Below are positions 1-21,765 of a stretch of DNA of 21,765 nucleotides, one piece after another. The position numbers and the translations under genes are program-made. Origin of the DNA: a virus; IMG/VR virus record IMGVR_UViG_3300027911_000074, positions 1 to 21,765 of that record. One strand, written 5' to 3'. Below the pieces are notes generated by a model. It worked only from the letters and a program-made list of their open reading frames with translations, had not been told where the DNA came from and did no database searches. Numbering within the stretch: the first letter of the stretch is position 1; every line of letters starts with the position of its first letter.

Positions 1-33
1 CAAAAGAGACAATGGCAAATTTTTAATGTTCAT
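1..33 (-). CDS. possible 5' end of the next gene (partial)
   Basis: An ATG at 33 opens a frame (MNIKNLPLSL...) that runs off the window edge without a stop. It begins 5 nt after the stop of the preceding minus-strand gene, the usual spacing here. There is no strong SD and only 11 codons are visible, so no family can be named. It could be a chance open frame. Confidence 0.35.
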   Translation of the reverse strand, partial: MNIKNLPLSLL

Positions 34-37
34 CTGT

Positions 38-301
38 CTAAGCATATTTAGTCATTGAAGTTATGCGATCCACAATAGCCTGGGGAACACGCACAATTAC
101 TTCAGCTTCCCGTATGTATTTAACGTCGTACCAGAATTTCAATTTGAAACGTTTTCCCCAATTAGGTTCAGTTGTCTCTCTTACAATTTCAACCACTTGT
201 CTTTCATTGGAGTTGAATTGCCGGGTTGGGCGAGTCCACAAAGCGCCTATTGCTAAATTGTGGTCAGAACCAATAACTTGTATCTGGTCTTTACGCTGCA
301 T
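38..301 (-). CDS. conserved-looking hypothetical protein, 87 aa
   Basis: This is a small protein I do not recognise. It is rich in basic and aromatic residues in the middle (FKLKFWYDVKY) with a hydrophobic, Val/Ile-rich C-terminal third, and no cysteine cluster, signal peptide or membrane segment. The start ATG overlaps the end of the upstream 2H-phosphoesterase gene by 11 nt. An AGG about 5 nt before it can serve as SD, so the two are probably translationally coupled and co-transcribed. Function unknown; the context only says that it follows the putative internal head protein. Confidence 0.7.
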   Translation of the reverse strand: MQRKDQIQVIGSDHNLAIGALWTRPTRQFNSNERQVVEIVRETTEPNWGKRFKLKFWYDVKYIREAEVIVRVPQAIVDRITSMTKYA

Positions 302-1193
302 TTGCCTGTACGTACCTAGATTTTTTGAAACGTCGAGTTACATCCAATAGATCACCAATAGGCAAATTGACTCTATAAGCTTCTATCGCCCGGTAAGGAT
401 CACGATTCAGGATCGCCAACCAGCGGTGGTGACCATCCAGGATGTAATTGTCTTTGGAAATGATAACTGGTTTGTTTAGTGCTGGATGGGGTTCTCTGGT
501 CGAAAGGGTCTCGACTTTTTTCAAATTGATTTCGCTTTGAACCGACCGCAGGAGAGCGACCTGGACATCCATGAACTGGACAAAAATGCCCTGTGCTTCC
601 AACCAATCGATGAAAGCTAACTTGTCGGCTTCTGATATTTGCGGCATCTCTTCTCTCGGAACGTTGAGATGGTTCTGAGGAATGTAAATGCTAGGGACTT
701 CTTCAGTTTCTTCTTGTACGGAATTGATTGCTGCCCAGCCATCAATCATCGGGCGACATTGTTCTTGATCGAGTACTAGGAAACTAGGAGGAGGCTTTAA
801 TTCGGTCGGGTCGAACCATTCGCCCATGTTGTATGAGATACTGACATGCGGAATGAATCGAGGCCACTTACTGCGACCTCCCATGTTCATGGCTCTTTGC
901 CATTGCACCACTACCGGATCAGATTTGAATTCTACGACGAGAACATTGTTTAAAATGTTGATCTTGTACGACGCCGGATTGACCATCACAGGCGTGTTAT
1001 CAGGTACATAGCCAGGAATCGAGACTTCCGAGCAGACCACCGTACAATGAAGTTCGTTTGAGGAGACTGGGTTAGGGATGCGGTTTTCTTGCATCCAAAG
1101 GCTCATAAATTCTGCACTTTGAGCATTGAGCTTGCGATAGGAGTAAAGCCCGGTGTCAACGCTCTCGGCAATAAATTGTGCGTAAGTCTTCAA
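291..1193 (-). CDS. 2H phosphoesterase / ParB-like fusion with capsid-targeting N-terminus
   Basis: 300 aa in three parts. Residues 1-11 (MKTYAQFIAES) are almost the same as the capsid-targeting sequence of T4 internal proteins (MKTYQEFIAEA). They include an I-A-E site after which the T4-type prohead protease would cut (Glu10). Residues about 45-125 carry paired 2H-phosphoesterase motifs, H49-C-T51 and H116-V-S118, the fold used by the anti-CBASS nuclease Acb1 (T4 57B) and by RNA ligase-like 2',5' phosphodiesterases. Residues about 205-285 end in a ParB/sulfiredoxin-like motif, LDGHHR (252-257). The start is TTG at 1193. The frame extends upstream without ATG or GTG, but the targeting-sequence match fixes this start. 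Inference: a head-packaged, injected enzyme acting on cyclic nucleotides or RNA ends. Substrate unknown; DNA processing through the ParB-like part is also possible. Confidence 0.85.
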   Translation of the reverse strand: MKTYAQFIAESVDTGLYSYRKLNAQSAEFMSLWMQENRIPNPVSSNELHCTVVCSEVSIPGYVPDNTPVMVNPASYKINILNNVLVVEFKSDPVVVQWQRAMNMGGRSKWPRFIPHVSISYNMGEWFDPTELKPPPSFLVLDQEQCRPMIDGWAAINSVQEETEEVPSIYIPQNHLNVPREEMPQISEADKLAFIDWLEAQGIFVQFMDVQVALLRSVQSEINLKKVETLSTREPHPALNKPVIISKDNYILDGHHRWLAILNRDPYRAIEAYRVNLPIGDLLDVTRRFKKSRYVQANAA

Positions 1194-1212
1194 TTTGAAA
1201 TAGGCCCCAACA

Positions 1213-1220
1213 TATTTATC
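1213..1220 (-). promoter_or_regulatory. T4-late-promoter-like box (GATAAATA)
   Basis: The minus strand reads GATAAATA, 7 of 8 matches to the T4 late consensus TATAAATA. It ends 19 nt before the TTG start of the putative internal head protein, leaving room for a short leader and a weak GGGG SD. A late promoter would fit a head-packaged product. An 8-mer with one mismatch is weak evidence alone, and no late sigma factor is visible in the window. Confidence 0.35.
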
Positions 1221-1253
1221 GAGACCGTTTTTCCTTTCTTTAATCTACTACCT

Positions 1254-1281
1254 ATTCTCCCATGGATCTGGGATTAGTCAA
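1254..1281 (-). promoter_or_regulatory. possible sigma70 promoter before the 2H gene
   Basis: TTGACT (-35), 16-bp spacer, GAGAAT (-10) on the minus strand. The -35 box overlaps the TAA stop of the 35-aa gene, as at other promoters in this window. The -10 is poor (4 of 6), so this is a tentative second way to transcribe the 2H-phosphoesterase gene. Confidence 0.3.
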
Positions 1282-1381
1282 GGTCGATACATATACCTAA
1301 CATGGGGAATGGGAAGAGGTAGATACGTCTTTTGGACTGGTCGTAGTAGACGCCAATCCAGAAGTCATACCATGCGAACAT
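1274..1381 (-). CDS. small hypothetical protein, 35 aa
   Basis: An ATG at 1381, 11 nt after the stop of the upstream gene, opens a 35-codon frame beginning MFAWYDFWIGVYYDQSKRRI and ending in CIDLD. The aromatic YDFWxGxYYD start and a hydrophobic Leu/Ile-Pro-rich end resemble a small protein I recall from phage and bacterial genomes, but I cannot name a function. No clear SD; translation may depend on coupling with the upstream gene. It fills what would otherwise be a 200-nt gap. Confidence 0.6.
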   Translation of the reverse strand: MFAWYDFWIGVYYDQSKRRIYLFPFPMLGICIDLD

Positions 1382-1392
1382 CGGAGTGATTT

Positions 1393-1650
1393 TCACAATA
1401 ATCCTGGGTTCCGTTTTGGTGCGCCATGCTGTTCCATGCAGCGAACTGCAATCGCAGCGATTTGACGGACCACCTTGAGCTTTTCATTGGGGTCCGTAGC
1501 GGTCGTTGCCAACTCGTCCAACATGGTCGAATAGCGACGGATGTAAGTCGCAAAGGAGTCGATCTCGTGCGGATTTTCTTTAAACCTGTCGTACTGGTGT
1601 TGGAGTTCCGCTTCAATCGCTGCGAACACTTCGGTTCTTGGTGTTTTCAT
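1393..1650 (-). CDS. conserved phage protein of unknown function, 85 aa
   Basis: Helical protein with an N-terminal VFAAIEAELQHQYDRF stretch and a C-terminal VRQIAAIAVRCMEQHGAPKR stretch. The ERxYQ...CMEQHGAP pattern recurs in short phage and bacterial proteins that I associate loosely with the MazG-like (nucleotide pyrophosphohydrolase) fold. It lacks an evident EExxE metal site, so I do not assign an activity. The start chosen is the ATG at 1650, which overlaps the endonuclease stop as ATGA. A second in-frame ATG at 1668 would add six residues inside the endonuclease gene. Confidence 0.75.
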   Translation of the reverse strand: MKTPRTEVFAAIEAELQHQYDRFKENPHEIDSFATYIRRYSTMLDELATTATDPNEKLKVVRQIAAIAVRCMEQHGAPKRNPGLL

Positions 1651-2360
1651 ATTAACTCGACTTTCCATCCTTTGCTAGGACCACTACTAATAGCAGTCCC
1701 ACGTCGTATTGTATTTGCTAAACTGTGGTAATTTAGATCGTTTTCAATGCAAAAATGTCGTAAGGATTTAAGAAAAAATTCTGTGCCATCCGGCGAGAAG
1801 ATCTTATACCACTTAGCTCGTGAACTTAGTTCACCAGTGATTTTTTCAACTCGTTTTGCGATTGTTTCTACGGTCTGTTTGCGCCCCAATGAAGCTTTAC
1901 GCATTTTTTCTAACGTTATTGGAGATTTCTTCTTTCCGGTGCTCCAGTGGGCTTCACCAGAAATATGATTATGATTTTCTCTCATCTTTCGGCGGGTTTC
2001 TTCTGAATGACGCTTTCCGTACATTGGATGAATTCGTCCTGTTTTGTTAAGATGCCGACAGCACTTACCACCTTCTGTCATGTTGTACCCAGAATCAAAT
2101 CCAAACGTATTTAATTTGAGTATCCATTCAACTTCTTTGTTGTTCAATTCCTCTAACGATGAAGCTTGGTCCACTTGCTCTACGACAAATGCCTGTCGTC
2201 CGTATTTGCGGATTGCTTGACATAACAAATATGGTGGTTTGTCTTTCCTATTTGCATAGGCGACATGAGCATTCCATCTTTTTCGTAACACCCATGTCGT
2301 TTGCCCTACGTATTGTTTGCCATTTTCTTTATTTGTAATTGTATATACGATTCCATACAT
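1647..2360 (-). CDS. free-standing GIY-YIG homing endonuclease
   Basis: 237 aa. The N-terminal GIY-YIG nuclease domain shows GIVY (3-6) and YVGQT (17-21), with Arg27 and Glu76 near the positions used for catalysis in I-TevI, and GYN (91-93). It is followed by two NUMOD3-like DNA-binding repeats (about 111-127, HPMYGKRHSEETRRKM, and 138-160). The C-terminal segment (186-237, SPDG...F...SL) resembles the DNA-binding end of intron and Seg endonucleases. It nicks or cuts DNA to spread its own gene. Both flanking genes are intact and unrelated, so it is free-standing (Seg-like) rather than intron-borne. No SD before the ATG. Its last codons overlap the next gene's start as ATGA. Confidence 0.93.
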   Translation of the reverse strand: MYGIVYTITNKENGKQYVGQTTWVLRKRWNAHVAYANRKDKPPYLLCQAIRKYGRQAFVVEQVDQASSLEELNNKEVEWILKLNTFGFDSGYNMTEGGKCCRHLNKTGRIHPMYGKRHSEETRRKMRENHNHISGEAHWSTGKKKSPITLEKMRKASLGRKQTVETIAKRVEKITGELSSRAKWYKIFSPDGTEFFLKSLRHFCIENDLNYHSLANTIRRGTAISSGPSKGWKVELI

Positions 2361-2366
2361 GGATCA

Positions 2367-2389
2367 TATTTACACCAAATGGCGTTTGG
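2367..2389 (-). promoter_or_regulatory. hairpin plus late-promoter-like box before the endonuclease
   Basis: On the minus strand an inverted repeat (CCAAA, 5-nt loop, TTTGG; 2375-2389) is followed directly by TGTAAATA (2367-2374). That box matches the T4 late box TATAAATA at 7 of 8 positions and ends 6 nt before the endonuclease ATG. T4 homing endonuclease genes are known to be controlled by a 5' hairpin combined with a late promoter. The similarity in layout is suggestive only. The rest of the 56-nt gap holds a run of A on the minus strand. Confidence 0.35.
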
Positions 2390-2416
2390 AGAAATAAGTC
2401 TTTTTTTTTCAACAGG

Positions 2417-2989
2417 TTACAGGTAATGTAGATATGTGGATAAAATGTACTTGTCATTCGACACTGGCGGTTCCCCGGAGTGAGGATAGTTCCAGAGCGA
2501 AGGAAATAGCAGCAGGCGACCTTTCTTTGGCTTGACACGGACATTAGGATGTGGGAAGAACGTCTCACCACCTTGCTCTACATCGTTCAAATACCAGATC
2601 AACGAAAGGAACCTTCGAGCGCTGGCGTGGCTGTTGACATCGACGTGATAAGCGAACCCATCGGTGCCGCCCGGTCGATATTTCTTGATGCGAAAGTGTT
2701 CTAGTCCAAGTTCCTTCGGAAATGTACGGGTCGGAATTTCAGACTGATACTTTCCGATAGCGAGTTCGACAATCTTTGTCATCGCTCCCTGGACATCTTT
2801 GAACGAATCGTCTTTCGAAAGATTCAGTTCAAGGCAGGAGCGGACCATAAGTTGTTGCTCATCTTCGGTCTTTTGGACATCTTCTGCGACAAATTCCGAC
2901 TTGTCGAAACGAGTAATGATCTCGTCGCAGATGTTATTGGGGATTGCGTTTTCGTAGACACGGATAAAATCCGTCAAAAAAGTGGACAT
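2417..2989 (-). CDS. 2-oxoglutarate/Fe(II) dioxygenase, prolyl-4-hydroxylase-like
   Basis: 190 aa with the double-stranded beta-helix motifs of the P4H family. These are the iron ligands H115-V-D117 in YHVDVNS, the GGETFFP turn (140-146), the distal iron ligand H170 (YPHSGEPP), and Lys180 (NDKYILSTYLHY), placed to bind 2-oxoglutarate. The family hydroxylates proline in proteins, and phage members are common but their targets are mostly unknown. It starts 6 nt after the helicase stop. An AAGG lies within the helicase end, so it is probably translated from the replication transcript. Full family length; all metal ligands present, so probably active. Confidence 0.9.
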   Translation of the reverse strand: MSTFLTDFIRVYENAIPNNICDEIITRFDKSEFVAEDVQKTEDEQQLMVRSCLELNLSKDDSFKDVQGAMTKIVELAIGKYQSEIPTRTFPKELGLEHFRIKKYRPGGTDGFAYHVDVNSHASARRFLSLIWYLNDVEQGGETFFPHPNVRVKPKKGRLLLFPSLWNYPHSGEPPVSNDKYILSTYLHYL

Positions 2990-2995
2990 AGTTTT

Positions 2996-4567
2996 TTATA
3001 CCTTCAGTTTCTTTGCGCCTGCGGCTGCTTTGAAAGCGCTTTGTGGTTTGAAGCCATCCGCTTTCAACGGCGTCGTGTTGCGGCGTCGTTCTGCGGCTTC
3101 TTCTGTGCTTTTGAATGGGCGATCTTTTGTCGGTTTGTCGATGTCGAAAACTGGCCCGTCAGCTTCTTCTATTGCTAACGTAGGTGCGGCTTCCCCATCT
3201 CCAATGCTATCGATATCGTCATCTTGCGTGATGTCTTTTTGCGCCGACTCTTCGAGATTGAAAAGTTTCTGTTTGCTGCGATCAATTCCGACCACAAACT
3301 TGTTCATGAACTTTCCGTTTTCCTTGTTCCGCATGTTGACATCACCATGGCGGTTCTTGAGGATCTTGACGAGGAGTTGGTTCATACCTTTCAGTTCATC
3401 GCTGTTGATCAGTGCGAACATGAAATCGGCAGTTACCGGGAGACCAAATGATTCTGACGTGTTAGTCAAATCAGGATCGCTGTTATTGAATCCCGCACGA
3501 TTCATCTGGGTTGCTGACCAGATTGGCACATCAAATTCGACAGCCAATCCACGGAGTTCTTCCGCAATCGACTTGACCAATTCGTACATGCCGCCGCTGC
3601 TGCTGGCTTTCACCCGGCTAGATGCACAGATGTTCAAATAATCAATGAAAATTGCATCCGGTTTGAATTGTTTCTTCAGATTCAATTCATTGAGTAAATG
3701 GCGGAAGTGTCCTACGTGAGCCTGCGCCGTAGGATATTCCTTGATGATCAAAGTACCTTTGGTTCGTTCTTTGATCCGATTGATGTTCTTCTTGAACGAC
3801 TCTTTTGGAACGAAGGCTAGTTCATCTAGCGGGCGGTCCATTAGGTTCGCATCGATACGTTCTGCGATGCGCTCCTGGGCCATTTCCATCGTGATGTAAA
3901 GAACCTTCTTCCCTTGCATCAAGTAGTTGGCAGCAAGGTCGCACATGAACAGAGATTTGCCTACATTAGTTCCGGCGAGACAAATGTTCAACGTCTTGGA
4001 AGGAACACCGTTCTTGGTGATCATGTTCATGTAATCCAAATGGAATGGAATACGTGAATCAATCTTGTGATAAAACTCGTAGCGTTCGTCGGCATCTTCG
4101 AGATAATCGTGACCGACATGCGGGTCAAATGAGACCCCTAGAGCGTCTTGTAAAAGCTTGGGGATGATTCCCTTGTCCACCTTGGTGTTGGTGCCGTCTA
4201 GGATGGTTATGACCTCAAGAACGGCATTGTGAATGGCCCGCTCCTGACACCATTCCTCGGTTTTCTGGACCAACCATTCGATGTTGGGTTGTTCTGGTGT
4301 AACTTCCAGGGTGTTGAGGTATTCTCCGATTTCATCCAGGTCATCTTGGGCGACCCCGTGAGTACCTTCTAAGTCAATGAGTAATGATTCTTTGGTGGGT
4401 AAGGTGTTGAACTTGTCAATGAAGTCCTTGACTTTCAGAAAGATATTGCGTTCTGTCTTCGAACCTCTTCCATCAAAATATTCAGCGTTGATAAACGGCA
4501 GCACACGTCGCATGAACTGCTCATCTTGCATCAGACCTCTAAGTATAATTGATTCAATTCTATCCAT
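2996..4567 (-). CDS. replicative DNA helicase, DnaB/gp41-like
   Basis: 523 aa. The N-terminal half matches the primase-interacting region of DnaB-type helicases. The C-terminal RecA-like motor has Walker A AGTNVGKS (about 198-205), a following YITMEM strand, Walker B DAIFIDY (about 304-310) and a Q/R-rich sensor region (SATQMNRAG). It unwinds the fork as a 5'-3' hexamer on the lagging strand. The tail (about 430-523) is charged and low-complexity with DDDID and KADGFKPQSAFKAAAGAKK, perhaps a partner-binding tail. Start: ATG at 4567 has an excellent AGGA SD 7 nt upstream. An upstream TTG at 4591 would extend it eight residues but has no SD. T4 gp41 is 475 aa, so this one is somewhat longer. 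Confidence 0.95.
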   Translation of the reverse strand: MDRIESIILRGLMQDEQFMRRVLPFINAEYFDGRGSKTERNIFLKVKDFIDKFNTLPTKESLLIDLEGTHGVAQDDLDEIGEYLNTLEVTPEQPNIEWLVQKTEEWCQERAIHNAVLEVITILDGTNTKVDKGIIPKLLQDALGVSFDPHVGHDYLEDADERYEFYHKIDSRIPFHLDYMNMITKNGVPSKTLNICLAGTNVGKSLFMCDLAANYLMQGKKVLYITMEMAQERIAERIDANLMDRPLDELAFVPKESFKKNINRIKERTKGTLIIKEYPTAQAHVGHFRHLLNELNLKKQFKPDAIFIDYLNICASSRVKASSSGGMYELVKSIAEELRGLAVEFDVPIWSATQMNRAGFNNSDPDLTNTSESFGLPVTADFMFALINSDELKGMNQLLVKILKNRHGDVNMRNKENGKFMNKFVVGIDRSKQKLFNLEESAQKDITQDDDIDSIGDGEAAPTLAIEEADGPVFDIDKPTKDRPFKSTEEAAERRRNTTPLKADGFKPQSAFKAAAGAKKLKV

Positions 4568-4776
4568 TCTTTTTCCTGGCTGAAAAGCCAATTGTGTATG
4601 TCTTTCATCGCAAAAGTCCTGTACGCTTGTTTTTCGACATCGATAGCCTTGACCAAAGCCTGTCGTTCAGGATGGTACTCGGTGCTACCGACGTAAAATG
4701 TAAATGGCGGGCTGATTGTACGAATGGTCCTCTGCCCTTTCCAATTGGTATAATCAATGAGTATCAGGTTGCGCAT
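4531..4776 (-). CDS. conserved phage protein, WYL-like fold possible, 81 aa
   Basis: Begins MRNLILIDYTNWKGQRTIRT and continues through ISPPFTFYVGSTEYHPERQ to FAMKDIHNW. The I-Y-x-N...R-x-I-x-P pattern followed by GSTEYHPERQ and a final F-A-x-K-D-I occurs in short phage and bacterial proteins reminiscent of an isolated WYL-type ligand-binding module. WYL domains often bind nucleic acid or nucleotides, but function here is unknown. ATG at 4776 follows an AGGGA SD. Its 3' end overlaps the helicase start by 37 nt, and its 5' end overlaps the upstream gene by 23 nt. Confidence 0.75.
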   Translation of the reverse strand: MRNLILIDYTNWKGQRTIRTISPPFTFYVGSTEYHPERQALVKAIDVEKQAYRTFAMKDIHNWLFSQEKEWIELNQLYLEV

Positions 4777-5032
4777 AATTTCCCTGTTCAATGATGGCCA
4801 GCATAATGCCGCCGATCAGTTGATCGAAATCTTCGTTAATCATTTGCTCAGTAAATGTCTCGGGCACAGATACTATCTCGTAGTCGAATACAATTCGCTG
4901 TGACTCATCTTCCTGAACATTTTTCCCCACGTAAAGGAGGACATTCCGGTAAGGTTCCACTAGTAAGCGGACGGCACAGAAAGGTGTGTCGCTCTTTTCA
5001 TACCGGAATGTCTTCAAATACGATTCGTACAT
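4754..5032 (-). CDS. hypothetical protein, 92 aa
   Basis: Acidic small protein with a likely beta-strand core (FCAVRLLVEPYRNVLLYVGK) and a C-terminal helix (FDQLIGGIMLAIIEQG). I recognise no family. The ATG at 5032 overlaps the recombinase stop as TAATG, so translation is almost certainly coupled to UvsX. Position between recombinase and helicase suggests an accessory role in recombination or replication, but nothing in the sequence proves it. Confidence 0.75.
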   Translation of the reverse strand: MYESYLKTFRYEKSDTPFCAVRLLVEPYRNVLLYVGKNVQEDESQRIVFDYEIVSVPETFTEQMINEDFDQLIGGIMLAIIEQGNYAQPDTH

Positions 5033-6291
5033 TATTCTTCTTCGGCTTCGAACTGTTCTTCCATCTGTTCGACGGCACTCTCTACGTTGTCTTCGGAATC
5101 CCAGCCACTAGAATCTTCCTGATCGATTTCAAACACTTCATCGTCAGATTCAATCGGATCGAGAGGAGCTTCCTCGCCCTTTCCGAACAAGAACGCTTTT
5201 GCTACCATTTCTTCGAAAGCGGCTCGATTGACGGGCGTATCAAAGAAGTCCGCAGGCTTGGCTGCGATGTCTTTGCGAGAAGCTTGTTGCCCATCAGGGA
5301 AGGTGTATTCCTTTCCGACCATCTTAATCAGGCCGTACTTCTTTCCCAGGTCGAACAAACCGTAATATTGATCCAGGCCACGATCATGACGCAGGAGAAT
5401 GTCTACCTGCTTTCCGTAGCGAGTGAACCGACTCTTATCCAATGTTGCCGTAAGGATCGAACCCAGGACTTCTTTCTTGTCCTTTTCATCTCGGAACGAT
5501 TTCTTCGAAAGGAAAACGATGGTCGAAGCTGCGTACTTGAGACCACCACCACCGCTCATAGTCTTTGAAGGACCATAGGGATTCATCGAAGCGTAAGTGT
5601 GATTAGTCATTAGCAGAGCTACCTTTGCTTCGCCCAGCTTGATGGTAAGTACACGGAATAAACCACGGATCAAAGGTGTTCGAGTCATGTCCCTGGTGTC
5701 TTCGCCTTTCTTGTTCAGTTTGCCGGATTGTGTATCGTGCAGTTCTTTCAACGTCGAAAGATTTCCTAACGAATCCAGGACCAAGAACATAGGAAGACGT
5801 TGTGCTTCTGGCTTGGCAAGGTAGGCATCAATAAGATGGATGACCTTGTAACGGAAATCCTGAATCGTATTGACTCGTTGTTTGTGAACCCGGCTGGTAT
5901 CGATTCCACGATCTAACATCATCGATTCGGTAATTGCATCTTCGGAATCGAAATAAAAGACGTGACCTTTAGGATTGAGTTTGAGGAAGGTTGCGACCGC
6001 TTGAAGCGCAATGAAGGTCTTTCCAGTAGCTTCTTCGCCTGCCAATGCAGTGATCTTGTTGCCTGCAAATCCGCCGTCTAGCGAACCGGACAACAGGGCA
6101 TTAAGTGCCATCGATCCGGTGCTGAAGAAACTGGTTACCGCAACTTCATCCACCTTAGAAGCAACTGGAATATCGACTCCAGCAGCCTTCATGAGATCAT
6201 CAAAAAATGCACCTTCAGATTTCTTGTTCGTAGTTTTTGCCGCCGCTTTTTTAACGACCGCTTTCTTTGTATCTTCTTTCTTCTTTGGCAC
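5032..6291 (-). CDS. UvsX/RecA-type recombinase
   Basis: 419 aa. The Lys-rich N-terminus (1-25) precedes the RecA core. That core has Walker A GEEATGKT (85-92), a base-like Glu/Asp pair in FDSEDAI (114-120), Walker B FLVLDS (169-174), the L2-type N230-H231 and GGGGLKYAAS (247-256). It ends in a very acidic tail (about 380-419), as in RecA and UvsX, where it tunes DNA binding. The protein coats single-stranded DNA and exchanges strands for recombination-dependent replication and repair. Start is GTG at 6291 with an AGGAG SD 6 nt upstream. A promoter candidate lies about 35 nt upstream. Confidence 0.95.
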   Translation of the reverse strand: MPKKKEDTKKAVVKKAAAKTTNKKSEGAFFDDLMKAAGVDIPVASKVDEVAVTSFFSTGSMALNALLSGSLDGGFAGNKITALAGEEATGKTFIALQAVATFLKLNPKGHVFYFDSEDAITESMMLDRGIDTSRVHKQRVNTIQDFRYKVIHLIDAYLAKPEAQRLPMFLVLDSLGNLSTLKELHDTQSGKLNKKGEDTRDMTRTPLIRGLFRVLTIKLGEAKVALLMTNHTYASMNPYGPSKTMSGGGGLKYAASTIVFLSKKSFRDEKDKKEVLGSILTATLDKSRFTRYGKQVDILLRHDRGLDQYYGLFDLGKKYGLIKMVGKEYTFPDGQQASRKDIAAKPADFFDTPVNRAAFEEMVAKAFLFGKGEEAPLDPIESDDEVFEIDQEDSSGWDSEDNVESAVEQMEEQFEAEEE

Positions 6292-6326
6292 TCCTTTCTC
6301 CTGCCACTACTTCTGGCGCTAAATCT

Positions 6327-6354
6327 ATTACATCACGAATATGGATTTTGTCTA
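6327..6354 (-). promoter_or_regulatory. candidate sigma70 promoter of the recombinase gene
   Basis: TAGACA (-35, 5 of 6), 16-bp spacer, TGTAAT (-10, 5 of 6). The TAG of the -35 box is the stop codon of the upstream zinc-protein gene. The predicted transcript has a leader of about 30 nt with a proper AGGAG SD, unlike the near-leaderless promoters elsewhere in the window. Confidence 0.5.
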
Positions 6355-6639
6355 TAAAAGACCACCATAATAGTCACTCCACATTCCATCCCAATACTCC
6401 ATCCATTCTTCGGTACAATCGGGGCAAAGTAAAGGCTGTGGCTGGTTTCCGCTGGCGTACATAGTACGCACCGGGGCCTTCTCTAGCAGTGGATGAAACT
6501 GCTTACAATGTTCACATAATGGATTATCTAGCTCTGTCGAAGCGAACTCTAAAACGGATTTTCTGAAGTGATCCGCAAACAGAGTTTCCATCGGTCCAGG
6601 TCGTTCATCGAGTTCAAACAACTCATCCAGATCATTCAT
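6352..6639 (-). CDS. small zinc-binding protein, 95 aa
   Basis: Two CxxC knuckles, C42-E-H-C45 and C72-P-D-C75, separated by about 26 residues, make a likely single zinc ribbon. The C-terminus is striking for aromatic content (WMEYWDGMWSDYYGG). The N-terminus is acidic (DLDELFELDE). I chose the ATG at 6639, which overlaps the polymerase stop by 8 nt. Earlier in-frame ATGs at 6651, 6657 and beyond lie deeper in the polymerase gene and lack better SDs. Location between polymerase and recombinase suggests a replication accessory factor; function not known. Confidence 0.7.
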   Translation of the reverse strand: MNDLDELFELDERPGPMETLFADHFRKSVLEFASTELDNPLCEHCKQFHPLLEKAPVRTMYASGNQPQPLLCPDCTEEWMEYWDGMWSDYYGGLL

Positions 6640-9370
6640 CTTCTTCGCATTCATGTCCATCATATTCGTCATCTTCAGGATCAAGATCGTCATCCTGTTC
6701 GAGAGTCGGATCAATTAGGGTGACATTATTGTCATCATCGTATTCGAATAGGAATGAGATCGAAGCCCGTGGCTGGGTGTCCCATTTGATTGCATTCAGA
6801 ATGAGCATCAAAGGTTCAATGAAACTCTTCTTCCATTGCATTTCCCAGTCGATATATTCCTCGACACCAAACTCGGTCGGGAGCGTAGTAAGAAAAGCCA
6901 TCGCATTGACGCCGAACGGATTCGGTTCTCGAAGATAGAAGAATTTCATCTTCTCACCATCTTTGATTTTTGGATAGTGGCCGACTACTCCGTGTTGATC
7001 GATAAGTCTGTTATAGGTAAGGACCCCTTTGGTATGGAAAGGTGTTCCTTTGATGTATGTAGTATGCGGATGACCGTACTTTGTTAGGCCGTTGACACTC
7101 CTCGGGAAGCTGACATTTTCAATCGGCTGTTTGCGGAATTCGGCTTCAGTCTCAGAGACGAATTGGAACAAAGTCTGCTGGTCTTTTTCCATGACGATAC
7201 GGACAGCTTTCTCCATGGCGTCCCGACAGAACTTCGGCACAGTCGTCTTTTTAATCTCGACGCCCATGTACTTCAATTCGCCATTTGGCTTACGAATTCC
7301 TTCCTTGTCTCGGACATTGACGATGTAGCGTTTTTTGGCGGTCCAGATTCCCTTGTCACCGATGATTTCCCGGTTCATTGCCAAGTAACCTTTGCCCTCG
7401 GTGTTGGTAGCGGCATTCAAAAATCGCTCACTGACATAAGTGAATAACCGATCCAGTTCCGGCTGAATCATTTCTTTGCAAATCTTATCGACAAAGGCCG
7501 TCTTTTGCATCACGTCGCCTTCAGGATAGTATTTGTCCACTACCGATTTGAGGGTAATGTAAACCGAATCCGTATCCGAATAGACGACGAATTTTTGTCC
7601 TTCGGTTTTGAGCTTCCGATTCAGGAAGTCATTCATTCCCTGGCCGATGTATTGGATGAGGAACTGACCTGTTGTTGTGACCGCTTCTGCGTTTTGTACG
7701 TCGAAAAATCTGAAGTATTGGTTGCCCATAGCGCCGTAAAGTGAATTCAGGAGGATCTTGGTAGCGTGCTGCTTGAGATCGAAAATGGATTTTTCGGTTT
7801 CAAGTTCTGCTTTGCGAACTGGATCGGTACAGGTGTCAAGTTCTTTGACAGCCAGCTTCATGCGTTTCTTGTAAGCGACACGATTGTTGAAGAGTTCTTC
7901 AATCATGACGGAGTACAAGCTCTGAGGAGATTTCTTATAGAAAATAGCGTTCGCTGCGACCGTGACTTCATGCTCCATAAAATGCATGATGAGTTCATCC
8001 GACAAAGCCTGAGTAATGGTCGTGGGATTAACGTTCATCTTGCCTTCATCATCGGCGGTCACCAAATGAGAATTGATGTAAGATTGGTAACGACGCATTT
8101 CCGGCGTCAGTTCTTTCAATGGAATCTTGGTTTCCATTCCCATGTTCAGCGCCCGCATGATGTTTGGATAGAGCGAAACCACGTCGAGGGCGACGATCCA
8201 TTCGTACATGCCGGGAATCGGTTTCATGACAAAGGCACCGATGAATTGGGTGTTCTTGTCAACGTCCGATTTCTGAGGAACCACAATTCCTTTTTCTAAC
8301 AGGGTGTTGCAAATCAATGTATCCCAGGTCCGCACCTGAGACAAGACATCGACGTAATTGACTTTGGCGTGATAGGCAACCAATAACTGAAGCTCAATCA
8401 ACTTGCGTTTGAGATCGATGCGGTCTACCAGACGAACGTCGTGGATGTTGTACTCGACAAATTTTTTGAAGTTCTTTTCGTACAATTCCTGAAGCGTTCC
8501 GTACTCGCCGTAATCAATTTTGGCATCTTTCAATTCAACCTGAGCGATGTAATCCAGGCGATACGATTCACGAGGTTCAAGGACGTTCTTCTTGTAGATG
8601 AGAAGATAGTCGAGGATGCTAATGCCCGCCAATTCGTAGACGATCTCGGGCTTGTTGAAGATGTTGACGGTGCCTTCTTTTACGATGCCCCACGGAGACA
8701 TGCGCTTGACTTGGTTCTCTTCCAAGATGCGAGAGATTCGATTGACCAAGTACGGAATATCGAACATTCGAATATTCCATCCGGTTACAATATCCGGCTC
8801 CAGAGTTTCCCAGAGATCGAGGAACTGACATAGCAAATCAATTTCATCTTCGCATTGATGATATGAGATTTGACTATCGGGATGCTCTTGGTTGTAAGCA
8901 ACCTCATCGAACGGTTTGCAGGCGAAGACATGAAAGATGCCATCGAGCGAACTCTTTACGGTGATGGCTGTGACTTCGTTGGTGGCATCCTTGGCTTCGC
9001 AATAGCCATTCTTTGAATCGACCTCGATGTCGATGTTAGCTATAACTAGTTGGGATGACTTGTATTCGACTACGCCTGGGTAATTCTCATTTAGGTAAGC
9101 GTACTCGTAGCCTGTGTTACCATAAATGCTGAAGTTATCGACTTCACTGTATTTTTTGATGAACTGGTAGCAATCCCCCATCGTACCGGGATTAATTGGC
9201 TCGACAGGTGTCCCATCAGGGGCCTGGAACTTTTGGGATGACTTGTTGGAGGGAATGTAAAGGGTGGGTTTGTACTCGGTCTTGAATCTGCGACGTTTGC
9301 CGTCTTTTACTTCTCTTACATATAGGTAATTTCCACTGCGGAAAATATTCGTGTAATATCGATTACTCAT
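6632..9370 (-). CDS. family B DNA polymerase, T4 gp43-like
   Basis: 912 aa, close to T4 gp43 (898). Proofreading exonuclease: Exo I NIDIEVDS with D114 and E116, Exo II TGWNIRMFD (196-204), Exo III YNIHD (307-311). Polymerase: motif A LDVVSLYP (395-402), motif B KILLNSLYG (538-546), motif C YSDTDS (597-602), then KKRY (about residue 680). All catalytic aspartates are present, so it should be an active proofreading replicase. The C-terminus is very acidic (DDDLDPEDDEYDGHECEEDE). The start ATG has an AGAGG SD. It is the first gene of the minus-strand replication operon, opening from a divergent promoter region shared with the HAD gene. Confidence 0.97.
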   Translation of the reverse strand: MSNRYYTNIFRSGNYLYVREVKDGKRRRFKTEYKPTLYIPSNKSSQKFQAPDGTPVEPINPGTMGDCYQFIKKYSEVDNFSIYGNTGYEYAYLNENYPGVVEYKSSQLVIANIDIEVDSKNGYCEAKDATNEVTAITVKSSLDGIFHVFACKPFDEVAYNQEHPDSQISYHQCEDEIDLLCQFLDLWETLEPDIVTGWNIRMFDIPYLVNRISRILEENQVKRMSPWGIVKEGTVNIFNKPEIVYELAGISILDYLLIYKKNVLEPRESYRLDYIAQVELKDAKIDYGEYGTLQELYEKNFKKFVEYNIHDVRLVDRIDLKRKLIELQLLVAYHAKVNYVDVLSQVRTWDTLICNTLLEKGIVVPQKSDVDKNTQFIGAFVMKPIPGMYEWIVALDVVSLYPNIMRALNMGMETKIPLKELTPEMRRYQSYINSHLVTADDEGKMNVNPTTITQALSDELIMHFMEHEVTVAANAIFYKKSPQSLYSVMIEELFNNRVAYKKRMKLAVKELDTCTDPVRKAELETEKSIFDLKQHATKILLNSLYGAMGNQYFRFFDVQNAEAVTTTGQFLIQYIGQGMNDFLNRKLKTEGQKFVVYSDTDSVYITLKSVVDKYYPEGDVMQKTAFVDKICKEMIQPELDRLFTYVSERFLNAATNTEGKGYLAMNREIIGDKGIWTAKKRYIVNVRDKEGIRKPNGELKYMGVEIKKTTVPKFCRDAMEKAVRIVMEKDQQTLFQFVSETEAEFRKQPIENVSFPRSVNGLTKYGHPHTTYIKGTPFHTKGVLTYNRLIDQHGVVGHYPKIKDGEKMKFFYLREPNPFGVNAMAFLTTLPTEFGVEEYIDWEMQWKKSFIEPLMLILNAIKWDTQPRASISFLFEYDDDNNVTLIDPTLEQDDDLDPEDDEYDGHECEEDE

Positions 9371-9393
9371 CTGCCTCTTTGTTGAACTATCTT

Positions 9394-9421
9394 AGGTTAC
9401 CACGAGATGAAATCTTGTCAA
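9394..9421 (-). promoter_or_regulatory. candidate promoter of the DNA polymerase gene
   Basis: A perfect TTGACA (9416-9421) is followed after 16 bp by TAACCT (3 of 6). A better -10-like TAAGAT lies at 9389-9394 but leaves a 21-bp spacer. The leader that follows contains an AGAGG SD. The -35 is convincing, the -10 is not; an activator or a phage-specific factor may compensate. Confidence 0.4.
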
Positions 9422-9427
9422 CTCCGC

Positions 9428-9455
9428 TGGACAAAAATGAGATCCGTGGTATTCT
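9428..9455 (+). promoter_or_regulatory. candidate promoter of the plus-strand HAD gene
   Basis: TGGACA (5 of 6), 16-bp spacer, TATTCT (4 of 6) on the plus strand. The -10 ends 9 nt before the ATG at 9465, placing the expected start of transcription 2-3 nt before the start codon, with no SD between. It overlaps the divergent polymerase promoter region, so the two could interfere. Confidence 0.4.
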
Positions 9456-9464
9456 GAGAACCAG

Positions 9465-9983
9465 ATGAAAGTTTATGTTGATCTGGATCAAGTACTTGTC
9501 AATTTCTTGGCGGGCGCTAGAAAGGCTTTAGGAAAAGAATTTAACGACCCGTCTCTCGGCACCGACCCGGAAAAATTCAGGCACTTGTCCGATACATGTA
9601 TCAACTTTTGGCTCAACCTCGAATGGATGCCAGGAGCCGAATCTCTCTGGAATCAACTTCGGCAATACAATCCGTTCATTCTCTCTGCCACTCCTCCCGC
9701 TGACATTTACCCATCATGTCCCGCTGAAAAAATCCAATGGTGCATCGACAATTTAGGTATAACTAAGGATCGAGTCTTCATCGTCAGTCGGAAAGAAAAG
9801 AGAGAATTTTCTAATCCCGACAGTCTGCTGATTGATGACCACCCGACGAACGTAAGGGAATGGCGAGAGAACGGTGGAACTGCAATCTTACATCACACCG
9901 TCACAGAAACTCTCAATGAGATTACGCAGCTAGGACTATGGGATCTTCTATCCCTTCCTTCGTCATATCGTGCCAGTGAATGA
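9465..9983 (+). CDS. HAD-family 5'(3')-nucleotidase-like phosphatase
   Basis: 172 aa. HAD motif I is VDLDQVLV with nucleophile D6 and acid D8, motif II is LSAT (S74), and motif IV is LLIDDHPTNV (D124-D125). A KEKREF stretch (110-115) can supply the motif III lysine. The layout, with a W-L-x-L-E-W-M-P cap and a short product, fits the 5'(3')-deoxyribonucleotidase/C-type subgroup that dephosphorylates nucleoside monophosphates. Motif I has Gln9 where Gly is usual. It is the only plus-strand gene here. Its last 62 nt overlap the end of the convergent LpxH-like gene. An AU-poor hairpin (GGGAT, CTTCT loop, ATCCC, 9940-9954) lies inside its end. Confidence 0.85.
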   Translation: MKVYVDLDQVLVNFLAGARKALGKEFNDPSLGTDPEKFRHLSDTCINFWLNLEWMPGAESLWNQLRQYNPFILSATPPADIYPSCPAEKIQWCIDNLGITKDRVFIVSRKEKREFSNPDSLLIDDHPTNVREWRENGGTAILHHTVTETLNEITQLGLWDLLSLPSSYRASE

Positions 9984-10701
9984 GTTCCAACGAACCATCT
10001 TCAATTTCGACCACCGCACTTAACGATTCAATCCAGTCCCCACAGTTTACGTATTCAATTCCATCTTCCATATTGATGACTGCATTATGAATGTGCCCGG
10101 TGATAGCGCCGTAGCATTTTTTATGGCGGGCGTACTGAGTGACCGCAGTCTCAAAACTTTTGATTGCTGACAGCGCACGCTTCGTCTTCTTTTTTAGAAA
10201 AGCGGCTAGGGACCAATATCGTTTGAAACCCATTGCCATTCGGGTATGATGCAGGACCGAACTTAGCATGACAATACGGTCGTAAAGATGGCTCCCCAAA
10301 ATCGTAAGCCACTTAGGAACAAAATCAAAAACATCACCATGAAGAATGACGTATTTGTGGCTGGATGATGTCGTATAAAATGCTTCATCGACAATCTCAA
10401 TTTCGTCGCCAAAATTTAACGGGATGAAATGTCGGATTGGGTCATCGTGATTCCCGATGATGTAAGTGATCTTTGTCCCAAACTTCGCCATCTTTAACAG
10501 CCGCCGCAGGACCGCTGTACAATCTGGATTCCACCAGATTTTGTTCTTCATGGCGAACATGTCGAAGATGTCGCCTACCAGATACAGATGATCACATTCA
10601 ATCGATTTCAAAAACGAAAGTAACTGCTTCGCCTTACAACCTCGGAACCCCAAATGAAAGTCCGAAAGAAATACTGCTCGGTAGTGCGTTCGTTGTTTCA
10701 T
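9922..10701 (-). CDS. LpxH-like metallophosphoesterase
   Basis: 259 aa. All calcineurin-like metal motifs are present: D14-F-H16 (SDFHLG), GDIFD (D44), GNHDD (84-86), H121-G-D, and GHIH (202-205), followed by YVNCGDWIES, which is typical of the UDP-2,3-diacylglucosamine pyrophosphatase (LpxH) branch. LpxH hydrolyses a lipid A precursor in Gram-negative bacteria. A phage copy might alter lipid A synthesis or act on another pyrophosphate. A basic Lys-rich helix pair (about 165-185) may contact the membrane. Start is the ATG at 10701, overlapping the Nudix stop as ATGA. A longer frame to 10752 would lie inside the Nudix gene. Its 3' end overlaps the HAD gene on the other strand. Confidence 0.88.
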   Translation of the reverse strand: MKQRTHYRAVFLSDFHLGFRGCKAKQLLSFLKSIECDHLYLVGDIFDMFAMKNKIWWNPDCTAVLRRLLKMAKFGTKITYIIGNHDDPIRHFIPLNFGDEIEIVDEAFYTTSSSHKYVILHGDVFDFVPKWLTILGSHLYDRIVMLSSVLHHTRMAMGFKRYWSLAAFLKKKTKRALSAIKSFETAVTQYARHKKCYGAITGHIHNAVINMEDGIEYVNCGDWIESLSAVVEIEDGSLELIHWHDMTKEGIEDPIVLAA

Positions 10702-11138
10702 TGGTCGTGGAGTATCTCCCAAATCTGTTTCTGGCTCTCGTACAACAAACATAACAGCCCTTTATGAAACTGATATGAACGATTGTCTACCATTTCATAA
10801 AGTTGGTCGTAGGACACCCATTCGATGAAGCTGGTTTCCATGGCAAATTCAGGATCGGTCGGAGCCATCGTAAAAGGCTCTGGGACGATTCCCAAGAAGT
10901 TCTGGTAGGTGAACCCCGGAACCCGGTATTTGAGGGCGTGGCGAAGCTCTATTGGGCCGTCGTAGCCCATTTCTTCTTCGAGTTCGATCAGCGCATTCTC
11001 TTTGAAGCTTTTTCCGTCTTTCAACATGCCGCCGATGACGCCCCAACAATTTCCTTCTGGAATCTGCGGTGCCCGCCACGCTAGGCATATTTGCTTGGTA
11101 TTGTCTGCTAAGGGAAGTATTCCACTGGCTAGTTTCAT
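10698..11138 (-). CDS. Nudix hydrolase-like protein with altered box
   Basis: 146 aa. The Nudix box lies at about 36-59. The glycine pair and the IELEEEMG core keep the metal-binding glutamates, but the first conserved Glu is Lys43 and the conserved Arg of the R-E pair is Ile. The fold is otherwise typical, with an N-terminal strand (LASGILPLADN) and a C-terminal substrate strand (FIEWVSYDQL). Nudix enzymes hydrolyse nucleoside diphosphates linked to another group, such as ADP-ribose, NADH or caps. The altered box makes the activity uncertain. Starts and stops overlap both neighbours as ATGA, so it is part of the NAD-kinase operon. Confidence 0.85.
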   Translation of the reverse strand: MKLASGILPLADNTKQICLAWRAPQIPEGNCWGVIGGMLKDGKSFKENALIELEEEMGYDGPIELRHALKYRVPGFTYQNFLGIVPEPFTMAPTDPEFAMETSFIEWVSYDQLYEMVDNRSYQFHKGLLCLLYESQKQIWEILHDQ

Positions 11139-11638
11139 TTTGTATACCTTCTGAACATCTCGGCGTCGATTTCTTGGAGGGAAAATAGGTCTGCCGGGAA
11201 TTTCTCTCGCAACCGCAGTTCCGATCCGGTTACGAACAGGCCGACTTTCTCAGCTTGTGCCGCCAGGACTTGATAACCGAGAGTTTGAATGTTCCAGCAA
11301 AGTTTGCCGGATCGTTTATCTACCCAGACGCAGGTAATCGCCTCACCCCATTGATGCCAGGAAAACCCAGGAAGAGTATCAGTAACTAGGTTTGTTTCGT
11401 GTGCTTTAGCGCAGCGCATACACTCTGCCAAATAAGGAGCACCAGCTTTTTCTAAGGCGAGTGTTTTCAATTCAGCGTCAGTGACCGAACGACCTTGTTT
11501 CCAATGATTTGCCTGCTCTAACGGCGTAATGATAGTCGAAATTGACTCCATCTGGTGTCCACTTGCAGCGCAAGCAGCCAGAACGTCAATGACCTTTTTT
11601 CTAAAATCGGGAATGAGTAATGAAAGTTCAGAAGCCAC
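11135..11638 (-). CDS. M15 peptidase-like (VanY/L-Ala-D-Glu peptidase) protein, possibly inactive
   Basis: 167 aa. It has the scaffold of phage M15 peptidases: an EQANHWKQGRS region (41-51), LPGFSWHQWGEA (89-100) and a C-terminal GLFVTGSELRL. In active relatives as I recall them, HxxGxAxD provides a zinc His and Asp, and a later W-x-x-H/PHVQ segment provides a second His. Here His95 is kept, but the Asp position is Thr102 and the final segment (KFPADLFSLQ) lacks the His. It may therefore be a degenerate peptidoglycan-binding protein rather than a lysin. Start is GTG at 11638, 8 nt past the previous stop, with no clear SD. Confidence 0.7.
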   Translation of the reverse strand: MASELSLLIPDFRKKVIDVLAACAASGHQMESISTIITPLEQANHWKQGRSVTDAELKTLALEKAGAPYLAECMRCAKAHETNLVTDTLPGFSWHQWGEAITCVWVDKRSGKLCWNIQTLGYQVLAAQAEKVGLFVTGSELRLREKFPADLFSLQEIDAEMFRRYTK

Positions 11639-11646
11639 AACGGTAT

Positions 11647-11847
11647 TTACATTTGCATCTTTGAAGACGTGCGGCGATCTGTGACAATTAACTTACCTTC
11701 ATTTTGATGATACAGTTCAATCTGTTCTTCTCGCTGTAACTTGTCAGCGAGTTCCATTGAACTTTCCAAAGACTCCCCGCATTCACATTTCAGACGAGCG
11801 GATAGGGTATGGTGTTCCTTTTTGCAGTAGCGACAAGGAAACTTCAT
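11647..11847 (-). CDS. small zinc-ribbon protein, 66 aa
   Basis: The N-terminus carries C5-R-Y-C8 and C21-E-C23, a compact zinc knuckle, followed by a charged helix (SLESSMELADKLQREEQIELYHQ). Its start overlaps the upstream gene's stop as ATGA. Such proteins often bind nucleic acid or modify a partner enzyme; the function is not evident. Confidence 0.75.
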   Translation of the reverse strand: MKFPCRYCKKEHHTLSARLKCECGESLESSMELADKLQREEQIELYHQNEGKLIVTDRRTSSKMQM

Positions 11848-12038
11848 TTTTCTCTACTAAGCCAGTCGTACAATTTTATCGAATCATCTTCACTGAGGTC
11901 TTCCAGAACCCCGGTCATCTTGACTATGATTTTTTTGGAGGCCGCAACCAACATGATCTGGTAATCGTTACATGGGCCGACTAATCGCTGGGCGAACCCA
12001 CGAATCATGGAAGCTCGAAATTGATTATCGAGGGTCAT
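11844..12038 (-). CDS. hypothetical protein, 64 aa
   Basis: Small alpha/beta protein with a central strand pair (YQIMLVAASKKIIVKMTG) and an acidic C-terminal helix (LSEDDSIKLYDWLSREK). I do not recognise a family. The ATG at 12038 overlaps the upstream stop as ATGA. A longer frame reaching 12074 lies within that gene and is less likely. Confidence 0.7.
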   Translation of the reverse strand: MTLDNQFRASMIRGFAQRLVGPCNDYQIMLVAASKKIIVKMTGVLEDLSEDDSIKLYDWLSREK

Positions 12039-12253
12039 ACAAGATCTTTCGCATCCCGGTGAAGTGCGAGACAAGTTCCATCGGGATGGACCGCTACAAA
12101 TCGCTCGGTCGGATTGATGACGATCACCATAGCATTCTCGGAGACCACCAGAAACTTTTCATGGTTGTCTACTTCTCGAATGATCAGGCAAACTTCATCA
12201 TATCGATGAGCATCCTCTAACGCTTTGGCTTTGGCTTCGGTGTAAGTCATCAT
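12035..12253 (-). CDS. hypothetical protein, 72 aa
   Basis: Starts MMTYTEAKAKALEDAHRYDE, followed by repeated strand-like segments (VCLIIREVD, KFLVVSENAMVIVI, RFVAVHPDG). It looks like a small beta-sheet protein; no family recognised. The ATG at 12253 overlaps the NAD-kinase stop as ATGA, so its translation is coupled to NAD kinase. Confidence 0.7.
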   Translation of the reverse strand: MMTYTEAKAKALEDAHRYDEVCLIIREVDNHEKFLVVSENAMVIVINPTERFVAVHPDGTCLALHRDAKDLV

Positions 12254-13047
12254 ACGAGTTTGTACCCCCATCCTAGTTTCTTTTGTAAGATTTCGAAATA
12301 GCTCAGATCCGGGTTTACGACTTCAACAGAAGTTCCATCGAACTTGATGAGAGCGTCCTGTCCTTGCAGTCGATACCCTATCTGGCCGTCGATAGTCGCA
12401 AACAAATTGCAGTCGTCAGATTTCACTCTAAGCGTGATCGGTTCCGTTCCGTATCGAGCCGGGAGAATCAAAGGCCGTTGTGAAAGTCCCTGCGGGCAAA
12501 TCGGCGTCACGACAAAAAGTGAAATGCAGTTGGGATGAACGATAGGACCGTTCGCAGAGAGGTTGTAAGCTGTAGAGCCTGTCGGCGTCGAAACAATCAA
12601 GCCATCAGCCCGGTAATGGCATACAAGCTCATCTCCAGCGTAAAGGCTCAATTCGACTAAGCGGGCAAGACCGTCGCCAGTCGGAAAATCTTTGATTACA
12701 ACATCGTTCAAAGCTGTGAATTTTTTGTCGCCAATGGTGAGTTCCAACAGCTTACGGACAGTAGAAGTAAAATGACCTTCAAGAAAGGCGTCGATGGCTT
12801 GTCGGTAATTCTCTTTCGAGCACGACGTAAGAAATCCCAGGTGCCCGGTGTTGATGACGAAGATTGGATATTGATGTGCTTGACGAGATGCGCCTAGAAC
12901 GCTCCCATCTCCACCCAGGACGACAGTGAACCTGCATTCATCATCCCAAACTTCAACTAGCTCAATACCTTTTTCTGCAAAGTATTTAATGACATCGTAG
13001 TAAAAGAGAGCGGTTGATGTCTTTGCGAAAATGAAACCTTTTTTCAA
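12250..13047 (-). CDS. nadK: NAD kinase
   Basis: 265 aa. The family hallmarks are clear: GGDGS (45-49), NTGHLGF (66-72), the LNDV segment (113-116), and the long DGLIVSTPTGSTAYNLSANG block (148-167) that binds NAD and forms the nucleotide pocket. It phosphorylates NAD+ at the 2' hydroxyl with ATP to give NADP+. Shorter than E. coli NadK (292 aa) but with all motifs, so probably active. Start is TTG at 13047 with an AAGGA SD about 6 nt upstream; no in-frame ATG is nearer. It lies 22 nt after a tRNA gene and heads an overlapping operon that ends with the Nudix and LpxH-like genes. Confidence 0.95.
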   Translation of the reverse strand: MKKGFIFAKTSTALFYYDVIKYFAEKGIELVEVWDDECRFTVVLGGDGSVLGASRQAHQYPIFVINTGHLGFLTSCSKENYRQAIDAFLEGHFTSTVRKLLELTIGDKKFTALNDVVIKDFPTGDGLARLVELSLYAGDELVCHYRADGLIVSTPTGSTAYNLSANGPIVHPNCISLFVVTPICPQGLSQRPLILPARYGTEPITLRVKSDDCNLFATIDGQIGYRLQGQDALIKFDGTSVEVVNPDLSYFEILQKKLGWGYKLV

Positions 13048-13069
13048 AGCATATCCTTTTCTTGAGTTT

Positions 13070-13145
13070 TGGTAGCCCTACGAGGACTCGAACCTCGATT
13101 CTAGGTTTAGAAGACCTATGCCTTATCCTGTTAGACGATAGGGCC
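13070..13145 (-). tRNA. tRNA-Arg (anticodon UCU)
   Basis: A complete 76-nt cloverleaf. The 7-bp acceptor stem (GGCCCTA with TAGGGCT) has a G-U wobble at its first pair. The D stem is GTCT/AGGC with a GG-containing loop, and the anticodon stem is TAGGT/ACCTA with loop CTTCTAA and anticodon TCT. The T arm is CGAGG-TTCGAGT-CCTCG. The 3' ACCA is encoded in the DNA. It would decode AGA arginine codons. It sits between a small hypothetical gene and NAD kinase and is probably processed from their common transcript. Confidence 0.93.
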
Positions 13146-13153
13146 GTCTGTAT

Positions 13154-13435
13154 TTAGGCCGCAACCGAAAGAGGCTGCGACTTTAACCACGTCACGATAC
13201 TCCAATTCAGAATATCGCTAGAGAAGGTCGGAACACCAGGATAGTTTCCTGCCTTCGCACTTAAAAGAGTCCGTCTTAGGCCCACAGGCCATTCGCCTTG
13301 CTCCGATTGCAGGAAGCCAAGCCGTTGCCGTTCTTGATCGACGGTCAAGCCCCAGCGCTTTGCGCCCGGTGAAAGCTCTTGATCGCTGTAAGTTGTCACT
13401 TGCCGTTTGATTGTCGTCAGTGTGAGAGGTTCCAT
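13154..13435 (-). CDS. hypothetical protein, 93 aa
   Basis: Begins MEPLTLTTIKRQVTTYSDQE and carries a Gly/Arg-rich middle and the segment FSSDILNWSIVTWLKSQP near its end. No family recognised. I take the ATG at 13435. The open frame runs up to 13474, but that stretch is the promoter. The -10 box of this promoter ends 10 nt upstream, and there is no SD. Confidence 0.65.
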   Translation of the reverse strand: MEPLTLTTIKRQVTTYSDQELSPGAKRWGLTVDQERQRLGFLQSEQGEWPVGLRRTLLSAKAGNYPGVPTFSSDILNWSIVTWLKSQPLSVAA

Positions 13436-13445
13436 AACATCATCA

Positions 13446-13474
13446 ATTAGATCACAGATGAGATGACATGTCAA
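13446..13474 (-). promoter_or_regulatory. sigma70-type promoter upstream of the 93-aa gene, tRNA and NAD kinase
   Basis: TTGACA (perfect), 17-bp spacer, TCTAAT (5 of 6). The -35 box starts 3 nt after the TAG of the upstream gene. The expected start of transcription lies about 3-4 nt before the ATG at 13435. It would drive the hypothetical gene, tRNA-Arg and the NAD-kinase operon. Confidence 0.65.
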
Positions 13475-13477
13475 CTA

Positions 13478-13720
13478 CTATCCAACAACAAAAACTCGGT
13501 GAAGTTTATCCTCGATCAGAACGGTCCCGCAATAATCTTTCTCTTCAAAACACGGCATCAGAGATAAGAAGTCCATAGAGAGAATTAACGCTTCCTCGGT
13601 CGTACAAGGGACCAGGACAACGTAGTCATAATATCTCTCTAGTTGACTCGGAATGAAATCCCGCAGGACTTCATTTCGAAACGCTTCTTTGTCTGTCAGA
13701 ACAATACAACAGGCGTTCAT
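13478..13720 (-). CDS. hypothetical protein, 80 aa
   Basis: Small alpha/beta protein (MNACCIVLTDKEAFRNEVLR..., YDYVVLVPCTTEEALILSMD, then YCGTVLIEDKLHRVFVV). It has four cysteines but no CxxC pair. No family recognised. The start overlaps the preceding stop as TAATG. Its stop lies just before a promoter, so it may be the last gene of its transcript, but no terminator hairpin is visible. Confidence 0.7.
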   Translation of the reverse strand: MNACCIVLTDKEAFRNEVLRDFIPSQLERYYDYVVLVPCTTEEALILSMDFLSLMPCFEEKDYCGTVLIEDKLHRVFVVG

Positions 13721-14100
13721 TAGCAGCCCGCCTTTCTCGACCGATAATCAGTCCACAAAGGGTTCTTGACCTCGGGATCAAAGTTATCGACTACTTTCCA
13801 GCCGATGTTTTCGCAGGCGTAAGCCGTCGCCCAGCACTCTTCGTCAATGATGACGATGATGTCACCGACGCTGACCGACCGATTTGCGTAGTCGGCAGGA
13901 TGAGCGATGTTGAACGTTTCGAAAAGGTCTTCTAAAACTTGACGCCTGCACCGTACTGATCCAGGTATATCCTCGTCGCCAGTGACGGTTCCAGAGTAAA
14001 CCTGTTCCATATGTGCGCCGGGAACGTACCCGTCAAAATGGGAGTATTCCCTGGTCGGGTCGTAAGTTTCATTGAGGAAAATTTGGTATCGGTAATTCAC
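13720..14100 (-). CDS. YodL-like domain protein, 126 aa
   Basis: The segment ANRSVSVGDIIVI followed by an aromatic-rich end (CWATAYACENIGWKVV) matches the pattern of the YodL-like domain (D/N-R-S-L/V-S-V-G-D-V...GF), seen in mobile elements and phages, with unknown function. The N-terminal 50 residues (NYRYQIFLNETYDP...) look like a beta sheet. Start is GTG at 14100 with an AAAGGA SD at good spacing. It follows the small membrane protein by 4 nt. Confidence 0.7.
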   Translation of the reverse strand: MNYRYQIFLNETYDPTREYSHFDGYVPGAHMEQVYSGTVTGDEDIPGSVRCRRQVLEDLFETFNIAHPADYANRSVSVGDIIVIIDEECWATAYACENIGWKVVDNFDPEVKNPLWTDYRSRKAGC

Positions 14101-14104
14101 GAAG

Positions 14105-14383
14105 TTATCCTTTCAAGATGCAATAAACAAGGCCACCAACGATGGCAGTTCCGACCACGGCACCGACAATGCCGATGATAAGGCCAATGGCAATACCAGC
14201 CTTTGCAATAGGGCCAGCGACCGCATAGACGGCACGAGAGGTCGGATCGAGGGTGTCATTCACCACCGAATCGCCTCGGAAACCGAAGAGAATTTGATGT
14301 TGTTGCTCCAAAGACAATGGTTCTGATGCGTCCAGGTCAATGGAATCGGGATCTACGTTGATAAGGGCTTGAATTTCGTCCAT
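14105..14383 (-). CDS. small membrane protein with glycine-zipper segment, 92 aa
   Basis: Residues 1-50 are acidic and soluble (EIQALINVDPDSIDLD). Residues about 56-90 are hydrophobic with repeated small-x3-small spacing (AGIAIGLIIGIVGAVVGTA, then IVGGLVYCIL), long enough for one long or two tight membrane helices. There is no cleavable signal. Holins, pore formers and superinfection-exclusion proteins have such sequences, but I cannot choose among them. It has its own strong promoter, whose -10 box ends 5 nt before the ATG, and no SD. Confidence 0.75.
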   Translation of the reverse strand: MDEIQALINVDPDSIDLDASEPLSLEQQHQILFGFRGDSVVNDTLDPTSRAVYAVAGPIAKAGIAIGLIIGIVGAVVGTAIVGGLVYCILKG

Positions 14384-14388
14384 GATTC

Positions 14389-14417
14389 ATCTTACCAGGA
14401 TTTTGGTAAAATGTCAA
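14389..14417 (-). promoter_or_regulatory. sigma70 promoter of the membrane protein gene
   Basis: TTGACA, 17-bp spacer, TAAGAT (4 of 6). Only five bases separate the -10 box from the ATG at 14383, so transcription should start at or within a base or two of the start codon. It forms part of the 26-bp repeat shared with the promoter at 17054-17082. Confidence 0.7.
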
Positions 14418-14436
14418 GTAGACGTATCTAGGCCGT
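14411..14436 (-). repeat. 26-bp direct repeat, copy 1 (promoter -35 and gene end)
   Basis: These 26 bases are identical to 17076-17101, in the same orientation. Each copy covers the last two sense codons (Thr-Ala) and the TAG stop of the upstream gene and ends in the TTGACA -35 box of the next promoter. A partial third version (shared TCTACTTGAC) lies at 14658-14667. Confidence 0.85.
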
Positions 14437-14625
14437 CCACTTTCGATTGGAGAGGTTTAGCTTGACGATGTAAGGGAGTTTCTTCCACGAAAGGGAAGCT
14501 CTAGAGCGGGATTCACTGATGACATCGAGCATCTTCTCCCGGCCAAATTGATCTGCCTTGGTCCACTTATCCTGTGCGGAAATGACCACGGTCTTTTGTT
14601 GTTCCATAACTGCGTATGCTGACAT
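14428..14625 (-). CDS. hypothetical protein, 65 aa
   Basis: Basic small protein (MSAYAVMEQQKTVVISAQDK..., SRSRASLSWKKLPYIVKLNL). No family recognised and no motif seen. It has its own promoter, with the ATG 9 nt after the -10 box, and no SD. Its last codons and stop lie in the 26-bp repeat. Confidence 0.65.
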   Translation of the reverse strand: MSAYAVMEQQKTVVISAQDKWTKADQFGREKMLDVISESRSRASLSWKKLPYIVKLNLSNRKWTA

Positions 14626-14634
14626 TCTATCTAT

Positions 14635-14663
14635 ATCTTATCCGGGTTTGAAACCAAAGTCAA
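14635..14663 (-). promoter_or_regulatory. sigma70 promoter of the 65-aa gene
   Basis: TTGACT (5 of 6), 17-bp spacer, TAAGAT. The TGA stop of the upstream gene is inside the -35 box. The start of transcription is predicted about 2 nt before the ATG at 14625. Confidence 0.6.
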
Positions 14664-14923
14664 GTAGATGCACCTAAATTTTCATCTTCCCCGTCGTCCT
14701 CTTCGTTCTGAGGTTCATACGGGCCGAAAATGCTTTCTGACTCTGGATTGGCATCGGAGAAGGGCGGATCAATGAAATCTGCACACTGCATTAGCAAGAA
14801 CGCAAGGTGTTTGGCGCTTTCTGCATTCATTGTAACCATCTGATCGATCACTAAAAAATGAACAGCAACATGCCTACTTTGGTCAGGCCATTCGATGATT
14901 TTGATTTCTAGTCCGGTCTTCAT
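14660..14923 (-). CDS. hypothetical protein, 87 aa
   Basis: Two predicted strands (LEIKIIEWPDQSRHVAVHFLVID), then a helix (SAKHLAFLLMQCADFI), then an acidic disordered tail (NEEDDGEDENLGAST). No family recognised. The stop codon doubles as part of the next promoter. CAGG directly abuts the ATG, too close to act well as SD. Confidence 0.65.
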   Translation of the reverse strand: MKTGLEIKIIEWPDQSRHVAVHFLVIDQMVTMNAESAKHLAFLLMQCADFIDPPFSDANPESESIFGPYEPQNEEDDGEDENLGAST

Positions 14924-14941
14924 CCTGATGAATATGTAGCG

Positions 14942-15316
14942 TTATGCTGCATTCACCAAAGTCTTAGCCGGGAGTAGAATAGAAGCAACTTCATAGCAGC
15001 GAGAATTTACAGGCATGAAACGAGAATTGCGTCTCGCCTGGAGCCGATGTAATTGATCGTCATCGTAAGCGGTAATGACAACAATTTGATTGGCGGGTCC
15101 ATGCCAGCGACAGACAATAGCGCCTCCGTGAACTAGCAAAAGAAGCATCTTCTTTTCTTGAAGAGTATCTTCGACCGTAAGCAGGCGAACGAAAGATCCT
15201 ACCGAAGGAAATTCAAAGTCAGCCGGGAGCCGGGTTTTCATGCGTTCGACAAAGTGATCCGTAAAAATGAACGACACGGTTTGAGGTTTTTTATGGTTGT
15301 TGAGTTGTGGTGTCAT
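14942..15316 (-). CDS. hypothetical protein, RelE/DUF4258-like pattern possible, 124 aa
   Basis: The segment FTDHFVERMKTRLP (18-31) and the later GGAIVCRWHGPANQIVVITAY (about 64-84) recall the His...ER...R start and the closing strand of small RelE-like or DUF4258 toxins, which are RNases. The match is loose and no partner antitoxin is visible. Its start overlaps the ligase gene end by 26 nt, with a GGA about 8 nt upstream. Confidence 0.6.
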   Translation of the reverse strand: MTPQLNNHKKPQTVSFIFTDHFVERMKTRLPADFEFPSVGSFVRLLTVEDTLQEKKMLLLLVHGGAIVCRWHGPANQIVVITAYDDDQLHRLQARRNSRFMPVNSRCYEVASILLPAKTLVNAA

Positions 15317-15839
15317 TGCGTAATCCGTTTTTTACAACTGTACGCATTTTCCAGTTGTGAGTAGTTTGCACATGTCCCTTACGGACCCATTTTGCAATGC
15401 TCTTACGAAACGCTCCATAAGGGAATGCGTCAGCGATTCGTACTACGTAGCCTTCTTGTCTGTTAGTATCAATTTTGTTTCCAAGTTCACGAACCAATTC
15501 TTCGTCCCAAATTCCTCGGTAGATCAAAGGGACCGTAGATAAACCCAGGACGCCTGCGTACTCGACTGTATCATCCCAGCTAAGACAAATGTTGTTCTCA
15601 TCCCAGATCGAAAATACCATGAAATAAGATGGCAATTCATCATAGATGATGGAATGTCGTGCGTAAAGATTCTCGCCGCAAATTCTCCAGCCGACTGGGA
15701 TGTTCCAGCAAATGTCGGCATGAAGTTTCTTGACCCAACCTCGGGATTCGTGGTGCTCCTCTTCGAGGCTGCGGGCGTGCATGTAGTCTGGATAGAGAGT
15801 CGTATTTTCTCCATCCATCTTTTTTGTAATGACGACCAT
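15291..15839 (-). CDS. RNA ligase, Rnl2/DNA ligase-like, with uncertain N-terminus
   Basis: From ATG 15839 (SD AAGG 4 nt upstream) the protein has 182 aa. It shows nucleotidyltransferase motif I K7-M-D-G, motif III ICGEN (53-57), IIIa FSIWD, motif IV EGYVV (129-133) and motif V KSIAKWVRK (146-154). It would seal RNA ends, for example tRNAs cut by host defence. Reading upstream in the same frame, the translation continues V-K-Y-P-R-T-Y-H-L-P-W-S-P-G and D-D-D-R-R-L, which I recognise as the usual N-terminus of this ligase family. That extension reaches about 15932, but there the expected start is GTC and no ATG, GTG or TTG occurs before the TAA at 15957. The start is therefore unresolved, and the short form may lack part of the fold. 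Confidence 0.8.
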   Translation of the reverse strand: MVVITKKMDGENTTLYPDYMHARSLEEEHHESRGWVKKLHADICWNIPVGWRICGENLYARHSIIYDELPSYFMVFSIWDENNICLSWDDTVEYAGVLGLSTVPLIYRGIWDEELVRELGNKIDTNRQEGYVVRIADAFPYGAFRKSIAKWVRKGHVQTTHNWKMRTVVKNGLRNDTTTQQP

Positions 15840-15886
15840 CTTACCTTCGAAAACTTTAGTCGAAGGGAGCCGCCGATCATCATCCG

Positions 15887-16198
15887 TCAGACCAGGACTC
15901 CATGGAAGATGGTATGTTCTTGGGTATTTGACGTAAGGACGAAACAGAGTGGTTGTTTAGGATCACGAGCAAGCCAGACGGCAAACTTCACGCCCATCTC
16001 TTCGTGGTTGACGATTTCCGGCACGGAATCGTTCATATATTCATCGTTGTCGTCCTCGGGAACAGTTAGATTATGGGTTCCTCTAGCTTGACACCCGTCT
16101 TGCTGCTGGAAGTTGTAAGGACGCCCATAAGTCTCTTCGACAAGATTGGACCAATCTCTCTCTTCGATCACTTGCACAGATTTGATTTTCAGTTTCAT
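15887..16198 (-). CDS. conserved phage protein of unknown function, 103 aa
   Basis: Strong conserved-looking blocks: SVQVIEERDWSNLVEETYGR, NFQQQDGCQARGT, NDSVPEIVN and GVKFAVWLARDPKQP. I have seen this family in large-phage and bacterial genomes without an assigned role. SD is GGA 6 nt before the ATG at 16198. Its last 46 nt overlap, in another frame, the conserved N-terminal extension of the downstream ligase. Confidence 0.8.
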   Translation of the reverse strand: MKLKIKSVQVIEERDWSNLVEETYGRPYNFQQQDGCQARGTHNLTVPEDDNDEYMNDSVPEIVNHEEMGVKFAVWLARDPKQPLCFVLTSNTQEHTIFHGVLV

Positions 16199-16201
16199 GT
16201 T

Positions 16202-16381
16202 TTATCCCACGTCAAATTCGGTATGGATTGCAATTCCAATTTCAGACGAAAACGTCTCATGCGGTTCTTTCCCGTAAAAGAGCCGGAACTGTCTTTTCGC
16301 CTCTTCTTCATTCTCAGCTACGACACACATAACTCCCAGTTCGTAGTGAGGCAAGGTTGTGAACATCAAAAATTGTTTCAT
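16202..16381 (-). CDS. hypothetical protein, 59 aa
   Basis: Starts MKQFLMFTTLPHYELGVMCV and contains a helix AENEEEAKRQFRLFYG, a pattern of a small beta-alpha-beta protein. No family recognised. The ATG overlaps the preceding stop as TAATG, so it is translated by coupling. Confidence 0.65.
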   Translation of the reverse strand: MKQFLMFTTLPHYELGVMCVVAENEEEAKRQFRLFYGKEPHETFSSEIGIAIHTEFDVG

Positions 16382-16608
16382 TACCAAGCTCCTGCACCCA
16401 TCCGGCAGATTCCTTTACAAGAGAATTTAATATGCGATTGCCGCTCATAGATTCCTTCGTCTTCGTCGCCATCCATCATGTGGATTCCGCCCTCGGCATC
16501 GAGAAAGATGTTCCCCGAATGACCGTACCGGGCTTTGGCTTCATCGTCCAATTCGTTGGCGAGTTTTTGAATCTGATCGAGTTTCTTTTGGATTTGTTCG
16601 TCCGTCAT
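16381..16608 (-). CDS. conserved phage protein of unknown function, 75 aa
   Basis: N-terminal coiled helix (MTDEQIQKKLDQIQKLANEL), then NIFLDAEGGIHMMDGDEDEG, then RQSHIKFSCKGICRMGAGAW. The GGxHxMDGD and C-terminal GAGAW patterns recur in small phage proteins that I recognise but cannot assign a role. No clear SD. Confidence 0.75.
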   Translation of the reverse strand: MTDEQIQKKLDQIQKLANELDDEAKARYGHSGNIFLDAEGGIHMMDGDEDEGIYERQSHIKFSCKGICRMGAGAW

Positions 16609-16612
16609 AAGG

Positions 16613-16900
16613 TTACCAGGAATTGAAAAAGCGAAGGACTTTGATGTCTTTGGGAAGCTTGGTCAGATCGACCTCAAAACCAGATGCGGATTCATCCTCC
16701 CAAGGTTCGACGCCCCAACCCGGTTTGTTGCGCAAACTTACAACTACTCCAGCCGGATCAGGGATTTCTCCATTGAAAAACTTATCTACAGCCTTGGGAA
16801 TTTCGACCCCGGCTTCCTCACAGGCTTTGTACGCATCGAACATCTTTTGGAAAGTAGCGTCAGGCGGCTTAATTCCCACTACGGTCGTTGACATTGACAT
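16613..16900 (-). CDS. conserved phage protein of unknown function, 95 aa
   Basis: Characteristic blocks: VVGIKPPDATFQKMFDAYKA, CEEAGVEIPKAVDKFFNG, PDPAGV, and the end FEVDLTKLPKDIKVLRFFNS. This is a small protein family common in large phages, role unknown. I start at the ATG at 16900 (a second Met follows two codons later). A GGAG lies 14 nt upstream, a long spacing. The start overlaps the end of the upstream zinc protein by 32 nt. Confidence 0.75.
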   Translation of the reverse strand: MSMSTTVVGIKPPDATFQKMFDAYKACEEAGVEIPKAVDKFFNGEIPDPAGVVVSLRNKPGWGVEPWEDESASGFEVDLTKLPKDIKVLRFFNSW

Positions 16901-17045
16901 TGCTTTTGTTTTTCTCCAGGTGTTTGTGATTTGGACAGTACTTCTCGTCGGTGCACCAGAGACACTTCTGGACCGCACAGTACAACTCAGGATGGGCTTC
17001 TTTTCTTTGGCGAACCGACTTTGCTACTGAACCATGGGATGTCAT
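16869..17045 (-). CDS. small zinc-binding protein, 58 aa, own promoter
   Basis: Four cysteines and nearby histidines (C23, C28, C31, C37, H40, H42: YCAVQKCLWCTDEKYCPNHK) suggest a zinc site. Otherwise charged. Only the ATG at 17045 fits a transcript from the adjacent strong promoter. An ATG at 17072 in the same frame lies inside the promoter spacer. Predicted transcription starts about 2 nt before the ATG, so translation would be leaderless. Function unknown. Confidence 0.6.
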   Translation of the reverse strand: MTSHGSVAKSVRQRKEAHPELYCAVQKCLWCTDEKYCPNHKHLEKNKSNVNVNDRSGN

Positions 17046-17053
17046 AAAAGACC

Positions 17054-17082
17054 AGTATAACAGGTTCGACATCCCATGTCAA
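17054..17082 (-). promoter_or_regulatory. strong sigma70 promoter downstream of the NAMPT gene
   Basis: TTGACA (6 of 6), 17-bp spacer, TATACT (5 of 6), the best promoter in the window. It begins 11 nt after the NAMPT stop and drives the small-gene cluster below it. The -10 box ends 8 nt before the ATG at 17045. Confidence 0.75.
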
Positions 17083-17101
17083 GTAGACGTATCTAGGCCG
17101 T
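17076..17101 (-). repeat. 26-bp direct repeat, copy 2 (NAMPT end and promoter -35)
   Basis: Identical to 14411-14436. Here it covers the Thr-Ala-TAG end of the NAMPT gene and the TTGACA box of the following promoter. The flanks beyond the 26 bases differ. Confidence 0.85.
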
Positions 17102-18643
17102 TTTCATCCATTCGTCGGCACGTTCACGAATCTCTTCGAACGTGTCGGTATGGAGCATTTCACCGTTTCGTAGGATCGGGCGAAGCAGGTTACCTTCACG
17201 GTTTTCCTCACCCGGTTTCAACTGCTCCCAGGTAATCTTGGATTCACCAGTAACCGGATTCTGCTTGCGCAGGACAGCGAACCGACCACGCTTCGAATAC
17301 TTGCCGGGATCGGTAATCGGGTCCTTGTAGACAAGGCGTTCGTTGCCGTATTTGTCTTCGAGAGCCGACAGCTTTACGGCCATGTTCAATTCATCACGAG
17401 TGTGACCCTGTAACAGCGCTCCACCTTGACCGAAGGTAGCGATGTTATCAATCGACCAGCCCGCACCTTTCAATGCACGACCCATATCGTAGATCGCATC
17501 ATAGGTGTTTTTCTCACCCTGCAAAGCTTTGATCTTGCCCCTGTGTTCCGGCAGGCCCAGCATCTTGTAGCCCTTCGAATTCAGGTGGGTTCCGAACTTC
17601 TCACCAAGCAGCCAGAGGAATTTGAGCATGGTAGGAATCGGTTCACCGGAATCAGGACGACCGACAGTCAAACCATTACGATTGATGATGGTTTCACGAA
17701 AACGAGTACCCAGGATGTCCGATGCGAATTCCCATAGATTCTTCGAATCAGCGACGATGGAAATGATTCCAGTCGGGCATTTTTCAAAAACGCCTTCGAC
17801 TACATCGGCTTCGTATTCCAAACCTTTATGAGTCATGACGGAGTGCTCGGTTGCGCAGACTCCATTACACGGTAAGTAAGTCGGTTCACCGTGTTGGTCG
17901 AACTTTCCGTCGCCGTAAAATTCGTTGATGTAAGCGATGGACGGAATGTTGTCCGAAGACGAGAAGTGAACTAAGTGAGCCGCACCACCAGCCTCAGCAG
18001 ACTCGAAAGAAGACACGCCACGCAATCCGAAGTCGCAAAGCATGTATCGGATGGCTTCCGGCGTACCAGTCTCTTGTAGAGCCTGATAGAGCACTTTCTT
18101 GATGTGCTGGGAGTAAGTACCGACTGTCGTCGGTGCCCAGACGTGAAACATCGTCGGTTCAAGGAATCCCGGCAGCATCGAAACTTTGTGACCGAAGTTT
18201 TTGATGATTTTGCGCTGGCCGTTGATGATGTGATCCATGACCTTGTGAGTATTGAAGTAGGTCACAATCGGAGTGCGAACCGGAACGTTCAGACCTTCAG
18301 GCAAGGCCCAGACTTCGAGAGGCAGAATGCCATCCAATTCTCGTGCAATGAACATCCAGGCGTCATAATCATAGACGCCATCAAAGCCAAAAAACTCTTT
18401 GTAAAATCTGCGATCACTTTCGACCTGTTTGACTGTGATACGAGGTCCGGTGAATTCCTTCCAACACAAAGCCTGTGCTCCGAAAGGTGTGATGTCACCA
18501 AACTCTCCACCACGGCTTTCCATGTAATCGTACATCCACTTGATGCCGGGTTCATAGAATAAGTGATGGCTGATCTTGTAAGCGTCAGTGCGCCTCGTAA
18601 TACTTCGTTCGCTTGACCCTCTCGGGATGATAATGTTACTCAT
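17093..18643 (-). CDS. nadV: nicotinamide phosphoribosyltransferase (NAMPT)
   Basis: 516 aa, slightly longer than human NAMPT (491). Family signatures are TDAYKISHHLFY (19-30), DFGLRGVSS (204-212), the catalytic His in ATEHSVM (H267), VADSKNLW (298-304, D299), GRPDSGEP (328-335) that binds the phosphoribosyl group, GQGGALLQ (405-412), and KDPITDPGKYSKRGR near the end. It makes NMN from nicotinamide and PRPP, the first step of salvage from nicotinamide, which is the product left when TIR-type defence enzymes destroy NAD+. An AAGGAAA SD precedes the ATG. It overlaps the upstream small gene by 8 nt. It acts with the NMNAT-type proteins upstream. Confidence 0.96.
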   Translation of the reverse strand: MSNIIIPRGSSERSITRRTDAYKISHHLFYEPGIKWMYDYMESRGGEFGDITPFGAQALCWKEFTGPRITVKQVESDRRFYKEFFGFDGVYDYDAWMFIARELDGILPLEVWALPEGLNVPVRTPIVTYFNTHKVMDHIINGQRKIIKNFGHKVSMLPGFLEPTMFHVWAPTTVGTYSQHIKKVLYQALQETGTPEAIRYMLCDFGLRGVSSFESAEAGGAAHLVHFSSSDNIPSIAYINEFYGDGKFDQHGEPTYLPCNGVCATEHSVMTHKGLEYEADVVEGVFEKCPTGIISIVADSKNLWEFASDILGTRFRETIINRNGLTVGRPDSGEPIPTMLKFLWLLGEKFGTHLNSKGYKMLGLPEHRGKIKALQGEKNTYDAIYDMGRALKGAGWSIDNIATFGQGGALLQGHTRDELNMAVKLSALEDKYGNERLVYKDPITDPGKYSKRGRFAVLRKQNPVTGESKITWEQLKPGEENREGNLLRPILRNGEMLHTDTFEEIRERADEWMKTA

Positions 18644-18821
18644 TGTTGGTTTCCTTTTCTTTATCTCTTATAGATTGAATTGCTCGAAGCAACGATTCTT
18701 TTGCCGCTTTTTTTGTCGTACCCGTACCCCATTCATCGTAAACCTTTGAAGAGGCAAGATAGCAACCATTTCGTGGTAAGTAGGTGTACTTTGCTCTAAC
18801 TTTTAGTTCGTCGTTCTGCAT
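18636..18821 (-). CDS. hypothetical protein, 61 aa
   Basis: MQNDELKVRAKYTYLPRNGC leads into SKVYDEWGTGTTKKAAKESLLRAI. The strand-strand-G-x-G-T-x-x-x-A...L helix outline resembles small dsRBD-like or HicB-like folds, but I do not assign it. Start overlaps the upstream frame by 26 nt and its end overlaps NAMPT, so it sits within the NAD operon. Confidence 0.6.
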   Translation of the reverse strand: MQNDELKVRAKYTYLPRNGCYLASSKVYDEWGTGTTKKAAKESLLRAIQSIRDKEKETNNE

Positions 18822-18927
18822 GTCGTCTTCTTACCATCGCTTTCTTTACTGCTTTCATGTTAGCACGAGCGACCTTGAGATCGCAATGATACATCTTCAA
18901 ATAATCTTCAAGATGAAGATGCGGCAT
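18796..18927 (-). CDS. small basic hypothetical protein, 43 aa
   Basis: MPHLHLEDYLKMYHCDLKVA continuing to a very basic end (KKAMVRRRHAERRTKS). The frame is open up to 19047 but that part lies within the CinA/NMNAT gene. I choose the ATG at 18927, which overlaps that gene's end by 20 nt. An ATG at 18894 is an alternative. It may bind nucleic acid because of its charge. Reality as a gene is less certain than its neighbours. Confidence 0.45.
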   Translation of the reverse strand: MPHLHLEDYLKMYHCDLKVARANMKAVKKAMVRRRHAERRTKS

Positions 18928-20161
18928 CCTGCTGATGGCGGATTGCTGTAGACGAGACAGCCGACGTTCGCAGTGGATGAGTAATTGCCACAGAAAGCTG
19001 TTTAAACGATTCTGGAAATTCGTCCAGGCCGCTTTGAAAGACTCCATCTTTTTCCCTCCCGAAGATGATGAACTGCGTTCGCCTTTCGTTGAAGGTTTCC
19101 ATTACCGGATCTATCGGACCATACTTCTCATCAACAATCCGTTTCGCCGTATCGTAACCAACGACAAAGGTAGCGCCATAAAACAAATTTGCCTTTTCGA
19201 GAAACGTCGGCGCATTGGTAAGCCAGACTACCTGCTTTCCTCTGAAAGCTTTGATCCGATTCTCGATAGTAATGAAATCCAGGAGCGGCTTATCAACGTT
19301 CCGAATGCTTAGTTCAAATTCAGTTTTACCGGACCAATGTAGGGTCGATGCGTAATCGGCCATTTCGTAATGACCATCGTGGACCGGATTGAAACTGCCA
19401 GGGAGAATCAAACCAGAATGAACAGCATCTCTCCAGCCGCACCAATCTCGCCCGTTAACACTATCGACCAATACACCATTCACAACAACGATTCCAATGC
19501 GTTGGACGGAGCCATCGATCAATCCCGGCAGAAGAGAAGTTGCTTTGTGTAAAGTGGACTCAGTACGGATCGTATAAGCTTCCAATCCGGTTTCAACTCG
19601 TTCTTTGAGTCCGCAGGCTTCAGCTACCAAATTCAGCATCAGAAGTGATGTGGCATACTCTTCATTTTCACGAATAGTTTCCGCAGTCAATGCGGAGCAT
19701 CGAATGGGATTTGTCGGATCGAGCACCAATGAGAGCGAGACCGTTTTATTACCAGTCTGCAAAGCTGCATAGATGTAGTGGATGCGGCCAGCCCGTTCTT
19801 CTGGTGTCTTCTGCAAGGACACAGAACAAGCTACGCCGAAGAACGGAGGAGGCGCAGATTTGAAATATCGTCCATCATCAAATTTCGGTTCGCCTTTGAT
19901 GGCTTGGATGTAAGCAGCCATCGCTAATTGCCTCGTAGTTTGCTCACTAACGTACTTCTCAGGCTTGCCACCAAGAAGTTCATCGGTTCTGGTCTCTTTG
20001 TACGGAATTTGACCATCGAGCAGCGTAGCGGACCCGCCACCACGTCGGAGCAGCATCGGATAAATGTCGGTGCCACCACCAGTAGCAAAGATGACTCCCC
20101 GCTGCGGAGTAGCGTGAATGCGTTTGACCAATTCTTTGGTTGTGATTGATTCAGGAAACAT
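18908..20161 (-). CDS. CinA-C-like / nucleotidyltransferase (NMNAT-type) fusion
   Basis: 417 aa, two domains. Residues about 1-190 follow the CinA C-terminal (PncC) fold outline: ATGGGTDIYPMLLRRGGGSA (26-45), PYKETRTDELLG, VSEQTTRQLAMAA, and FFGVACSV. Residues about 248-410 are a nucleotidyltransferase with LPGSFNPVHDGH (253-264, the HxGH nucleotide-binding motif) and SSTAIR (403-408), both typical of NMN/NaMN adenylyltransferases. It could convert NMN to NAD+. In my rough alignment the PncC domain lacks the catalytic Ser and Lys of NMN deamidases (Phe25 and Thr59 there), so it may only bind nucleotide. Plant proteins with a similar domain pairing exist as far as I recall. It sits directly upstream of the NAMPT cluster. 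Confidence 0.85.
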   Translation of the reverse strand: MFPESITTKELVKRIHATPQRGVIFATGGGTDIYPMLLRRGGGSATLLDGQIPYKETRTDELLGGKPEKYVSEQTTRQLAMAAYIQAIKGEPKFDDGRYFKSAPPPFFGVACSVSLQKTPEERAGRIHYIYAALQTGNKTVSLSLVLDPTNPIRCSALTAETIRENEEYATSLLMLNLVAEACGLKERVETGLEAYTIRTESTLHKATSLLPGLIDGSVQRIGIVVVNGVLVDSVNGRDWCGWRDAVHSGLILPGSFNPVHDGHYEMADYASTLHWSGKTEFELSIRNVDKPLLDFITIENRIKAFRGKQVVWLTNAPTFLEKANLFYGATFVVGYDTAKRIVDEKYGPIDPVMETFNERRTQFIIFGREKDGVFQSGLDEFPESFKQLSVAITHPLRTSAVSSTAIRHQQDAASSS

Positions 20162-20372
20162 AATTTTTCACTCGTGTTATTGGTTGTAAAACGTTGGGGT
20201 TTGCTGGCTCGGGACTGTTTTCGAAACCATGCGAATTAAGCATACAATTCCAACAGCGACCGCTAATGTTATCTTGTGGTACACCTTCGGGACCATAATA
20301 ATCATTCGCAGGCGTACACATGTACTTCTTTTTGCAGTTGACACAGACTACCGGAAGATCGAGATCAAGCAT
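20151..20372 (-). CDS. small zinc-ribbon protein, 73 aa
   Basis: Two CxxC knuckles, C10-V-N-C13 and C40-W-N-C43, with an extra C19. A predicted zinc ribbon with a Pro/Asn-rich tail. It overlaps the NMNAT-Nudix gene end by 8 nt and the CinA fusion start by 11 nt, so it is embedded in the NAD operon. Function unknown; it may be a regulator or partner. Confidence 0.75.
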   Translation of the reverse strand: MLDLDLPVVCVNCKKKYMCTPANDYYGPEGVPQDNISGRCWNCMLNSHGFENSPEPANPNVLQPITRVKNYVS

Positions 20373-21327
20373 TGGAATATCCTTTGAATTTCAAAAGTTC
20401 ATGCAGCAAGTTGACGTGTTCGCCTTCCATATCTGCGTCCAAAATTGCTTCCAGATCCCACCACTGAATCATTCCGCCGTTTGCAAGATCGTCGCCCGCT
20501 TCAAGCTGATCGTCAGTACCCAGGAAATTGATTTCGAAAAAGGTAGTGATGATGCCATCCGGGTTGTCTCGGTAACGCCAGTCGTTGACGTTCATGCTGC
20601 AAATGTATAAAGGTTTCGTAAAAACTTCGTTGGGATTAACCCCTTTACGCAAAAGTTCCTCTCCACCTTCCCTGAGTACTGCGAACTCCAAAGAAACGTC
20701 ACCACGGTCCTTAAAACCACCAGCAAACCGCCATCCTCGCTCACCGGGCTTCTTCGCCAGGAGGTATTGGAGTTTTCCACGAAAAACACGGCTTACGGCG
20801 ATATCGACGGTCGGATAGTTGATCGGAAATTGTTTGTTCAGTCCGTAGATCACACCCCTACGAAAAAGTTCCATCGAATCGCATTCATCTGTTATCGGCC
20901 AGTACGGATTTTTGATGACGAAATTGCGGGATGTAACTTCGTGATAGAGAAAATTTGTTCTGGCAGTCAACCAATACAAAGGCGGCTGCGTCCGATCAGA
21001 GAAAAAATGAATGGCTTGAGGATTGTATTCGATGTAATGATCGGATAGCGTTTTGATTACAGCCTGTTCTAAGGTGTTAGTCTGATCCCAAAGATATTTC
21101 TTTTGGGTGACAGGCACGATAAGAACTTTTCCGATGAATCTATCTTCGATCATTTCCATTCGCATCGTAAAATCCAATGGAGCATTTTTACTGAACGGAA
21201 CACGATTTACTGGGAGAGTGATGATTGTGATGTTGTGATCTTTTAGAATGTCCCGAATCGTTTCCTCGTGATACCCTCGAAGGGAAGGCGTCTGAAACGG
21301 AGCGTAAATGACTGCAATGTTATTCAT
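20365..21327 (-). CDS. natV: NatV/NadM-like bifunctional NMN adenylyltransferase-Nudix protein
   Basis: 320 aa. Residues 1-110 follow the NMNAT outline: a first strand and loop with VIYAPFQTPSLRGYH (6-20, keeping one His of the usual HxGH), FSKNAPLDFTMRMEMI (45-60), matching the N-P...R...MI region, and VPVTQKK. Residues about 165-310 hold a Nudix domain with a GGF...REGGEE box (203-224) in which the first Glu is Asp210 and one residue is inserted. NatV of phage KVP40 has the same NMNAT-plus-Nudix order and works with NadV. The changed ATP-binding motif means NMNAT activity should not be assumed. It is the first complete gene of the NAD module and has a candidate near-leaderless promoter. Confidence 0.82.
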   Translation of the reverse strand: MNNIAVIYAPFQTPSLRGYHEETIRDILKDHNITIITLPVNRVPFSKNAPLDFTMRMEMIEDRFIGKVLIVPVTQKKYLWDQTNTLEQAVIKTLSDHYIEYNPQAIHFFSDRTQPPLYWLTARTNFLYHEVTSRNFVIKNPYWPITDECDSMELFRRGVIYGLNKQFPINYPTVDIAVSRVFRGKLQYLLAKKPGERGWRFAGGFKDRGDVSLEFAVLREGGEELLRKGVNPNEVFTKPLYICSMNVNDWRYRDNPDGIITTFFEINFLGTDDQLEAGDDLANGGMIQWWDLEAILDADMEGEHVNLLHELLKFKGYSNA

Positions 21328-21337
21328 GTCTACTTTG

Positions 21338-21366
21338 AGAATAGCATCTCACCAGTCATTATGCAA
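21338..21366 (-). promoter_or_regulatory. weak promoter candidate for the NAD module
   Basis: TTGCAT (3 of 6), 17-bp spacer, TATTCT (4 of 6). The -35 box overlaps the TAA stop of the upstream gene, and the ATG at 21327 lies 10 nt after the -10 box with no SD. The layout matches the other near-leaderless promoters; the sequence match is weak. Confidence 0.35.
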
Positions 21367-21765
21367 CAGCCGGGAAGAGAACCATCGCATCAGGAAGGGC
21401 TACGGGGCCAACCTCCGAAACGACGCTGGCCCGTGTAAGCTGAGTCTGATTCTCGCCACGATAGACTTCCTGCGCTTTGACCGTGGCCTTGATGACGTAA
21501 GTGCAATTTTCTTCCATTTTGGCATAGCCAGAAGCGAACCAGGACAGCTTGTTACCTGCCTGATCTTCCATGATGTGGAGCGTGGTGTGACCGTAAGAAC
21601 CTTCGCAGCCGACCAGCTTCTTTACGGTGACCGTGAACTCTTCACGTTTGCCGATGGTGCCGACGAACTGGCTGACCGGGCGATTCGCACGCTGACGTTC
21701 GATTTCAGCCAGACGACCAACCTCACGTTGATAGGCCGCGATCATCGAAACCGCCAGACCAAAAT
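21359..21765 (-). CDS. C-terminal part of a larger OB-fold-like conserved phage protein (partial)
   Basis: The frame is open to the window edge (F-G-L-A-V-S before Met 21745), so the real start is outside. A helix (AAYQREVGRLAEIERQRAN) leads into the conserved module FVGTIGKREEFTVTVKK, then GSYGHTTLHIMEDQAGN, KLSWFASG, and a final IKATVKAQEVYRGENQTQLT. This beta-rich, OB-like module is found in phage and mobile-element proteins, where I would guess nucleic-acid binding. The domain upstream of the window would settle the function. Confidence 0.75.
   Translation of the reverse strand, partial: FGLAVSMIAAYQREVGRLAEIERQRANRPVSQFVGTIGKREEFTVTVKKLVGCEGSYGHTTLHIMEDQAGNKLSWFASGYAKMEENCTYVIKATVKAQEVYRGENQTQLTRASVVSEVGPVALPDAMVLFPAVA

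Follow-up and report, generated by a model that had tools for sequence, protein, structure and literature searches.

A phage Acb1-ParB-like fusion protein with a T4-type capsid-targeting peptide: a candidate injected anti-CBASS protein

Architecture and conservation of the acb1-ParBL gene

The analysed window, 21,765 nucleotides of an IMG/VR virus record (IMGVR_UViG_3300027911_000074, positions 1 to 21,765), carries on its minus strand a gene, acb1-ParBL, in which a short peptide resembling the capsid-targeting sequence (CTS) of phage T4 is followed by a 2H phosphoesterase domain of the Acb1 type, a flexible linker, and a ParB/sulfiredoxin-like module. The features of the locus are as follows:

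291-1193, minus strand: whole gene (CTS-Acb1-linker-ParBL), 300 amino acids, TTG start; six-sequence ortholog alignment
1203-1226, minus strand: leader hairpin GGUCUCGAUA-AAUA-UGUUGGGGCC, 10 bp, MFE z -3.1; ortholog hairpins have different stem sequences
1213-1220, minus strand: late-promoter-like GATAAATA (T4 late consensus TATAAATA) across the upper stem and loop of the hairpin, laid out as in T4 gene e
1164-1193, minus strand: putative capsid-targeting sequence MKTYAQFIAE, residues 1-10, with a predicted gp21 cut at E10/S11 (likeness to T4 ipII/ipIII; orthologs)
732-1154, minus strand: Acb1 2H phosphoesterase domain, residues 14-154 (Pfam and structure matches)
1041-1049, minus strand: first catalytic motif, H49-C50-T51 (T4 H44/T46; alignment with T4 gp57B and orthologs)
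840-848, minus strand: second catalytic motif, H116-V117-S118 (T4 H113/T115; same alignment)
735-755, minus strand: ligand-lid stretch R147-P-M-I-D-G-W153, with R147 at T4 E141 and W153 at T4 W147 (alignment)
675-731, minus strand: flexible linker, residues 155-173 (mean pLDDT 57-61 across residues 151-170)
306-674, minus strand: ParB/sulfiredoxin-like module, residues 174-296 (profile and fold matches)
423-440, minus strand: LDGHHR motif, residues 252-257 (32 aligned sequences all keep D, G, the first H and R)

Pfam Acb1, phrog_2859 and VIA fold matches confirmed the fusion of a 2H domain to a ParB/Srx-like domain that a sequence-only reading had proposed at 291-1193. A profile scan of viral contigs recovered the same fusion in five more non-identical sequences on independent contigs, a recurrence that rules out an assembly artefact. 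Beside the gene lies a GIY-YIG/NUMOD3 homing endonuclease (1647-2360), missing at the same place in contig L208. The window also encodes a set of NAD-metabolism proteins, namely NAMPT (17093-18643), an NMNAT-like nucleotidyltransferase-domain protein (18908-20161), NAD kinase (12250-13047), and two Nudix proteins (10698-11138 and 20365-21327), resembling phage NAD+ reconstitution against NAD-depleting defences.

The first domain is an Acb1. Residues 14-154 score 69 bits with Pfam Acb1 (PF23474; cutoff 27; E=4.6e-19), and an ortholog (L208/L218) reaches 85 bits. AlphaFold2, given orthologs and partial relatives, produced a model with a mean pLDDT of 88, whose residues 14-157 superpose on 7t27, the Acb1-cGAMP structure, with Z 19.0 and rmsd 1.9 over 135 residues (VIA); LigT-type enzymes reach a Z of only about 11. 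Superposition on 2H enzymes, named beforehand as the point on which the 2H assignment would turn, was thus observed, and the suspected kinship to anti-CBASS Acb1 is borne out. The two H-x-T/S motifs are H49-C-T51 and H116-V-S118; every ortholog keeps the two histidines, and the second motif ends in Ser or Thr among them (Ser118 here).

The catalytic residues of T4 Acb1, the adenine contact of E141, and the role of W147 in the lid have been described previously (Hobbs 2022, PMC9117128). The Glu141 column is a specificity determinant and not a catalytic residue; it is occupied by R147 here and by Lys or Arg in the orthologs, and a basic residue at this position suggests a base preference unlike that of T4 Acb1. 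As E141 is not conserved, the protein may not cleave the usual CBASS signals. Among the orthologs, the counterpart of the T4 lid Trp147 (W153) was found in the window protein and L218 only.

The C-terminal half matches phrog_2859 (E=3.8e-28), and residues 183-298 of the model resemble Noc, ParB, and Srx at a Z of about 7, which lies under the tool's safe level (VIA). Viral models annotated as ParB/Sulfiredoxin domain protein match this second domain at E 5e-12 (BFVD), and the ParBc_2 and SerK (free serine kinase) profiles match it weakly. LDGHHR, taken earlier as a ParB/sulfiredoxin-like motif, does sit within such a module, whose core DGH.R is invariant across 32 relatives. The suggestion that cleavage might be coupled to DNA binding found no support: profile search and model gave no helix-turn-helix (HTH) match anywhere in the protein, the chain ends directly after the ParB-like fold, and in L218 LDGHHR is degraded to LDEHLR, with about 30 residues missing and the catalytic Acb1 residues retained. 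A DNA-binding ParB is ruled out, as the HTH of canonical ParB is missing. The catalytic cysteine of sulfiredoxin sits in an FGGCHR motif, and the His in its place in LDGHHR rules out a sulfiredoxin enzyme. Protein A domains, which also came up in the profile search with the ParB-like alignment, were rejected as a three-helix artefact of repeats. Most likely, the module has an accessory role in binding nucleotides or a partner, like its kind in phage virion effectors. In other contigs, the same module is joined to a nucleotidyltransferase plus a zeta-toxin/kinase domain (L031:3353-5896) or to a HAD-like region (L007, L012).

All five non-identical orthologs (L213, L214, L215, L217, and L218; L216 is identical to L215, and L218 lies on the same contig as L208) carry the Acb1 domain, the ParB-like domain, and the N-terminal peptide. 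Where dS was unsaturated, dN/dS was 0.05-0.18 for Acb1 and 0.08-0.13 for the ParB-like domain; both are under purifying selection. The two modules probably recombine, because L213 and L214 share 95% identity in Acb1 and 69% in the ParB-like domain. The ortholog alignment found no relative in a search across bacterial and archaeal genomes, and a UvsX-based scan returned one contig with an identical UvsX (L207), which stops before the acb1-ParBL gene. Among some 1,200 phage records with an Acb1-like match to the domain, none spans 80% of the fusion protein.

N-terminal peptide and late-expression signals

Residues 1-11, MKTYAQFIAE/S, are identical at 8 of 11 positions to the start of T4 ipII/ipIII, MKTYQEFIAE/A. 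In T4, this peptide is a signal for entry into the prohead core, and gp21 cleaves it off; the T4 internal proteins are injected and act against defence systems (PMC9958956, PMC3012670, PMC12373910). The ortholog N-termini read MKTYLQFITES, MKTYLQFISES, VKTYMQFLTEN (from a GTG start), and MSKTYLQFVNED; M1, K2, T3, Y4, Q6, F7, and E10 are invariant in the six-sequence alignment, with KTYxQFxxE in 6/6 sequences. The P1' residues of the predicted cut site are N and D in L217 and L218, unlike A/S/G, which counts against the injection reading proposed below. Cleavage after E10 would leave S11-V-D-T-G-L-Y17, in which Y17 corresponds to Tyr12 of T4 Acb1, giving an N-terminus that would resemble that of T4 Acb1. 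An internal I-S-E/A at 186-189 was set aside as a second gp21 site, as the orthologs do not keep it.

A DNA pattern for MKT[FY]xxFIxE[AS], run on viral contigs, matched at least 120 stretches, with 131 ORFs among the matches listed; in 130 of these 131 the motif opens the reading frame, shortly after an in-frame stop, which makes at least 130 ORF starts. A scrambled control pattern of equal information content matched a single stretch. This contrast (1 versus at least 120), together with the orthologs, rules out a chance N-terminal resemblance. TAAATA lies within 60 nt upstream in 70 of 129 CTS-bearing ORFs listed, where 4.8 would be expected, and its reverse complement in 6. Recognised by eye and motif only, the payloads of the CTS-bearing ORFs listed (L087-L206) are unrelated to one another and include nucleotidyltransferase, ART-like, P-loop, kinase, HAD, and transglycosylase-like types. 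Related N-termini also begin further ORFs on the contig of L218 (MLTFSQFIAES, MLTFVQFIVEE), and the L217 genome has additional CTS-like starts (MKTFSAFLLEN, MNFQEFLTEN).

Upstream of the start codon, a late-promoter-like TAAATA lies in the leader hairpin of all six genes (6/6). In the orthologs it falls in or beside the loop, with z values of -3.9 (L213), -2.1 (L217), and -3.0 (L218); the L215 hairpin is weak (z -1.2). The T4 lysozyme gene e, used as a positive control, returned the same design of hairpin plus late motif. Early read-through mRNA of gene e folds into the hairpin and is untranslated, and late mRNA starting inside the hairpin is translated (PMC3014915). Because TAAATA and the leader hairpin match this design, we infer that acb1-ParBL is probably expressed late. 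Early-type genes, a helicase and an oxygenase, precede it on the same strand.

The genomes of the orthologs supply further context. In that of L217 (166.6 kb), TAAATA precedes 38 genes against 4.3 expected (9-fold enrichment), among them gp21, gp23, and a tail-tube-like gene; the most stable fold among these 38 is that of acb1-ParBL, and CTS-type ORFs account for two of the next three. Both this genome and that of L215 (64.9 kb) encode a prohead protease of the T4 type (PF03420; E 1e-33 in L217 and 1e-37 in L215) as well as gp23 (E 1e-141). PF03420 was not found in G001 and G002, both of which are incomplete fragments. Counting against the injection reading, gp21 and gp23 are absent from the window contig, a fragment without head genes. 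The capsid-targeting peptide, the gp21 site, and the late-expression signals, none of which figured in the sequence-only reading, point to packaging and injection.

Proposed role and alternative explanations

We consider it likely, from sequence features and their T4 counterparts, that the product is made late, packaged as an internal head protein by a T4-like phage, and injected, and that its Acb1 payload would degrade CBASS cyclic oligonucleotides at entry. Read-through mRNA from the early-type genes would fold the hairpin at the start site, and by analogy to T4 gene e the productive mRNA would start late, from the promoter within the hairpin. The MKTYAQFIAE helix, nearly identical to the T4 capsid-targeting sequence, would bring the protein into the prohead core, where a gp21-type protease such as that encoded in the relatives may cut after E10, leaving a product that begins just ahead of the Acb1 fold. 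The processed protein would then enter the next cell together with the injected DNA, and its Acb1 domain, with the fold and residues described above, could cut CBASS cyclic di- and trinucleotides from the first moment of infection by metal-free HxT/HxS catalysis. The accessory role of the ParB-like C-terminal module, binding a nucleotide or a partner, is the least certain step. Also counting against this reading are the TTG start codon and a mass of about 33 kDa, larger than that of the T4 internal proteins, though T4 Alt is larger still.

More tentatively, the pre-loaded nuclease, disarming immunity as the DNA enters, might through the Glu141 change be retuned to signals that T4 Acb1 handles poorly, and the ParB-like module might contribute a further function gated by nucleotides or act as a decoy for ParB-fold defence proteins.

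An ordinary Acb1 acting where it is made, its late expression countering CBASS triggered by late phage products and its MKTY... peptide being a leftover or serving for prohead parking only, appears unlikely. T4 Acb1 does function without a CTS, and acb1 directly adjoins an internal-protein gene in T4 (ipI) and in Cronobacter phage Pet-CM3-4 (MKTYQEFMAEA...; L086:13592-14411, L259:289-980); such a neighbour is a plausible source of the CTS by fusion, and a peptide gained in this way may be unneeded. However, six diverged orthologs all keep KTYxQFxxE, with Glu always at P1, and the peptide is placed such that its removal would yield a T4-like N-terminus right before the fold; both points argue against this alternative.

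We likewise doubt that the protein, once injected, would act as two effectors, its ParB-like domain either attacking host DNA or metabolites as an active NTPase, kinase, or nicking nuclease, or serving as a decoy for GmrS/DndB-type ParB-fold defence. Members of the ParB fold include NTPases and DNases (PMC5512222), bind CTP, ATP, or GTP (PMC12704722), and include the free serine kinase whose profile matches weakly here; T4 IP1-3 moreover target GmrSD, of which the GmrS part is ParB-like (PMC12373910). However, the loss of LDGHHR and about 30 residues in L218 indicates that activity of this domain is dispensable there.

RNA-end repair, with the 2H domain opening 2',3'-cyclic phosphates for a phage-encoded RNA ligase, is very improbable: LigT-type 2H folds match at Z 11 and the window encodes an RNA ligase (PF09414, 15291-15839), but the Acb1 match is far better (Z 19, Pfam Acb1 well over cutoff), the ligase gene lies 14 kb away with no shared operon, and late expression plus a packaging signal would go unexplained.

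The literature searched, with preprints and most subscription journals outside its scope, contained no packaged or injected anti-CBASS protein. Where a role of T4 internal proteins is proven, it is the inhibition of GmrSD restriction enzymes, and known Acb1s are regarded as made after infection; a CTS-bearing Acb1, if real, would join both themes, and second-messenger immunity would also be countered by material carried in the particle. The CTS motif combined with the late motif offers a cheap finder of injected effectors in environmental T4-like phages, and the many small genes that it marks, with enzyme-like payloads (ART, nucleotidyltransferase, kinase, HAD), form a catalogue of candidates.

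Comparison with known systems

With the Acb1 proteins of T4 (gp57B) and FBB1 (7t26, 7t27), the first domain shares the 2H fold, the HxT/HxS tetrad, the Pfam Acb1 family, the aromatic stacking residues (Y17, W110), and the lid tryptophan (W153). It differs from T4 Acb1 in overall sequence (about 27% identity) and in the replacement of E141 by R147, and T4 Acb1 has neither the N-terminal CTS nor the C-terminal ParB-like domain. Packaging would not be a general Acb1 trait, because a clear cleavable CTS is lacking in T4 57B and in most of 12 further Acb1s surveyed; a full CTS was found in 0/13 stand-alone Acb1s examined, the nearest being LKTFAQLVES of Cronobacter S13. The T4 Acb1 start, MMEFKDF, is faintly like that of ipI, MKTFKEF. 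Acb1/2H-domain sequences were also seen within longer ORFs (L219, L224, L231, and L233), in L233 behind a portal-like region.

The likeness to T4 IPI, IPII, and IPIII lies in the N-terminal capsid-targeting peptide with its gp21 site and, presumably, in late expression, injection, and an anti-defence role. Their payload is a small restriction inhibitor, whereas here it is much larger and a recognisable enzyme.

The pairing was not known to the earlier reading as a described system. Singly, 2H and ParB-type domains have already been described in virion-packaged polyvalent proteins, where 2H domains were proposed to destroy defence nucleotides (Iyer 2017, PMC5512222), which gives the idea a precedent, though not this exact protein. 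Polyvalent proteins with 2H or DdrB-like ParB domains share with the present fusion a combination of conflict domains and, as we infer here, packaging. In those proteins, however, 2H domains are found on MuF/portal proteins and ParB domains on large proteins, whereas here a T4-type cleavable targeting peptide would serve for packaging and the 2H domain is an Acb1. Finally, the ParB-like module shares with phrog_2859 modules of Aeromonas, Ackermannviridae-type, and LKA5/8P-type phages a 125-residue domain with invariant R, PQ, DGH, and RW. Some of these records are labelled virion-associated or structural, and elsewhere such modules stand alone or are carried on nucleotidyltransferase, HAD, or giant virion proteins, not on Acb1.

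What the first reader, a model, noticed from the sequence alone, without database searches (positions are those of the whole stretch)
1161..1193. T4-like capsid-targeting sequence on an enzyme: predicted injected effector
The first 11 residues, MKTYAQFIAES, match the T4 internal-protein targeting sequence (MKTYQEFIAEA) at eight positions, including the Ile-Ala-Glu prohead-protease site after Glu10. Such sequences put proteins inside the head for injection with the DNA. Here the cargo is a 2H phosphoesterase/ParB-like fusion, so the enzyme would be in the cell from the first minute. This is the only gene in the window with this start.
Basis: partly seen in the sequence, partly recalled or inferred. 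Interest (0 to 1): 0.85.

Follow-up and report, generated by a model that had tools for sequence, protein, structure and literature searches.

The report
Head-targeting tag on anti-CBASS enzyme
An uncultured T4-like phage appears to put a T4-type "pack me into the head" tag on an enzyme that destroys bacterial alarm signals (an Acb1 anti-CBASS nuclease fused to a ParB-like domain), so the countermeasure could enter the cell with the viral DNA instead of being made after infection.

Summary
The 300-aa ORF at 1193-291 (-) starts MKTYAQFIAES, which matches the T4 IPIII capsid-targeting sequence at 8 of 11 positions. These include residues 4, 7, 8 and 10, the ones T4 mutants assign to targeting and cleavage. 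A profile built from T4-family leaders scores it 25.8 bits, against 0 of 35,274 internal-Met and 0 of 980,600 shuffled controls that reach it. The TTG start is the only standard start that keeps the enzyme fold whole. The window's only T4/cyanophage late-promoter core (GATAAATA) lies 19 nt upstream. The C-terminus is a ParB/sulfiredoxin-fold domain. Similar leaders occur on Acb1 in four other lineages, twice inside runs of leader-bearing genes. One near-complete relative encodes a gp21 protease and puts the leader on Acb1 and on three Alt-like ADP-ribosyltransferases. Published proteomics found Acb1 in virions of a Vibrio T4-like phage. The best reading is a virion-packaged, injected anti-CBASS effector. 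Packaging, cleavage and delivery are inferred; the held fragment lacks head genes. Novelty: new variant of a known kind.

The parts
1213..1220 (-). T4/cyanophage-type late promoter core GATAAATA (NATAAATA), last base 19 nt upstream of the start codon
   Evidence: only ATAAATA on either strand of the window; NATAAATA is the cyanomyovirus late promoter (PMC2984593); the same core is concentrated near gene starts in relatives and T4
1245..1250 (-). two in-frame stop codons upstream that bound the reading frame
1161..1193 (-). CTS-like leader MKTYAQFIAES (TTG start); predicted prohead-protease cut after Glu10 (codon 1164-1166)
   Evidence: CTS mutant data in PMC9026906; AlphaFold helix 4-11 outside the enzyme core
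291..1193 (-). whole gene, 300 aa: leader + Acb1 + ParB-like domain
732..1154 (-). Acb1 (anti-CBASS 2H phosphoesterase) domain, residues 14-154
   Evidence: Pfam PF23474 E=4.6e-19; PDB 7t26 E=1.3e-10; model matches 7t26, TM 0.77/0.86
1041..1049 (-). first catalytic motif H49-C-T51
   Evidence: alignment A4, H49 and T51 invariant; tetrad H44/T46/H113/T115 in FBB1 Acb1 (PMC9117128)
840..848 (-). second catalytic motif H116-V-S118
   Evidence: alignment A4, H116 invariant, Ser in place of Thr as in some homologues
303..692 (-). ParB/sulfiredoxin-like domain (phrog_2859 family), residues ~168-297
   Evidence: E=3.8e-28; AlphaFold pLDDT 88.5; Foldseek top hits sulfiredoxin and ParB, E about 2e-3
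420..437 (-). DGHHRW motif of the ParB-like domain, residues 253-258
   Evidence: invariant in alignment A5

Best explanation
The gene encodes a late-expressed internal head protein. Its first 10-11 residues work like a T4 capsid-targeting sequence: they recruit the protein into the prohead core and are removed by the phage's gp21-type protease after Ile-Ala-Glu10. The mature Acb1-ParB protein is then packaged with the genome and enters the cell with it. There the Acb1 half hydrolyses cyclic oligonucleotide alarm signals (CBASS-type) before new phage proteins are made, and the ParB/Srx-like half acts as an NTP-binding or nuclease second activity. Shown here: the leader and its rarity, the late-promoter core, the Acb1 and ParB folds with conserved motifs, and the recurrence of such leaders on Acb1 and other effectors in relatives. 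Inferred: packaging, cleavage, injection, substrate, and the role of the ParB-like half.
For: Leader: 8/11 identity to T4 IPIII, with all four residues shown to matter in T4 (4 and 7 targeting; 8 and 10 processing; PMC9026906) identical; 0 of 35,274 and 0 of 980,600 controls reach its score. Late-promoter core GATAAATA is the only such site in the window and lies 19 nt upstream. Acb1 domain. Phrog profile match to the Acb1-type family begins at residue 11, so the leader is an addition to the enzyme. CTS-like leaders on Acb1 in four other lineages: L098/L138/L145, L149, L152, L158. In L152 and L158 the Acb1 gene sits next to other leader-bearing genes, and L158 keeps the uvsX-gp41-(leader) Acb1 order of the window, gp41 53% identical. 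G002, a 168-kb relative with gp21 (E=1.5e-42), carries the leader on Acb1 and three ADP-ribosyltransferases, the class of T4's injected Alt. In T4, Acb1 (57B) is the neighbour of ipI. Acb1 was detected by mass spectrometry in virions of Vibrio phage 6E351A (PMC12028318). Both 2H and ParB-like domains were earlier predicted in injected phage proteins (PMC5512222).
Against: No proteomics for this phage. The held fragment and its 3.3-kb extension contain no gp21, scaffold or second leader protein. The start codon is TTG with only a weak GGGG purine run upstream. The closest Acb1 (L091, 34%) has no leader and is instead fused to a deoxyribosyltransferase-like domain. Most Acb1 homologues, including T4's, have no clear CTS. 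The gene lies among replication genes. One upstream ATAAATA core can arise by chance (a fraction of a percent for a given gene).
Confidence: 0.72

Rival explanations
1. The leader is a real head-targeting sequence, but the protein serves only inside the head (core assembly or DNA condensation) or is carried along with no effect at infection; the anti-CBASS activity matters only for protein made during infection.
For: T4 IPIII mutants have head-assembly defects (PMC9026906); T4 itself uses Acb1 without a clear CTS.
Against: The catalytic residues are kept, and leader-bearing proteins in G002 are enzymes of the Alt class that act in the host.
Confidence: 0.13
2. The leader is a relic: it once targeted the protein, but this phage makes the enzyme in the cell and no longer packages or cleaves it.
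For: Leader presence on Acb1 is patchy (five changes on the tree); T4 Acb1 MMEFKDFSTGLY and Cronus MNNFKEFSTGLY look like shortened leaders; weak TTG start.
Against: All functionally important CTS positions are intact and the upstream late-promoter core is present.
Confidence: 0.1
3. Chance resemblance: the first residues are part of the enzyme or of a longer N-terminus and have nothing to do with the head.
For: The reading frame is open 17 codons further upstream; non-AUG start.
Against: Controls give zero equal scores in about 1 million trials; no standard start codon upstream; a transcription start just downstream of the promoter core would exclude upstream starts; homologues without a leader begin near residue 12.
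Confidence: 0.03

Closest known systems
T4 internal proteins IPI/IPII/IPIII and their capsid-targeting sequence
   Same: N-terminal 10-11 residue leader, residues 4, 7, 8 and 10, I-x-E cleavage site, small residue at 11, late promoter core, neighbouring Acb1 in T4
   Different: IPs are small proteins (IPI inhibits a type IV restriction enzyme); here the cargo is a two-domain 300-aa enzyme
T4 Alt ADP-ribosyltransferase
   Same: enzyme packaged in the head, processed by gp21 and injected
   Different: different enzyme class; Alt's propeptide is about 7 residues; Alt modifies host proteins rather than destroying an alarm signal
Acb1 (T4 57B; FBB1 Acb1, PDB 7t26/7t27)
   Same: fold, HxT/HxT(S) tetrad, sequence family
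   Different: T4 and FBB1 forms are single-domain proteins without a clear CTS; the window protein adds a leader and a ParB-like domain
Acb1 detected in virions of Vibrio Schizotequatrovirus 6E351A (PMC12028318)
   Same: Acb1 in phage particles, proposed to act immediately on infection
   Different: the genus' Acb1 starts MKLSKFLESQ/MKLSTFLESQ (KVP40, D482), at most a shortened leader; no ParB domain; no targeting signal discussed in the passages read
Polyvalent injected proteins with 2H and ParB/Srx domains, e.g. P1 DdrB (PMC5512222)
   Same: same two domain classes predicted in virion-delivered phage proteins
   Different: those occur in other architectures (for example MuF or portal fusions), not behind a T4-type CTS

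Membership tests
T4-type capsid-targeting sequence (CTS) | leader at the extreme N-terminus | tested here: met
   only standard start is TTG at 1193
T4-type capsid-targeting sequence (CTS) | aromatic residues 4 and 7 (targeting) and I/L8, E10 (processing) | tested here: met
   Y4 F7 I8 E10; requirement from PMC9026906
T4-type capsid-targeting sequence (CTS) | profile score beyond chance | tested here: met
   25.8 bits; 0 of 35,274 and 0 of 980,600 controls
T4-type capsid-targeting sequence (CTS) | late expression | tested here: inconclusive
   late-promoter core present at 1213-1220; no transcript data
T4-type capsid-targeting sequence (CTS) | gp21-type prohead protease in the same genome | tested here: inconclusive
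   genome incomplete; present in relatives G002, G003, G009, G011
T4-type capsid-targeting sequence (CTS) | protein present in virion and cut after residue 10 | not testable with these tools
   needs proteomics
Acb1 anti-CBASS nuclease | profile above curated cut-off | tested here: met
   69 bits against a cut-off of 27
Acb1 anti-CBASS nuclease | two HxT/S catalytic motifs | tested here: met
   H49xT51, H116xS118
Acb1 anti-CBASS nuclease | Acb1 fold | tested here: met
   model vs 7t26: TM 0.77/0.86, E=3e-11
Acb1 anti-CBASS nuclease | cleaves cyclic oligonucleotides | not testable with these tools
   biochemistry needed
ParB/sulfiredoxin superfamily | ParB/Srx fold | tested here: met
   Foldseek probability 1.00 to Srx/ParB, E about 2e-3, TM about 0.4-0.56
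ParB/sulfiredoxin superfamily | conserved arginine in a DGHHRW-type motif | tested here: met
   invariant in 40 homologues

The most novel reading that the evidence does not exclude
Pre-loading of a CBASS-signal-destroying nuclease into the head is a recurrent strategy of T4-like phages: Acb1 has repeatedly carried a CTS (perhaps ancestrally, with T4's MMEFKDFS and KVP40's MKLSKFLES as shortened remnants), and in this lineage it became a two-domain injected effector by fusion to a ParB-like NTPase/nuclease.
Probability: 0.5. Interest if true: 0.78.

Novelty: new variant of a known kind. Interest (0 to 1): 0.66.

Why it matters
CBASS answers early in infection, so when an anti-CBASS enzyme becomes available may decide the outcome. 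A targeting tag on Acb1 would give a route by which Acb1 gets inside virions, make the timing of counter-defence testable by removing 11 residues, and give a simple sequence rule for finding further injected anti-defence enzymes in uncultured T4-like phages. The T4 tag is already used to load foreign proteins into heads, so the hypothesis can be tested in laboratory E. coli.

Tried and rejected
1) Search for close full-length relatives: full-protein and Acb1-half scans of viral contigs gave only ParB-domain hits or nothing, and no isolate covers 80% of the protein; a profile of Acb1 (A1) was needed. 2) DNA polymerase scan found only a near-identical contig that does not cover this gene, so the locus is not confirmed by a second assembly. 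3) A mixed Acb1+ParB alignment misaligned the domains and was dropped for two separate ones. 4) ATAAATA reads the same backwards, so its reversal is no control; other AT-rich 7-mers were used instead. 5) The YodL protein at 14100 passes a loose leader pattern (MNYRYQIFLNE) but was rejected as chance: it lacks the MK[TS][FY] opening and is not among the top-scoring starts. 6) GAP161/RB43-type Acb1 (MKSFLEVAKPVVD) aligns from residue 1 but lacks the cleavage site and was not counted as a CTS. 7) PADLOC and NCBIfam gave no family. 8) Protein A hits of the ParB profile in the PDB were taken as spurious and ignored.

Full report
WHAT IS THERE. The window is a 21,765-base IMG/VR fragment of a T4-like phage: DNA polymerase, UvsX and a gp41-type helicase, polymerase about 39-41% identical to cyanophages and to contig G009. 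The gene runs 1193 to 291 on the minus strand and encodes 300 aa. Its first residues are MKTYAQFIAES, with TTG as start. Two in-frame stops at 1245-1250 bound the frame. No other ATG/GTG/TTG precedes the first strand of the enzyme domain, and uvsX (GTG) and NAD kinase (TTG) in the same window also appear to use non-ATG starts.

THE LEADER IS NOT CHANCE. It equals T4 IPII/IPIII MKTYQEFIAEA at eight positions. T4 amber-suppressor work, as reviewed in PMC9026906, places targeting mainly at residues 4 and 7 and processing at residues 8 and 10; all four are identical here. A position weight matrix from 55 T4-family leaders gives 25.8 bits. None of 35,274 internal methionine 11-mers and none of 980,600 shuffled N-termini reach that, and the second-best start in the window scores 4.3. 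Leaders ending in IAES, as here, occur among T4-family internal-protein-type genes (MKTYQEFIAES, MKTFKEFIAES). AlphaFold models the leader as a short helix (4-11, mean pLDDT about 71 over the first ten residues) before the Acb1 core.

LATE PROMOTER. The late promoter of T4 is TATAAATA and that of cyanomyoviruses NATAAATA (PMC2984593). ATAAATA occurs once in the whole window on either strand: at 1213-1219 (-), as GATAAATA, 19 nt before the start codon. In T4, 26 of 65 ATAAATA sites fall in small windows around gene starts that make up about 7.5% of the sequence; in G002 it is 10 of 20, including the gp21 gene and one leader-bearing ADP-ribosyltransferase; permuted 7-mers show mostly weaker concentration. 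This suggests, without transcript data, late expression and a 5' end that would exclude upstream starts.

THE CARGO. Residues 14-154 are Acb1 (Pfam PF23474, 4.6e-19; PDB 7t26). The model matches 7t26 with TM 0.77/0.86. The catalytic tetrad of FBB1 Acb1 (H44, T46, H113, T115; PMC9117128) corresponds to H49, T51, H116, S118, with H49, T51 and H116 invariant in 29 sequences. T4 Acb1 (gene 57B) degrades CBASS signals. The C-terminal part (phrog_2859) folds like sulfiredoxin/ParB with an invariant DGHHRW motif. None of the Acb1 homologues inspected in viral contigs has the DGHHR-type motif of the ParB tail, and no phage isolate covers 80% of the fusion.

RELATIVES. Among 44 inspected Acb1 loci, six besides the window start with a strict leader (L098 MLSFKEFLQEK, L138 MIQTFKEFLIEK, L145 MQTFKEFLIEK, L149 MKTVKEFLTEE, L152 MIKFSEFLKEQ, L158 MKSFKEFIMEQ). 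The background, with a closely similar pattern, is 118 distinct leader hits among 39,224 candidate starts, a figure that includes genuine internal proteins. They form at least four lineages; on a tree of the enzyme domain the label needs five changes, although well-supported branches alone force only two, so leaders were probably gained or lost repeatedly. In L158 the order is uvsX, gp41, a leader gene (MKTFKEFIVEG), a leader-like gene (MKTFRQFNEA), Acb1 with leader, echoing the window's uvsX-gp41-...-Acb1 order. L152 has three leader genes in a row, Acb1 being one. G002 (168 kb) has gp21 and leaders on Acb1 and on three proteins that match ADP-ribosyltransferase PF03496. T4 Alt, an ADP-ribosyltransferase, is packaged and ejected. 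T4's Acb1 gene is itself next to ipI, and in several Straboviridae relatives leader proteins follow Acb1 directly.

EXPERIMENTAL PRECEDENT. Proteomics of Vibrio phage 6E351A detected Acb1 in particles, and the authors suggested immediate deployment (PMC12028318). The Acb1 of that genus begins MKLSKFLESQ (KVP40) or MKLSTFLESQ (D482), at most a shortened leader, so particle association there may use a weaker signal or reflect contamination. PMC5512222 predicted 2H and ParB/Srx domains in injected 'polyvalent' proteins, the 2H domain possibly degrading defence nucleotides. The idea that such proteins are injected is therefore known; a T4 CTS on Acb1 and the Acb1-ParB fusion were not found in the papers searched.

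MECHANISM AND DOUBT. Most likely: late synthesis, recruitment to the prohead core through residues 4 and 7, cleavage after Glu10, packaging with DNA, delivery, and hydrolysis of cyclic oligonucleotide signals at the start of infection. The ParB-like half probably binds or hydrolyses NTPs or nicks DNA; this is inference from the superfamily. Weak points: no proteomics, an incomplete genome, a TTG start with a weak ribosome-binding site, a leaderless nearest Acb1 (L091, fused to a Nuc_deoxyri_tr2 domain), and no second assembly covering the gene (the near-identical contig covers window 3719-19370 in the part compared, plus flank beyond the right end).

VERDICT. Observation confirmed; interpretation supported as the best hypothesis and made more specific (injected anti-CBASS). 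It is a new variant of a known kind, not a new category.

Noticed in passing
window 12253-21327: NAD-related gene set: NAD kinase (12253-13047), NAMPT (17096-18643), a CTP_transf-like adenylyltransferase (18911-20161) and a Nudix protein (20368-21327), resembling a NARP2-type NAD+ rebuilding route that could counter NAD-depleting defences.
   Followed up: partly
window 13723-14100: YodL-like domain protein (PF14191), a domain also listed among injected polyvalent proteins; GTG start with a loosely leader-like N-terminus judged to be chance.
   Followed up: partly
window 1647-2360: GIY-YIG/NUMOD3 homing endonuclease directly upstream of the small ORF that precedes the Acb1-ParB gene.
   Followed up: no
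L091 9512-10396: Acb1 fused to an N-terminal Nuc_deoxyri_tr2 domain in the closest relative, another nucleotide-processing fusion.
   Followed up: no
G002 (contig of L138) 124995-128479: Three leader-bearing ADP-ribosyltransferases in one region of a T4-like contig; one has a CATAAATA late promoter core upstream. They look like multiple Alt-type injected effectors.
   Followed up: partly
L040 7913-8521; L060 3003-3614: Leader-bearing proteins with a DIDDTLF HAD-phosphatase-like start lie directly upstream of ParB-like genes; in L006 and L011 a similar domain is fused to the ParB-like one. Possible further injected enzymes.
   Followed up: no
L063, L069-L071, L076, L078-L080: ParB-like domain proteins in other phages start with leader-like sequences (MKHIKSYDSFITEA, MKSFAAYFKRIDEI, MKSFKDYCVISRLIEHA), so the ParB half may itself be a recurrent head cargo.
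   Followed up: partly
window 15294-15839: RNA ligase domain protein (PF09414), a possible RNA-repair counter-defence gene.
   Followed up: no

Follow-up and report, generated by a model that had tools for sequence, protein, structure and literature searches.

The NARP2 pathway of Osterman et al. (2024) is reported to be a phage NAD+ reconstitution of the NadV plus NatV/NadM type, as conveyed by citing papers. With reference to the literature, NadV and NatV/NadM of phages form a pathway from nicotinamide to NAD+ (PMC9503650, section 3.6), Vibrio phage KVP40 carries this pair (PMC7139368), and phage NAD+ reconstitution pathways counter NADase defence (PMC12043709). In the NARP1 route, Namat uses ADP-ribose pyrophosphate and has a selectivity clamp (PMC12774641); no Adps or PRPP-synthetase-like protein was detected among the scanned ORFs of our contig, which is a fragment. 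In this study, a window of 21,765 nucleotides, positions 1 to 21,765 of the virus record IMGVR_UViG_3300027911_000074, was investigated. The window resembles the KVP40/NARP2 pair in that a NAMPT gene and an NMNAT-Nudix family gene lie in one neighbourhood and belong to the same pathway, but it differs in harboring a ruined NatV-type NMNAT site, a CinA-like/adenylyltransferase fusion as the predicted HxGH adenylyltransferase, and a NAD kinase. We consider, with a probability of roughly 70%, that the operon serves the salvage of nicotinamide to NAD+ and that its adenylyltransferase has been exchanged for another.

The genes named in the preliminary description (NAMPT, the fusion, the NMNAT-Nudix protein and the small ORFs) were all found on the minus strand at the positions claimed (Table 1), and their embedding by overlaps was likewise confirmed, with 8, 11, 140, 26 and 8 nt shared between consecutive ORFs from the NMNAT-Nudix gene to NAMPT. 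An assembly artefact is excluded because a sibling contig holds the same DNA at 99.99% identity across 10.9 kb. The window also contains replication genes and an Acb1 anti-CBASS gene, and a PADLOC search of it returned no defence-system match. The range first described leaves out the NAD kinase gene, which sits 4 kb downstream of NAMPT on the same strand.

Table 1. Positions in the window of the genes and open reading frames of the NAD locus
Feature	Position	Strand	Basis or remark
NMNAT-Nudix protein, NadM/NatV-type, 320 aa	20365..21327	-	Pfam NUDIX, motif comparison, model, F. tularensis NadM match
73-aa ORF, CxxC/CxxC zinc-ribbon-like pattern	20151..20372	-	overlaps both neighbours, 8 and 11 nt
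Fusion, 417 aa: CinA/PncC-like (~1-190) + NadD/NMNAT-type adenylyltransferase (~246-417)	18908..20161	-	Pfam, model, motifs
83-aa basic ORF, putative	18796..19047	-	other frame, 140-nt overlap with 3' end of fusion
61-aa ORF	18636..18821	-	8-nt overlap with NAMPT
NAMPT/NadV nicotinamide phosphoribosyltransferase, 516 aa	17093..18643	-	PHROG, structure alignment
NAD kinase, 265 aa, GGDGS and TPTGSTAYNLSANGP motifs	12250..13047	-	Pfam, PHROG, NCBIfam

The NAMPT was recognized by PHROG 448, 'nicotinamide phosphoribosyl transferase' (E=2.5e-106). It also matched NAMPT structures (E=6e-74), and the active-site segments are conserved between them. Its catalytic motifs are intact as had been claimed: TDxYK, DFGxRG, the amide-reading Asp, EHS, RPDSG, GGxLLQ and KDPxxDPxKxSK all align with the structures, and the segments of the nicotinamide/PRPP site are conserved. 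Homologues of this NAMPT were found in 1,897 phage records, and it was paired with an NMNAT-Nudix gene in 74 of 80 loci, so NAMPT beside an NMNAT-Nudix gene is the usual arrangement for NAD+ salvage in phages.

The NMNAT-Nudix protein (Pfam Nudix, 1.8e-05) matches the bifunctional NMNAT/ADP-ribose pyrophosphatase of F. tularensis (2qjt/2r5w) over its whole length, with Z of ~15 and 288-293 aligned residues, supporting common ancestry with NadM/NatV as well as the two-domain layout. Its model has a pLDDT of 88, with low confidence in residues 100-150, where two of the NMNAT motifs would be expected. Unlike in the F. tularensis NadM, the NMNAT motifs are lost: APFQTPSLRGYH, FFSDRTQ and KNPYWP are found in place of GRFQ..HxxH, YGSRDSF and S(G/A)TxxR. 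The Nudix box, GGFKD..REGGEE, is intact and keeps its glutamates. The protein had been put forward as a second NMNAT, which the active-site comparison does not support, as all three adenylyltransferase motifs are destroyed; the wider claim that NAMPT and NMNATs together rebuild NAD+ is supported as far as a NadV/NatV (NARP2-like) salvage module is concerned, but not for two working NMNATs.

The fusion protein gave a Pfam match to CTP_transf_like (5.4e-05), and its model (pLDDT 88, pTM 0.90) displays both proposed folds, matching CinA/PncC chains with Z of 14-16 and NadD/NMNAT chains with Z of 10-13, which bears out the earlier assignment as a CinA-C/NMNAT fusion. When the fusion and the NMNAT-Nudix protein were searched singly in the PDB by phmmer, nothing above noise was obtained. 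The adenylyltransferase motifs SFNPVHDGH and VSSTAIR are intact, and HxGH and SSTxxR are retained in nearly all full-length phage fusions and in the cellular members. The fusion is predicted to be a working NMN adenylyltransferase. Its closest solved folds include both NMNATs and NadD enzymes, which act on nicotinate mononucleotide, and either NMN or NaMN may be the preferred substrate. Because the NatV-like copy has lost its three motifs, the fusion is most likely the sole adenylyltransferase of the module.

The CinA relationship of the N-terminal domain was not seen by Pfam in the window protein; PF02464 was matched by 32 of the 40 relatives (best 3.2e-07), and the fold agrees with 2a9s (Z 15.9, 151 residues, rmsd 3.0) and 4ct8 (Z 15.0, 141 residues, rmsd 2.4). 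In the CinA of A. tumefaciens, Ser31 and Lys63 are required for NMN deamidation, with no detectable activity in K63A and S31A (PMC5384747). These residues correspond to Thr27 and Thr59 of the fusion, and the lysine is missing from the family consensus too, whereas Tyr58 and Arg145 correspond to the invariant Tyr54 and Arg164, the arginine being matched by conservation and position. Thus, the domain is like the PncC/CinA NMN deamidases in its fold and its phosphate-binding Tyr and Arg, but it lacks their catalytic lysine and has Thr27 for Ser31. Judged from these residues, NMN deamidation by the CinA-like domain is unlikely, because the catalytic lysine is missing.

The fusion is indeed absent from the usual phage pair, as had been pointed out, yet it is not an oddity of this phage. 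A fusion unique to the present phage was considered and rejected, as bacterial and phage relatives were reached by alignment-based searches; a fusion query against plasmids and single-sequence queries against viral contigs returned nothing except the sibling contig. The architecture is widespread in bacteria (Planctomycetota, Chloroflexota, Pseudomonadota and Deinococcota) and recurs in phages, often adjoining NAMPT, which was present in 22 of the 30 fusion records and not seen in the other eight, some of which are fragments. Cellular fusions share the two-domain architecture at 28-37% identity, with the same invariant residues and the deamidase lysine missing, while the phage clades are mostly separate from them. 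No homologues of NAMPT, NMNAT-Nudix or NAD kinase were observed beside the fusion in the cellular loci examined. In the literature searched, neither a description of the fusion in phages nor a characterised function of the cellular family was found.

Comparatively, the state of the NMNAT site followed the presence of the fusion across phages. On a score of ten motif positions, whose residue sets were picked after viewing the alignment, the window copy scored 2, and the copies accompanied by a fusion scored 2-5 in all seven phages with a recognisable NadM-type protein, whereas those without a fusion scored 7-10 in 69 of 69 (66 scoring 10), none being ruined. A count of exact matches to the Tunturi_5 copy separated the two groups equally well (2-4 with a fusion against 6-10). 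Since the pattern of the first NMNAT-Nudix scan contained RFQ, ascertainment bias was checked by a Nudix-only scan blind to the NMNAT motifs, and the same split was obtained, with two fusion copies scoring 3 and 4 and fusion-free copies 7-10. Conversely, no fusion was detected in 30 records with an intact NMNAT-Nudix gene, where only three short HIGH-motif matches appeared. Other fusion phages retain the Nudix domain alone (several) or nothing. In the nearest syntenic relative (L128), the order NMNAT-Nudix, fusion, NAMPT is conserved at 42-54% identity; in another phage (G007), the ruined NadM-type copy adjoins NAMPT and lies ~100 kb away from the fusion. A possible exception is G069, which holds a fusion and, by its NAMPT, a divergent NatV-like protein retaining a PFHNAH-type motif.

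The trees need 4-5 changes, of which the starred branches force only 2, and a single clade of ruined copies was not rejected by the AU test (p 0.60). Since the AU test is compatible with a single clade, the link between fusion and ruined NMNAT may go back to one event that many phages have inherited. Repeated independent loss of the NMNAT site is not claimed, given only two forced changes and this AU result.

It is because the NatV-type NMNAT is ruined wherever the fusion co-occurs (7/7 against 0/69) that we read the locus as an adenylyltransferase swap and not as a module of two NMNATs; the weak Shine-Dalgarno sequence of the fusion gene was counted against the swap. That both NMNAT-type proteins are active, for instance on different pyridine substrates with the NatV-like copy working through altered residues, would fit with an NMNAT half that folds confidently to about residue 95 and with one retained HxxH histidine, but we regard it as very unlikely, as the arginines of the RFQ and SxTxxR motifs and the GSRD loop, which the 69 fusion-free relatives retain in full or nearly so, are gone, and the loss is shared by six other fusion phages. 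That the eroded gene is a decaying pseudogene with no role left is only slightly easier to accept and still improbable: the NMNAT half is eroded and the copy of one relative (L249) is split into two frames, yet the window gene is an open reading frame, the Nudix glutamates are retained in all fusion phages checked, and other fusion phages keep a Nudix-only partner.

A two-step fusion was also weighed, in which the CinA-like domain turns NMN into NaMN, the second domain makes NaAD and host NadE completes NAD+. The likeness of the N-domain to PncC deamidases (Z 15-16) and of the C-domain to NadD enzymes speaks for it, and Thr27 could stand in for the nucleophilic serine; the absence of the catalytic lysine in window and family consensus, the inactivity of the corresponding A. 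tumefaciens mutants and the direct supply of amidated NMN by the phage NAMPT make it unlikely. A mainly metabolic module, providing NAD(P)+ for DNA synthesis of a large lytic phage and not serving counter-defence, is quite conceivable even if we do not favor it, considering the nearby NAD kinase, the replication genes of the window and the wide occurrence of NAMPT among large phages. The published action of phage NAD+ reconstitution against NADase defence (PMC12043709) and the Acb1 gene point the other way, though both are compatible with a metabolic role. Judging from the pathway, the literature (PMC9503650, PMC12043709) and the Acb1 gene, a role against NAD-depleting defence is plausible.

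In the swapped-adenylyltransferase reading, NAMPT would convert nicotinamide and PRPP into NMN, and NAD+ would then be formed from ATP and NMN, the presumed substrate, by the HxGH-type domain of the fusion. The original NadM/NatV-type protein, its adenylyltransferase site lost, would persist as a Nudix hydrolase, probably of ADP-ribose or related dinucleotides, and its dead NMNAT scaffold may have kept the ability to bind nucleotide. The CinA-like domain, which keeps the putative NMN-phosphate-gripping Tyr54, Arg164 and Ser44 without the catalytic lysine, is most likely regulatory or substrate-holding and would bind NMN or a similar ligand without deamidation. The downstream NAD kinase would convert part of the NAD+ into NADP+, and the likely benefit would be the maintenance of NAD(P)+ during infection, including under host NADases.

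This suggests that an NMNAT-Nudix gene beside NAMPT need not be the NAD+ maker, correcting a natural misreading, and that the presence of the fusion may offer a simple rule for which protein makes NAD+ across phages. A widespread bacterial fusion family is apparently used by phages for NAD+ synthesis, and the phage route may reach NADP+. A bolder and tentative extension is that phages anciently or repeatedly swapped the NatV adenylyltransferase for the fusion, with the non-deamidating CinA domain sensing or holding NMN and NatV becoming a dedicated Nudix hydrolase whose dead NMNAT domain is a nucleotide sensor. If so, the phage would, together with the NAD kinase, control the whole course from nicotinamide through NMN and NAD+ to NADP+, and the fusion would represent an uncharacterised NMN adenylyltransferase branch common to many bacteria.

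The NAD kinase was identified by Pfam (NAD_kinase_C, 2.7e-23; NAD_kinase, 3.5e-13), PHROG 13155 (3.3e-39) and NCBIfam NAD(+) kinase (4.9e-50), and has the GGDGx motif and the C-terminal domain. Of 20 phage records tested, two related ones (G001 and G007) also have it; in L128 it lies ~4.7 kb downstream.

The small ORFs are present and overlapping as described, while their place in the module is not conserved, as the 73-aa, 83-aa and 61-aa ORFs have no counterpart in L128. Pfam and PHROG gave no family match for the 73-aa ORF and no significant family for the 61-aa ORF. We regard the small zinc ORF and the basic ORFs as most probably local insertions. An SD-like AAAGGATAT precedes the 73-aa ORF, and the 83-aa ORF has a strong SD-like GGGAGGG.

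Most of the preliminary description of this module was confirmed: the NAMPT, CinA-like/NMNAT fusion and NMNAT-Nudix genes it named lie on the minus strand with the overlaps it reported, and its reading as an NAD+ salvage pathway was right. Its proposal of two working NMNAT-type proteins is most likely wrong, as the NMNAT-Nudix protein has lost its adenylyltransferase motifs. The module is a variant of the known phage NAD+ salvage module, the variant itself being new and open to a clear test. From NMNAT-Nudix to NAMPT, the genes overlap successively by 8, 11, 140, 26 and 8 nt, and Shine-Dalgarno-like sequences precede NAMPT and several others, with a weak one for the fusion. The source record is a 21.8-kb IMG/VR virus, and a second contig carries the same region at 99.99% identity.

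Features of the window and of related phage loci or records (L and G handles)
Feature	Record	Position	Strand	Remark
NMNAT-Nudix	window	20365-21327	-	first in 5'->3' order of module
zinc-ribbon-like ORF, 73 aa	window	20151-20372	-	second
CinA-like/NMNAT fusion	window	18908-20161	-	third
basic ORF, 83 aa	window	18796-19047	-	fourth
ORF, 61 aa	window	18636-18821	-	fifth
NAMPT	window	17093-18643	-	last
RNA ligase	window	15291-15839	-	PF09414, 6e-31; between NAMPT and NAD kinase
tRNA-Arg(tct)	window	13070-13145	-	directly upstream of NAD kinase
NAD kinase	window	12250-13047	-	4 kb downstream of NAMPT, same strand
Nudix hydrolase, 146 aa	window	10698-11138	-	second, separate; Pfam 2.4e-09
Acb1-domain protein, 300 aa	window	291-1193	-	PF23474, 4.6e-19, residues 14-154
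HNH-type endonuclease	L128	6615-7334	-	inserted between NMNAT-Nudix and fusion; by eye, ORF translations
secreted protein, PEP-CTERM-like tail	L128	5986-6726	+	between NMNAT-Nudix and fusion; by eye, ORF translations
fusion	L016	1992-3269	+	5.3-kb contig
split NadM-type gene	L249	5995-8008		fusion phage
NatV-like NMNAT-Nudix (L388, L368)	G069:C1	145580-146605		by NAMPT

The NAMPT was identified by PHROG 448 (2.5e-106), with Pfam NAMPT_N and NAPRTase concurring; solved NAMPT structures match it at 6e-74, and its active-site segments are conserved. With homologues in 1,897 phage records, NAMPT by itself is ordinary. Its pairing with NMNAT-Nudix is the phage NadV/NatV salvage pair already known (PMC9503650, section 3.6; PMC7139368): NAMPT is next door in 74 of the 80 viral loci found with the NMNAT-Nudix family profile, and relatives in huge phages and Tunturiibacter phage Tunturi_5 directly adjoin it. 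The window protein belongs to this NadM/NatV family, its predicted structure aligning with F. tularensis NadM over the full length. Where relatives carry the adenylyltransferase motifs (G/A)RFQ...LHxxH, YGSRDSF and S(G/A)TxxR, it reads APFQTPSLRGYH, FFSDRTQ and KNPYWP, so these motifs are lost; the Nudix box is retained. The model has a pLDDT of 88 overall and about 49-71 at residues 100-150, the expected site of two lost motifs.

Searched against the PDB, the fusion profile picks up NadD/NMNAT chains as well as CinA chains. In its model (pLDDT 88, pTM 0.90), residues 1-187 match PncC/CinA deamidases (Z 14-16) and residues 246-417 match NadD/NMNAT enzymes (Z 10-13), with the SFNPVHDGH and VSSTAIR adenylyltransferase motifs intact. 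The N-domain has a Pfam CinA match in 32 of 40 family members. Proteins of this two-domain layout turned up when bacterial genomes were scanned with a pattern, in Planctomycetota, Chloroflexota, Pseudomonadota, Deinococcota and others, and 52 full-length members align at 28-37% identity; the fusion is therefore a cellular architecture rather than a phage invention. That phage fusions form clades mostly apart from cellular ones suggests an old acquisition. One fusion within a phage clade lies on a contig labelled as a Planctomycetota MAG (L016), probably a phage contig binned with it. In A. tumefaciens CinA, S31A and K63A had no detectable activity, and phosphate is held by Tyr58, Ser48 and Arg145 (PMC5384747). 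By profile alignment, Ser31 and Lys63 are replaced in the fusion by Thr27 and Thr59, whereas the phosphate-binding residues correspond to Tyr54, Ser44 and Arg164, the last matched by conservation and position rather than from the printed alignment; Tyr54 and Arg164 are invariant within the family. From these residues we infer that the CinA-like domain binds NMN without deamidating it.

We found 65 viral loci with the fusion gene or its NMNAT half, and NAMPT in 22 of 30 such records. When ten motif positions of the NadM-type partner were scored, the seven fusion phages ranged from 2 to 5 (2 in the window, 3 in L128, 4 in L219 and L249, 5 in L221, L250 and G007) and all 69 copies without the fusion from 7 to 10 (Fisher p 5e-10, kinship uncorrected). 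The same split emerged from a scan with a Nudix pattern alone, a search that has no bias towards intact NMNAT motifs, and the fusion was found in none of 30 records with an intact NMNAT-Nudix. Further fusion phages gave Nudix-domain matches only, or none. In trees of the Nudix half, 4-5 changes are needed and starred branches force only two, and an AU test did not reject one clade for all ruined copies (p 0.60). As a pattern the association is thus firm, though a single old replacement may lie behind it. G007 has its ruined copy next to NAMPT, with the fusion about 100 kb away. G069, which also holds the fusion, is a possible exception: its very divergent NatV-like protein keeps PFHNAH, the final arginine motif apparently missing. 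In L249 the NadM-type gene is split into 51-aa and 246-aa frames and the fusion match is limited to the CinA-like part (196-aa ORF), which could reflect sequencing error or decay.

The analysis establishes the identities of the genes, the state of their motifs and their folds. As a pathway, NAMPT would convert nicotinamide to NMN, the fusion NMN to NAD+, and NAD kinase NAD+ to NADP+, while the Nudix domain would cleave ADP-ribose or similar compounds; the module may act against an NAD-depleting defence, as the preliminary description had suggested. NAD kinase recurs in two records of related phages: in that of L128 it lies about 4.7 kb downstream of NAMPT, in G007 at a different place. The other 18 fusion records tested gave no NAD kinase. 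L128 shares the order NMNAT-Nudix, fusion, NAMPT (42%, 49% and 54% identity), with a 4-nt overlap between its fusion and NAMPT genes; the three small ORFs have no counterpart there and therefore lie outside the conserved module.

The window NAD kinase starts with TTG, preceded by AAAAGGATATGC, and the nearby RNA ligase possibly serves tRNA repair. The C-terminal half of the anti-CBASS Acb1 protein holds, by eye, an LDGHHR motif resembling ParB/sulfiredoxin domains, so this may be an Acb1 fusion.

Follow-up and report, generated by a model that had tools for sequence, protein, structure and literature searches.

A probable NMN adenylyltransferase of phages and bacteria that carries a CinA/PncC-like domain lacking the deamidase dyad

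In the accessible portions of the reports on NMN deamidases of the PncC/CinA-C type, catalysis by the A. tumefaciens enzyme is assigned to Ser31 and Lys63, the phosphate is held by Gly46, Ser48, Tyr58, and Arg145, and Thr105 is a substrate residue; S31A and K63A variants are inactive, and T105A raises the Km (PMC5384747). The corresponding S29A and K61Q changes in E. coli PncC likewise abolish activity, yet these variants bind NMN with micromolar Kd, and Y56A and R142A variants show no NMN response, according to the excerpted report (PMC8231969). As far as its accessible text goes, a survey of deamidases excluded CinA proteins fused to other domains (PMC3855486). A survey of viral NAD genes names NadV, NadM, and NadR, with NadM and NadR as the phage NMNATs, and the words CinA, PncC, and NMNAT do not occur in the part of its text available (PMC9503650). 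A further parallel, taken from excerpts of the source, comes from plants, where an FAD synthetase is joined to an FAD pyrophosphatase that has been inactivated (PMC9678776). The fusion described here would resemble that protein in combining a cofactor maker with an inactivated domain of a kind that would undo the product, and differs from it in the domains and in the cofactor. No published description of a CinA-like/NMNAT fusion was found in the literature searched, most subscription journals lying outside it, and the family looks undescribed. Searches on AT3G27610 and on SAR86 NAD metabolism returned nothing bearing on the fusion. The NMNAT-C of PMC13036487, considered as a possible relative, is an ordinary bacterial NMNAT as far as the available text describes it.

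The window, by which we mean the whole stretch of DNA analysed, is an IMG/VR virus record of 21,765 bases. A single, uninterrupted frame of 417 codons on its minus strand spans exactly 18908-20161, where the preliminary description had placed the gene. Its product, P0001, was also found at 100% identity on a second IMG/VR contig. Among 50,697 phage records, P0001 matches best to LR745208.1 (485 kb), which encodes a full-length homologue with both domains; by BLASTP the C-terminal halves are 33% identical over 165 residues, and for the N-terminal halves the figure is 36% over 70 residues. Searches of P0001 alone against PDB with phmmer, and against PHROGs and plasmids, gave nothing useful. The gene and its domains are as follows.

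18908..20161, minus strand: coding sequence of the CinA-like/NMNAT fusion P0001, 417 amino acids (open frame; full-length relatives in phages and bacteria)
19610..20161, minus strand: CinA/PncC-like domain, residues 1-184, deamidase dyad not conserved (hhalign; fold match 2A9S)
19427..19609, minus strand: connecting segment, residues 185-245 (predicted model with a few strands and one helix; low confidence at 236-243)
18911..19426, minus strand: NMNAT/NadD-type adenylyltransferase domain, residues 246-417 (PF01467; fold match 5VIR)

A Pfam scan of P0001 reported the adenylyltransferase family PF01467 alone (23.9 bits, cut-off 21) and did not detect the CinA domain, PF02464. The latter family matches the N-domain of several relatives directly, for example with 28 bits, above cut-off, in G020/L040. 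When the N-domains of 72 fusions were compared by hhalign with 15 CinA domains from host genomes, the probability was 96.5 in local and 97.6 in global mode (E 7e-10 and 1.4e-11, respectively). An AlphaFold2 model of P0001, built from a 55-sequence family alignment, had a mean pLDDT of 88.5 and a pTM of 0.89; in this predicted model, residues 5-184 matched A. tumefaciens CinA 2A9S (Z 15.8, rmsd 2.8, 149 residues aligned), and residues 247-416 matched NadD structures, best of all 5VIR (Z 13.1). Foldseek gave the same fold assignments. Given the Pfam-detectable relatives, the profile comparison, and the fold match, the preliminary designation of the gene as a CinA-C/NMNAT fusion is right.

Three seed proteins were aligned and used to scan genome contigs. 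The best 80 of at least 99 relatives, which were the ones used, belong to Chloroflexota, Planctomycetota, Gammaproteobacteria (SAR86 among them), and a few other groups. Viral contigs held 13 relative loci, counting a near-copy of the window, and several of these are the NMNAT half alone. The occurrence in Chloroflexota, Planctomycetota, and Gammaproteobacteria rules out that the fusion is a phage peculiarity; the family is bacterial, and phages carry it too. The long branch of P0001 makes its position in the tree of the family uncertain. Plants have proteins of similar domain order.

Three alignments (hhalign, joint MAFFT, and the HMMER family profile against 2A9S) agree in pairing Ser31 of PncC (A. 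tumefaciens numbering throughout) with Thr27 of P0001 and Lys63 with Thr59, and the spacing of Ser31-Gly46-Tyr58-Lys63 equals that of Thr27-Gly42-Tyr54-Thr59 without a gap. The preliminary description had likewise given Thr59 for the Lys, and its choice of Phe25 for the Ser was wrong by two residues: Phe25 aligns two residues ahead of Ser31, and pairing the two would need a two-residue gap that none of the three alignments makes. The Ser31/Lys63 catalytic dyad is absent in P0001, and alignment with PncC did not restore it. The residues that correspond to functional positions of PncC are:

20081..20083, minus strand: Thr27, counterpart of the catalytic Ser31 (hhalign, joint MAFFT, and HMMER alignments)
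19985..19987, minus strand: Thr59, counterpart of the general base Lys63 (hhalign, joint MAFFT, and HMMER alignments)
20030..20038, minus strand: Gly42-x-Ser44, counterpart of the phosphate-binding Gly46 and Ser48 (family alignment, 72 rows)
20000..20002, minus strand: Tyr54, counterpart of the phosphate-binding Tyr58 (family alignment, 72 rows)
19670..19672, minus strand: Arg164, counterpart of the phosphate-binding Arg145 (family alignment, 72 rows)

Residues were counted in 72 full-length rows, namely P0001 and 71 loci, after removal of duplicates (L001, L002, L006-L008) and exclusion of one-domain, cut-end, or split loci (L004, L068, L072, L074-L080, L082, L083, L085-L088, L091, L093-L096, and L098); L081, which has X, was excluded from alignment A4. 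In these rows, which are not independent since SAR86 near-copies were retained, the Ser31 position holds Thr in 35, Ala in 24, and Ser in 13, so that Ser is replaced in 59/72. The Lys63 position is filled by Leu (40), Met (14), Phe (9), Thr (5), Gln (2), Ile (1), or Trp (1), and by Lys in 0/72; the seven viral rows have Thr in three, Gln in two, and Leu and Met in one each. Compared with the deamidases 2A9S, 4CT8, and E. coli YgaD, Glu30 and Cys32 are also replaced in the fusion. These substitutions suggest that the N-domain is very probably dead as a deamidase throughout the family, as had been proposed for the window protein, and the missing general-base Lys is the firmest support for this loss.

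It is very improbable that NMN deamidation persists in the N-domain through Thr27 as nucleophile and some other base. Thr or Ser does occupy the Ser31 position in 48/72 sequences, with Thr in P0001 itself, but Ala stands there in 24/72 and the base Lys in none. Moreover, the K63A and K61Q changes abolish the known enzymes, as far as the accessible reports describe them (PMC5384747; PMC8231969), and the 26 SAR86-order fusion genomes described below are without NadD and NadE, which would make NaMN a dead end. We also observed that fusion-bearing bacteria can have a second CinA paralogue (L106, L108, L110, L111, L126, L127, and L128) that retains the Ser and in which the base Lys is apparently Arg or another residue; it is possibly another non-deamidating class of CinA.

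The residues that hold phosphate in PncC are all matched in P0001 (Gly42, Ser44, Tyr54, and Arg164) and are nearly invariant in the 72 rows: the Gly46 position is Gly in 71 and Asn in one, the Ser48 position Ser in 66 and Thr in six, the Tyr58 position Tyr in 71 and His in one, and the Arg145 position Arg in all 72. The Thr105 position (residue 113) is Thr in 64 and Ser in seven, with one gap. The fusion thus shares with PncC/CinA-C deamidases the fold and the counterparts of Gly46, Ser48, Tyr58, Thr105, and Arg145; it differs from them in having Thr, Ala, or Ser for Ser31, never Lys at Lys63, and an attached adenylyltransferase. The family contains natural versions of both of the PncC changes that kill the enzyme and leave binding. 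Because the phosphate-site residues are kept and the published PncC mutants still bind, the N-domain is likely to hold NMN, and by this analogy a dead domain that still binds NMN is plausible. Such a domain might, one step further, act as the NMN sensor or delivery domain suggested in the preliminary description.

The ribose/ring loop differs from that of PncC (Gly106 to Ala, Ala108 to Leu or Ile), and the family has gained a conserved K-R-G-x-H-R stretch, with Lys in 52 and Arg in 12 rows at position 122, Gly124 in 69/72, and His128 and Arg129 each in 57/72. The ligand may therefore not be NMN. The N-domain might instead catalyse a new reaction or accommodate a larger ligand (NAD(P), ADP-ribose, or products of NMN damage, for example), with the kept phosphate site and the K-R-G-x-H-R loop binding or processing another nucleotide; we judge this unlikely, although it is the strongest competitor. 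It is favoured by the conservation of Lys122, Gly124, His128, and Arg129, positions not among the conserved ones of PncC in the accessible part of PMC5384747, by the invariance of Arg164, and by the persistence of the domain in hosts that already have NadD and in some with PncC. It is weakened by P0001 itself, which deviates from the stretch (Glu122, Tyr129), and by the failure to match any known enzyme with such a site. Inactive domains often persist as scaffolds, and the N-domain could serve merely in dimerisation or stability. In the portion of the source available, the 2A9S CinA domain forms a dimer (PMC4246079), but a scaffold would not need phosphate-site residues that are near-invariant in 72 sequences, and we regard this explanation as rather unlikely.

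The NMNAT half retains both motifs that the preliminary description had pointed out, at the following positions.

19370..19399, minus strand: GSFNPVHDGH nucleotide-binding motif, residues 255-264, with HxGH intact (translation)
18938..18955, minus strand: SSTAIR motif, residues 403-408 (translation)

The pattern FNPxHxGH is found in 71/72 full-length rows, L092 reading HDTH, and conservation within SSTAIR is 69/72 for Ser403 and 71/72 for both Ser404 and Arg408. The fusion has the fold, HxGH, and SSTxxR in common with NadD/NMNAT adenylyltransferases, and it differs from them in its extra CinA-like domain and in a score of 21.5 bits against the NadD equivalog model TIGR00482, far under the cut-off of 112.45. 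It is very probably an NMNAT. The nearest structures to this half are nevertheless those of NadD, its weak matches are to NadD models, and NadE is present in many NadD-bearing hosts, all of which would fit a NaMN adenylyltransferase that replaces NadD and feeds NadE. We consider that assignment improbable, since NadE is missing in 26 SAR86-order fusion genomes and since the neighbour in the phage is NAMPT, which makes NMN.

The genome survey behind this argument comprised 61 genomes of unstated completeness from the order of SAR86 genome G010. Of these, 29 have NadD, called by TIGR00482 above cut-off, and 26 have the fusion; no genome has both, and six have neither (Fisher p 1.4e-11); the draw alternates two genome kinds, so the pattern may reflect a single evolutionary switch. 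Canonical PncC (E <= 1e-49) was present in 29/29 NadD genomes compared to 0/26 fusion genomes, where the weak PF02464 matches are the fusion itself, and NadE (E <= 1e-20) in 28/29 compared to 0/26 (none in G081, a partial one in G099). The whole deamido route (PncC, NadD, and NadE) is absent in the SAR86-order fusion genomes. This absence makes NMN to NAD+ the likely reaction, and the fusion is probably the NMN adenylyltransferase of these carriers, in place of the usual genes. Among genomes with neither fusion nor NadD, G061 has PncC and NadE, plus a NadD-like remnant where a contig ends, and G054, G066, G084, G090, and G098 are without PncC or a strong NadE. The PnuC transporter family PF04973 did not separate the groups (14/26 fusion and 11/29 NadD genomes), and PF04095 had no match in the three SAR86 genomes G005, G010, and G015.

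A second survey covered 70 genomes from the class of Chloroflexota genome G017. Four have a full-length fusion, and NadD (E <= 1e-10) was found in 0/4 of these compared to 60/66 of the others (58 above cut-off; p 2.3e-4). Replacement is not general, as 27/36 of the fetched bacterial fusion hosts also have NadD above cut-off, and in such hosts the fusion may do something extra. PF04095 matched in just 5/36 of these hosts, so NAMPT is not the usual partner in bacteria. Taken together, the two counts mean that the fusion requires neither NadD loss nor NAMPT. The NAMPT setting of the preliminary description therefore stands for the window, where NAMPT adjoins the fusion, and has to be widened for the family, 31/36 bacterial hosts being without a PF04095 match.

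On the minus strand of the window, the order is NadM-like/Nudix gene, fusion, NAMPT, with these neighbours:

20365..21327, minus strand: NadM-like/Nudix protein, next upstream of the fusion, with RGYH replacing HxGH (Nudix PF00293; alignment A5)
17093..18643, minus strand: NAMPT (nicotinamide phosphoribosyltransferase), the NMN maker, next downstream of the fusion (phrog_448, E 2.5e-106)

A NAMPT gene thus adjoins an NMNAT gene in the window, the arrangement of a putative phage NAD+ salvage cassette of the NARP2 type. Relatives of the NadM-like/Nudix gene read HEGH, HDAH, HDVH, and, in one more, TEGH at the site where the window has RGYH, which leaves the fusion with the sole intact HxGH of the three-gene cassette. 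As judged by this motif, the window NadM-like/Nudix protein may combine a dead adenylyltransferase half with a live Nudix half. P0001 itself has no Nudix domain; the Nudix domain lies in the neighbouring gene. Relatives of that gene directly adjoin NAMPT in Tunturi_5 and in one huge-phage record, and another adjoins a frame that is NAMPT-like by eye. The fusion thus sits within a known NAMPT/NadM-Nudix pair and may have taken over the NMNAT step. It shares the pathway step and the kind of neighbour with the phage NadM-Nudix proteins that accompany NadV/NAMPT, and differs from them in that its NMNAT is of the NadD type and a pseudo-deamidase stands in place of the Nudix domain.

In phage L092, NAMPT, the fusion, and a Nudix gene lie in a row, and in phage L089 an ordinary NadM-Nudix gene, NAMPT, and a NADAR gene are clustered, with the fusion elsewhere. 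The NADAR-type gene (L155:4869-5375) adjoins NAMPT and NadM-Nudix. Of five other full-fusion phage records searched for PF04095, these two had a match and L003, L005, and L090 had none, which gives 3/6 with the window. The window also encodes a predicted phage NAD kinase (12250-13047, minus strand; NF002306 170 bits, under the cut-off of 316); NAD kinase, NAMPT, and the fusion would take nicotinamide to NADP in one phage.

We therefore favour, at a probability of roughly 55%, an NMNAT whose N-terminal CinA/PncC domain no longer catalyses deamidation and retains the NMN phosphate pocket. The computed observations underlying this reading are both folds, the family-wide loss of Lys, the retention of the phosphate site, the intact HxGH and SSTxxR, and the lack of PncC, NadD, and NadE in the SAR86-order fusion genomes. 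The NMNAT half would convert NMN and ATP to NAD+ and PPi, with a presumed preference for NMN, and the pseudo-deamidase would bind NMN and either hold it for the attached active site or tune that site. In the phage, NMN supplied by NAMPT would be converted to NAD+ by the fusion, a two-step rebuilding of host NAD+ that would skip the detour via NaMN; an active deamidase beside NAMPT would drain the NMN intermediate. A bolder proposal, to which we give tentative and minority credence, is that the family consists of NMN-gated NAD synthases in which a disarmed deamidase loads or allosterically controls the NMNAT, that one lineage within the SAR86 order swapped PncC-NadD-NadE for it, and that phages captured the fusion to restore NAD+ in infected cells, displacing NadM in the NAMPT cassette. 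If the favoured reading is true, the family would parallel, in nature, the NMN-biosensor mutants engineered in E. coli PncC, would add a further kind of phage NMNAT beside NadM and NadR, and would be a candidate explanation for NAD making in marine bacteria without NadD, NadE, and PncC. The fusion also offers a simple way to ask if a substrate-cleaving domain, once dead, can hold substrate for a competing enzyme.

Recurrent gene neighbours of the bacterial fusions were scanned as possible evidence and set aside, as they show no tie to NAD making: they encode an alpha/beta hydrolase, a short-chain dehydrogenase, a hexapeptide protein, UbiD, a mannosyltransferase-like protein, glucokinase, formamidopyrimidine-DNA glycosylase, and one protein without a family. 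In L077, L087, and L088, the halves of the fusion are encoded by two separate, neighbouring open frames that overlap, consistent with the halves also working together when unfused; the split in L088 is possibly a frameshift. In a 595-kb phage, the NMNAT half occurs alone (L004:5938-6510), between frames that by eye are thymidylate synthase-like and dihydrofolate reductase-like.
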